64,000 nucleotides of DNA from Siphonodentalium dalli (lineage: Eukaryota; Mollusca; Scaphopoda; Gadilida; Siphonodentaliidae): the NCBI GenBank assembly GCA_032622095.1, contig CP136068.1, forward strand, positions 9,963,729 through 10,027,728, read 5' to 3'. The notes beneath the pieces were generated by a model. That model saw nothing but the letters and a program-made list of their open reading frames with translations. It was not told the DNA's origin and did no database searches. Within the stretch, counting starts at the first letter, position 1; the number at the start of each line of letters is the position of its first letter. This document shows, in pieces, positions 1 through 64,000 of the stretch. A program made the translations under genes and the position numbers.

Positions 1-997
1 ATCCGTGCATACATAATTACATGTTATCAAATACAATATGTTCTTGTTGTTTCGGCTCGAAATGGTAGGGAAATCCAAATTAACCAACACTTTTTTCCTA
101 TAAAGTAGACATATGGTATGATGTGGTAATATTAACACAAACAATATAGGCAAATAAGTTAGAACTTTGCCACAGCGTTCGCCTGATCAAAATCGGTAAT
201 TTCTGGAAAAAGTGACTGTTGGTATCTTTCATCGTCGATTTGACAATAGCCACCACCAATTCCAATATTTTTCACTATCAATTTCGTGAAAAATATATGT
301 CTCTCCTTTAAACTAAATTGCTTTCAACTTGTTCTACCGTGGGTATGGGTACCCGACCACTTTTGGCGTTACTTTGTCTTGCCGGAATTGTTGGCAGCTA
401 TGCATGACAAGACTATTTGTGAAGGTACCCTACCTGAAAATTAGCCTAATTTCAGCGATTGACCGGCAATACACAATTGTTTAAAAGTTAACCAAATCCC
501 CAAACATTTGATAATATGGGGTACATGGTGACATATTGTTTACAACACATTTCCCAATTGATCATAATGGGACCCAACATGACACGTTAGCTGAAAATTG
601 TGTCCGGGGACAATGTTTAAGTGATTAAAGACGTGTTCATGCCTCCATGCCCTCAGTTACAACAACATCACATTTTGTTGATAACAACTATAAATAAATA
701 TGCACCGGCATTGATTTTGTAGGACTGAAATATTTGTTATAAAGAAATTGTGACACAAAATGTAGCTCACATATGATCTCACAAGTATCAAACAAATCAC
801 TACCGTTACCAAAGTGATTGTTTGTGTCCCTCTAAATAATAATAAATATAGAAAATAAATGTTATGTTCAAATGAATCCCCACTAAAGTCTCACCAAGGT
901 GGCAGTTATAAAAAAAACACATAACACACTCAGCACATGCAGATTACCTGAACGACCAAAGCTAGATGTCGCAATAGTAGTCCATTTTTATTTGTAG

Positions 998-1000
<3 letters not shown>
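1..1000. other. upstream region, no gene recognised
   Basis: AT-rich sequence with no long reading frame and no domain I recognise. It lies 5' of the lectin gene and would hold its promoter and any 5' non-coding exon. No convincing TATA box or initiator could be picked out. Confidence 0.4.

Positions 1001-1034
<34 letters not shown>
1001..1034. repeat. (TA)17 microsatellite
   Basis: Seventeen uninterrupted TA dinucleotides end 12 bases before the ATG of the lectin gene. The tract probably varies in length between alleles and sits where the 5' UTR or core promoter should be. Confidence 0.95.
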
Positions 1035-1035
<1 letters not shown>

Positions 1036-1046
1036 GTGCTTAGAAG

Positions 1047-1352
1047 ATGAAGAAAATGGAGATGTTTGTGTCATATATCGTTACATTTGGTTTCACGACC
1101 GTAGCAGCAGCTTCAAAAACAACACTGTTCAAAGAAACAACACACCGAGCTATTAGTGCAGCAGGTCCCGACTTGCTTGACTCTGTGCAGGTGGGCAATT
1201 CCATGAAGTGCGGGCGGAGGTGTTCTTCGTTCGAAACGTGCCTCTCCGCATCTTTCTCCAAGGGAACCGGAGAATGCCGACTATCATCGAGGTGGTACGA
1301 AGACACAGGAGGCAATCTGGAAGAAGACATCGGATCTGACTTCATTCAGAAG
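1047..1352 (+). CDS. lectin gene exon 1 (signal peptide, PAN-like)
   Basis: The ATG at 1047 opens 102 codons with a hydrophobic leader and a C-x3-C-x5-C-x11-C pattern. The exon must end at 1352, at AAG followed by GCAAGT. Reading on gives a stop at 1368, and the only nearby GT (1356) breaks the EGF and lectin frames downstream. This is therefore a GC-AG intron with an otherwise ideal donor. Confidence 0.78.
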
Positions 1353-4300
1353 GCAAGTATGGTCGGATAATAACGAGCATGACGATATTGGTTCAGATTA
1401 GTGAAAATTCGCAAACATCTATTTAAAAAATGTTTCTAGCTCGAGACTCGAATGTTTCGTTATTACTAAATTATAAATAAATACACCAGTGATTGTAATC
1501 GAAGTGTTAGAATATCATAATCAGTTTCATATTTCCATTTTCCAGATGTTCTTCTGTCTGAATGGCGGAACACTGTCCGGACGGACATGCACGTGTGCTC
1601 CGGGACTGACCGGACTTCACTGTCAGAATCCAACAGGTACATGTAATTGAATAATTGTCACACGTGCTCCATACATATCTCGCCACGCATATTCCATACA
1701 TATATCAGTGTGTCTAACTTTAATCTCCATCTCTATACATATCTAAATCTCAGTTCTCCGTCTCCACGGACCCAATATTTCAGAATGGATATTATATCCA
1801 CATTATAACGGTTTGATTATATGCTGTGTGTTCTAACGCACTTATGTAAATATACCCCCTGAAACATCACATATTTGTGGGAGTCCGGTACACTGCTTCA
1901 ATGTTAGATATTCCTACGTGCCAATATTGAAGTCAGGTGAATTCCTAATCTCGTCCATGGCCAATCCAGCTCCGCTCACTATTCAGTTTCTCTCCATGAC
2001 GTCACTCTCACACGGTAAATGCCGAGGACGTTACGCGGTACATGCAGAGGACGTAACGGAGTAGATGCATGGCGCCCGATCTACTGACCCCCGTTACAAG
2101 CTCGTTGCTATATAAACGAAACAGCGGCGCGCTTTTGTCGAAATTTGACAGTCAGTACATTCGCCCTGTATACATGTACATGTAATTTCAGAAATCACAA
2201 AACACCACGCCGTTATATCCCATCAATATCATTGTCTCGATATCAATAAACAAATTTTCTTGACATGAAACCGTGACAGATACATCTCAATGAGAATTTT
2301 TTTTCTCCTTTGTTTCAATTCAACATCAAGTTCGCGGTAATATCAAAACGGCAATTTTAAGTGGTAAACATGAAAACAAAGACATCAGTTACACACAGAA
2401 GCTAATTGTTGTGCATATTTATTTCTATTCGAGGTGGCAATTTTTCATCTTTCTTGGCATTTTAACGATAAGAGCGATGTTAATTGGGGGACTATATGTT
2501 ATCCATCGAATTAAATTTAAAACTAAAAGTCGTGAATTGGCTGTTTTTTCTATGGCTGCAAATGTCATCGATAATTACAAGGCATGCGTGTGTCACAATA
2601 ACGTTTTAAGTTCAAAGAGAATTAGAATGGGGATAACAGTGTGGTGTTTTGTGGTTACGGAAAGGAACAGGGCGAATATACTGTCGCCCATTAACTAAAT
2701 TTGCCACAGTATATTCGCCCTGTACGTTTGGTACTCTGGTGTTGGTATTGTTAGTAATCTGGAAGACCTATCTAGGTACTCTGGAGTACCAACTATCCAG
2801 GTACTATCTGGATTACCTGTCCGTGAACTCTGGAGTACATGTCCGGGTACTCTAGAGTGCCAAATATCTAGATGCTTTGTGGATAACCTGCCCAGGTACT
2901 GTACCAAGCCCTCGAATTTAGGAAAGGTGTCCGACGGCAAATTTAACGATGTGGCATGTTAGATTCCAAATGATGCCACGGCGTTTAAACGTCGAACAAA
3001 GTAGAAACCCGAATCGAGGTTCTTCGAGGTCATGCTGTCAGTAACATGGACTCCCTTGCACAATGCAAAATGAAATAATCCGAATTATTACCACTTTAGA
3101 GGGCGTTCTATAGTAGATTAGCAGTATTTTACCCGTACGATAAGATTCCATAATTTTGAGTCGAAGCTGACCGGAATCGGACGGCGGGCGTTAATGAAGC
3201 TTTGTTTCCGTTAACGCCCGCCGGCTGGTTCCGGTTAAGTCACCGATCACGTGATCACACGAATACGGAGTGGTAATAATAGTAATAACACGATTTTGTC
3301 TGGCGTAATGGTATATTAACGGCCCTCCGTGAATGATTGACAACCCTTGGGCATATTTGCTGTTTCATTTAATACCTCAATTTGAGAATTTCCCTGTTCT
3401 GTTTCATCCACATAGAGTAAAATTTGTCTGAATGTCTGAAATATTCGGCCAAATTTTTAAATTTGTGTGTATATAATTAAAGTAAATCGCTATAAATCGC
3501 AAAGATGTTTGCCACTTATCGCAAAGGTTTGCGATTTATCGCAAATGTTTACCATTTATAACAAAGGTTTGGGATTAATCGGAATGCGACCAAAGTCGCA
3601 ACAATATGTGTGATAAATCGGAAACCTATTTGCGATCAATCGGAAACCTCTTTGCGATAAATCGCAAACTACTTTTCGATTTATCGCAAAGATTTGCGAT
3701 TTATTACAAAGGTTTGCGAATAATCGAAATAGTTGATGATGTATCGCAGAAATAATTCTATGTGTTGGCACCAATGGGTTTCAACCATATAACATTATAC
3801 ATCGTTCATCTTATACAGGTTTGGGATAACCACCTATCGATCTTACACGACCCGCATGCGTATGGGATAAGGGGAGCAAACATTATTGATAAATCACAAA
3901 ACAGCTTAGCGATAAATCGCAAACACATTTGCGATAAATCGCAACTACTTGGCGATTATACTTTGAGATTTATCGTAAAGAAGTTTGAGATTTATCGCAA
4001 ATGTTTACGATTTATCGTAAAGTACACTGCAATTTTTCGAAATAGTTTGTGATTTATCGCAGATATATTTGTATGCGTTGGCACTAATGGGCTTCCGCGT
4101 AAATATTATAAATCAGACATCTTTATCTGGTGCGGGTCAGGATATCGCTGACCAGTTCACGTAGAGTAAAATTTGCCTGAATGTCTGAAATAATCGGCCA
4201 AATTTGATCATTATATATAAATCAGACATCTTAGACAGGTCAGGGTGAACCACCTATCGATATATAATAGCCCGGTCAGGCTAAAAATAGACCGATCGGT

Positions 4301-7300
4301 CTTTCACATTCCGGATTGCATACAGGATACGGGGAGCAAACCTTCCTGATCAAACACACAAACAACTTTGCGATAAATCACAAACATCTTGGGGATTGCA
4401 AAAAACATCTTTACGATTAATCGCAACCTGAACATATTCAAAATAAACATATACAAATATTCAAACGAACAGAATTTCAATAGTCAAGACATTTAGAGTT
4501 CCCTCTCCTACCACATTGAGCAATGTGTCAGGAAGACTGACCGGTATATTATTGATCCGATTTGTGGTTCTCTCAGACTTTTCGTTATGGCCATCATACA
4601 AATCGCGTAAATATTATCCAATTGTCAAGTTCGTACCTGAGTTATGTAAACAAAGCCAAATTATGTCACATAACCTGTACGTAAATAGTGTGTGGTAAGC
4701 CAAATACTCAAAACCTGGAAGACCCCACTAATGAAATTTTGTTAAAAGTGACACTATGTTAGCGCTCACTCATCCTCGGACAATTTACGGCTCGCTGAAC
4801 ATAACAAGCGGGATAACTCTCATTTTGAGATTGTCCGAAATTATCATCACGGTTTGTTCTAAAAATAGTGTCCAAAACATGTCCCAATTGATATTCGCAT
4901 AATAATAGGGTAATAACGTACTACGTTTTTCGAAAACTTACTTATTCCAAGCCGAAAATGACATATGTTCAACTACATGGAGTGGCACACACATTAATTT
5001 GTACATATACATGTCTTCAAAATCAAAACATCTATTGAGTATAGGAATTGTAATGATCATGCTGATGCTGTTGATGATGATGATGATAATGATAGTAATG
5101 ATGAATATTATGATGATGATATTTTAACTGTGACTATTTATTATATAGAGGATCTGAATCAGTAAACCACCTGTACCTTAAATATCGGTATGTAGTGGAG
5201 CAACCAAGCCTAGAATTATAAAAACAACCACTAAATTATTTTCAACAATAATCAATTAGGATTGTATCAAATACATTAACTATATTGGTTTCATCTCGTG
5301 TTGCAAATCGATATGATTGTATAACTAAACTTCAAGACTGAGTGTGTTGAAGTGTGGGGGGTTGCCGTTTATGATGTTTTGTGCTTTTATTCAAAACAGT
5401 TTAGCTTATGAACGAAAAGGGCAATATGCGTTCTTACATAAATATAAATCTTACCTAAACAAAAGGTTTTCATCCATGACTGCACACCTCCGAGTCTCTA
5501 ATCTGAGGAACATCAGCCCACATATTCACATACTGCATACTTGATGTCTTGCAATGTGGTGTGACTAATTATTGCCCGAGCAAGCCTGGATATTTCCGGG
5601 CAAGCCCAGGCAGGCCCGGGCGGCCACATGGGCACATGGGCAGTATAATATGGTGTCTTATGGTAGTAGGATACTCACAAAGGTTGTGAAAATGACTTGT
5701 TGTGTCATCCGCCGGTGTGTATATTAACCCTCTAAATTCCTACTGACTAAAAGAACCCGGGAGATCCCGGGCATACACATAGACCAGATCACAATGGCGT
5801 ACTTACCATGTTCGTGGGTTAAGCGTGTTGACTGTCCTGGAGCCCTAAAATCCAGACATACTAGCGATAATGTATTGAAGTCCGTGTTGACCTACTTTTG
5901 CCCAATTTCAACTGTTTGGGGTGGTTTTCCATCAACAGAGGTCATACTGTCTACTACTATCCTTCAAATATTGTGGAGAGACATCTCTGTATAATGTCCC
6001 GAAACCTCGATGTAAAAATGACAATTTATATGAAATTACGACACATATGTAGGGACTCGTGCTGAACTCGTGCTCAAGAAATCCGGCTGCGTGGAGTCAC
6101 ATTTTAATTACGACTGATGTGGTGACCACAATGACATACTTACCATGTTCGTGGTTTATGCAATGGTTACACATGTTATTGGGCCAGAGTAGGCATGTAA
6201 TTATGGCCCTCTCAGTTCATTTTCAGAGTTCTGCTCATTTCCGTTCAAAAACATGGCTAGAAGTTTTGGGCAAAATTACATCCTGCATCATTTAAAATGG
6301 AATTGTCATGCCCGATAAGGTACAGGGACAATCAGAATAGAACATTTAGTTGCCAGTTGATTAAGTGGCATATTTAATAACAAAGTGAGTCACCATTTGC
6401 TACATTTACAGAAGAGTAGATAATAATGTTCGGGATATATGTGAAAATATCAACTTATCTATCATATTGTGTGGACATTTTGCAAGCCAACTTGAGTATT
6501 TTTTTCTAAAAACATCTCAATGTCATGCATTTAAGATAGATCAAATCAATAAATACCAAAGATAGTTCCAAATATTCCAAGCCTGATAAGTGAGAATTTT
6601 GAGAGAACATTCCAATATTTTGGTAATGTAATCGTAGCACTTAACCAAGGTGCATCATAAATGTTATTATTCAATGTATTTACGACAAAATATCCAATTT
6701 TATGCATCAACCACAACTTTTACAAACGATTTTATGGCACACTGGGACCATATTTACCATTTTCCATATTTTGACAGCCAATTTTAGCCAAAGTGACAAT
6801 TTTTATTCCATTGGTTTAATATAGTCACAAGTAATGGTATGCATCACTTACATTCGATTTTTTAAGGATTTGAAATGATGGAACCCCAAGAATGACATAT
6901 TTCATTGCTACAATGATAAGTTAACATGAACATCAGAAAATAAAGTCAGATTGTCAACCAGTTCAAAGCTGAAACTGATTTAGAATATATTAGTGAAAAA
7001 TGTCAAATTTTCCACCTACGGCTGCCATTTTGAGGGCCATCTTGGACGGTTGCTCCAATTTTGGCCTAAACATGCATCATTATCTCTCGCAGAGTCATAT
7101 TTAATGTAAATGCCTAATTTTGTATTGCATATTTCATGGTAAAAATAATTGCGACATTTAGTAAATTATATAATTATGAAACGCTCTTTAAATTCGGAAA
7201 ATCCATTAAAAGAGGGGTTAAAGTGAAATTTCAGCGTGGTTCCATACCTAATATCAATTAGTATGTTAATATGTACATATGTTCAAAAATTCATACTTTA

Positions 7301-10030
7301 GTCATTAAGTGAACAATTTTGTTACTAATCTATTCCACTATTTAGCCAATATCGGAATTTAAAGGGTTAATAAAACCGGCGGTGGATGACACAGCAAATA
7401 AACGTCCACATTCTATACATGTACTTAGTATGTACCCCACTACCATAATGCATCCACGGGCCCATTGGCTGCCCGGGCTTGCCCGGGATATCTTGTGTTA
7501 TTATTGTGCATATCGTCATTTAATGGGTTAATGAAGCAGGCCATGAACGAGATGGCGAGTCAATCTTCACATTATACCTTTAGTAAGTGCCTCGCTGCCA
7601 TTAGACATCAATATATAGTCTGATCGGGTCACTGTGTGTCAGGACTCTCCCGGGTTCTTTTAGTCAATATCGGCATTTAAAGTGTTAATAAACCCGCCGG
7701 TCAATTTTCATAATATATGCGTATTTTGTATCCTACTACCATAAGCCATCATATTACACTATCTGCGGGCACATGGATATGTTTAGATTTCGAAGACATG
7801 TATATATACTGTCTGTGAGTAAGCCCGGGCGGTAATTAGTCACACCTTTGCAATGCACTTGCCCAGCGGCTGTAGATAATTTTCTTATCATCCAGGAAGA
7901 TAACTAGACGGCTGCTATCCGTTTGAAATGAGGACACACCAACGCGTCGTTGATGCAAACAATTGCACCTTTCTATGGCGGTTCCAAAACATATTGGAAG
8001 TGGCTTTCCATTGATATGTGTTATATAATTTCAGAGCAGCAGGAGCAAACAACAGAGATCACAACGACCACAACGATGTCCCATACCACATCAGGTATGA
8101 TAACATAATTATGATCATATCGTTGCCAATTAAAACATACAATTGTCACAACCAACTAGTTATATAAACACCAAAAAAGACGACCTTGACAATAAATGCA
8201 GGCATATATATGTGGATAGACATACATAATCACATGGACTTGTAATGACTTAATAACGAGTATTGAATTCATAAATACAATTTACAATCCACATACATAT
8301 ACATACGTTATATCCATCTGTCTTATACACGAATGGTCACGTACGCGTAATAATAAACTTGACATGATATATTGTCTGTGGTTACAACCAATAACACAAT
8401 CATATAGTCATAGGGCTTCTATGATAGGTCAACCTAGCCTATTATCTAACACAGTGAATGGGATATGACTGTTGAACGATGACGTAACAAATATGAATAC
8501 ACAGTATCAAAAGTAATGTTCATGTAATATATATATATCTCAAGCTATCTGTTTTACTGTCAAGTCATATGTGCCAGTTCTTCTGGATACGAACTACGAA
8601 CACTCGCTGGGATGAGTTATCTACTGAGGTTCGGGGATTCTGCTGTGATCGGTGATAACGCCCAGATGTGTTGCGAGGACGACGGAGCTCATCTCATAAC
8701 CATTGAGAGTCAGGTGATGCTGGATGATGTGGCTACACTGCTAACGACGCTAGGATACGGAAATGGTTAGTATTATACACATACACTAGCGGTGATGACG
8801 ATAATGATAACTGTATATACGGCACACTATAACGATAATTGCAACACTGATAATATGGCAATAACATGTTTTGAAGTGCATCAGAGTTGATTATCGCCCC
8901 ACCAGTAATGATTAATAACCGACATATTGTTACTGGCCCGATCCGTGGTGGCCATTAATCATATGAAGGACTGTTATCATAACATTCGGGGCGTAATGAA
9001 GCCATAGTGACCGACATGACCATATCACTACTGGTATTACTACACGCTACTATCAACCAAATTGGAAACCAGACGATGATACGATTACAAATGTGTCACT
9101 GACGTAGTAAAATGTTATTGACGTTATAACAACCAAGCAACAACTTAAACAATCGGCCATCAACTTGGAATGTCAGTTGTATGGGTACTCAGTTTGATTT
9201 TCAGTACTATATTTGTTTTCTAATTAAAAAGTTGCTGCACCGAAGTATTTTTACGACACCAAGGTGACGGTGGTGGAAAGTTATTGGAAAACAATATTTT
9301 ATTACCGGCCCTCCACTTTAGAGGGTCTTGACCATCGAACTAGTAAAAGTGTTTTATAAGAAAGAAACGCCATGTATAGTGGGGATACTAATGATTATGG
9401 TGATCATCAGGACACCGACGATAATAGTGACTATTTTTATAATAAGAACGCAGACGTATAACACAAATGACGCCAACGATAAAACACAACAATATGATAT
9501 CACCGTAATGTAGAAAGTTAAATTTACTGCCGGAAGATGTGAATATGTTAAATTTAATAACAGCGTTTGACTGTTTGTTTGTTTGTTTGTTGACTACTCT
9601 GCTGTACACTTTACCAAGTGTTGCAGGGCGGTTACTATTCAACATTACACTGTTGTCTTCCCATTGAAAATACATGATACCACTGTATTAATTAATTGTC
9701 TTCCCATTGAAAATACATGATACCACTGTATTAAGTAATTGGTTCCTGTCACCACAGAAGGTCGAATTACAAATTCACCATAAGCTAGTATACTGCAAAC
9801 GCGTGTAATTAGATGTTATTGTTCCAATTGCAGCTGCTATGTGGATCGACGGGAGATATGTTATTGGGGACGACACATGGTTATCGTGGAGTGGTACCGT
9901 CCTCCCATTCATCGCGTGGGGTAGTGGTCAACCCAATGGTGGTTCACAGGACTGTGTGTACATGATGAATTCCAAGTTCCAAGATGCATATTGTGCAGTC
10001 AACGCTCGCGTGTTCATGTGTCAGAAGTGA
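1047..10030 (+). CDS. secreted PAN-like/EGF-like/C-type lectin protein, five exons
   Basis: Five exons (1047-1352, 1546-1636, 8035-8094, 8565-8765, 9834-10030) join in one frame to 855 nt, 284 residues plus stop; intron phases are 0,1,1,1. Residues 1-23 are a signal-peptide-like hydrophobic segment ending AAAS. C55, C59, C65 and C77 form a PAN/apple-like cluster. C106-C128 is an EGF-like half with NGG and four cysteines. A Thr-rich linker covers about 133-152. A C-type lectin domain covers 153-284, with GAHL after a CC pair and a C-terminal F-x-C-Q-K. The sugar-site position reads QPN (252-254), between the EPN and QPD classes, so specificity is not predicted. Known role of the family: Ca2+-dependent carbohydrate binding outside the cell, often in innate immunity. 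The first intron uses a GC donor. Splice sites are read by eye, but frame and domain continuity across all junctions is strong support. Confidence 0.82.
1546..1636 (+). CDS. lectin gene exon 2 (EGF-like)
   Basis: Follows a TTTTCCAG acceptor and ends before GTACAT. It encodes FCLNGG, then C-T-C, then GLTG-x-x-C, a typical C-terminal half of an EGF module. It keeps four of the six usual cysteines, so either it is a half module or the first cysteines come from exon 1. It ends in phase 1. Confidence 0.78.
2668..2722. repeat. 17-bp perfect inverted repeat (hairpin) in intron 2
   Basis: Arms 2668-2684 and 2706-2722 are exact reverse complements (CAGGGCGAATATACTGT) with a 21-base loop. A partial copy of the right arm occurs near 2158. 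Possibly the remnant of a small TIR element. Confidence 0.85.
2726..2905. repeat. degenerate tandem repeat, about 60-bp unit
   Basis: Repeated GGTACTCTGGAGT-like cores at about 2728, 2775 and 2848, with intervening CCAGGTACT and TATCTAG variants, indicate an old diverged minisatellite of roughly three units. Confidence 0.55.
3406..4440. repeat. satellite-like block of quasi-palindromic TTTGCGATTTATCGCAAA units
   Basis: About 12 units spaced about 23 bp apart lie at 3487-3740, about nine at 3885-4070 and three at 4365-4430. Each is a variant of a near-palindrome (TTTGCGATTTATCGCAAA, or the GATAAATC form). The flanks are also duplicated: a segment with GAATGTCTGAAATA-TCGGCCAAATTT is at 3406 and 4157, and one with CCACCTATCGAT is at 3830 and 4250. 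The whole block therefore arose by repeated segmental duplication inside intron 2. Confidence 0.85.
4441..5548. other. intron 2 sequence, nothing recognised apart from a microsatellite
   Basis: No coding signal. An imperfect GAT/GATGAT-type trinucleotide microsatellite lies at 5059-5121. A 66-codon open frame near 5344 has no recognisable domain. Confidence 0.45.
5549..7853. mobile_element. element with imperfect terminal inverted repeats, about 2.3 kb
   Basis: The left end (5549-5580) and the reverse complement of the right end (7823-7853) share TTGCAA-GGTGTGACTAATTA-GCCCG. A second inverted block (5706-5770, with CCGCCGG and AAAAGAACCCGGGAGA) recurs inverted at 7654-7710 and partly at 7350-7400, so the right side carries two copies. 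GC-rich CCCGGGC tracts stand out from the AT-rich surroundings. A 40-base segment around ACTTACCATGTTCGTGG is duplicated directly at 5803 and 6137. No transposase frame was found, so it is probably non-autonomous. Target-site duplications are not clear. Confidence 0.6.
8035..8094 (+). CDS. lectin gene exon 3 (Thr-rich linker)
   Basis: A 60-nt exon between an AATTTCAG acceptor and a GTATGA donor. It enters and leaves in phase 1 and encodes a Gln/Glu/Thr-rich spacer (E-Q-Q-E-Q-T-T-E-I then five Thr). A short low-complexity, probably O-glycosylated hinge between the EGF-like and lectin domains fits. Confidence 0.72.
8565..8765 (+). CDS. lectin gene exon 4 (C-type lectin domain, first half)
   Basis: The acceptor is ACTGTCAAG before 8565; the phase-1 codon completes to Val and reads V-I-C-A-S-S-S-G-Y. 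It contains the first domain cysteine (C155), a Y-L-L-R-F segment in place of the usual S-Y-Y-F, then CC-E-D-D-G-A-H-L-I-T-I-E-S, the hallmark of a C-type lectin alpha-2 region. The donor is G|GTTAGT at 8766. Other acceptors nearby give stops in frame. Confidence 0.82.
8766..9833. other. intron 4 with a 43-bp tandem duplication
   Basis: No exon recognised. A 43-bp unit containing TTGTCTTCCCATTGAAAATA is repeated head to tail at 9653-9695 and 9696-9738, and a short (TTTG)n tract lies near 9572. The duplication is almost identical between copies, so it is recent. Confidence 0.7.
9834..10030 (+). CDS. lectin gene exon 5 (C-type lectin domain, second half, stop)
   Basis: Follows CCAATTGCAG. It encodes A-A-M-W-I-D-G, W-L-S-W-S-G, F-I-A-W-G-S-G-Q-P-N-G-G-S-Q-D-C and finishes with V-F-M-C-Q-K and TGA. 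These correspond to the WIGL-type strand, the long-loop region and the final disulphide cysteines of a C-type lectin domain. Confidence 0.85.
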
Positions 10031-10183
10031 GTCTAACAATCCATGACATCCGTGGCTGGTACCAGCATGATACTGAGTTGTACCCAGATATGTGCATCTT
10101 TTCATAATGAAATTCTGTATCACTCGCACTTGTAGTTCTAAATTAAAACCTGCAACCAAGGCCATGCGTGCCTTTAAACGGTG

Positions 10184-10307
10184 TTATCATTCGAATTGTG
10201 TCAGAGCACGCGAATTGTTCTCTACCAGAATAAAACTCGTCTCCGACTCGATTGATTCTGATAAAGAACAATTCTTGTGCTCTAACCATTACTTATCATT
10301 CGAATTG
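10184..10307. mobile_element. mini palindromic insertion with 15-bp direct repeats
   Basis: Direct repeats TTATCATTCGAATTG at 10184-10198 and 10293-10307 flank a 94-bp segment. Its 19-bp arms (10203-10221 and 10265-10283) are inverted repeats with 17 of 19 matches. The insertion carries AATAAA at 10229-10234, about 200 bases after the lectin stop codon. The right direct repeat runs into the acceptor AG of the duplicated last exon. It looks like a very small non-autonomous element with its target-site duplication. Confidence 0.75.
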
Positions 10308-10310
10308 GAG

Positions 10311-10573
10311 CTGAGATGTGGATCGACGTGAGAGATGTTAATGGGGACGACACATTGTTATCGTGGACTGGTTCTGTACTCCCATTCATCGCGTGGTCGG
10401 GTGCAGAACCAAGTGGTGGTTCACAGGAATGCGCGATTGTGTTATATTATATTGCTTACAATGAGTACAGGTTCGGGGATGCCGGGTGTTTCAACATCCA
10501 GGCGAGTTTTACATGTGTCAGAAGTGAATCAAGCACCGATATGGCTGGTGCATGGTGCCGAAATGAACCATGA
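10311..10573 (+). CDS. duplicated last exon of the lectin gene (exon 5b), possibly decayed
   Basis: A diverged copy of exon 5: E-M-W-I-D-V-R-D-V-N-G-D-D-T, then L-S-W-T-G, F-I-A-W and EPS at the sugar-site position where exon 5 has QPN. It keeps phase 1 and the CT that follows the AG, but the acceptor is GAG rather than CAG. Near the end the F-x-C motif is kept; extra bases then shift the frame, so the tail runs 17 residues beyond the equivalent end to TGA at 10571. It could be an alternative or mutually exclusive last exon, or a relic. There are no internal stops, which argues against great age. Confidence 0.6.
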
Positions 10574-11773
10574 TATGTTCACAGTTTGGTACGGATTATC
10601 AGTACCATAACACATGCAGTTTGTGTTACAAGGAATTATCTAATTGAAATGAGTATCACAACATTTTGTTTGCAATTATATCATTTCTTTTCACATCAAT
10701 TAGAACATCTATTCAGTAGCATTGTTATCGTTGGTAATATATGTGTGGTCACGTGTTATTATAACAAATATCTCAGAAGAAGCAGTAACCCTACGAAATG
10801 TTGCTTCGAAACTGGAAGAAATGTCATTATTTTCAATTATTTGAGTCGCCACAGAATACTCGCTTCTTGTATTAATGGGTGGCTTTAATCCGGAACAACC
10901 AAATCAGCACAAAATATACAATTATATAAGTGGGATTTGAAGTAAAATTGAACATTCATGTTTGCCATTCATGCGTATGGTTTTATAATAATGGCGGCGA
11001 TACGGTACACCCATAAATGTCCAGATGATTGTAAGCTACGATTGCAGCCTACTTTTTCATCGACTTCGATGACTCGTTTTAATTCATCAAATGTTCGTTA
11101 CAATCCACCAGCAGCAGACTCGTCAATAACTGTCACCAGCTTATTAACTGCCATCTGAATAGCTACTTTGTACGCGATCGTTTTCCGTAAGATAATGGAT
11201 CAATAAACAATTAATCTGATAACGTATAAATCTGCATTCACATTTAAATAATAGTGGCACCTGCGATAGGCAATGGATACGGGTAAGCGATCACGACGTA
11301 TACGTTTATGCCAACACATAGTTTTGTATCGAGCGCATATGATCCAACGTGCCCCAAGAATATGACTTAAGTGACTCAAATATTTACAATGCATTTGGGG
11401 TGTTATTATATTGACTATTAGTCATATTACAATGTCGCGTGTGATTTAAAAGTATGACCATACAAGCGAAAGACAACCATTCCCATAAATGCCAAAGACT
11501 CAAAACAACTGATTTGTATAAATTTAAATATAAATTCACGGTTACAAACCTCAGGTTACAACAGCGACATAACCTGTATATTTGAAATCCATATACAATT
11601 CAATATCAAACAAAATGGTGTCTCTCTTGCAGGACCGCTTGTTCCAAATGTTATTTTATACACTAGAATGTAAATGAAAAGTTAATTAGGTTTCATAAAA
11701 AATTGGCCTGGAGCCCGAATACATGTTTAATAGTTAGATTGTCTTTACTGGTCTATGTTGTGCTGACATCATT
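10574..11773. other. 3' flank of lectin locus, no further gene recognised
   Basis: Contains a 100-codon open frame at 10586-10888 with no recognisable domain and a possible polyadenylation signal AATAAA at 11202. This could be the 3' UTR of an isoform ending in exon 5b. Confidence 0.35.
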
Positions 11774-11917
11774 GGGGTGTAACCGAATTGATTGTTCGCG
11801 AACGGAAGTCGTGGTGTTTATCTAGCCAGTTATCGGCACTTGAATAAACAATAACCTCATATCGGTGTTCGGTCACGATTACCGACCGTGCGCGAACAAT
11901 CAAGAACACAGACCCCT
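11774..11917. mobile_element. 144-bp MITE-like inverted-repeat element
   Basis: Left end GGGGTGTAAC...ATTGATTGTTCGCG (11774-11800) and right end CGCGAACAATCAAG...GACCCCT (11891-11917) are imperfect reverse complements over 27 bases. No coding capacity. Confidence 0.65.
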
Positions 11918-12663
11918 ATGCATGGCGTCAAGTTTGACCACGTGACCATATACCTTGACGTATGACGGTTAAACACGTGAACAAGATTGTCCACGTGTGA
12001 CAGGCTCAGATCTTATGACTATTCGCCGATGTTTCTGTATTGTACTTAAAGTAACCATTCGATGGAATAAATACACAATAGTTAACTGTTATGAGTAGCG
12101 GATAGTTTTCGTCATCGAGTGAGATGCGGAGAATTATTGTTTCGAGGCGCTAGCTGAGTGAATATAATGATGGCTCCTCACGAGAGGAGATAAACCGTAC
12201 AACACGCACAATTATACGAAATTACGCAAAACATGACGGCATGACGTAGCGCTGAGAGTATGATACCATAATGAGAGTGGCATAACTCGTTCGGTTTTCT
12301 GGGTAGGATACGAATGATATCTTCACATAAAAGGTTGACGAAAATTTAATAAGCTAGCTTATTGTCATTTATTATTTTATTCGCATATTTAAAACCATCT
12401 GTTGAATAGAGAATATAATAGAATGGCTGGTCCATGTAAATATAATCACATTGCATCGTCCACACAATAATCTTTTCTTACTGGCGATCTAAACCATTAT
12501 GCGGTTAATGTCAATGATACAAACTTATATTCGACTCACAACAAGTAATACAATACACAATGTTTATTTTGAAACATCTGTCAAGCAGTCAACAGAAATC
12601 GTGAAGCTGATTCTCGAGATCCTCATTGATAACAGATTGTTTCTTACTAAAAACCAATATATA
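11918..12663. other. intergenic, nothing recognised
   Basis: No supported gene or repeat. A 64-codon open frame at 12499 is without recognisable features. Confidence 0.4.
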
Positions 12664-13175
12664 TATTGGCTGCGGACACACGTATCACAGTAGCGATGGC
12701 ATAGTAGGTGTGACAATTAATTATGGTGCAATTTTGGTGACAATTGGTCGTCATATTCCTGTGCCATAGCGAGACATGTCGCCCGCCGCACATTCACTCA
12801 ATGAGTCTTTTCCAAGCTCTATCAGCGTCGAGATCGACATCTCAATGATTTATCAAACCGAATGTCTTGTCGCTGTTGATCGTTACTCAACACGCAATGT
12901 TATATTTTTAATGCTAACACAAGACAATTCTGGACGATCGGTCGTGCAATTGTATGTATCGTAGAGAATACAATGTGGCTGAACGTAATGAGTAGAGATC
13001 AACCTTGGTTAAACTCAATGGGTTAATTGGTCAGTCGACTCACTGTGCGAATATGCGGCGCGCGACACGACTCCCTATGGCATATAAATTATGTTGACCA
13101 ACTGTCACCAATCTCTACCATAATTAATTGTCACACCTACTATACCATCGCTACTGTGGTACGTGTGCCTATTGG
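12664..13175. mobile_element. MITE-like element with TIRs of about 130 bp
   Basis: Left arm 12672-12800 and right arm 13040-13168 are inverted repeats, sharing ACACGTAxCACAGTAGCGAT and GTAGGTGTGACAATTAATTA. TATTGG occurs at both outer edges (12664-12669 and 13170-13175) and may be the target-site duplication. About 0.5 kb; no transposase. Confidence 0.7.
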
Positions 13176-14823
13176 AATATGAACATCGTGTTTCTCTCAT
13201 ATTAAATTGATGAAACTCGTCTATAATTTTCCGTGTTTTCGACAAAGAGAAACTTGAAAGACTTACGCGAACAACATGTAATAAATAAATTCTAAGTTCA
13301 CACCCTCTTGGAGAACGCCATTCGCAATGTCATATGCTATGTTATCTGCTATATTGCTATATTATGTTGTGAACCATGCTTTATATTCGAATGTATATTT
13401 TTTTATTTAAAGGTATGCAGTTGTACGCATACATATGTGTCGAAGATGTATTCAGGGTTCATATATTGTCAATGGTATTTAACTTACGGAGATGTACACT
13501 ATATCCGCCGTAAGATATCATCCCTCTCTTTCGCGTACTTGTTGCAACACAAGCCAGTTTAATTGCATGAATTATATGCATACCATTCGTTTCTAACAAC
13601 ATTATGTTGAAAATTATGCATGCGTGTGGCTTGGTAAATGTTTTAATATTTGGAGTGACGGTCATACCTATTCGGAAATTAACGATACCTATCGATGATG
13701 TCTGGCATGTTTGTTGGCCTGCTCGAAAATATCAGACACTGACATGCAAGTCCGGCAAATTCGAATCCACATCTTGTTATTTGAGCGATAACTTTCACGA
13801 TACTAAAACATATTCTTTCGCGGTAATGGTTACGAGCAGTGCAAGTGGTGTTGCGTATTTTTCGGTAAAAATGTATATGAGTCGTTTATATGTATAATAT
13901 CATGAGGTCACATCTCCACTTATGGCGTTACTCATCCTTAGTACACATATGCATACAGACGTCCACACTACACTAATTTGTGTTTATTTGTTATTTTGAG
14001 CACATTCCAAGCAATTACATCACATTAAAGACTGCACACATGTATTATAAGCCAACCAAATGATTTACGTTCTAATTTTGAATAATTAAGTTACGGCCAA
14101 TTAATTGTTGCATAACATTTTAATGTGACGATCTCGACCAACCGCATATGCCGGTCTGCATGTGCAAATATGACAAATAATCTAATTTTCGCGAATTAAA
14201 CTCTAATTATTCGCAACATATACTCATCTACTGCGTTAAACAACCAAATGCGGAAGTGACATCACAAACTATAATGGAAGACACCATTTCTGCCAAACTG
14301 ATATTGCCAAGTTACCGGCGTAATTGCTTGCGCGGGTTAGTTTCAGACGCCTTATCTTCAACCGTGTGTAGATCTTGGCACAATCTGTACACAATAACAG
14401 AACACAGCATGCCAGAGAACAGCATGATTAATACACGTTATGCCAGAGTTTCCTTTCCCTTTAAGCTGACATGTATGAAATAATTACGAGGTTCGACTGA
14501 TTCAAACCCTGAATACATCTTTAACTGCTCACTCGCGCGGAATTACTAAAATTACAGTGACTGTCATGACTGTCGTGCTTTAATATTATTATGGGCAAAC
14601 CGTGATGCCATAGAACAATTTTGTTTTTGAATGGCAAAACTAATATCCAACAGTGATATCAGGCACACATATTGCACCAAATAATTGCACAAAAAAGTAA
14701 CATTTTAATTTCGGATCACAGTTCTTTGGAAAAATTAAATTTGTTCTAATTAGCTCTATTTGACTCGGGTCTCTTGACTTCAAACATATTTACCTCGACA
14801 ACAAAACTGACCATTTGGCAAAT
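13176..14823. other. intergenic, foldback relic at its left end
   Basis: 13186-13250 resembles one arm of the foldback at 24962-25080 (CGTGTTTCTCTCATAT, then ATGAAACTCGTC and GTTTTC). A 97-codon open frame at 13604-13897 has no domain I recognise. No other gene evidence. Confidence 0.4.
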
Positions 14824-15697
14824 ATACGGCGTTCAATCTGAAACGTCTGATCACTACGAGCAGTTTAGATCCGGCCGAATTATTGATAACAGTATTGATA
14901 CCAGTTCTGATAACCTTATACATGGGGGCTATATTCGACCCGGCCATGCAGTTTGACTATCAAAATGGTGGTCGCATCGACGAAGTCCTTAGCGCAAAAG
15001 TAAGGGAGTGTAACTGAGCGCTATACAGCACAGTACTGTTTGATAGCTGTTGTCATGTGAGTGAGCGGTTGGCAACGAAGGAATATTATGACGATGAATT
15101 TGTCAACATAATTGGATGTTGAATATATTTTAAATATAATTATATGAGTATAATTCTTTGAATTTTCAGAAAATGTGTGAGATATATGTACATGTAACCC
15201 TGTCTGTGCTATCAGGCGTAAATATCATGATTCTTAGTAAGAATAATTATTTTCATAGATGTGTTAGGTCCATCTGCGTGGTAAATTTTATTGACTTGTC
15301 ACATTTAACTTGATGCAAAGGGAGACCATTCCATTGAAGACGGTGGTGGCGTTTCCAATGCTATACTCCAAGAGTAATAGCATATCGTTTAACTCATTGA
15401 AATCAATTCAATCATGCTGGGAACTACACTTAATAAACATTGTTGCAACAACTAGCATCACACCAAACACAACCAAAACATTAAGATTATTGTGTATATG
15501 TAACCTGCTCACTCCGGGGTAATCAATATGCACATTCTACACGTGCAATTTACAATACGATACAATGCGGACTGCTTTACACGCAATTGCCAATACTGCA
15601 CGGGAAACGTGTTTTCTTATATGGCACACATGTTTGCTTGTGGGGACTGTTTGTGAAACATTGAATTGTATATATGCGTATACACAGTTCAATTATT
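14824..15697. repeat. direct duplication, copy 1 (partner at 16952-17921)
   Basis: Shares long near-identical blocks with 16952-17921, for example GACCATTCCATTGAAGACGG, ACTGCACGGGAAACGTG and GGCCGAATTATTGATAAC. Small insertions and deletions separate the copies. Offset is about 2.13-2.2 kb. No TG/CA ends or primer-binding site support calling the pair LTRs. Confidence 0.85.
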
Positions 15698-16043
15698 AAC
15701 AGATTGTAGCACTGAGCCCTTGTGGTTAGATTTGCAATAGTCTTGGCTATGCTTCGACACCACAAGTTGGTGTCGTTACTTACTGGTAAGGATGCTTCTA
15801 AGGGCAAAGAAATATGTATATGCAGTTTCCTCTCAAAATCAACTACATAATTAGATTTCCTGTTATTTGGAGCTGCCATAAATGAAAACACTTGTAGAGT
15901 ATTTCCCATATTAGAGGAGCGGTATTGACCAGAATTTTTTTTTTTTAATTTTTTCTTTTACACACGGAAAAATTATATATCATATGAAAGTAGAAGATGT
16001 AGGCTTCATGTTCCGCCCTGCTGTAAAATGTGAAAGTGGTGCC

Positions 16044-16057
16044 GTTGCCATGGAAAC
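16044..16057. promoter_or_regulatory. RFX X-box-like motif 1
   Basis: GTTGCCATGGAAAC matches the 14-bp RFX/DAF-19 X-box consensus RYYNYYATRRNRAC at every position. No adjacent gene is visible, so function is unproven. Confidence 0.5.
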
Positions 16058-16428
16058 AGAATGTAAACAATGTAGACACAGTTTGATATTAAACCATTTC
16101 CGCAAATGGTAAAAACTAATTTAAGCCCATTCTAGGACAGGAACAGACGTTGAAGATCATTTATTGATGATTTGTCCACTATAACTATGTTCCAACGATT
16201 CCAGTATTAAATAGGATGCACATATAGGTTATACGGGTCTTTATTGACATTTTGGGTTAAAAATGGTGATTTTTGCAAAATAATGCGATAATTTTGGAAT
16301 TGGAACATGTATTGAATACTACATTGGTTACAGTAATAATTTATGCATTATTATGATGGCATCATACGTGTACTTAAAATTAATTTGGATAAAACTGCCG
16401 AAAAGGCCCAATACCAAGAGAAATACCT

Positions 16429-16442
16429 GTTACCATGGAAAC
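16429..16442. promoter_or_regulatory. RFX X-box-like motif 2
   Basis: GTTACCATGGAAAC fits the same consensus. It lies 385 bases after motif 1. Confidence 0.5.
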
Positions 16443-16593
16443 GATTTTTATAAATACAAAAAATGCCGTTATTGGAAAGAAATGAAGACCTATTACCCTT
16501 GCGACACAATATAACTTTTTGAAATTTGTTTTTTATGACATGCACTTTTAAACCGGACTTCCGTGTTGGGTAATTGATGCGGTTTATTTAGCT

Positions 16594-16607
16594 GTTGCCA
16601 TGGAAAC
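16594..16607. promoter_or_regulatory. RFX X-box-like motif 3
   Basis: GTTGCCATGGAAAC, identical to motif 1. The three sites share little flanking sequence beyond a few bases, so they are not obviously a simple tandem repeat. Confidence 0.5.
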
Positions 16608-16951
16608 GGACCAAATATCGCCAAATAATGATGTTTTTTCCCCATAGAGCTGACATTTAAAGCATGTAATTTTATATGTTCTTCAGATAAATGCACTGGA
16701 AAAATAAAGTGAAATTGAAGAAATGTTAGTCATACATGCTCTAGTTTGATCCATATCTGATTTGAACGATGTGTGAATTTGTTGGTTTATTGCATTTGTT
16801 GGGTGCAAACATTTTGCATTTATTGAGTTATCCGCCGTTCATGTTCAACGTTTGTCTCAATGCTGATGACATTGACTATATATTTACAATGTGTGCTCCA
16901 CACTTTGTGTATTGCCCATCCAACCAACATATTAGTGACAGTTTGACTAAT

Positions 16952-17921
16952 ACACGGCGTTTAATCTGAAATGTCTGACCATTACGAGAAGTTTAGACCC
17001 GGCCGAATTATTGATAACCGTATCGATACCAGTTTTGATAACAGTATACATGAGGGTTATATTCGAGCCCACCATGCAGTTTGAATATCAAGATGTTGGT
17101 CGCATCGACGAACACTTTAGCGCAAAAGTAAGGGAGTGTAAATGAGCACTATGTAGTACATACATAAGACTGCAAAGCCTGAATAGTGTACACTATACAG
17201 CTACAATACAGTATACTGTTTGATAGTTGTTGTCACGTGAGTGAGCGGTTGGCAACGAAGGAATATTATGACGTTGAATTTGTCAACATAATTGGATGTT
17301 GAATATATTTTAAATATATTTGAGTATAATTCTTTGAATTTTCAGAAAATGTGTCAGATATGTGTACATGTACCCCTGTCTGTGCTATAAGGCGTAAATA
17401 TCATGATCCTTAGAAAGAATTATAATTTTCATGGATGTGTTAGGTCCATATGCGTGGTAAATTTTGTTGACATTTAACTTGACGCGAAGGGAGACCATTC
17501 CATTGAAGACGGTGGTGGTGTTTCCAATGGTATACTATAGACATAGCATATCGTTTAACTCATCAAAATCAATGCAATCATGCTGGGAACTACACTTAAT
17601 AAACATTGTTGCAATATCTAGCACCACACAACAAAACCAAAACATTAAGATTATTGTGTATATGTAACCTGCTCACTCCGGGGTAATCAATATTCACATT
17701 CTACACATGCAATTTACAATACGATACAATGCGGACTGCTTTACAAGCAATTGCCAATACTGCACGGGAAACGTGTTTTCTTATATGGCACACCTGTTTT
17801 CTTGTGGGGACTGTTGTGTTAACATCAGTTAACGTTCTCACACTACCAATATATTTGAACATGAACAGCAACTGATAGCGAAACAATGATTGTATATATG
17901 CATATATACAGTTCAATTATT
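16952..17921. repeat. direct duplication, copy 2 (partner at 14824-15697)
   Basis: Same order of blocks as copy 1, with extra segments near 17155-17215 and 17818-17880. About 970 bases against 874 in copy 1. Confidence 0.85.
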
Positions 17922-18166
17922 GCCAAATTGTCAACCCACATATTGGTGATCATATTCTGCTGCATTTATATGCTTGCTATTTGAGACACGGTGCAATACT
18001 TAACTGTATTATATACTTGCCCATGAATTATAAGGTTTTAGCAGTGAGATATAAGTGATTTCCCACTAGTGATATATCGATATCTCACTGGTGTTATTCC
18101 GCCGTATGGATCCTCATGTGTGTTGTCGGGTTATACTTCATAGTGAATGATTTCCTGCACACATCA

Positions 18167-18355
18167 TGTACTGACATTCATTGGGGCCATCGGCAAGTAA
18201 CGGAAGTTTATAATAAATACAAAATCTATACTTTTTGAGTGGTTTAAATATGGGACTATTATTTTGGGCGTAATGTGTCAGCTTGAAATTTCTTATGTAT
18301 TGACATTCATTGGGGGCCATAGGCAGGTAATTGAAGTATATAATAAACATAATAA
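18167..18355. repeat. 130-bp tandem repeat, about 1.5 copies
   Basis: TGTAxTGACATTCATTGGGG followed by GCCAT-GGCA-GTAA begins at 18167 and again at 18297, immediately outside the left end of the 5.1-kb TIR element. Confidence 0.7.
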
Positions 18356-18375
18356 CCTCACCTTTTCAGTGGATA

Positions 18376-18480
18376 TGGGTTAAATCTCATTCGTGATGAC
18401 AAAACATTTGAATTTCCACTCGTGGCTAAAGCCACTCGTGGAAATTCAATGTTTTGTCATCACTCATGAGATATAACCCA
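18376..18480. mobile_element. 105-bp foldback inserted in the left TIR
   Basis: Arms of about 50 bases (TGGGTTAAATCTCATTCGTG... and ...CACTCATGAGATATAACCCA) meet at a short centre around GGCTAAAGCC. The right TIR of the host element lacks it, so it inserted after the host element. Confidence 0.8.
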
Positions 18481-18482
18481 TT

Positions 18483-18541
18483 AGTCTAGTGGATCTGGCC
18501 AAATAAACCACCGGACCGTAAACAAATTGCAATACAAAAGT
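18483..18541. repeat. left TIR segment of the 5.1-kb element
   Basis: Reverse complement of 23338-23398 with mismatches; the best-kept part is CCGTAAACAAATTGCAATAC. Confidence 0.75.
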
Positions 18542-19023
18542 TTCTTTCGTTATAAGATGTGTATAGGTGTCACCAACAGTATCATAGAATGACCCATTGA
18601 TAGGAGTGGTGGATATGCCTCATTTTTGCAGGGGGGGGGTGAACAAATTTCTTCCGGCACGTATGCCGGGGTGGGTGGGTGGTCAAAGCCACCAACAAGC
18701 AATGTTTTCCGCAACTAAAACAAAAATTCCTGCTTGTTTTGTTAGTGTTTTGGCAATGAGTTGGGCTTCAAAACCACTTTGAATCAGTTTGAATGAGAGA
18801 AATAATGTAATTCTAACTGGTAAACTGACTGCAGGCAGTTATCGTGTTGTATTTTGTTGCAAATTTTGAAATCCAAGATGGCCGCTGGCAGCCATGTTTT
18901 TTTGGCCCAATGACCTCAAAATGACTCATTCCTATTTACATCCATGATAAATAGTATGCACAGAAATTCATATACAGCTGTTTACAGTGAATTTCCCCCC
19001 GAAAATCTCTGTTTTAGTGTTAA

Positions 19024-19120
19024 AAGGGGGGGGTGGGTGTCAAAAAATGGTCGGAAAAATTGCCGAAAAGGAAAAAAATTGGCGGAAGGGGGTGGGGGGG
19101 GGGGGGTGGGGGTGGTGAGT
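19024..19120. repeat. G-rich tract
   Basis: Runs of 8 to 13 consecutive G separated by T or TGG on the + strand at 19024-19035 and 19084-19115, with a further G9 near 18632. The tract could form G-quadruplexes. It lies inside the 5.1-kb element, between its left TIR and its gene. Confidence 0.8.
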
Positions 19121-19993
19121 ACAACAAATGATCGAAAGGGAAAAAATGCCATTCGTGCCTGAAATGTTTTTCCGACCCATGATTTTTGGGGATAAAATGC
19201 CGTTTTTTGTATAAAACTGGTGATTTCTGGAATTCCATCATACTCGCTAAAATAAATAATATACATTTATTATCTACCATTCATGAGATGGGTATTTGGA
19301 TCCATTATGGAATGCATGTATGATACGTTCATTGTAGTTGCAAAAATCGTCAATTTTTGGGATAAAATTCCCATTTTCGACGAAAAACTGGTGAAATCTG
19401 GTATTCCAACACATAAATCATGAATACATCTTAACAATGAACATTAGCTCGTTGTAATATGTGCAACGGCATTCTAATAACATATGTTAATGACCCAGTC
19501 ATCTTGGGCGTTGGACAAGCCTAACATTTGAAAGTTTTAGAGAGCGTTTCGTGATTGTGATAATGGATATAATGGTCCAGTTCCATTCGTCATTGGAAAT
19601 TTGGCATTGTAATTAGTGTAGTACATTTGCAGTAGTGATACACTATGATATGTGAAAATACCCATATTCATATGTGTTTGAGTAATTGTCGTTTTTGATT
19701 ATTGTCAATTTAGAGAGCGTTTAGTGATTACACAAATATCGCGTCTGATGGGTTAATTCTTGGATATATGTTGCAGAACATATTTACAATGTTAAATAAG
19801 CATCAGGCGTTGTGTGGAAATGTTTATAAATGCTGTATATAATCGTATATGACATACATATGGTATGGTATCAATTTAATTCCAACGGATAAAATGGGCG
19901 TGGCAGATACCGAAAATAATCAGATCTGGATATAATTTTATACCAATTACTGTGCACATATTTCTTTTATGCATACAAAAATACATGACTGAT

Positions 19994-20965
19994 CTACACA
20001 TCTTCATTTACATTTGTGTCCTCTTTGTAATTGGAACACACAGTTTCCTGACAATTGCCACAGGCTACCGTGCACATCAGGCCATTACGTTTGCAACTGC
20101 ACCTTGTTGTAGTACAACCCGTCGTGCAAGTACATCTGATTACTTTCGAGAGGCATTCTGGTGCAGGTGGGAGGTATGTAGCCACGTGAACAAACTTACC
20201 ATCATCGATTGTCCAACCCCAGTTGATCTCGTTTTCGACAGTATTCCCGATTCAAGTCTGTATCTGATGGTATACTCGTTTGCTGTGGTGCTTTGTAGAT
20301 GAATCTGTGGGCGGTAGCGTTTCGGGTTTGACAAAGACTTTGGCCGATGCCACTTTGGATATTAACATTTTATGCCGTAAATATGTCAAAGTATCAGTAG
20401 GTTTTCCTCCGAAAATAGCGATCATGGCAGCTCGACCAAACTGCTCCACGCCTGTTGGTGATATCGTTTCCGTGAATCTGTGCCCGATTTCTTGCAGGTC
20501 CTTTTCATTTACCATCTTTTTGAAAACTTTCGGCTTGCCAATACCGAAAATCCGAGATGTCGTGTCGCAGCCTGTGTATGCATGCAGAAACAATAAATTG
20601 TGAGACAGCTGATCTCCCAAGATTTCTCGAATATGTCGAACGTTGTATAGAGGTGGGTTTTTATGCTTCCGGTCGCTCCTGAATAATAGACCAGGTCCAG
20701 TGGCATCAGATTTGTAGATCAGAAGGATTAAAAGATCTGCATCTTCACCAATCAATGTTATACATACAGTCTTCGCTGATTCAACCGCAGTGTTTGCGAT
20801 CTCGACATCTGCATCACCTTTGCACTGTATAACTCGACATCCGATATCTTCTAACTTCTTTACAATCAATTTCAGAATGTTAACTTTGTTATCGGTGTTC
20901 TGGAGGAATGCATCCTTCTTTCCATGGAATATCATGTCATCGTCAAAATGCACAGGTGTACTCTG
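19994..20965 (-). pseudogene. C-terminal part: FEN/XPG-like acidic motifs and CXC domain
   Basis: One frame interrupted only by a TGA at 20252-20254, where TGG is likely ancestral. Above the stop: K-G-D-A-D-V-E, then L-I-G-E-D-A-D-L-L, then L-H-A-Y-T-G-C-D-T-T-S-x-I-F-G-I-G-K. Below it: P-P-A-P-E-C-L and a tesmin/TSO1-like CXC pattern C-x-C-x3-C-x4-C-x-C-x6-C-x3-C-x2-C-x4-C, closed by TAG at 19994. CXC domains bind zinc and often DNA, so a DNA-binding tail on a nuclease-like core is inferred. Confidence 0.75.
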
Positions 20966-20975
20966 ATTTCTTTGT

Positions 20976-21620
20976 TCATCTTATATGGGTAACATCTTTG
21001 GTGTTAGGGTGCTCGTATACATCAAATACAATGATAGCCTTTCCATATATTGCATTAACAAACTTCGAGTATGTCAACGCTATGTCATTGTAGGAAATGC
21101 CTTTTGTCCATGGCAATCGCATTAGAAGAGAACCCCCGTCTAACACGTATTGTTCGGTTTTTGGGTTGAGATTGTCCGAGTCAGACGGAGTGCCACTTGA
21201 TGAAGATGTCTTTGCAACATGCTCCGAGATTGCCTTACACAGTGGTGGTTTGTCTGCGTTACGCAAGATATTGTATGATTCGAATAACGATGGTGGGAAT
21301 GCGCATAGCTCGTGATCTAGGGATTTTTCTAGATTCAGTTTCGTATTTGTAGCAAGGACGAAAAGTCTCTGAAACAGAAGCGCCGGGTCTATCTTAATTC
21401 CATCAGCAACCTTAACTCCAATCGAACTGGTCAGTGTGGTCGCCTTTTCCTTTCGTTTCAGAGAGAACTCATATACATTTTGTGCCTCTAATGTTCGAAC
21501 TACTGACTCTCCGTGGAGAAACAACCGATGAACATTAACACCAGGCAGGGCAGTGACACCTGAGACGATGTTTCGCAAAACCATGTCCTCGGTGAATGGA
21601 GAATGCTTCCTGATGAATTA
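20976..21620 (-). pseudogene. middle part of the broken nuclease/CXC-family gene
   Basis: Open frame of 202 codons beginning at a methionine (21584). The same frame continues upstream to an in-frame TAA at 21618-21620, beyond which family-like sequence resumes. It contains I-D-P-A-L-L-F-Q-R, E-L-C-A-F-P-P-S-L-F and Y-V-L-D-G-G-S-L-L, and ends just before a one-base frame change at about 20965. Confidence 0.7.
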
Positions 21621-21729
21621 TTGAACCGTATTACTGTCAGTTTGATCCCGATTCATTCTGGCTACGGATATGTCCTTATGCTGGTCACTTGTTTCGGATT
21701 TAACTCCGGTGAATGTTTGCATTGCGAAG

Positions 21730-22777
21730 TTATATTCCGAACAAACAGGCATTGAGGAAAGCCAAACAGCGCGATCTGACTCTGCAACAACCACTACCTC
21801 GCGTAAGGCCCCCGACGTATTTAACGGACCTCATCAGGACTTGCTCAATTATGAGATCGGGAGCCAGTCCAGCCCACTTTCTTGCCGAACGTTTAACAAC
21901 ATTACCGCGCTCTTTAAACTGGGCATTAATTGTCGCATGTGTGGATTCAAGTTTGTTGAGATTCTGAAGATACAGATATGCCGATTTTAAATAGTTCTGG
22001 TGACCGGCAGAAGCAAAGATTGGGAGAACTTGTCGCATGGCCTCCTTGTGCATATCAAAGTAGTCATGCAGTCGGTCTGCTCGAATCAGCTTTCTCAAAA
22101 CAGATATAATTTCCTGATATTCAAACCACAATTCACATTCACCTTGTTTCAGAAACGCGTCCACGTCCACGTCCACGTCCATCATGAACTTGTTGTATGC
22201 GATCATTCCAACATCTAAGTCACCCGATTTTATATTATCATACATGTCCGATAAATTCGATAGTGATTCCACCATGGGTCGTGCTGGACATCCAAGAATA
22301 TTTTCGAACAATAACATTTTTAACCCCGAAGAAACGATTGAATGTCCGCGCATAGCTCTGGTGTATGCTTTTCCGATAGCATATGAGTCACTGCATTTTC
22401 GGCATAAATAGTTTCTAAGATTTCCCTCAAGCCAGACCCGTATTAACGTCCATCAAATTTCCAATGGCACCGATCACATTCATAGCTGTGTGGAATGCGC
22501 CAAGCAACAGAAATAGATCACTGAGTTCCGGGTAATTGTTAATTACTTGACTTGCTTTCCAAAACAGTGGTTGATCAAATGTGATTATGGTAGGTATTTC
22601 ATACTTCTGAGCTAAATTATGCAGAAGCACGAGTGTGGATAAGATGCACGACCAATCACTGGGGCTCATATCTATAATAGGTAGAAACACCACGGAAGAG
22701 ACAACATTTGCGTCATTCGGACCTATTCCATGTATAGTTTGCATGCATCCGCTCCAATTTGGACGTGCATTGATCAC
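21730..22777 (-). pseudogene. N-terminal part of the broken nuclease/CXC-family gene
   Basis: 22777-22440 and 22353-21730 are two open stretches in different frames. The 60-90 bases between them read through the third frame with family-like sequence (I-L-E-T-I-Y-A-E-N-A-V-T-H-M-L-S). No ATG is present at the upper end; the first codon there is GTG preceded by TGA, so this is not a true start. Confidence 0.7.
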
Positions 22778-22933
22778 TCACCAATTGACTGAGTAGGGCT
22801 TACATGGGTGTTTTATATTGTAGAAATGCTATAAGTCGGTTCCATATCGACTAGTGTCCCTATTTATCAGTGGAGACAGCGCACCCTAAATAGTTACCTG
22901 AACGAATGAGTACATTTAGTGATGTATTGTGAT

Positions 22934-23280
22934 TATGAAACGCTCTTTATATCACATATAGTATCGCAAAAATGGGCATGCTAATGATGATTTAACATTG
23001 ACATAGTATGTCAGTTGGGCTTTAATCGTTTACAACACTAATTGTGCAATAGTAATGGAATTAGACATGATACCCAATATCATTATCACTAAACGCTCTC
23101 AAAATTACACAATATCGTTGAGTCGTCGCAAAAATTGGCATGATAACAGTGATTTAACAATCACACAGTGTATCAGCTGGGTATTAATCAATTACAGCAC
23201 CAAATTTGCGATTAGTATTGAAACTAGACACGATACTCAATATCGTTATCATCAAACGCTCTCTAAATCATAAAAACCCT
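22934..23280. repeat. subterminal tandem repeats, about 160-bp unit
   Basis: AAACGCTCT-T occurs at about 22937, 23093 and 23259. Each is followed by related sequence (TATCGCAAAAATGGGCATG or GTCGCAAAAATTGGCATG, then GATTTAACA and a GTATTAATC-like segment). This gives about 2.2 units inside the right TIR of the 5.1-kb element. Confidence 0.75.
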
Positions 23281-23337
23281 AAACATAAACATAGAGATGG
23301 GTAATTTTCAGATGTCATATGTAAGACCTATTGCTAT

Positions 23338-23424
23338 GCATTCCAGTAAAAATCATTTGTATTGCAATTTGTTTACGGTTCAACACCAGATCGACTAGAC
23401 TACATATCCACTGAAAAAGTGTGG
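23338..23424. repeat. right TIR of the 5.1-kb element
   Basis: Carries TTTGTATTGCAATTTGTTTA, the inverted counterpart of the left TIR, then CATATCCACTGAAAAAGTG. This copy lacks the foldback present on the left. Confidence 0.75.
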
Positions 23425-24149
23425 ATATCCTCTCTGTATTTTGCCTAAGACTATAATATTTAAGTGGTATCCACGTAAAATGAATTATGGGCGCTGCACA
23501 CGTAGTCCGTGTGTGTGAATAGCGTTTGCAGTCAATTAACTATCCGATATCGACACGTCTAGTTCCTTACTCTCACGTACAGTACATTGATAAATCATTA
23601 TTTATGGTCTCCATTCAAAGGTTGTATACATCATTCACTAATACGTGTGCTTCTTTGTAATCATATTATTGATCATTGTCCTTAAAAAAAATGAATTCAC
23701 AATTGATGTCGAAAAATTGTATTAATGAACATCCATTATACTTCTGATGCATTAACGAGCTTTAACAGAATCGAAGCTAAGTAACTACGTCAGATGTGTT
23801 TTCACATTCCATGATGCATCAACATATATCAATCAAAACAGTATTGCCCTAAGATAAATATCGCCCCATAAAACAAACACATAGCAAAAGGTAATAACAA
23901 TTGCGAAACAAAATTAAAATAAAAGGGATTATTAAACGGAAACCTTAAATAAAATAAAATTGATTGTTTTGACAATTTGAATTTGGTGTCCATTTTTCCG
24001 GCTGGTAACTTAGTAAAACTACATGTATTAGGTCTCACACATCGTTAAATCCAGAATTGAAGTATCGAATGAACACTTGTATAATACTGTATAGATGCAT
24101 TTAGATCAATCATAAACTTATATTAAATCGCTAAGCGATTTATATCAAT
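23425..24149. other. intergenic, nothing recognised
   Basis: AT-rich; no supported gene, repeat or RNA. Confidence 0.4.
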
Positions 24150-24445
24150 GAGTGGTCGGCATAAATGTAGTTATACTGTGCATGTATTTCAGTGAATGGT
24201 AGGGGCATCGTTGGCTCAATCGGTTAGGTGTTCAACTCCAGCTCTGACGATAAAGGTTCTAATCCACATGTTTCCATCGTGGACTTTGTATCTCGAAATC
24301 GTTATCTGGTGGAGTTGTGAGTTACCTGCCGGTGACTTGCCACGCATGGTCATTGTAACAGTGAGTTGCCGGGATAAATGTATTTATACTGTGTAATTTT
24401 ATCAGCGAGTGGTCGGTATAATCGTATTAATACTGTGCAATTATA
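24150..24445 (+). mobile_element. tRNA-derived SINE
   Basis: A-box-like TGGCTCAATCGGTTAGG at 24212-24228 and B-box-like GGTTCTAATCC at 24255-24265 have tRNA spacing, but there is no matching acceptor stem, so it is not a functional tRNA. The body continues to about 24400. A unit GTGGTCGG-ATAAATGTA-TTATACTGTG appears at 24150, 24368 and 24409, so the insert is surrounded by short tandem copies of its own 3' end. Confidence 0.7.
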
Positions 24446-24791
24446 CCAGAACATTCAGATTAATTTCTATTGTGTCAAATCAATGTTTTGGATGTGTTGA
24501 CAAAGTCGTGGTGTGCATCACATTGAAAACCAATTTTATCATATGACTCATTCATTATTTACGTAGGAATCTATGTCATAAATCAATTTCATATCAATTA
24601 CTAGTTCATATCACCTTCCGATAATTTGATTGGTTTGTTGACAAAAAGTGTGTTCTGATTGGCTGAATGGCAGCCGGGCATCTCTGACTCAATGCAGGTC
24701 AAATTCGTGCATGTCAAATACACGAATCAACGCGATGCCGAAATTCTCGCAATTATAATCTTGAAATATATAGTTTTGGACATTGTTATAC
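24446..24791. other. intergenic, nothing recognised
   Basis: No gene evidence. Confidence 0.35.
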
Positions 24792-25085
24792 GATAAATAG
24801 ATTATGTAATTCGTATTTATCTAATAAACATACGATATAATGTCACAAACTGAGAACAGCATAGCGCAGTATATATGTCATATAGCTATTTAGTGATTTG
24901 TGTGCGTTTTGGACATCATAATCAATTTATAGGTGTCATTTGATAAATAGAATATGTAATTCGTGTTTCTCTCATATGATATTTATGAAACTCGTCACGA
25001 ATTTTCAGTTTTCTCTCGCCGGAGGCTCGAGAAAACTCAAACTTCTTAGACTCGTATCATACATATCATATGAGAGAAGCACTCA
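24792..25085. repeat. foldback with nested hairpin and a duplicated lead
   Basis: Arms 24962-24998 and about 25045-25080 (GTTTCTCTCATATGATAT and its complement) enclose a second hairpin GTTTTCTCTCG/CGAGAAAAC. The lead GATAAATAGAxTATGTAATTCGT is present at 24792 and 24943. A one-arm relative is at 13186. Confidence 0.7.
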
Positions 25086-25536
25086 GTTCATATCCTCTAT
25101 GTATGTCCACATCTTAAAGTAGGCACAGTATAAAGTTAAAGGGACGTAACACACTCGCAGTGTTTTATGCGAACAGTATAATGGTCTGCAAAACAAGTAA
25201 CTCTAACAAGATATCAAATTTGTTATTATTTTCAATATTTATAATTCAATAGACGCTAATGTTTGAACTTAAGGCGTTTGTTTTATATGGACATAAGCGT
25301 ATGTTGTAAACATTAAAGACGTACATGCCAACTGATCATATTAATTTTGTATGCGTGCAACTAGATGCATTCATAGAGTTATCGAGCTTGCTAAGAGATA
25401 TAAATTATTGTATGAACTCTGATTGATCCAATCCAGTTTATGCACAACAGGAACGTTTGGTGACGTGACACATAAGCTGGCAGTGGGCAGTTTGAAGTGT
25501 GGCGTTTTAACCCTTTACCCAACAGAAGGGCCCTGT

Positions 25537-25605
25537 GCCAATGCATTCTCTTATATATGCGAGTCGACCATAGGTCGCCTCGCATATATAAGAGAATGCA
25601 TTGGC
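25537..25605. repeat. 69-bp palindrome module
   Basis: Arms GCCAATGCATTCTCTTATAT... and their complement meet around TCGACC-ATA-GGTCG. Each half ends outward with TATATAAG, a TATA-box-like octamer. Confidence 0.9.
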
Positions 25606-25684
25606 TTAACACATTAAAAATTATAAAATTGTTAAAGAATGTAAGAAAAAATGGTAAAAAGTGTTAAAAAAAGATTTTCTTTAG

Positions 25685-25753
25685 GCCAATGCATTCTCTT
25701 ATATATGCGAGGCGACCTATGGTCGACTCGCATATATAAGAGAATGCATTGGC
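25685..25753. repeat. 69-bp palindrome module, inverted orientation
   Basis: Reverse complement of the first palindrome at its asymmetric centre (GAGGCGACC rather than GAGTCGACC). Confidence 0.9.
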
Positions 25754-25906
25754 ACATGGCATAACTGTAACCATCACAATGTGGTCAAGGAGCCGGTTCC
25801 AATGATATCCATATTTGTATGGTTCTATTGAGACAGACCCAAGATAATTTAGGCTGTTGAAGCTTTATTTGGCCGGTTTTGGCCGGTTTGTTGGGTAAAG
25901 GGTTAA

Positions 25907-28900
25907 AATCTAAACATATATATTGTCTGAGTATGTTCTCTGAAATACGTCATCAACTTGTTGTTTGTTCATATTGTTTTTTTGTGAAACAACGATCTGT
26001 CAGAGCTAATCGTTGGACACATATTTTTCTTGAATAATTTGTCGTTTATTATATAATATAATCATTAATCATGTGTCATAGTAGCATATATTAGTACGCG
26101 GATCCAAGTTAGCAAGCTGACGGTATATTCACACTCTGATCATTACCATGTCTGGGAAATTCCATTTACGGCTACAATAGTTGATATTGCTATTGTAGCT
26201 ACATAATGATATTGGATGAATCTTGTTGGCAAGAGATAACCCAATTCACAAAACTTAATATTTTTCTCCAAATCAACTAAACACTTAGCAGATGACAAAT
26301 TTAATTGTTAACTTGTTCTTAATATACCATCGCTTTGCCCTACCAGCAACATAGTAATTCACCAGACACATCAGCATTACAGCAAACTAGCAGGACCATG
26401 TAATTATGGGTGAACCAGGGATACAGGGACTGTGTTTGCATATTACCCACCAATGACATGTTCGTCTCTATAATACATTTGACTTGAAAGAGAGGAACTC
26501 GCCTAGAATAGTGAATGAACGGTTATACAGTATGAAATGGTCCATTATCCTTGTGATGGGCTATTTCTTTTGGGAAACAATTGCAGACGAAAGATAACAT
26601 AAGAGGACGAATCATATTCATAATTGGGACATACTCAGATAATAAGTTACCTGAATATTTATTAAGGACACTACTCGCCAATGGTTATTATTAAGTATTA
26701 TTTACGCACATGCTTTTGTGCTATGGACAGATATGTGTATGTGGCTGCATGGCTATGCACGTCATTGAAGTGTGTGGTTATACATGTAACACAATTAAAT
26801 CCCATATGTATTTTGTTTTATTAACGCAAGATGTAAGTAGTAAATTTGCCTCGCGAACATGTCAAAGCGATATCACAAATCTGCTTTTGTTAAAATAGAA
26901 TAACAAATATTCTAATAATATTTTAACAATTTCGCTCCGCCTGTCATCATGCTAACTTGGCGTGACTGTACTCCCATCACTATGCGTGTATTTTTGCAGA
27001 TCATTTGATCATATCATTGTTTGCATTATGTTATGATAGTTTTGTTTATTTCTCGAGGACAATTTAAATATCCGAATAGAATGTTTATATGCATCTCGTC
27101 TGCCATCGCATATAAAACAGTGCTAAATCCAAGCATTTTCACTAACATGTTGCTAGCAATTTATTTCGTGGTCAGTGTTGGTTAGTCGACTATCTAATTA
27201 ACAACCAATGGAAACGCCATTTCATAATGGGATGAGCAATATATTGTAAAAATTACATTAATCCAATTAAGAATTCGACCATAAAAGATCAAATGTGCCA
27301 TGTAATGTATGTCGGTAACGATAGACAGACACCCGCCAATATAAGGAGGATGGGATTATTGATCCAAATAGCTACCACACATCCGACACACGTTTTGGAT
27401 AAATGCAACCAAGAGTTTCAAGATAGTTTCAGTAACTAATTTCTCTGGATCTATCCAGCGAATTCATAGGTGTACGGAATTTCAATATAGATATACCAGA
27501 CACATTTTGGGAATAATCATCTGAAATATCAAGAAATTGCAGCTAAACATGTATAATCAGTCGCTGCATCTAGACATACGTTCGACTGCAGATGGGAATG
27601 GTTTATGGTGTGCGGGTGGTTGTAAATCTAATGTCACGCGTCAGAAATCGAACGCAATCCATGCTTATAAAATAAATATATATCGCACTGTATAGTTCAC
27701 CTGTAGTGGCGATACCGAAAGCTGCTTCTAAATAGCATGCAATTATATCGTAAGGATAAATTATTAATTTACAGGTATTGGAAGGCAACTGATAGAAATG
27801 CCGTTACATGTAAGTGCCGAAAAGTAATAATATGACAACCGTTTAGGGATCCATAAATCGAGCGCTAGCAACTAGTGACGCTCTCCGGTGTTATTTTTAC
27901 CTTTCCAAATGCGGGAACATTTTGTAACTGTTCAAAAATATATATTTTAGCTATGCAGCTTTAGTTTGTTATGTACGTTCAAAATCTCTTTTCCAAATTT
28001 CTATAAACCGCTCCAGGATCATGCCTCACAACATTTTATCTTGATGGACGAGGAAACCAGTATACCTGTACACATTGGGCAACATAACCTTACACACCCC
28101 AATCTCTTTAATATGTCGTACAGCTACCTTCCTCTTCCGTCACAATATGCATGCACCTATTTTATACTCTTATCATGTGAAAAAATAATATAAATGACGA
28201 CTGAACAACCAGCCGTTTTACTATTCTGTATTCCTTTGTTGATTTAAAGATAGCCTTCGGTTCACACCTTCCGGTTGTCAGTTGACTTATCATACTCGTT
28301 TGTATCTGCCAGTCCGATGAGCCAGTGTGGCGTCTGTGCACCCCGTTTTAAGTTACTACATCCACTTAGTCATAATTGGCATAAAACATAAAACAAAAAT
28401 AAATAGGTATTGGAAGGCAAACGTTAGTAGTGCCATTAGCGCACGTCGCCGTTCCATTGCCCCATATAATTTTTCACGAAGAAAGGCCTCCGATCAATAA
28501 TATGATAACTGCATAGCGTGTGAATGAACCATTAAAGGCGTAAGTGTGCATTCAATAGTATTTTATTAACGTATTCATACATGTGTAGACGCCTGGAATA
28601 AACATCAAATGTTCAATATTGTGTTTGTTCTGACAACACAGAATGATAGTTGCGACTCAGCTGCGCTAATCTAACACAATTTATTGTTCAAAGATTTATC
28701 TAAAATTCACCATATTTGGTATAAATGTCATCATTCCTTCGCTGCTCGAATGCTAAGAGAGCTTTATATTTGTCATCTTGACTTGGTTCATGCATTTGAG
28801 ATTAAACCTCTGGGTTTGAGAAGAACACACTGACCATGCTTTAAACATGTTGCTTGTCAGCAAAGACACGTATGTAACTCAACGTTCGGGTAATTCGAAG

Positions 28901-30344
28901 GCAATTTGGAAATCGTGATAATGAGTCTGGTTTCGTGTTTGGGTATTCAAATATGGACTCAATGCCTTCGAATTAGTACATGAACACATAGATTGAATTT
29001 GTTCGTATTTTCATAATAAATAACTATCCAATAATGATATTTCGGATGTCAGTTCCATTGTTATGTAAATACTATAATTCCGAAATGAAAGTTACAACAT
29101 TTTAATCAATACCTTACTTGACGGTAGACATTCAGAAAGGCCAAAGCATTGGCAAATATTCCGAAACTCATATTTTGAGACTATATAGTTTAACTTGCTA
29201 CATGGTTAGGTGTTTATTGACACATCACCGTAACAGTTTTGTTTACATAACAATGGTTTCGACATTCCAATTTAGCTATTGCAAAATATAAATGTATATA
29301 AGAACACACTTGCTAGCAAAATGTCCTGGACAAATGATCAATTTTGGAATTATAGAATATTTTGTGTCTTCGGACTATACACAATTCATATTAGCATCGT
29401 TCTCGAGAAGTGTTGAAATTCATATTTTATAATAAATGTTTTTTTCTGAATCTTAGTTTGTTTCAATCCCGTATGTGGAACTGTGCCCATCATAGTTGAA
29501 CAACACAACGCAGATCATTATTAATATTCATATTATATGTTACTAGCAGGGTTATCCGGCGTTGCCCAGACATTTGGCGGGAATAAAGAATACTATTGCT
29601 CAAAATTTTTTCTCATAAATTGTACATCGAAATGGCATCACATAATGCCATTATTTTCCATGGATTAAAAGTAGTAGCCCACCTTGACAGAGTGATTGTG
29701 ATTTTGTTTATCGATAAAGAATACGAATAAAGTATTTATTAATTTACATTACGTTATCATTTTTAAATCGTACAGTCGACGTGGTTGGAGTTAACTTGTG
29801 TTCGTTTATGTTCTAATATGTTTGTATTGGGATCAAGATATGATCATCACAAACACAGTAGCTCTCTCAAATAAAAAGCCGACAATTGGCTTCTATATGC
29901 AGGTAGAAATGTATAAATCCAGCTTGTGGGTTAGACTAAGATTTTGAGGATACCACTTTATCATATTTCCATGACGATACAGATGTGTTAAAGAATTGTC
30001 CAGGTGCTGCTCTTTGTATGGTGTTATAATGGGTAATTAATCTCAGTTTAAAATGAATGCTGCTATATATCAGCCTGCAAACTGCGACCGCTATCTTTGA
30101 ACAGAACTATACATTTCCATCTATTTTGACAAATTGAATCTTTTTATGTGGAAAATATCTTCAATGGAACATTCAATTGTGCAATAATACATGAACTAAT
30201 TTAGCATGCCATCCTCTGACGGTTCAAGGTCCCCCATTTGTGTACGAATGTATGTATCTCTTTAAGTAGAATGATAAATAGGCGTTTAATGCTTCAATTT
30301 TCTGTATATTTTTTGTTATTTGCTAGTTCACAATATGAATGCAC
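25907..30344. other. long intergenic stretch, no gene recognised
   Basis: Short open frames only, none with a recognisable domain. Two weak repeats: a segment starting AGGTATTGGAAGGCAA is found at 27774 and 28406 (diverged for about 90 bases), and a small hairpin TAATTCGAAGGCA/TGCCTTCGAATTA lies at 28889-28974. A segment at 29545-29720 beginning AGGGTTATCCGGCGTTGCCC resembles 3' ends of RTE-type retrotransposons, but I cannot confirm it. Confidence 0.45.
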
Positions 30345-30464
30345 TGATTGAGGGTGACGACTCCCCTTTTCGTACGCCGGATGCGGTGTCTGTTATGGCG
30401 TATTCCGGATGCCAGACCACCGTACGCCGGGTGACGTCGGGCACATATATCGGATGCCGGATGC
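30345..30464. repeat. CCGGATGCC-rich block, inverted partner at 36967-37069
   Basis: Contains GAGGGTGACGACTCCCCT, GTTATGGCGTATTCCGGATG and repeated CGGATGCCGGATGC. The same pieces occur in reverse orientation 6.5 kb away. Confidence 0.75.
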
Positions 30465-30660
30465 TTCCATTGATAATTTTTCTTGACGTTAAACAGCCAT
30501 TCTGAACTCCTCGACATGTGACCTCTGCGGGCCAAGGATGACGGAATCTGACGAGGTTTGCCGAATGGTTAAACAGCAAAAACACAACGAAATTACGTCC
30601 GCTAACTTCAGACTTCAGAGTGATGGTAAATGGAGGAAAATTGTATCGACCCCCTTGTCC

Positions 30661-31148
30661 TTAAAGGTACTCAATCGATAAAACTCCTCTCAATTACTAT
30701 TTCAATGGCTTCGGGGGTCAAAAATATTTGACTCGAGTCGAGGAAGTCCCCCATCAAAGCTCAGATTTGTTAGATATCTATATTTAGAAATCTATTATTT
30801 TTCATTATCGGGAATACTTTCTGGCCCAGAACTCAGTCAAAATTGCGTTATTATTACCACTTGATTTTAGAGTTATCCATCCTTGTCGGTTTGAATAGAT
30901 TTTGGTGTACACATCCCGAGCAGATTCCGGCAGTTGAAGGCAATTATTAGTACTCATCTCGAGTAAATAACAAATTTCAAAAATCAATATCTAATAACTC
31001 TGAGCTTTGTTTGATGGGTTCCTCGACTCGAATCAAATATTTTTTACCCCCAAAGCCAAAGAAATAGTAATATAGGACCATTTGATCGGATTGTTGTTGT
31101 TGGAATCTGTTGAGATGGGGACCCTCTGTTCGGATTGAGTACCTTTAA
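30661..31148. mobile_element. TTAA-flanked MITE of the AGGTACTC family, copy 1
   Basis: TTAA at 30661-30664 and 31145-31148; TIRs AGGTACTCAATC/GATTGAGTACCT. Long internal inverted repeats include TCAATTACTATTTC-TTGGCTTCGGGGG-TAAAA-ATTTGA-TCGAGTCGAGGAA and GCTCAGA. 488 bases, non-coding. TTAA targets suggest piggyBac or Kolobok type. Confidence 0.82.
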
Positions 31149-32559
31149 ATGGGGTGATATCCACTATTAAAACATAACTTTAGCGGAATATCCCCTCAAT
31201 GAGATAGCGACCACAGCTTGCTCTCACCCGATAACTTTAATAGAAATTCCTACTCATTTCCGCTTTTATCATAAATAGTAGACACATTCTGACGTTAGGT
31301 GGTTCGTTTGAACCATAATTATCAGTTGTAGATGGCGGATAATGTGTGTATCAATAGAAAAATATATGTTTAATTAACCATAAATTGTCCAACCTGCAGA
31401 GCGGTTCGCAAAAATACTAGCTTAGTCCAAGTGTGGGTACCCATCATAACTTCGGGTATCAAAGCCGCAGATCGATCCTGCGATGAAATGTCGACACACC
31501 AGAGCTGGGATGTCAAAGATGCGAATGATATGCTTCACATTTTGACCGTTTCTGCTTGAAAATATCCCAATTATCATTCGGACAGACCGGCACATGGATC
31601 ATCTTTAGGGTGTGGGTGCATGCGCAAGAGTGAAGGCATGTATGTTTGTATGTGTTTCATATATGTTCTGATGTCATTAATAGTATAGGCTATGATGTGT
31701 TAAATCAGTGTAACTCACGAGTTAGCAGGGACGTGGCTGGAGGTCCCTGTTAGGGGTGTTCACCTATAGTTTCTAAATGCACCCCTTCCAGTAATTTCTA
31801 TTTGCACCCCATGTTAGGTTCGAGTTTTCATCGAGTTTACAACGGGTTCTTCCAAGATTCGCAAATATGGATATAGCGAGTATTGCAGCATCATACAATT
31901 AATAGCTACGTGGGGTTCATGATCGAGATTCCAACGTTTCAGCCCATAAAACACCTGCATGATAGCTCGACATCTCGATGTTATGCATGAAACGGTCATT
32001 AAATCGCAGTGTCTCATGTACTCGATTTGTTCTTTGTTGTGTATGCATATATTACCTGCACCAACGAAGCGTCATTTTCCCCTCCATTAATTTCCATATG
32101 ATAGAAACACTCGTCAAGCATGCACGGATAAGCATAATACCCTGTATATCCAGGTATATCATGGACATTACGCAATTCGAAGTATCTCCATGTGAGATGA
32201 ATTATTTAGCCCTTTCTTTATACTAAATGGAATAATGACATTCAATTATAAAAAAACTGGTGTAAGGGTGTATTATATTAATTCTGAGGGATTTTCAGGT
32301 AATATGAGCAGAAGAAAGATACAATATACATTATGACATTTTCATATAATGGGGAGGTTTAGATTGATAAACCTTCTAACGTGGCCCTTCCAACATAACT
32401 GGCTATTAACCCGAGAGCATGCTGGGTTTTATTTGCACAATCGCGTACGAAAGGTTTGATGCCTCAAATGTGTTACACCCCAGGAATATTCAAATAAATC
32501 AGATTTTCTAGGTTCCGTATTCCTCCAGAGACCCCACGCCCCCCCATAATGACTATATT
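31149..32559. other. intergenic, nothing recognised
   Basis: Short open frames only; no domain, RNA or clear repeat seen. Confidence 0.35.
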
Positions 32560-32890
32560 TGCACTTATGAGTACGATGGTGTCCAACCCCGCTCAAATGA
32601 GTATTCCAAAACATCCCAAACAACTCAACGAGCGTTTCAAACCATCAATTGAGAACCCCAAACCATCCACTGGGTGTCCCACGCCATTTAATGACTGTTC
32701 ATAACCATCCAAATGGGTGTCCCATGTATCACGACGATTACCTTAAACCATCAGAAGTGTCTAAAACAACTGGTGTCTAAATCCATCCCATGCAAAATGT
32801 CCCACAACCCAACCTATGAGTGTCCCAACTAGTGTACAAAACCATCATCGAATATCTCAAACCAACCAGCGAGTGTCTCGTGGTTTCGTA
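32560..32890. repeat. degenerate minisatellite, about 28-bp unit
   Basis: Variants of AAACCATC-A-TG-GTGTCCCA recur about ten times, for example AACCATCCACTGGGTGTCCC and AACCATCCAAATGGGTGTCC. Diverged, so old. Confidence 0.65.
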
Positions 32891-33695
32891 AACCAATTGG
32901 ATGGGATGGAACACACTTGATGGTCGTAAATACTCTATTGAGGCTTTTGTACGCTATTTTGGATGTATTGAGATGACAATTAGCAAATGGGTTGTGTTCC
33001 AATTGGATCACCCCCGTGTACGTGATATCGCCAAAATTGTTTTCAAAGAAAAACCCGCATATTTAGATAATTTAAATAATTTCGGCCAAATTTATGGACT
33101 GAAATGGTCACCCCCTGTGTAGGAACTGTTACATCGGAAGTCGTTCTATCGCCGATTTGTGATGGTTCTTGACTGATTTGTGACGGTTCCTGATGATCCA
33201 AATTATACATTTTCGTGAGTTTTTGACAGTTAAAACGCAATTTTTGAGCCATCTAGGTGATAATTCGATTCGTTTTTCCATTCCTCTCATAATCTATGGT
33301 CCCAAATAACGTAGTCATAATGAAAATCCTATTGTGCGAGTAATAACAACGACGAAAACTGCGAATTGTGATATCTCGATCGGTTCTCTCCCGATCGAGT
33401 CGGTTCTCTCCCAATTTAATCGGTTCTGTCCGGGAAATACGATGACTATTATTTGGAAGGATACGTGAAAATAACCAAGTGAAAACAACGAAATATCAAT
33501 TATGTTGAATTTACACCACTTATGATAAATTTTGGTGAGTTACACTGCCTTCTTATGCATGTAATTATGTATCAACGGTAGTAACAGAATCGTTCACTTT
33601 ATTGTGACGCAAAGCATGCAATTTGACATGAATGGTCAATGTGAACTGCGAAGACTGATTTCCCCCCCAACAAACCAATCATAATGGTCGACTGA
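32891..33695. other. intergenic, nothing recognised apart from short duplications
   Basis: Short direct repeats at 33150-33195 (GATTTGTGAxGGTTC, two copies) and 33382-33432 (TCGGTTCTCTCCC, three variants). No gene evidence. Confidence 0.4.
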
Positions 33696-33775
33696 TTCAA
33701 AATGGCCGCCACTTTTTTTCAATATGGACGCCACTTTTTTTTCAAAATGGCCGCCACTGTTTTTTCAAAAAGTCG
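33696..33775. repeat. short tandem repeat, AAAATGGCCGCCACTTTTTTTC
   Basis: Three units of 27-30 bases differing by a few substitutions and T-run length. The reading frame through them is a by-product of the repeat. Confidence 0.8.
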
Positions 33776-34499
33776 CATTTTTCAGCTTTTATTAAACTTA
33801 TACGAACCACGTGACTTCCATTCCGTATTCGAACATGGCAGCCGCCAACGCAGAGCGGTTCATGTAGGTGACCCATTCCATTTCTCGGTTCCTTTATATA
33901 TTAAGGTCAAACAAAGGGTGCTGTAATTTACCCCCCCCCCCAAGACGCATTAAACAGTCACCACAAACCCCATCAAAATTGACGGCGGTCAACTGAATTT
34001 GGATCGGGGGAGTGTTTATGGTGTCTTGTGGTCACATGTTTTAATTTCATTTTGTCCACAGTTGTCATTTCACATTGATGCAATATGAACGATAAAGTGA
34101 GTCCTTGTCGATTTAGCCAGGCCGTGTACAGGTATATAGTTTGTAATTAAGTTCGTTTTAACTCTATCTTGGGCTTACTTGTGCAATTTGGGTCATTTAT
34201 ATAAATGCTTCGTATACAAATTAGCAGCTAAGCATATACGAGCGTATTAACATTTCACTCGATGATATTTTGGATTCGAGCTAAATGAAAACTATACTTA
34301 ATAAAATTAAATAAATACACACAAAACATGGTCTATTCCCAATATGTTGGTGCACAACTCCATGACAAAACATCACAAATTAATTAAAAACGTTTATGTG
34401 CTTATTGCTTGGTTGTTTTATTTGTTCAGTCGTTCCTTGTTTACGTATTATATAGTTATTAAATAACATTTGATATTTTAATTTGATTTATTTCATTAG

Positions 34500-34701
34500 T
34501 TATTCCTATGGGATCAAAATGGTTGGAAACTAAACATTGTAATCAGATGTAATCCAAAGTAATCAGTTTCATTTTACTAAAGTAATGTAATCGTAATCAA
34601 TTACATTTGAAAAATATTTAATCAATAATCGTAATCATGTAAATCAAAAGTAATTGTAATCGTAATCAATTACATTAGAATGTAATCGCCCCAACCCTGG
34701 C
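34500..34701 (-). repeat. TAATCGTAATCAATTACATT-rich segment, possible hAT-like terminus
   Basis: Repeated GTAATC/GATTAC motifs run to a GC-rich edge whose complement reads CAGGGTTGGGGCGATTACAT. Element ends starting CAGGG followed by GATTAC repeats are common for hAT-type transposons. No second end or transposase was found. Confidence 0.4.
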
Positions 34702-35877
34702 TAGAATTGAACACATATCCCACCTAAAACTTTCAACAACAGACCTTCATTTATCAAATAAAGTCACTTGGTGGTTTGCGCTCCAAAATAGGCGTGAACA
34801 AATCGTATTTTTTAAACACACATGTATATATCGTAAGCTCAAAGCAGTATCTCACACGTGATCCGTGTATTTGTGGAATGCTCGGCAGCTTCAATAGACT
34901 TCGTGCCTGACATGCCAGGAGTTATTTATTCATTAGGAAATGCGTGTTGATTGTTTCTTGGGAAGGATATACACGATTGCGTGGACTAGTCGATTGTGAT
35001 CACTTGCTTTCATATTAAAGAGCACGGCTGATGTGTGCGTCAATGTACAATTATGTAACTGACTTCACAACGTTCATATATATCACGTCGAGACCCCATC
35101 CATACCACGCAGACGTCAGATTTAGCCTATATAAACAATATTGAGCGTATAAGTAGCACCTACCCACTACGCAGTCACTGCATGCTTAATTGTTAATTGC
35201 ATGCATATTTAACAGTATTAAACTTGTACATTTGACACGATATGGAATAAAATTGATTGTCTTAATGTCAAATGAGTATTTTATGTTTAATGTATAGCTT
35301 GTGAGCACTTAAGGTATAAGCGACAGAATACGTTACCACCGTGAACGAGACGCGTGCTAATAGTAAAATCTTGATTTGAATAGACAGCCATCGCAGATAA
35401 TATACTTCCAAATACATTAGTTTATAATATCATATAATTATATATCATTTTGAACATGCATGTCCGCCACAATACATGTTTGCTTAATTTCCAAGGATTG
35501 AGAAGAGAATGAATTAGAGCACTAGTTTTGTGATCTTGAACGAGTTTCAGATCATTTTAATACTTTTCAAATCCGAATGCAATCTCGATGTGTTATACAT
35601 AATGACGTTAGCCTAGTCGGCAGTGGTAACGTATGTAACGTATTATGTCGCATGGGAAAGTGGAAGCCCATATTTCCATCTGTTGTATGTCAGGGGATAA
35701 TTTGTTAAAACGTCCGCCAATACAGATTTCAATTATATGGATACTCTACTTCAAGAAACTAACCGAATTGGCTCTTATGGTTAACTTCGATTTTTCGGTG
35801 AAACATCATGTCCATTGGGTTCACTTAGCTGAGAATGTGCTTACTATACTGCACATGTATAATGCTATACGTTTGTG
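34702..35877. other. intergenic, nothing recognised
   Basis: No supported gene or repeat. A 78-codon open frame at 35645 has no recognisable feature. Confidence 0.35.
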
Positions 35878-36315
35878 TTAAAGGTACTCAATCCGAATAA
35901 ACGCTCGCAAATTACTATTTCGTTGGCTTCGGGGGGGGGGGTAAAACATATTTGATTCGAGTCGAGGAACCCATGCACCCATCACCGCTCAGAGTGATCA
36001 AATATCGATGTTTGAAATCTATTATTTTAGGTGGCCCAATATACAGTCAACGAGAAGAATATCATTGACCAAATTGCGGGTAAAATCAAGTGGCTTTTTG
36101 TGTTAGATATTTGACAAACCGGCAAAATTTCGTTGAACAAAATGTTGATAAATAACAGGTTTTGCAGGGTTTTGTGGAATTGTATACTATAGTTGATTGT
36201 GCTTTTCGTTATATTTGGGCAATTATTAGATTATGATAACTGAAGCAGCATTTCAAAACATGTTGTCGTTTTTGTTGGAATGTGATATGGAGACCCTCTG
36301 ATTGAGTACCTTTAA
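35878..36315. mobile_element. TTAA-flanked MITE of the AGGTACTC family, copy 2
   Basis: TTAA at 35878-35881 and 36312-36315, the same TIRs as 30661-31148 and the same left internal block. The right half has diverged and the internal fold is weaker; 438 bases. A run of 11 G lies near 35932. Confidence 0.82.
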
Positions 36316-36520
36316 TTTGAAATATTAAATATTAAAAAGATGTTAGTTTTCTATTTGCGTGTCCCTGGTGTTCAATACTACCGTGTACGACAATGAACGG
36401 TCACCCAAGATTGGCTATATAGGTGGTTTCCGCACGTATGCCACTTCAACTTCTCCTCATTCAGTATATTATACCACTCTTGTCATTTGGAACATGGTCT
36501 ATGCCTTTCACCCCCACCCA

Positions 36521-36803
36521 ATACGCCCTATCATGTCATTAACTCGCGGCCATATTAGATCCACCATGCATGCAGGTCCGGTTCCATGGTATCAGATATT
36601 CTTCCATGCAGTCCCGGTTGTTTTATTGCTACAGATCAAAGTTCTGGAGTAGCATTTCCATATATGGAGCTTTTGAATATTCATGACTTCCATTTATGTC
36701 AAATATGGAAATGCTACTCCAAAACTTTGAACTGTAGCACTAAAACCACGAAACCGGACCTGGTGGATCCAATATGGCCGCGAGTAAGTTAGACAGGGCG
36801 TAT
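36521..36803. mobile_element. 283-bp foldback MITE
   Basis: Ends ATACGCCCT and AGGGCGTAT. Arms of over 100 bases share TTAACTCGCGGCCATATTxG, ATCCACCA, GGTCCGGTT and GAGTAGCATTTCCATAT with their complements. Nearly the whole element folds on itself. Confidence 0.85.
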
Positions 36804-36966
36804 ATATATATGTATGATACGAGATCATACATTTAGTAAAAAGTTTAATCTTTCCGTAAAGCTGCTAAATCAAATCATTACTAGTCAATACGGAGACTAA
36901 TTCCAATACCTCATGCCAACGTTCACTTCGTTCCCGAGTCTGTTTTCAATAAATTTAATCAAATAG

Positions 36967-37069
36967 TATTCCGGATGCCGCCTCTCTGTTATGGCGTATT
37001 CCGGATGCCGGGGTCCATTTTAAGCCGGATGCCGGATGCCAGGGGAGGGGGGTCGTCACCCTCCTGATT
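36967..37069. repeat. CCGGATGCC-rich block, inverted partner of 30345-30464
   Basis: GTTATGGCGTATTCCGGATG, GCCGGATGCCGGATGCC and GTCGTCACCCTCCTGATT match the complement of the left block in order. The pair could be the ends of a 6.7-kb element that now contains both AGGTACTC MITEs. Confidence 0.7.
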
Positions 37070-37359
37070 CCCGTCCCCATATACATATGACTACTGAGAA
37101 GATATAATTGTTCAAGTTATTTAATTTAATCAAGTGAAATGTGTACGCCATTCACACCGTGGAAAGATTTGTGGAGATGATTATATAAAACTTTGGTGGA
37201 TATGGGCGACTAAAGCCTTATAAAACTCCACCATGGTAAATCGACCCAGTTTTTTTTGGGCCAAAAACCCGGGTGTAAATCTATCTACCAAGGTATCCAC
37301 CAACCACCAAGGCCCCCTGAAACCAGGGTTTTTACCAGGATTAACACCAGCTGAAACTG

Positions 37360-37930
37360 GACAAAAACCCTGGTGTGGATAAACCTGGGTGTAATTACCC
37401 AGATAACCACACCAGGTGTACCCTGGTGTTTATTACCTGGGTGTTGCCCACCAGGTGTACATTGGTGTTACTCATCCAGGTGTTCCTACCCAGGTGTTGC
37501 CTACCATGTGTATCTTGATGTTTCTTACCCTGGTGTACCTTGGTGTTTTCTTACCCAGGTGGATTTCCCAGCGTTTCCACACAGGTATACCTTGGTGTTT
37601 TCGAAGGGTTTCATCGGGTGTTTCTACCAGGGTATAACCCGTGTGTTTTAACCAGGTACCAATCGATTATTTTACCCTGGTGTTCCCCAGCATTTTCATC
37701 CAGATGTATCCCAGGTGCACCACCCTGTAATACCCTGGTGTTGGAGCACCGGGGTGTATCATGGTGGTTGCACTAGGGTTACACCTGGATGAAAATACTG
37801 GGGTACGCCAGGGTAAAATCAATGAGTTTAGCCTGCGTAAGAACACTCGGGGTATATCCTGGTTGAAACATTCGGGGAACACTTGGGTCGAAAACACAAA
37901 GGTACACCTGGTGGAAACATTGAGTTAGGG
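37360..37930. repeat. CCAGGTGTACCTTGGTGTTT minisatellite with orientation switch
   Basis: About 15 units of about 28 bases, variants of ACCCAGGTGTACCTTGGTGT. Units read forward up to about 37720 and in reverse complement from about 37755. 37657-37718 and 37768-37831 are an inverted pair around CCAGTATTTTCATCCAGGTG. Confidence 0.88.
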
Positions 37931-40900
37931 ATTAGGGATAAAGATAAATGGTGCAATTTATACGCACACTGGTGAGAAACCAAATATTGTTTGTGTTCAT
38001 TATTAATTATCTTTATTTTCTGGCTTTGGGCTCCCATGGTTTACCTGGATCACATTCTTATTTTCATATAAACAACATTGCATGCTATTTTACCATAATT
38101 ACAGTTGCTGCCTTTCTTTTCATATTACATTCATTTACTATAGATAATGGCTGAACTAATGACATTCAAGTTTGATGAGATAGAGAATCACAACAAATTT
38201 AATTTTAAGGAAACATATAAATTTAAAAATTGTCGAAAAACAGAGTTTGACGATAACCCAATTAATGGTTTACCAACAACTCACTACTATTCACCAGATG
38301 AATACCATAGAGTAACTAAAACAAAGAGCAATATATCCTTGTTTAACCTAAATTGTCAAAGTCTTAACGCTAATTGGGATTCATTCAATACACTTATGTT
38401 TGAACTTCAAAATAATACCGGAAAATTTGGACTGATAGGGCTCACTGAAATATTTAGAGCACCAGATAATATTGATTTTTCTATGGAAGGGTATCATCCA
38501 TTGATAAGGAAATGTAGGCCGGTAGAGGACGATTCGAGAGGAGGAGTTGGAATGTTTATAAGATCTGACGTAAACTATAAGGTTAGAGACGACTTATCAG
38601 TTTTTATCCCACATGTATTCGAATCTCTTTTTATTGAAATAATTGAACCAAATAGGAAATCCTATATAACTGGTATTATTTATAGACCTAATTCTCAACC
38701 AAAAGCAGATATAGACATATTTATTAAATCAATGAAAGAAATTATGAGTAGAATAAAATCTAAACACAAAACAAGTTTTTTAATGGGGGATTATAATATA
38801 GACCTCCTGAAATTTGGACAACATGTTAAAACAAATGAATTTATTGATGCAGTAATCACAGATGGTTTTATGCCTACTATTTTCAAACCCACACGTGTAA
38901 CATCGCATTCAGCAACCCTTATTGACCAGATACTCTCAAATGACCCAGTTAATGAATTTCATTCTGGAATAATAATAACAGATGTGAGTGACCACCTTGC
39001 AACATTTTATCGCCAAATTGATTCCTCCAAAATGCCAAAAGGTGGCTGTGAATCCATTTGGAATAGGATCTTTGATGAAGATAATATATCTTGTTTTAAG
39101 CGATTGCTATCATCTATAGACTTTGAAATAACTTTGCAATCATCATCCGTAGATGAATCATACCAATCATTCATGGATGTTTACACAAATGCTTATGACA
39201 TTGCCTTTCCGCTAAAAAAAACTAACAAAAAAATCCAAAAACAACAGCCATGGATGACCAAAGGCCTAATGCAGTCGTCAATAGAAAAAGGAAAATTATA
39301 TAGAAAACAATTGAGGTCTCCAACAGGCATCAATATAGAAAACTATAAAAACTACTGTCGATACTTTAATCGCGTCAAAAGATATATAAAAAAAGATTAT
39401 TATAATAGTAGGCTGCATATGTATAAAAGTGATATGAAGAAAACATGGGATATTTTGAGGGAAGTTATCCAGCATTCAAATAAAAAGATGCAGTACCCCC
39501 AAAGTTTTAACATTGATGGTAAACAAATACAGAACAGATATCAAATAGCAGAAGAATTTAACAATTTCTTCTCAACTATTGGATTGCGAGAAGCAGAACA
39601 TATTGACAAAAAAGTGGATCATGACTTTACACATTATCTTGATGAACCAACATCTAATAGTATGTTTATGAGACCAACAAACATAGAAGAATTGGACAAT
39701 ATTGTGAACAATATGAAAAATAAAACTAGTAAGGATAATTTGGGAATAACAACAAGTCTTCTTAAAGAAACTATAAGTGAAATATCTACACCTCTATGCC
39801 ATATAATAAATCTATCAATTGAAAAGGGTATTGTTCCAAGGGACATGAAAATAGCCAGAATCATACCACTATTCAAATCCAATAAAAAAACTCTAGTTGA
39901 AAATTATCGTCCAATTAGTATACTTCCAATATTTTCAAAGGTACTTGAGAAAGTGGTTTGCAGTCGTTTAACGGAATACTTTGATGATAAATTTTATATT
40001 CACCAATATGGGTTTCGTAAAGGTCGCTCCACTATACATCCTATAATTAAACGTTTAAATGATGTTGCTAGTAATAATGATAAGAAAACTAAGGATTGTA
40101 CATTAGCTACTTTTATTGATTTTTCAAAAGCTTTCGATACGATAAACCATAATATTCTCTTAACTAAACTCGAATACTACGGAATTAGGGGCAATGTTAA
40201 AAATTGGTTTAGAAGCTATTTAAAGGATAGGATGCAATATGTAGATATTGAAGGATCAGTCTCCTCAAAGAGGCGCAACACGATTGGGGTGCCTCAAGGT
40301 TCTGTACTGGGGCCAATACTTTTTCTAATATATGTCAATGATATGTACAAAAGTACAAAACTGTCTCTTTTGTCATTTGCAGATGACACAACAGTATATT
40401 CATCTCATCATGACATAAAATATCTTTTTTCCCATACCAATGCTCAATTAAATGGCTTAAATAACTGGTGTTAGGCAAATAAGCTATCACTAAACACCAA
40501 GAAAACCAAGTATATCATAATTCAACCAACAGGTGGTAAACATAATTCCAATAATCACCATCTTATAATAAATGGGAATCAAATAGAAAGAATCGGCAAT
40601 AATTATCGAGAAACTACATTCAAATTCCTTGGTATTCACATTGATGAACATTTAACATTTAAACACCATGTATCTGTTATCTCAACAAGAATATCTCGAG
40701 CACTATATGCCATTAATCGTGTAAAAAATATCCTTTCACAAAAAAGTATGCACATGTTATATCATTCTCTTATTCAAAGTCATATAATGTATGGTATTGA
40801 AATTAGGGGCAATGCTAAAACCATCAATAAACTGATCGTATTACAGAAAAAAGCTATCCGAACTATCCACAATGTAAGATACAATAGCCACACAGACCCG

Positions 40901-41670
40901 CTTTTTAAACTTAGTAAGATTCTAAAAATAAAGGACATATACAGAATTAAATGTTATCTATTCATGCATGATTGGTCAAATAATATTTTAGACACTTACA
41001 ACAAATATAATAATCCAACATAGATTACTAGACAAACTGGAAATATTCACGAAACTAGGGCTAGAACCACATTTACTGAAAACCTACCGCTACATATCTT
41101 CCCAAAACAATGGAAAGAAGTTGACATAAATTTACAATCCCTTATGCCACGTACTAACTTTAAACGCCAGGTTACACTAGAATTAATTGAATCTTACCTT
41201 GAAAAAGTTGAATGTAAAAACTTATATTGTCATGACTGCTATCCAGGCGTCATGTCATGAGGTAGTAATATCATATAACATATCACTGACAAATTATAGG
41301 AAACTGATTTAGATATTTAGATACTTGTTCTGTCTCATCATCATCATTAATTCATCATTAAGTTTCATTCAATAATTTTCATTAAATGAAAAAACAGCAA
41401 TAATTATTATCCAATGATATTGCAGTAGCATTATTATTATTTTGTTGATAAAAGTTGCAATGTCAATAAGCATAAGTCTAATTTGAAAGTATGACCACTG
41501 ACCAGGGGAGCTCAGAGCCAGAAAGGAAGTTTTTCCAGGGAGATGGTAGGAAGACGACCAGAAGGTCATGCCACCTCCCAGTAATGTATTATCACTATTT
41601 TTTGTTTGTTATTTTTTACCATTGTTATGTTGATATTTACATTACTAATAAACACTTGAACTTGAATTGA
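37931..41670 (+). mobile_element. near-complete LINE (APE-type non-LTR retrotransposon)
   Basis: A short 5' leader is followed by a 3.1-kb ORF2 (38147-41260), a roughly 0.4-kb 3' UTR with AATAAA near 41648, and an end of repeated ACTTGA-type units with no long poly(A). It sits between blocks of the same minisatellite. A separate ORF1 was not found; only about 210 bases of non-minisatellite sequence precede ORF2, so the copy is probably 5'-truncated or of a type lacking ORF1. RT order and the simple-sequence tail fit the CR1/Jockey-like group, but the exact clade needs a tree. Confidence 0.85.
38147..41260 (+). pseudogene. LINE ORF2: AP-endonuclease and reverse transcriptase, two in-frame TAG stops
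   Basis: One frame of 1,038 codons from ATG 38147 to TGA 41258-41260, broken only by TAG at codon 776 (40472-40474) and codon 959 (41021-41023). Endonuclease motifs: L-N-C-Q-S-L (68-73), G-L-T-E-I-F, G-D-Y-N-I-D-L and S-D-H-L-A-T. Reverse transcriptase: N-Y-R-P-I-S-I-L-P, Q-Y-G-F-R-K-G-R-S-T, F-I-D-F-S-K-A-F-D-T, G-V-P-Q-G-S-V-L-G-P and catalytic F-A-D-D (744-747). The region after the first stop still reads like the usual thumb and C-terminal domain (A-N-K-L-S-L-N, F-L-G-I-H-I-D). There is no RNase H domain. Role in the family: the protein nicks target DNA and copies its own RNA at the nick. With the TAGs, this copy would give a shortened protein. Confidence 0.9.
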
Positions 41671-41852
41671 GATGCACCTGGGTAAGAACACCACAAGGTA
41701 CATCCAGGTAAGGAAACAACAAGATACACATGGGTAGGAAAACACCAAGGTATACAGGGAGGGAAACACCAATATACACATGGGTAGGAAACACCAAGGA
41801 ATACCTGGGCGAATAACGTCAATGTACACCTGGGTGGGGATACCAGAGTGAA
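41671..41852. repeat. minisatellite, reverse orientation, downstream of the LINE
   Basis: AAACACCAAGGTATAC-xGG and GGTAGGAAACACCAA units are the complement of the 37360-37720 repeat and match the orientation of 37755-37930. The LINE therefore separates two parts of one array. Confidence 0.85.
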
Positions 41853-43850
41853 ATGATGAGGATGGCAATGCAGTAGATTTGGATGGGATGCAGGGGTATT
41901 GTTATCGTTTGGGGTTGGTTTAGTATAATAACACATTAAGGAAACTGATTGTGGAGCCCTATACGTTTATTCAAGATAAACAAACTAACTAAAGATATAA
42001 TATAGACACACATATGTAATACAGAAATATATAAACTCATTAAAACTTAATGTCAAGAGTCGGGTTAAATTTTCATTAAAAACACTTGCAAATTCCATCT
42101 TCATATATGGTATGTTTGGCAAGTTACATGTACATGTACATGCAATGTATACCGGTACATGCCATAGACACTAAAATCATTATTTTAGTTCCAATGACAT
42201 TTACCAGTATACATGTACCTTGCTACTACATTTCCAGTGAAGTAGTTTTGTCTCATTTAAACTTAATAAATGGGTTTCTCCCTTTGAATGAATAAACGAA
42301 TGTGAGTATAGATATGAGCTCTGATTTGAAATACTGTTCAAACACATATTGTATGCATACCAAAACAAAATATGTCTTAGTCTAAGGGCATGTTTCTTGT
42401 CATTATCTAACTGCTTCAAAATATAGATTTGTAATATTATGCTGTAATGCTCCAGAAATAGCCATATTTTGTCCTGGTTCGGAAGAAACATTATTTCTTA
42501 GTGTTAGAAGGACATGTTGCCTGTTATTAAAATAGTATTCAGATGCCAGAAATTAAACAAACACATTAATTGCACCAACTCGAAACGGTTAACACACCCT
42601 GTAGAATGCATACTGTGATCAAGGAGGGTGTGACACACACACCTCCACCCCGGTTTGGTATGCGACATTCAGGCCATTGTCAGTTGGTACGCCAAGTTCA
42701 TACCCAATGTTATCTGGTACAATGAATTCATACGGCAATATAACTGGCATTCAGGATTCAGAAAAAAAGGCTAGTATGCAGATATTATAGCACAAAATAA
42801 TACAAATTTTGAGAATTTTCCAGCCCAAACAGACCCAAGTGATATATTTTTATCTAATTCAGTCTAATACCTTTTGATATGTTGCTGTTTTGAATACTAT
42901 TTCAGCAAATGTAAGAACACTGTTAACTGGTATTCAGTATCCTTGGGTGGTAGTGGGGGTAACATCCCGTCAAAGCCAATCACAATTGAATAGACCGGTC
43001 TGGAATGTGTCGCCCCCCCAATACCAGTTAATGTAAAAGGGGTGAATCATGCGCACCAGTTACAAGTAAGAAAATATTGAACGAACATTAATATATTACA
43101 TTAATAACATAGTTTTCATATACATGTATTTGTTGAAGTTGTATCCATAACGTCTAAATATCTATAGATAATAGACTGAATTACATCATAAATGTCATTT
43201 GGGCTGGAAAATAGTAAATCGAAATTAATTTTGTTAAAATGCGCAAATGAATCCCGACTACCAAATTATCAGATGGGTATGGATCCTGTGTACTGCCTGA
43301 AAATTGCATAAGTGTTTTCCATTTACTTCAGCTACAAGTATATACATGTACACGTAGCTGATTCACCTAACAGTGTTTTTGTCTTTAAATATGTGAGATC
43401 CACGCGCAAATCATTTGAGTGATGTGCACTAGTCCGAGAGTCTCAAAACATGGGTGCTTAATAGTCCCACTGTTTGGTTATTTTAGAGTCTACTTGTCTC
43501 AAAATGTTTAATCTCCATGCCCAATGTATAGCAGGCAGTCAGGTGAGGTATAATTATAGACACCCATTTACACAGTCCGTACATGTAGCGGTATGTGTAA
43601 GCTATCAATTGCATAAATATTGCATTAATTTGTGTACATTTTTATGGGCAATACATGTTATGTTGCGAGTAATTTATTTTGTATGAGGGTAATACTATTA
43701 GCATGCATGTATATACCTGACTAAATTAATCTGTTGTAAAAACACACAATCGATTATTTCAAACCCGGGTACCATAAATTGAACTGTTGGACCATTGAAC
43801 CCTCAAATTATGGAACTTCCCGACAATCGAACACACTGTACATGATTGAG
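41853..43850. other. intergenic, nothing recognised
   Basis: Several TACATGTACATG-like palindromic stretches and a short palindrome at 43330-43361, but no gene and no clear mobile element. AACTGGTATT/AATACCAGTT at about 42920 and 43020 is a weak inverted pair. Confidence 0.4.
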
Positions 43851-44249
43851 TTAACCCTTTAACCAACAGAACGGCCCTGTGCCAATGCATTCTCTTATAT
43901 ATGCGAGTCGACCATAGGTCGCCTCGCATATATAAGAGAATGCATTGGCTTAACACATTAAAAATTATAAAATTGTTAAAGAATGTAAGAAAAAATGCTA
44001 AAAAGTGTTAAAAAAAGATTTTTTTAGGCCAATGCATTCTCTTATATATGCGAGGCGACCTATGGTCGACTCGCATATATAAGAGAATGCATTGGCACAG
44101 GGTATAACTGTAACCATCACAATGTGGTCAATGAGCCGGTTCCAATGATATCCATATTTGTATGGTTCTATGGAGACAGACCGAAGATATTTTAGGCTGT
44201 TGAGGCTTTATTTGGCCGGTTTTGACCGGTTTGTTGGGTAAAGGGTTAA
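43851..44249. mobile_element. TTAA-flanked piggyBac-like MITE, copy B
   Basis: TTAA at both ends (43851-43854, 44246-44249), the same TIRs as copy A, and two palindromes at 43881-43949 and 44028-44096. It differs from copies A and C by scattered substitutions and one or two single-base gaps. Confidence 0.88.
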
Positions 44250-44604
44250 TGGTTATGTGACCTCATGAATTGGTCCAAGTTATTTTTTCTGCTTTACATG
44301 TAATTCAAATTTTTCCAATTGTATCGACTTACTGATTTTTTGTTTTCATCCAAAAAGTCAAATTGCAATGGACTATTCACATATACCAGTATATGTAAAT
44401 GCACCAAGAGGCCCCCATTTGCAATGAGATGTCGCAAAGAATCACACAGTGTGTAACTGCATCAATTCTACAAACTAAGCGACATATAGTGGTTTATCTC
44501 CAAATAGAATGTATGGTCCATGTACATTGTTAGTAATGGCACTGATAGTATACAAGGCAGTTCGCACGGATATATTTTAGATTGCAGCATACATGTACAT
44601 GTAT

Positions 44605-44695
44605 AATAATAAAGTTAAGAGATTTCCATCACATTACTTTCACATGAAAGTTTCATGGGAAAGAAATGTGATGAAGATCTCTTAACGTTATTTTT
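44605..44695. repeat. 91-bp imperfect hairpin
   Basis: AATAAAGTTAAGAGATTTCC...CATCACATT pairs with AATGTGATGAAGATCTCTTAACGTTATT; the short centre is TTTCACATGAAAG. Confidence 0.75.
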
Positions 44696-45100
44696 AATTT
44701 CTGCTGTCACCCTGTATGATTTAGTGCACCTAATTCACTATTCTTCGACTTTGGGGAAGAAACAATTTTATTTGGGTCGAGGGACCCACCCATCAAATCG
44801 CAAGAGTTTTCTAAAACAAGCTATGATCGGAAATTATTTTTTGAATAAATGACTTAAAAAAATCACCAAAAACTAAATTTACAATATCTTTTATATAGTT
44901 GGCATGTAGATACATTGAAATTTGACATGCATTACTTGCAGGTATTCTTGATTTAGTAATCATGTTTTTATTATAGACAATTAGGTTATAAAACAATGCT
45001 GATCACAATGAAAGTTGTTTTGTTTGCATAAATTGTGATGACAAGCATTGGGGAACTCCAGTTCGAACCAGGTATCACTTAATATATGGAAATCGACTAG

Positions 45101-45290
45101 GATATTAAACATAAAATCTTCTAGATTCAAATGGGTTATTAAACACAGAGTGATCGAACGAACGTGACAGGCATATTAATTATTATTTTGTATATACCTT
45201 ATTAGTTTTGAATGTCGTAAAGATACATCTTAACCGAGGCGTAATTCATAACGATTTCGATATTAAACATAAAATCTTCTAGATTCAAAT
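45101..45290. repeat. 32-bp perfect direct repeat, 158 bp apart
   Basis: GATATTAAACATAAAATCTT plus CTAGATTCAAAT is present at 45101-45132 and 45259-45290. Confidence 0.85.
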
Positions 45291-45665
45291 CAAATTATAA
45301 TGTACAGCAGTAAATTATATTTAATGTACTCTGCATGCTATATAACAACAATAGTCGGTTGGTGGCGAGCTATAATTTATGCAATATATGTTATAGATGA
45401 GGTTTCAACTAACATGGACCAATGAGCCATCAAATCTCGTCAGCAGGATTTACTTTCCAAAACATTAGATCGGAAGGTTAACCTATGCGCGTGGTATCGA
45501 AAACCGTTGTGCATCGTTTCAACCATTTTTGAGTAACCGTTCATTTCGAGCTTCAACCCTCGAGTTGATTATGACGGGATTTCGTCGGTGTCCCACTTCC
45601 ACGCGTAACGATGGGCATGTGAATATCGAGACGGATGTTTTTGCTCTACAATATGGGTGGCAGTT

Positions 45666-46065
45666 TTAACCCTTTACCCAACAGAAGGGCCCTGTGCCAA
45701 TGCATTCTCTTATATATGCGAGTCGACCATAGGTCGCCTCGCATATATAAGAGAATGCATTGGCTTAACACATTAAAAATTATAAAATTGTTAAAGAATG
45801 TAAGAAAAAATGGTAAAAAGTGTTAAAAAAAGATTTTGTTTAGGCCAATGCATTCTCTTATATATGCGAGGCGACCTATGGTCGACTCGCATATATAAGA
45901 GAATGCATTGGCACAGGGCATAACTGTAACTATCACAATGTGGTCAAGGAGCCGGTTCCAATGATATCCATATTTGTATGGTTTTATTGAGACAGACCCA
46001 AGATAATTTAGGCTGTTGAAGCTTTATTTGGCCGGTTTTGGCCGGTTTGTTGGGTAAAGGGTTAA
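45666..46065. mobile_element. TTAA-flanked piggyBac-like MITE, copy C
   Basis: TTAA at 45666-45669 and 46062-46065; palindromes at 45696-45764 and 45844-45912. Closest to copy A. It abuts the left edge of the 1.08-kb tandem duplication. Confidence 0.88.
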
Positions 46066-46067
46066 TC

Positions 46068-47144
46068 CAGGTCAACAGACGACTGTGTGGAGTTCCATTG
46101 AACAAGAAAATATATTTGAGTCGGAGGAATATTATTCATTTAATCAGCCCATATACAAACAAATTCAATTAAACACTGGAGTTTTGACGATCCTACAATA
46201 GAACCATTATATATCTACACAGTGAAATCGGAAAATATTTGAATTATATTTCATAAAGATTACACTTCGCGTCCGGTAATCGAGTTCACGGATCTCCAGT
46301 GTGGGAATGTCCTATTCATAAGGTATTGATTTTATCGATATGGGACAAAGTAATCTTTGACCAAGTGATTATCCGGCGTTCAACACAAACTTCCGTTGCG
46401 CGGATGAACACGTCATTTAAATATTTATGACTTTTAGCTTGACCTCATTTGTTCAGACATTGGAACTATAAATACTGGAAGTTCCCCCAATTCGAATCTC
46501 CCACGGTCATATGTTATGTTTGAAAGATGTCTTTTTGGACACGATAGCTACTCAAGTTATGAAAATAGTAAATACATATTGTACATTTACATTCGTCTAA
46601 CTAATGTTGACAGTCTAATTACATCAAGCTCAAGTCGATAACTCCGTGTGCATGTGAACAAAATAGTTCGACATGTGGCGGCGTTAAGAGGGTCAACATA
46701 AGCGTGTTGTCATCGGTGACGTAACTCATGCTGTGACGTTACCACTTTTATTTTCATTACCGACACTGTTGCTCATCTGTTCCGCGAAAATCATTCCTGA
46801 CCCGTTTTATGTTCCACTTCGATTTTGATCATGTTCCCCTTCGATTATGATTTTTTAATGTTTTTGGAAGATGAAAAGGCTGTAAAACGGCATGTATATG
46901 TGAGGTTTTCAACGTGTATTTTGGTCACTGTGAGGGTGATAAATAGATACAGCTCGTGTCGCATTCTTATTTCCGTTAAAATAGGATTTCAACTAATTCA
47001 TGTGTTAATATAATTGAAATATGTTGAGTTGACTTCTTGCGAACCAGCCTACATATCGTTATGGAATCATGAGATTTATAATAACTGGTACCATTAGTTA
47101 TAGATGCAGCAAATCAATACGATCCTATTACCGTGTTTTTATCC
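46068..47144. repeat. 1.08-kb tandem duplication, copy 1
   Basis: Starts CCAGGTCAACAGACGACTGT and is nearly identical to 47145-48209 throughout, with scattered substitutions. No gene recognised in either unit. Confidence 0.9.
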
Positions 47145-48209
47145 AGGTCAACAGACGACTGTGTGGAGTTCCATTGAACAAGAAAATATATTTGAGTCGG
47201 AGGAATATTATTCATTTAATCAGCCCATATACAAACAAATTCAATTAAACACTGGAGTTTTGACGATCCTAAAATAGAACCATTATATATCTACACAGTG
47301 AAATCGGAAAATATTTGAATTATATTTCATAAAGATTACACTTCGCGTCCGGTAATCGAGTTCACGGATCTCCAGTGTGGGAATGTCCTATTCATAAGTT
47401 ATTGATTTTATCGATATGGGACAAAGTAATCTTTGACCAAGTGATTATCCGGCGTTCAACACAAACTTCAGTTGCGCGGATGAACACGTCATTTAAATAT
47501 TTATGACTTTTAGCTTGACCTCATTTGTTCAGACATTGGAACTATAAATACTGGAAGTTCCCCCAATTCGAATCTCCCACGGTCATAAGTTATGGTTGAA
47601 AGATGTCTTTTTGGACACGATAGAAACTCAAGTTGTGAAAATAGTAAATAAATATTGTACATTTACATTCGTCTAACTAATTTTGACAGTCTAATGACAT
47701 CAAGCTCAAGTCGATAACTCCTTGTGCATGTGAACAAAATAGTTCGACATGTGGCGGCGTTATGAGGGTCAACATAAGCGTGTTGTCATCGGTGACGTAA
47801 CTCATGCTGTGACGTTACCACTTTTATTTTCATTACCGACACTGTTGCTCATCTGTTCCGCGAAAATCATTCCTGACCCGTTTTATGTTCCACTTCGATT
47901 TTGATCATGTTCCCCTTCGATTATGATTTGTTAATGTTTTTGGAAGATGAAAAGGCTGTAAAACGGCATATATGTGAGGGTTTCAACGTGTATTTTGGTC
48001 ATTGTGAGGGTGATAAATAGATACAGCTCGTGTCGCACTCTTATTTCCGTTAAAATAGGATTTCAACTAATTCATGTGTTAATATAATTGAAATATGTTG
48101 AGTTGACTTCTTGCGAACCAGCCTACATATCGTCATGGCATCTTGAGATTTATAATAACTGGTACCATTAGTTATACATGCAGCAAATCAATGCGATCCT
48201 ATAATCGTT
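47145..48209. repeat. 1.08-kb tandem duplication, copy 2
   Basis: Head-to-tail partner of 46068-47144. Copy 2 lacks the MITE at its left edge, so copy C most likely landed beside copy 1 after or during the duplication. A 62-base part (GTTGCTCATCTGTTCCGCGA and following) recurs inverted at 49948-50010. Confidence 0.9.
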
Positions 48210-50010
48210 TCCATGTGAAAAATGCGGGGAAATTTCACCAGAAAATGTTCCACTTCTTAGACAATTTTTGTTTCCCTGATCAATTCTTGCTGCTCCACTT
48301 CTTTTGTGATTAATGAAATATATGATGGCTCAAAACTCATCGAATTAAATATATAATACAGCCATATTCCCGAATTCTATGTCAGCCCGTTATTATAGAT
48401 ATGATTTTGATTCGCGAGAAAACGGAACACATGCAGTTGACACAACAAAGCCGAATTTTGATATAACATGCATGCACATAACAAATTATTCAGGCCTATA
48501 TTTTTGCTGTCAAACCGCTATATAAATTAAATGGGCTGCAAACTTGGTTAGTTCAAGTTTTGCAGAAATGGGCGATTAATGACCCAGGGTGCACAATCAC
48601 GAGGTGGGGTGGGAATCAACATTGACAAGAATGTTTTCGTCGCCGATTTCTATCAAACTCATTTGAAAGCATTTCCGCGATACGGATAATACAGCTATGT
48701 TATTTGGAATTGCCAACGTTGCTTCGCCCGATTCGGTGGTGGGGTGGGGAGGAACACCGTGAATGGGTGAGCCATAATTTACAAATATGGTGCTGTTACC
48801 GATTCCAATCAAATATCGGTCTCCGCAGTACGGATAATACATATGATAGTGTGATTAAAAACTGCTTAATATTTAGTGCTATGGATTGTATTTGATTCCT
48901 GTGATGTTATACTTTATCTATACCAGATCTAGAATATATGATTTGCACACAGTTATCAAACCATTTGATTGTACGCAATTTATAGCATACATGCTGGCTC
49001 TATTCTGGTGATCAAAGTAGATCAATGCACCGAGGAAACATAAAGTAATTAAGAGTCACTCTAAGCTGTACAGTGCATACACATTAATTCTGAATTGGAC
49101 ATCAATTTGAGATAAGCTAACTTTGATTATGTGTGCTCCCACGACAGTAATAACATCGGCGGTAATTTCTGAAATATGAATTAATATTACCGATATAACT
49201 TGTGGCAATTATACAAGTCATACTAAATGATATATATGCACAAGAAGACATGTCTTGTTGTGAATATATATCAGTTAGTATATATGTGCACATGTGAATT
49301 TGAGTGTTTATAGGAGTGGGATATTTGGATAAAGTTGAGTGATATATGGGTAATTTCCCCAAAATGTTCTACCATTTTGTGATTGTTGTCACTGTCAAAT
49401 TTATAAATAATACTCACAATAACTAAAACAGTCATTTCTAAAGGACTTCATTTATAAACTCAATGATGTTTTGCTTAACAGTGGAACATTTATTATTGAT
49501 AAGAACCGGAACATGCTGGATTTCTGGACCCACGAAGGGGAGCATCTGTTAAATAAGAAGTGGTACCCACATGGTTCGGCGAAAAAGTAATATATAATGC
49601 CCATAGATGTAATGCTTGAAACAACACAGCACTTGAATCGTTTGTGAAGATATAGTTATCGTAATTTACCATTGCAGGCTTGTAGAACTATTTTATGCTA
49701 GCGAAATTTCTACTATCTTGTCGGTCACTGAAGAAAAATGTGAGATTTGTTAGTGATCAGTGTAACTTTCGGTATGAATAAGAACATGCAACCAAATAAT
49801 TGCCATACATAGCCGTTGAGTATCATCTACCAAACCTCGATGCGAAAGGCGACAAATCTAACTTTGATTAATTATAGTCCAGCTCACGTTTTTCTGTGCG
49901 GGTGGCTCCATCTTGTCAAAAATTCGCTAAGAAGGTAAACAGAAATCAACATCGAAGTGGAACATAAAACTGGACAGGAATGATTTTCGGGGAACAGATG
50001 AGCAACAGTA
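48210..50010. other. intergenic, only weak repeats
   Basis: Diverged direct repeats at about 48600-48690 and 48760-48850 share GCCGATT-C-ATCAAA and TACGGATAATAC. 49948-50010 is the complement of a segment in the 1.08-kb duplication. No gene recognised. Confidence 0.4.
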
Positions 50011-50197
50011 AGCAATTATTTCGTGTGTCTTTTGGGAACAGTCAAAATTGTTGTCCCGAGTTATCAGGAATGATTATCGAACTGTTGCCCAGCAAGGCCG
50101 AAGGCCGAGGGCAACAGTTCGATAGTCATTCCTGATACCGATGGACAACAATTTTGCCTGTTTCCAAATGACACATGAAATAATTGCTTTGTTACCC
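50011..50197. mobile_element. 187-bp foldback element
   Basis: Arms of about 83 bases share AGCAATTATTTC, TGTGTC-TTTGG-AACAG, CAAAATTGTTGTCC, TATCAGGAATGA and ATCGAACTGTTGCCC with their complements. The centre is AGCAAGGCCGAAGGCCGA. Confidence 0.85.
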
Positions 50198-50329
50198 AAT
50201 ACATTTACTTGTATATAATCAGGTCATTGCTAATTAATCACACTCTTTAATTATAGTGTTATTTCGAATTATGAGAACTAACTGGAATATACCGCCATTT
50301 ATCTGAATGCAAAAAGTAACAATTCGTTC

Positions 50330-50465
50330 GGGCCAGTCAACAGTTCGCTCGGAGCCAGTCAACAGTTCGCTCGGTTCGGGCAACAGTTCACTCGTGACGT
50401 CATGAAAGCTGACCGTGATTGCAAACCGGGCAACAGTTAATTCAGGGCGGGCAACAGTTCGTTGT
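50330..50465. repeat. CAACAGTTCGCTCGG short tandem repeats
   Basis: Five or six units spaced 20-45 bases share CAACAGTTxxxTC with preceding GGGC or CAGT. The core CAACAGTTCG is also the inner end of the adjacent foldback, so the array may derive from it. Confidence 0.7.
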
Positions 50466-51103
50466 GGCGTTACGAACGCGAATTTGGGGTTAGCCGGTTA
50501 ATTCTAAATCTCAATGATTTACGAAGTAAAACTCTACTATTGGGTAACAATGACCAATAAATCCTTAGAAATTGCATGCACATCAAGCTGAAAGAAAGAG
50601 TTTCGTCCATCTTTACACTGGTCTGACCACTGCCATAATGTATATTTTCGTCATTAAATCTAACATGCTTGATTAAGTGTTTTGTCAGTTGCAATTCATT
50701 ATGGCCTGATCAAGCCATATTTCAAAGGAATACGGACAGTTCGGTTTCTCAGAATAATGCAAACAAAAGTCTTAGATAAAACAATGAGTGGTTTGCTCTC
50801 AGTCTGTGTATGAAATGGCAGTGTTCTGTGCAACACAACAGGGAATGAACTCTGACCTCCAGGCCGATATGTATGTATTACAGAACGTTCATGTTTACCC
50901 ATTCCAGATCTTGTAAATATAAAGATCGTGTTTTAACTTTACTGCAAACTGCCATGATTTCTGATTACTGTGGCACGTTTGTGTTCTGAGAATATGAGCA
51001 TGCATTAAACTTTGTCCAACTGCTGAATGTTGTGGCTGAAGTTAGTGAGGTGATACAATCCACCCCTGTTACCACGTCCCTAACTAACGAGGCCATATCC
51101 GCA
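50466..51103. other. 3' flank of the galactosyltransferase gene
   Basis: Probably contains the 3' UTR of the - strand gene. No polyadenylation site was assigned and no other gene recognised. Confidence 0.35.
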
Positions 51104-52095
51104 TCACGTACATTTTCCATCCTTAAGTGTTTGCCAAATGTCTTCTGCGAGTAATGCGTCGACCTCTCTCCCGAAGATTTTCGCTTCTCTTACGAAATCA
51201 CATCTATGTGGACTATTCGCGGGATCATGCATACCGGACGATACGCTCACGTGCTTCGGGCGTATGGCCGACGGAAGCAGTCCTGTAATGTACACATCCT
51301 CCATCGGAAATATACTGTAATATCCAGCCACAGTATGGATGTATTTTGCTAACCCACTGGGAATCTCATACATATTTCCCTGACAGTACGGAGGATACAT
51401 TGTATATGGGTAATCAGAATACGCCACTCCATACTTCGGGTGATACCTCCGTGTAAATGAATAGTAATAACAGAACCCGTATATAGTATTGTCGTCGAGA
51501 ACAGAAAGCTCCTTGAACAACAACGGCAAATGAATGAATGTGTCATCATCGACCTTCAGCACTCGTCTCGCATTTGGGCACTCGTCTTTCATCCACGTCA
51601 GACCTAAAAGAACTTTTAAAGTTAAATTATAATAACTCTCAACGTAGTCCTGCTGTAGAATATCCCCGTATTCCCTAGCCTCGTCCAGCAATATATGAGA
51701 CATGTCATCCTCATCAGTGCGACCAAACATGAACACTATTTTTATCATTTCAATTCCATGTCTTGACATCCCTGGCCATGAACCTTCTCTTGCCACACTG
51801 CCCCATGTCGTGCGGATGCCGTTTCGTTTTCGTTGGTGAGAGGGAATTGATGTAATGAGAACAAGTGAGAAGGGACGAGCCTCCTTCTCGCACACGATCT
51901 TCGGTTTTATTAGGTAACCATGGTTTAGTCGTGTAACCCTAGTAACGCCAATAGTATAGCTGTTATCTGGTGGACGAAGTTCAACGGTATAACACATCAC
52001 AATGAACAGAACTGAAGCAGCAATCGCAACCAGCTTGTGTCGTACTCGAATTTGTTTTGGTTGCCACCTGGCAACGAATCTCAACCAACGCCTTC
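51104..52095 (-). CDS. beta-1,3-galactosyltransferase-like glycosyltransferase (GT31), main exon
   Basis: The family transfers galactose or N-acetylglucosamine from UDP-sugar to glycan acceptors in the Golgi. Counting from the TTG at 52084, 326 residues show a short basic N-terminus, a single membrane segment at about 18-35 (type II topology), N-G-I-R-T-T-W (88-94), E-Y-G-D-I-L-Q-Q-D-Y (138-147), S-Y-Y-N-L-T-L-K (150-157), the metal-binding DxD as V-D-D-D (178-181), Y-P-P-Y-C-Q-G (230-236) and M-E-D-V-Y-I-T-G (261-268). These are in family order, and the length is usual. No ATG lies at the 5' end. The frame runs up to a TTTACAG acceptor at 52096-52102, so this is the last coding exon, entered in phase 1. 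N-L-T at 153-155 is a possible N-glycosylation site. Subtype and acceptor cannot be told. Confidence 0.88.
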
Positions 52096-52338
52096 CTGTA
52101 AATAAAGAATACTGTGTTGTTTAAATATTGTCGAGATCGAAACGAGAACTGCGCGAAACGGACGCACTATACATTTATATTTTTTTGGCATTACGCATCC
52201 TAGCACAACTGGTATGTCTGCCGGTTGTCCGCATCGATAACAGTGCTAATCTGTACATATTATTACACTCATCTGTTATCTGTAATATACATGTATGATG
52301 TTATATAATAAACAGTTAGCTAAATGGTGTGAGCGTAC

Positions 52339-52357
52339 CCCATATCCAGTGGTACAT
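52339..52357 (-). CDS. candidate first coding exon of the galactosyltransferase gene
   Basis: ATG TAC CAC TGG ATA TGG G followed by GTACGC supplies an ATG, a donor and the phase-1 ending the main exon needs. Joined, it gives M-Y-H-W-I-W-G-R-R-W-L-R-F, a plausible cytosolic tail. Such a short match can arise by chance, so this is tentative. Confidence 0.35.
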
Positions 52358-52978
52358 TTCGCGGGTTATTTGCTCGTGAAATAGAGATCACTAGCTCGAA
52401 GTTCTGATTTCTTTGTTATCGATGTGACGTATTGCGTACTACGTTGTGAGTCTAGTCGACGTACACCAACCGGTAGGCAGTGAGTTATCAAATACATTTG
52501 ACTAATTTAAATACATGTCTAGCAACGCACCAAAAGCAAATTGATGAGTTTGAGGTTTTTATTTTGGATGTAAATAGGAACATACCGGGAGCATATAGGG
52601 AAGATATAATAATGATCTCGATTATTATGAAGTTCGAATTGACGTTTTTCTATAGTTTTGATTGAATCATATTAAGTTAAATTGTAATGATGCACATGCG
52701 AAGTACAGGTATATATGATTGCAATTAATTCATTGAATTTTGTCGCGTCCAGCATTACCCCATCCATCGGCGTTTTTGGTACATGTTCATGCACGCACAT
52801 GTAACTTCGGCTTAAATATTCGGATCGTCTTCGCTGTGGGTATAGCTGTGTAAATAGTCACATCCGTTAAATCGTCATAAACAGAACACTATTATATAAC
52901 AGACATATTTGTTCTTATACCAATCATAAATATCGCGTATATTGCATGTTATTGTCACGTGTGTACGCTTTGTTATGT
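52358..52978. other. upstream of the galactosyltransferase gene, nothing recognised
   Basis: Would contain the promoter of the - strand gene. No clear core promoter element or other gene. Confidence 0.35.
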
Positions 52979-53081
52979 AAACAAACACCAAAAACGTTAC
53001 AGAACCGTTTGTTTATAGACAAACACTTGGAACTACCGGATCGTCTAATGAAAATTGACCGTTGCGCTGTAGTATTTTCTC
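52979..53081. repeat. 103-bp direct repeat flanking the 6.1-kb element, left
   Basis: Shares AAAAACGTTACAxAACCGTT, AGACAAACACTTGGAACTAC and GTTGCGCTGTAGTATTTTCT with 59277-59381. It is too long for an ordinary target-site duplication. Confidence 0.85.
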
Positions 53082-53084
53082 CTA

Positions 53085-54230
53085 TAGTCTAGGCTGTGCT
53101 GGGGGGTGACCGTCGCACATCGGGGGAATTTATGCGACCATACATTTCTTATGGGAACATTACTCTAGGTTTCGAATTCAGAGGGCGCCGAGCCGAGATA
53201 GGTGACAAAATATAACTGTTCACAATGTTTCATAGGGCACCCTACCTAAAAAATGACATATTTTCGGAGGTTAACAGGCATTAGCCAACTGGTTAACAGG
53301 GCATCAAAATCGGAAAGATTGTAAATATATTTGTAAATTGTGGAACGAATATAGACACTTAATAAGATTCAACATCGTTTTCCTGCTTTCGTTCTGATTT
53401 GGTGACTTCATGGTAAAGAATGTAACGAGGCGCGTCAAAAATGCATGGCGTTTCAGACAAAGTGTCGTGTGTCAACTCTGTACAAACAGAATATATCTGC
53501 CAAATACTTCCAAGTTATATACTTTTGGAAATGGTAGGGTATGCCCTATATAAAGATGTTCCTACATACATTATATCTCTCCAAGTATTGACATTATAGA
53601 CAAAAACTTAACCCTCCCCCAATTTCACAAAAAAACACATCCATGCGTCCATGCAGTTTGTGTCCACCAAATACATTGGCAATGCACAGTTTACAGTGTC
53701 ATATGGTATAGAATCGTACGGGGACACTGATAATGAAAAACATCGTTCAAATTCTAGATTAGGAAGGTAATCAAATCCAAGATGGCGTCCAAGTTGGCCG
53801 CCAATTTTTATATTGACACTCTATACACCATATGTATGCTAACCGGACTAGATCATCGCGAGTGCTTTATATAATATGGCATTTTCTTGGATGGAGTCTG
53901 TATCTTAATACGTATATGGCAACTGGCTACGTGAAACCGATTATGGAGACCAAAATGACCGCCAAATAAACAGAACTGTTCCGATAAAACGACCAACTTC
54001 TGAGTTGCAAGAAAAATGCATGGTATGACTGTTGTAGCTTATTTGTTAGTACATATATGTCATTGTGGCCAACGTGATCCGTATCTGAAGAAACTAGGGG
54101 CATTAAGATTGTAACTGTTCATTATTTCGCCAAATAACGACATCATATAATATCAAATTGCCTAAATAGGACCGAATTTCAACCTGACATCCAAGCATTT
54201 GGTGGTATATATGTCAATGTTCTGCTACAC
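53085..54230. repeat. left long TIR
   Basis: Reverse complement of the right arm, with about 927 bases matching unit 58291-59217 and a further 180 bases matching only the inner part of unit 57163-58290. Confidence 0.85.
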
Positions 54231-57162
54231 GATGCTACAACTGCAAACAACCACATTAGTATAGCAATAATGGAAGCCACAATGCCGAATAAAACATGCC
54301 TAGGCACTAATAGTTATATATTCAATTATCAACTAAAGGAGTTGTTCCCATGCTAGTAGCACATTAGACCCGCAATCATAAACCGTCTGGAGATAACAGA
54401 CCTATCTCTATTCCCGATAATTGCGGATATGTTGTTTATACGAAAAGCTTGGGCAACTTTGTTCACATTACCCCGCTAATGTTGTCAATTGCTTACCATG
54501 GTAGTTGGTTTCTACGTTCAAAGAAGTGATGTTCCAATGTAATAACGGACAATAATCACCAGCAATTTAGACCGAACTAAAATTGTTTTCTGTACATTTC
54601 GTCGGGGTGCCACCACGCACGGAAATGGGTGTTTGCCTAAGCAGTTCTAATTCGTATTTGTTCAGTACTTCTCAACTCTGAGGATTTAGATAACAATGAA
54701 TGGTTACAGGTTCGTTGCAAATACTCATTTTATGAACTATTCGCAGTGGCAACCGATAGCTTAAATCAATTTCCCACTAACGTACTGTATTCATGGGTGT
54801 CTCAGTAGTGGTTGTCAAATTAATGTGGTTGACGAGTTAATTCACAAGTTTGTGCCCTCACTTCCATATTATGTTATTTCACACCGGCAGTTCAAGATTC
54901 ACGTCGCTGTCGCAATATATTAATACATCTATTGAGCCTTTTGTTATGATGTTCATCCATTTCGTCAAGAGACGAATAAATGATAAGTTTCTACCATATC
55001 TTATATTGGATAAGGCCTACCCATTCGTAGACAATTTCGTTAGACATTTAACCACCAATAACATTATTTCACCTTGCTAGTAATTATCAGCCCTAAGTAA
55101 CATACATATAGCTGATATACACAGCCGGGTGACACGATTAAGTTGATATACGGATGATATATGAACATAATTTAATCATTAGCTGTCAACTCGGGGAAAA
55201 CTGTAAAACAGTTGGTTGGCATGCTTGTCAGTCCACTGTAACCGTGTTGCTGGATTCAATTGACCTGACCAATCAAATGATGAAATCACGTTACTCTTCA
55301 GCTGGATACGTGATTGTTCACAATTGAACAATTGAGTATCACAAGTAATTTATAAATGGCATGGCTATATATAATTGAAAACTGGACGAATTTTATTAAT
55401 ATTGAGACTAAATTAAAATTATGAGAAATAACTCTGTTTTCGATTTAATAAGGTGGTGAGTTAGAATCGACAATTTTGAAGACAAATTAACTGTTATCGC
55501 ATAACCTTAGTCGAGACTAGATCCATTTATTAAATGTAACACTTAACTGGTTTTCAAAGGGAAAACAAGTACCATATTTCAACTCATTAAGTATCTCGAT
55601 CTAAATTCCTACCAGGTGTACACATAAGAAAGTAGAGATATTTGTAATTTAATATGCTTGAATTTAAGGGTGTTACTACTTTCGAAGTTTCATATGTGTG
55701 GTATGCTATGTGTAAGTTCACTATATGCCTTGCCACCTGTCGCCGAATAATCTATATTATGAGCAAATAGGTCCATCATCCATCAAATGTCCGACTGCGA
55801 GTGTCTATATATGCCACACATTCTATCCAACGACAATAACTTGACAAGAACGTGTGTCATTGTCGAATATAGGACCGTCACCACATGCAACGGTTGAACC
55901 TGGTTTGATTGTATGGTGCTCACACGGTAAACTTAGTCGACCAATTACTGTTTCAAATTACCAATATTAAGCTAAACATAAGGATTCAAAATCAATTGTT
56001 TTCTGGGACGTCTACTTAGATGAATGCACACAATAACTACCACACCTATGTACATCATCTGATATTTGTGGTAATCGCATGCTTGCATATATACGTTCGG
56101 TCAGATACATATAAATGTTTCACGCACAATGTATCCTGGGGAGAATTAACAGAATCATGAATATTTGACATATATCAGATAAATAGGTTGTTCCATTGCA
56201 GAAAATTGGCGATCGTGCTAATGAGTTGCTACTTATTGTTTGTGTTAAAAGTACTCAACGGCTAGTATATTTCTCGAGAATGTCTTACATACACCTGTAG
56301 CGGATATACTGTATTTTGATCAGATAAGCTTTGTGTGTGTAGTCTGAGTGGTCCAACTAATTCCGCGGCTGTGGCTGGTAACATGTGACCAACGAGTTGT
56401 CATCCCGTTGGTTGAATATCAGCGAAAGGGACAACTTTAGTATGACAAGCATCATTCTAATGACCGAGCAACTGAGTATATGACATTTTGAGCACGTCTT
56501 CTAACTGTGTGGCTTTCTAATACTTGTACTTGAAATTTCATCTTTGGATAATTGCCTACGTATACATTGCTCCATACTGATATATAAATTGGATGATAGT
56601 TTTATCCCATTCGGTTACTGTACGTAATTATTATAGTTGTGTACGTGTGACGGAGAGTCGTGCGATACCTACAGTGTGAGACAGACTTACATGCATCCAA
56701 AATTCATGGGACTTAGCACAGTCAATACCCAGGCCTCACACTTACCATTATCATTTAAAGCATTAGCATTTACAAATAAGCATAAATCCAAGTGTGATGG
56801 GACCCTAGCAGTTGTGAGAATATGACGATATATATACTTATTATGTCTGGTTTATTTGAGATTTGTTTCCGTTATTTCAATGGAACATCAGTCCACTGAA
56901 CGTGAAAACCAATGGCGGTGAATGCATTATGCATTGACAACATTGGCGAGAAAAATAAACTAAGTTGTCCAGCCATTGCATACCCGCACTTATCAGGATT
57001 CTAAATTGGTTGTCATCGAATGACGGGTTGTGTAAGCGGGTATAATGAGCCATTACCGTGGGACACCTACGTTGGTTATTGAGGATTGAATATGTATATA
57101 TAGTCGGCCATTATAGCTTCAATTCTTATTGTACTAATACAAAACTCAGCAGTTTCATCATC
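54231..57162. other. internal region of the long-TIR element, no gene recognised
   Basis: Only short open frames (76 codons at 54850, 62 codons at 56637), none with known motifs. Base composition is like the surroundings. Confidence 0.45.
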
Positions 57163-58290
57163 AAGCAGAACGTTGACTTGTATACCACAAAATGGATGTC
57201 AGGTTGAAACACAGTCCCATTGTGGCAATTTGGCATTGCATGTCGATTTTGAGAAAAAAAATGAGCATTTACTTTCTCAATGCCAACAGTGTTTTCGGAT
57301 TAGGATCACATTATCCACAGACATATATGCACGAACGAATAAGCTACAAAACTCATAATATGCGGACGCTATTGCAACTCAGAAGCCGGTAATTTTATCG
57401 GAACATTTTTGAGTTTTATGGCCGCCAGTTTGGTCTCCATCATCGGATTTACGTAACCAGTTGACTTATACATATTACGATACAGCCTCTATGAAATACA
57501 GATCAGTTACAATAAAGCACTTGCGATGTTCAATTCCGGTGTGCACACTCGTTGTGTACAGAGTGCCAATATAAAACTTGGCGGCCATCTTGGACGCCAT
57601 CTTGGATTTTATTACCTTCCTAATCTAGGATTTGAACGAAATCTTACTTTATCCGTGTCCCCTGATGTTTCTACCATGTATGATACTATAAAATATGCAT
57701 TGTCGATGTGTTATTGGAAACAACCTGCGTGGATGCATTTAAGTGGATATTTGTGAAATTGGGGTGAGGGTTAATCTTTTGTCGATTAGTTTACCGTTTG
57801 GAGATATATAATACAGATATGAACATCATTTTGTAGGGAATACTCTTCCAAAAATATATAACTTGGAAGAATTCGACAGATATGCTATATTTGCACAGAG
57901 TTGAGGCACGACACTTTGTCTGAATCGCTATGAAATTTTGACGCGTCGCGCTACATATTTTACCATGACGTCACGAAATCAGAACGAAAGCAAAAAATAA
58001 TGTCGAATCTGATTATGTGAGAACATTAGCCCCATAAATTGCTAATATGTGTTCATTCTTTCCCATGTTGATGCCCGGTCAACCGGTTGTCTATTTTGCC
58101 TGTCAGACCGCTGAAATGTGTCTATTTCTCGGTAGGCTACCGTATGAAACATAGCGAAAATGTATATATGTCACCTATTTCGGCTCGGCGCCCTCTGAAT
58201 TCGAAAACTAGAGTTATGTTCCCATAAGAAAATGATGGTCGCATAAATTACCCCGACGTGTGACGGTCACCCACAGCACCGCCTAGACTA
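57163..58290. repeat. right long TIR, inner unit
   Basis: Ends CACAGCACCGCCTAGACTA, a near copy of the element terminus, then runs straight into the second unit at ATAAGCTACAACAGGCATAC. Confidence 0.82.
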
Positions 58291-59217
58291 ATAAGCTACA
58301 ACAGGCATACCATGCGATTTTCTTGCAACTCAGAAGTTGGTCGTTTTATCGGAACAGTTCTGTTTATTTTGGCGTCCATTTTGGTCTCCATCATCGATTT
58401 TACGAAACCAGTTGCCTTATACGTATTAAGATACAGACTTCATCCAAGAAAATGCCATATAATATAAAGCACTCGCGATGATCTAGTCCTGTTAGCATAC
58501 ATCTGGTGTATAGAGTGTCAATATAAAAATTGGCGGCCAACTTGGACGCCATCTTGGATTTGAATACCTTCTTAATCTAGGATTTGTGTCCCCGTAAACC
58601 ATATGACAAGGTAAACTGTGCATTGCCAATTATTTGGTGGACACAAACTGCATGGACGCATCTATGTGGTTATTTGTGAAATTGGGGGAGGGTTAAGTTT
58701 GTGTCTATTTTGTCAATATTTGGAGAGATATAATGGAAGTACGAACATCTTTATATAGGGAATACCCTACCATTTCCAAAAGTATATAACTTGGAAGTAT
58801 TTGGCTGATATATTATGTTTGTACAGAGTTGACACACGACACTTTGTCTGAATCGCCATGCTTTTTTGACGAGCCTCGTTACATTCTTTACCATGAAGTC
58901 ACCAAATCAGAACGAAAGCAGGAAAACGATGTTGAGTCTTATTAAGTGTCTACATTCGTTCCACAATTTGCAAATATATTTACAATCTTTCCAATTTTGA
59001 TGCCCTGTTAACGAGTTGGCTAATGCCTGTTAACCTCCGAAAATATGTCATTTTTAAGTAGGGTGCCCTATGAAACATTGTGAAAAGTTATATTTTGTCA
59101 CCTATTTCGGCTCGGCGCCCTCTGAATTCGAAAAATAGATTAATTTTCCCATAAGAAAATGATGGTCGCATAAATTCGCCCGACGTGCGACGGTCACCCC
59201 CAGCACAGCCTAGACTA
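58291..59217. repeat. right long TIR, outer unit
   Basis: Tandem copy of the distal 0.93 kb of the inner unit. It is closer to the left arm than the inner unit is in several blocks, for example GTGTCTACATTCGTTCCACA and CCTGTTAACCTCCGAAAATA. Confidence 0.82.
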
Positions 59218-59276
59218 CTAACCTATATATACATACCACATAAGGAATTTACTATGAGTAGTATTGTGAGTTGTTT

Positions 59277-59381
59277 GCAAACAAATATCAAAAACGTTAC
59301 AAAACCGTTTGTTTACAGACAAACACTTGGAACTACCGGATCGTCCAATGAAAATGTTCTGTTGCGCTGTAGTATTTTCTC
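59277..59381. repeat. direct repeat flanking the 6.1-kb element, right
   Basis: Partner of 52979-53081. It is itself embedded in a local duplication: ATAAGGAATTTACTATxAGT occurs at about 59240 and 59412. Confidence 0.85.
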
Positions 59382-59639
59382 TTAACTTATATATATGGAA
59401 ACACAATACCAAATAAGGAATTTACTATAAGTAGTATTGTGAGTTGAATGTTGTAGACGCACCACATTATGGGTTTTACAACCGACGTATACTGCGAGCG
59501 AATCTAAATAATGAAATGACGCAATTTCGTGAAAAACTAAACACCACTCGCCCTGAATTTTCTCGGACACAAAGCGTGTTTTGTGAATAAAGAATCGCAA
59601 TCATATCATCACTGTGCTATACTATTAGTATCTTGAGGA

Positions 59640-59850
59640 AACTATCATAATTTGATAAATGTTATTTATAAATTATAACCTACAACAAAGGCCGCCGGTC
59701 CCTTTAAGTTGTCGATGGGACGCGAAACGTAACATACAAAGGACAATATAATTTGAGAGTTTTGCACATGTCGGGGATAGAACCCGCGCAACCTCATCTA
59801 GCGATGATCGTGTTCACGACCTAACCACCTCGGCCACTGGGACATCTTTA
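59640..59850 (-). mobile_element. tRNA-derived SINE (tRNA-Ser/Leu-like head)
   Basis: On the - strand, A-box-like GTGGCCGAGGTGGTTAG (59837-59821) and B-box-like GGTTCTATCC (59784-59775) with a T-stem-like GCGGG/CCCG(A). The 5' and 3' ends do not pair as an acceptor stem, so this is a SINE head rather than a working tRNA. The body continues towards 59640. Confidence 0.65.
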
Positions 59851-62031
59851 AAATGAATCACATTCACCGAGAGTTGGGAAAAGTACAAGTCTGAACATGG
59901 ATTCCAATATTGATACACAATCAGATTTAATGTTGATTTTTTACCATTTAAATATTTTATTATATGATCATAAGTTTCTTTCCCCAATTCCTATGTTAAA
60001 ACGTAAAGAAAAAATGTGATATATAACGATGTTCACCTCATTAATGAAACAACAGGTTAATAAGAGTTCTGAGTGACGCCGGTACTTCAGAGGTGAACAT
60101 AACTTATTATCAGACCTGGAAATAGATCAGGTTTTCCCAGCGACGTTCAACGTCACAACGTCTTGTCCAATTAAAGTGAGTTTCATATAATAAAACAGTT
60201 ATCGCATTGTTTCTTGGTTGACACGAGGAATTGTCAGCCCTTGGAAGTCAATATTCACCTCGAAACAATGCGATAATTGTATAATGTCAAATGTCTCAAT
60301 AATCATGTTGCATGTTGAGTAAAGAGAATAAACAATTAAACAAGCATACGTGGTTACATCAGACATAGTAGCAACCACAAGCGCGCGAAGCGCCAGTTGG
60401 TGCTCATACTTTAGGCGCAGATGACGTCATATAATTTGTCTATATTTAAATTGCGATGAGCCAAATTCTAGTGGCGTGTACGTTCGTGAAACTGACGTGA
60501 CTTCCGGCTAGCAACTGTATGGAGATTGTTAAATTGCGGAATCGGCAGTGGACCAGCGATAAGAAAATAAAATTGTCAACTTCACAACTTCCGAAGAATT
60601 CCCATGTAATTTTGGCATACTAGCTTCATTTAGACCAATTTCATTAGTTAGCTTAATGCAAACCAGAGGATACATCATGGCATGGCTCATGACGTCATTT
60701 AAGTCATGTTGGCTTTGTGGGCCATAATTCAGACAAGATTGCACAATCCATGACAATACTTGTCATGTCGTCTCCACCGGGGCCATTGTATGCTGTTACA
60801 TAAATCATTATTAGAGTTATGTCGCCGATAAATAGCAAATTCCAGGCACAGCGTGTGTGTTGCTCCAAAACGTGTTATTTACGATTCATATTAAAAGTAT
60901 ATTGCTATATATACTATACATATATTATATAGCATACACAACTGTTGTTATGTGACAATACAGTCAGCACATGAATACGAATGGACATACCAACAACTAC
61001 CGATAACCAAGTGAGCTGCATGTATGTAGATTCACACACTCGGATATAATTACATAATATATATTTAAAGTACACAATCATGCACGTCAGTAAAAATCAT
61101 CGCGACTGCTGGGTCCTGTTTTCTTTCGCGACCACACCATTGTACGAAGCGACCATCTACCCCATCAGGTAACCCACCGGTTGCGCAATGAATAACTTAT
61201 CTGTCATTCGTGGACAATTTATGGTGCCATCCTCATCAGATTGTTCTCCCGAAAGCACTGTATGGAGGGGAACTTCGTGTTATGCAAAACTCACGTGGCA
61301 TATACATATGGACGAGGCACAATGAACATGTGTGAAATATACTCAGTATCTACTTAAGAGAGCAAACACCCAGTTAGCACTCGGTCTTATTGGTATTCTA
61401 AGCTACGAAAGAGAAGCCGTGTTTCCATGGCAACCTTATTCATTTGCCTATCCAACATCGAATTATTCTAAAATGCTCTTGATCAAATCTCACCAAAACA
61501 GACCATTCGATAGAGATTGTTTCGGCTTCACTCGTGACTTATTCGATATGTTTCAGAAATTTGACCTCACACGCTTCTGTTTAGACGTTCTGATTGAATG
61601 ATGATGACAAGCCGATATTAGAATCACCACAATCCAACAAATCGACGAGCTAGATGGTGATTTACGTGGAAATCTAAACACAATGTGAACAAATGTCACG
61701 GTGATCAAATATTGACTAAAAAGTCGTTTTTTTCTTTCAGATCTAACTTTGGAACTTACATGTATGAAACAACACGGATAATTGCATACTTTATAGCATT
61801 AATATGGTATGACACCACCGATAGGTATCAGCCCATGTAAATAAGCACATATATGCCCACCATTCATGCTTCGCGATTCTGCTAAACACACAAATATCTT
61901 CAATACACATGTATAATTAACACCTGCACTTCAATACACATGTATAATTTACACATGCACTTCCAAATCAGATGAAAAAAACAAAAAGGAAATTTTTTTT
62001 TTAAAGGGGATCTGTAATTTAAATCCGACCA
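59851..62031. other. intergenic with small hairpins
   Basis: Hairpins GATGTTCACCTC/GAGGTGAACAT (60027-60100) and TTATCGCATTGTTTC/GAAACAATGCGATAA (60199-60277). An 89-codon open frame at 61332-61601 has no recognised domain. 61899-61962 is a 31-bp direct repeat (TTCAATACACATGTATAATT, twice). No other gene evidence. Confidence 0.45.
61421..61434 (-). promoter_or_regulatory. RFX X-box-like motif 4
   Basis: GTTTCCATGGCAAC is the exact complement of the motifs at 16044 and 16594. It lies inside an unrecognised 89-codon open frame, so it may be coincidental. Confidence 0.4.
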
Positions 62032-62476
62032 TTAACCCTTTCAGTGCCAGGGGCCGATCTCATCAGCCCTAATTTACGGTCTGTAAATTTTTTTTAGATT
62101 TTTTTGGGTTGAATTTTGTTTGGGTATGCTTAAGCATGCTATAGCGATTTTAAAAACAAACTGGATAAAACCTTAGGGGCATGTTTTAACTCAAAACTAT
62201 CACCAAGTATTCATAGTAATAATTTTGATGCCCATGAAAAACGTAAGATTCCCTGGCACTAAACCTACAAAATAAGTCTGTTAAAAAATATAAGAACAAA
62301 TTATTAAAATTGTAAAAAATTGTTAAAAATAATAACAAATGATGAAACATTGTTAGGCCAATGCATTCTCTTATATATACGAGGCGACCTATTGTCGACT
62401 CGCATATATAAGAGAATGCATTGGCACAGGGTATATGGGTTGATACAAAAATCGGATCTGGCACTGAAAGGGTTAA
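62032..62476. mobile_element. TTAA-flanked piggyBac-like MITE of a second family, one 69-bp palindrome
   Basis: TTAA at 62032-62035 and 62473-62476; TIRs CCCTTTCAGTGCCAG and CTGGCACTGAAAGGG differ from copies A-C beyond CCCTTT. It carries one copy of the same palindrome (62357-62425) preceded by a related A-rich linker and followed by ACAGGGTATA as in copy B. Confidence 0.85.
62357..62425. repeat. 69-bp palindrome module in the second MITE family
   Basis: Same orientation as the second palindrome in copies A-C, with two substitutions that break perfect pairing. Confidence 0.88.
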
Positions 62477-63166
62477 AATGAACCATCTTCGTTTATACTC
62501 ACACTGAGTTGAAACTCGAGTCATAAACTTATTTTCATTATATTTATCATGTTGTTTGCATCATTCTTAGAGTAAATGAGTGCATTTTGCACTAATACAT
62601 GGCTCAAATTCATTCATGTGTTGCATATATGCTATTGAGTATAAAAGGAGATGGTAACATAACTGGCCGGATTTAGTGTATAAATCCCTTTAACCTTTAA
62701 ATCCATCGGTTTGTATATTAGTATTTCTTCAGATTCTAGAAACTATGCCATGCAGATTATGCGAACATTTTTGCTGACTAGATCCAGATAAATGCTTTAT
62801 TAAAAATGTCTTGCAGTTCTTGCGTGCGTATTGGCATAATCCTGTCTATACAAAATGGATTATCACAGTCAGTTAGAAAGTGTATATCTAAATGGTCTAT
62901 TATTGAATGGGGTGGGCTTTGCTTCTTGTTGTGATGGCACGCATCCCATACAAAGTAGGCAAACATCTACTGAATATGGGTATATATGAATATATTCACA
63001 AACTTTACATACGCCATTCAGCAGCACTATACCACATTACCAAATTGAGTTGCATGATAGGGTTGACAGACCTTTCAACTCCTCTAGGTATTGCACAAAC
63101 TCCAAACTGTTGTATATTATTGATTTGGAGGGATACAAGCAGACTACAGATAACTAATATTGTTGA
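62477..63166. other. no gene confirmed
   Basis: A 98-codon open frame (+, 62907-63203) and a 62-codon one (-, 62778-62966) overlap here. Neither has a domain I recognise. The sequence may be a worn mobile-element fragment. Confidence 0.3.
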
Positions 63167-63761
63167 AGGATCCCATGAAATGTTAAGATTACTTATTATC
63201 TGAACATTTCATGTGGGATAACTGCTCACCAATGTAGATCGTGTCACGAGTCTCTAATATGGCTAACGCCAGTAGAGATCATATTCCACCAGTAGAAAAC
63301 CTGGGAACTTTTTGAAGTTTTGACAGGGAATCTTATAAAGCAGAACAATAACGCAGGGCATATATTTCTTAGTTATTATCGGTTCATGAATAATGTATTT
63401 CGCTGTGGGCGAAGGTCCCAACTCGAAATTTCACGATTTAAGTGACTTTGTGAGCGATTTTGCTTTGCGTTGCTTACAATTATGGAATTTTTCCTGGGCA
63501 ATTAATTCAATGTTTATTGCGATATCGGCTCGCAAAATTCACAGAAAAGCATGCAATCTCAAAGCTGGGACCACCCCTTAATATGAAGTAGATTACTGAG
63601 GAACATGGATTAACAAAGACATATATTCTCTGTCCTGTTTGTTCCATAATATAAAGTTGCCTATCAGAACGGGTAACAGCAAGAACATCAAAACCTTCCC
63701 AGGTTTTGCACTAGTGGAATATGATATCTACGGGAGATAGTCAGAGTGGAGATTCATGACA
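63167..63761. repeat. inverted-repeat element with a side hairpin
   Basis: Arms 63243-63308 and 63697-63761 share ATCATATTCCACxAGT and AAAACCTGGGAA with their complements. A tight hairpin CCCATGAAATGTT/AACATTTCATGTGGG lies just outside at about 63171-63221. Confidence 0.65.
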
Positions 63762-64000
63762 TGGTATACCCACCAATGAGCCCATTACTATGAGGATTTG
63801 ATTGATAGATATCGCCTTTTAAAAGAGGAAAATCTGATGCGTTTTGAATTTGTGTCAGCCTAGCAATAATTCCAATGAACGCCTCTTATGAGAGTGTCCG
63901 TGATTTCGTCGCCCAAAAGAAGTAGATAACAAAGAGCGTTCATAATTATCAGCTTTTGTTGTCCTTTTCGACGTATTGCTGAACCATTCCATCTTAACTG
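63762..64000. other. window edge, nothing recognised
   Basis: No gene or repeat supported. Confidence 0.3.

Follow-up and report, generated by a model that had tools for sequence, protein, structure and literature searches.

A 5.07 kb element bounded by TIRs (18355-23424) lies within the window, the 64,000-nucleotide stretch of Siphonodentalium dalli DNA that was analysed. With a probability of roughly two in three, this element is an old and dead TIR transposon, which encoded one long protein composed of a DDE-type region, a FEN/XPG module and a C-terminal cysteine cluster, and which stands closest to AcademX. Academ, and AcademX within it, is the most likely assignment, made from architecture and size alone by reference to the published descriptions. 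Membership in a nuclease-bearing DDE superfamily is favoured because the nuclease belongs to a larger protein, now broken, and because such a lineage is already in print. A preliminary description of this DNA had suggested a transposon class that does not use an ordinary DDE transposase. This now appears less likely, with the nuclease constituting the later part of a larger protein that includes D/D/E candidates, and with AcademX described in the available part of PMC10045372. The coordinates of the features are given in Table 1.

Table 1. Features of the TIR-bounded element, with positions numbered from the first letter of the window
Feature	Position	Strand	Remarks
Whole TIR element	18355..23424	n/a	Alignable TIR stretch 18352-23428
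Left TIR, outer block	18352..18377	+	26 nt, 88 % complementary to 23403-23428
Hairpin splitting the left TIR	18378..18481	n/a	104 bp, near-perfect; no counterpart in the right TIR
Left TIR, inner block	18482..18546	+	Aligned to 23348-23402
Left subterminal repeat 1	19540..19555	+	GAGAGCGTTTNGTGAT, exact; motif search
Left subterminal repeat 2	19713..19728	+	Exact; motif search
Broken gene, putatively of transposase type	19997..22777	-	Seven consecutive pieces in three frames, ~930 aa
Nine-cysteine cluster, CXC-like	20030..20134	-	In the last coding piece; from the sequence
FEN/XPG-like nuclease core (P0001)	20480..21203	-	VLDGG, IVFD, GDADVE, GEDADLL, GCDTTS-GIGK; EXO1 similarity
Middle part of the reading	21733..22452	-	E of LIIEQVL (21846-21844), possibly the third catalytic residue
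N-terminal part of the reading	22430..22777	-	D of IIDMS (22672-22670) and of TFDQPL (22576-22574), both possibly catalytic
Right subterminal repeat 1	22932..22947	-	3 mismatches; motif search
Subterminal 162-bp unit, about two tandem copies	22964..23268	n/a	Holds right repeats 2 and 3; Tandem Repeats Finder, 1.9 copies, 79 % matches
Right subterminal repeat 2	23085..23100	-	Exact; motif search
Right subterminal repeat 3	23248..23263	-	1 mismatch; motif search
Right TIR, unbroken	23348..23428	-	Outer and inner blocks abut

Terminal and subterminal repeats

The matching TIRs reported in the preliminary description were recovered at both ends of the element. Besides the outer blocks (88 % complementary), two inner arm pairs could be aligned, namely 18482-18498 with 23386-23402 (17 nt, 94 % complementary) and 18515-18546 with 23348-23379 (32 nt, 91 % complementary). 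The left TIR is interrupted between its blocks, and the region 18372-18484, when folded as DNA, yields -43.4 kcal/mol (z -14.5). As the intervening 104 bp fold as a near-perfect hairpin, they probably represent a later foldback insertion into the left TIR. The TIR blocks obtained scores of 37 and 57 (the latter for the inner block), with the score of 57 reached by three of 1631 random window pairs (58.5, 150.5 and 155.5), the two highest of which are copies of another repeat within the window. A small inverted repeat, TATCCAC...GTGGATA, was seen by eye at the end of the right TIR. The trinucleotide ATA flanks both ends given in the preliminary description and is the sole exact duplication of 3-10 bp to be found when the TIR register may shift by up to one base. 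The ATA/ATA pair, for which this register is off by one, does not exceed chance, and no convincing TSD is left.

The inward-pointing subterminal repeats that had been described at both ends were likewise found. The motif GAGAGCGTTTNGTGAT, a pattern taken from the element's own sequence, occurs at eight sites in the 64 kb when up to three mismatches are allowed, against 1.37 expected, and none of 100 shuffles reached eight sites (largest 6). The four best sites, with at most one mismatch, all lie inside the element and point inward, with two on the plus strand at the left end and two on the minus strand at the right end. The four sites with three mismatches comprise a third minus-strand site at the right end, a site at 22908, also at the right end and in the orientation opposite to the other right-end sites, and two sites outside the element. 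When the element was compared with the window by blastn, one 41-bp segment (7154-7193) was returned besides the internal repeats and the left-flank repeat. The right flank was also considered as a continuation of the left-flank repeat unit (18166-18242 / 18295-18372), and this was rejected, as its score of 30 was equalled or exceeded in 154 of 600 random segments. Nothing was found with Rfam in the window at gathering thresholds.

The nuclease core and the broken gene around it

The acidic motifs D-A-D-V-E, E-D-A-D-L-L and T-G-C-D-T-T-S, read in the preliminary description as standing in FEN/XPG order, are all present in that order, with VLDGG and IVFDVY ahead of them. The series is closed by GCD-GIGK, which includes the GIG helix-hairpin-helix turn, and we take it to represent the FEN/XPG metal-ligand set. 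Comparison of the 241-aa core, read through one frame change, against PDB with phmmer returned human EXO1 as the best match (E 0.00096). EXO1 accounted for the best four of the seven PDB sequences returned (E 0.00096 to 0.012), and the reversed core gave three unrelated matches (best E 0.87). In Smith-Waterman alignment against an EXO1 fragment, the top PDB match of this same core and a member of the family that had been named beforehand in the preliminary description, the core scored 118, with a shuffle mean of 29.8 and standard deviation of 4.6 (z 19.3; 0/2000 shuffles as good). Against the same fragment, and with 2000 shuffles each, a 305-aa reading reached z 17.2 and the second half by itself z 9.5, as opposed to z 0.0 with the N-terminal region and z -0.2 with the core reversed. 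EXO1 was not returned in the filtered PDB searches with the unjoined nuclease ORF and with the 305-aa reading. As the latter scores against the EXO1 fragment with filters off (E 0.0029 and 0.0075), the miss is an effect of the filters. The GDAD motif is paired with EAD of EXO1 in the HMMER alignment and lies two residues off in the Smith-Waterman alignment, and VLDGG falls outside the aligned stretch in both. The nuclease core had no Pfam match up to E 10, including to any XPG profile, while its NCBIfam (E 0.11) and PHROGs (E 0.19) matches were not credited. An AlphaFold model of the core, made without an alignment, had a mean pLDDT of 36 and was too poor for use; no FEN nuclease was found with it by Foldseek among the 50 of 714 matches listed, and this list was judged meaningless. 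At the level of sequence similarity, the EXO1 matches demonstrate that the core is homologous to the FEN/XPG nucleases, as had been proposed.

The nuclease is not the whole of the coding sequence. A single minus-strand gene had been described between the TIRs, and one gene is indeed what was found, but it is larger than the nuclease part and comprises a broken reading of ~930 aa that spans 22777 to 19997, changes frame at four points and is interrupted by two stops. Neighbouring coding pieces are separated by gaps of a few bases at most, or show small overlaps. Gaps this small point to frameshifts rather than introns, and to one polypeptide, which argues for a single decayed intronless gene and not for separate genes or intron-split exons. 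The broken reading starts some 550 aa ahead of the nuclease core. Upstream of 22777 no further coding sequence was recognised by eye in the three-frame translation, and the N-terminus of the gene seems to have been lost or to have become unrecognisable. The left 1.6 kb of the element (18355-19996) holds no part of the gene reading, and the present copy is unable to make the whole protein. None of six pieces was matched in Pfam up to E 5, and neither was the 937-aa reading up to E 10, XPG profiles included; helicase profiles likewise had no match to any piece or to the 937-aa reading. Among the NCBIfam comparisons of four proteins, the best match (E 0.015) had a bit score of 15.9 where the cut-off is 89.55, and nothing was credited.

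In the region before the nuclease, the D of IIDMS, the D of TFDQPL and the E of LIIEQVL may form a DDE core, as candidate residues only; all three motifs are conserved across the unnamed proteins of the same type in invertebrates, which are presumably multicopy in many of these animals. The spacing between the two D candidates amounts to only 31 residues, which is short for a classical DDE core, and the true first D may therefore sit in the lost upstream part. A 395-aa N-terminal reading had one chance-level match in Pfam (TPR_6, E 1.1) and none in PDB, and two ORFs from the N-terminal region returned zero and one PDB match (E 1.6, unrelated). The AlphaFold model of the N-terminal piece, again made without an alignment, consisted of helices only and was too poor for use (mean pLDDT 46).

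The last coding piece includes nine cysteines, with the spacing C-1-C-3-C-4-C-1-C-6-C-3-C-2-C-4-C, which is similar to that of the Tesmin/TSO1 CXC consensus. The CXC tail of the preliminary description thus stands as a cysteine cluster but finds no counterpart among profiles, since the 85-aa piece matched neither a CXC (TCR) nor any other Pfam profile up to E 5, and had no PDB match.

Searches for relatives made use of three of the six ORFs. For the nuclease ORF, three pattern-matching stretches in viral contigs and 37 in genome contigs were found, and for the two N-terminal ORFs two and one in viral contigs, with none of these confirmed. A degenerate motif pattern occurred in no viral and two genome stretches; both of the latter read unlike the protein described here and were rejected as chance. 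In a tblastn database made up of these two genome loci only, the remaining matches were scattered and of short length, and the lowest E value (0.001) was that of the cysteine piece, elsewhere in one locus. The XPG_I profile was not found in the genome of that locus (0/1), with a control profile found in 4/14 genomes. Two N-terminal patterns had no matches in viral contigs, and the nuclease ORF had none in phages by tblastn. With these queries, the viral, prokaryote and phage collections yielded no relative of the gene. Within the window, tblastn of six ORFs returned only the ORFs themselves and one chance match (E 0.70).

Rival readings of the element

A fused DDE and FEN/XPG transposon of another or unnamed superfamily would account for the same gene, and would fit with an Academ likeness drawn from description only and with an unclear TSD. 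The nuclease-bearing DDE lineages met in a literature search mainly on Academ were AcademX and Kolobok D, E and P, and the nucleases of the latter are of other kinds in the available parts of PMC10045372 and PMC9587614; this is a weak counter-argument, and placement outside Academ is considered unlikely. The gene could also be cargo, or the element a composite, with a nuclease gene that came to lie inside the TIRs of a non-autonomous element, mobilised by a transposase from elsewhere. The absence of an intact transposase and the left 1.6 kb without any reading would suit such an origin, but the nuclease and the N-terminal region are joined by one continuous broken reading, the gene has subterminal repeats to its left and right, and the size is near that of published autonomous Academ elements, as given in the available part of PMC10294476. 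A cargo or composite origin is accordingly quite unlikely.

The FEN/XPG-like nuclease might itself be the mobility enzyme of a DDE-less TIR class, cutting branched or hairpinned ends and leaving host repair or replication to finish. It is the sole part of the protein with demonstrable homology, the DDE domain was recognised by no tool, and the inverted repeat at the end of the right TIR could form a branched structure. A mobility enzyme of this kind would represent a new transposition chemistry; FEN/XPG enzymes hydrolyse DNA and are not known to join it. Ahead of the core, the ~550 aa with D/D/E candidates belong to the one broken reading, and a nuclease-bearing lineage has already been described for a DDE superfamily, in the available parts of PMC10045372 and PMC9587614, rendering this proposal very improbable. 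Hardly any likelihood is accorded to a FEN/XPG (PIN-like) flap nuclease as the primary end-cutter, with the upstream 550 aa serving DNA binding and assembly and not DDE catalysis.

If the element is indeed a dead, nuclease-bearing DDE transposon close to AcademX, the DDE core of its intact protein would, by analogy with the superfamily, cut at the TIRs and join the element to DNA at another site. Binding of the subterminal repeats may fall to the cysteine cluster or to other regions of the protein, while the FEN/XPG module, going by family kinship, might trim branched intermediates or 5' flaps, whether where the element ends or in the target. The element would then be one more decayed copy of a lineage that pairs a flap-type nuclease with a transposase. 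It is a fairly ordinary find, as the transposon group has most likely been described already, and the puzzle it raises is the reason for a transposon to bring its own flap nuclease. One role may be to set a short TSD, as the available part of PMC10045372 suggests for AcademX relative to AcademH.

Comparison with known systems

The likeness to EXO1 extends along EXO1 residues 60-250, where IVFD, EDxDLL and GCD...GIG occur in equal order. EXO1 is a host repair enzyme, whereas the nuclease described here sits in a TIR element. The nuclease of AcademX is probably of the XPG type. Other DDE transposons with an added nuclease are KolobokE, KolobokD and KolobokP, the nucleases of which are, in the available part of PMC9587614, of the PD-D/ExK, DEDDh and His-Me finger types, respectively, in contrast to the FEN/XPG type here. 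Academ is counted in the same source among the superfamilies with a DDD/E transposase. AcademH, which carries a helicase and has TSDs of 9-10 bp (PMC10045372, available part), would share with the present element the Academ superfamily and an added enzyme beside the transposase, and differs from it in its helicase, as helicase profiles matched none of the pieces of the present gene. AcademX is distinguished from the helicase-bearing AcademH by its nuclease and has TSDs of 3-4 bp, going by the same part of PMC10045372. Unlike AcademX as so described, the present copy is decayed; no 3-4 bp TSD flanks it convincingly, and the beginning of its gene is apparently missing. Compared by description only, it resembles AcademX in that a nuclease is encoded within a TIR-flanked DNA transposon (PMC10045372, available part). 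Its length is also in keeping with Academ, at 5.07 kb against a mean of 5565 bp for 100 curated bivalve Academ consensus elements, the lineage of which is not stated in the available part of PMC10294476.

Sequences adjoining or resembling the element

The decayed DNA transposon with a FEN/XPG-like nuclease core (18355-23424) is preceded by a 77–78-bp direct repeat, the second copy of which extends into the left terminal inverted repeat and takes in its outermost 21 bp. A second stretch, at ~5555-7855, carries long inverted repeats at both edges. Within it, a 41-bp segment resembling the subterminal repeats (7154-7193) matches positions 22912-22952 of the transposon with 83 % identity, and this stretch is possibly a non-autonomous element distantly related to the latter.

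Other repeated and mobile sequences

Three copies and a fragment of a ~400-bp repeat occur in the 64-kb window, with 97-99 % identity among the three copies. Its termini are TTAACCCTTT and AAAGGGTTAA, inverted repeats are also present internally, and it has the appearance of a TTAA-type miniature transposon with recent activity. A retrotransposon reading incorporates endonuclease and reverse transcriptase domains within its first 776 amino acids, and is broken by a single in-frame stop (~40474). Further repeats are a 1073-bp tandem duplication (46062-47134 and 47138-48208; 97.5 % identity) and large, diverged direct and inverted repeats at 53085-54557 and 56860-59225 (74-91 % identity).

Positions of features in the window
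Feature	Position	Strand	Remarks
Direct repeat, two copies	18166-18242; 18295-18372		spacing 129-130 bp
~400-bp repeat, copy 1	25499-25906		
~400-bp repeat, copy 2	43851-44249		
~400-bp repeat, copy 3	45657-46065		
~400-bp repeat, fragment	62281-62435		
Retrotransposon reading	38144-41023	+	
Galactosyltransferase reading	51104-52120	-	338 aa, stop to stop, uninterrupted

Host-like coding sequence

Four ORFs of the window, other than those of the transposon, were compared with Pfam. Among these, the galactosyltransferase reading, which matches Galactosyl_T (E 9.7e-37), appears to be the sole host-gene-like ORF.
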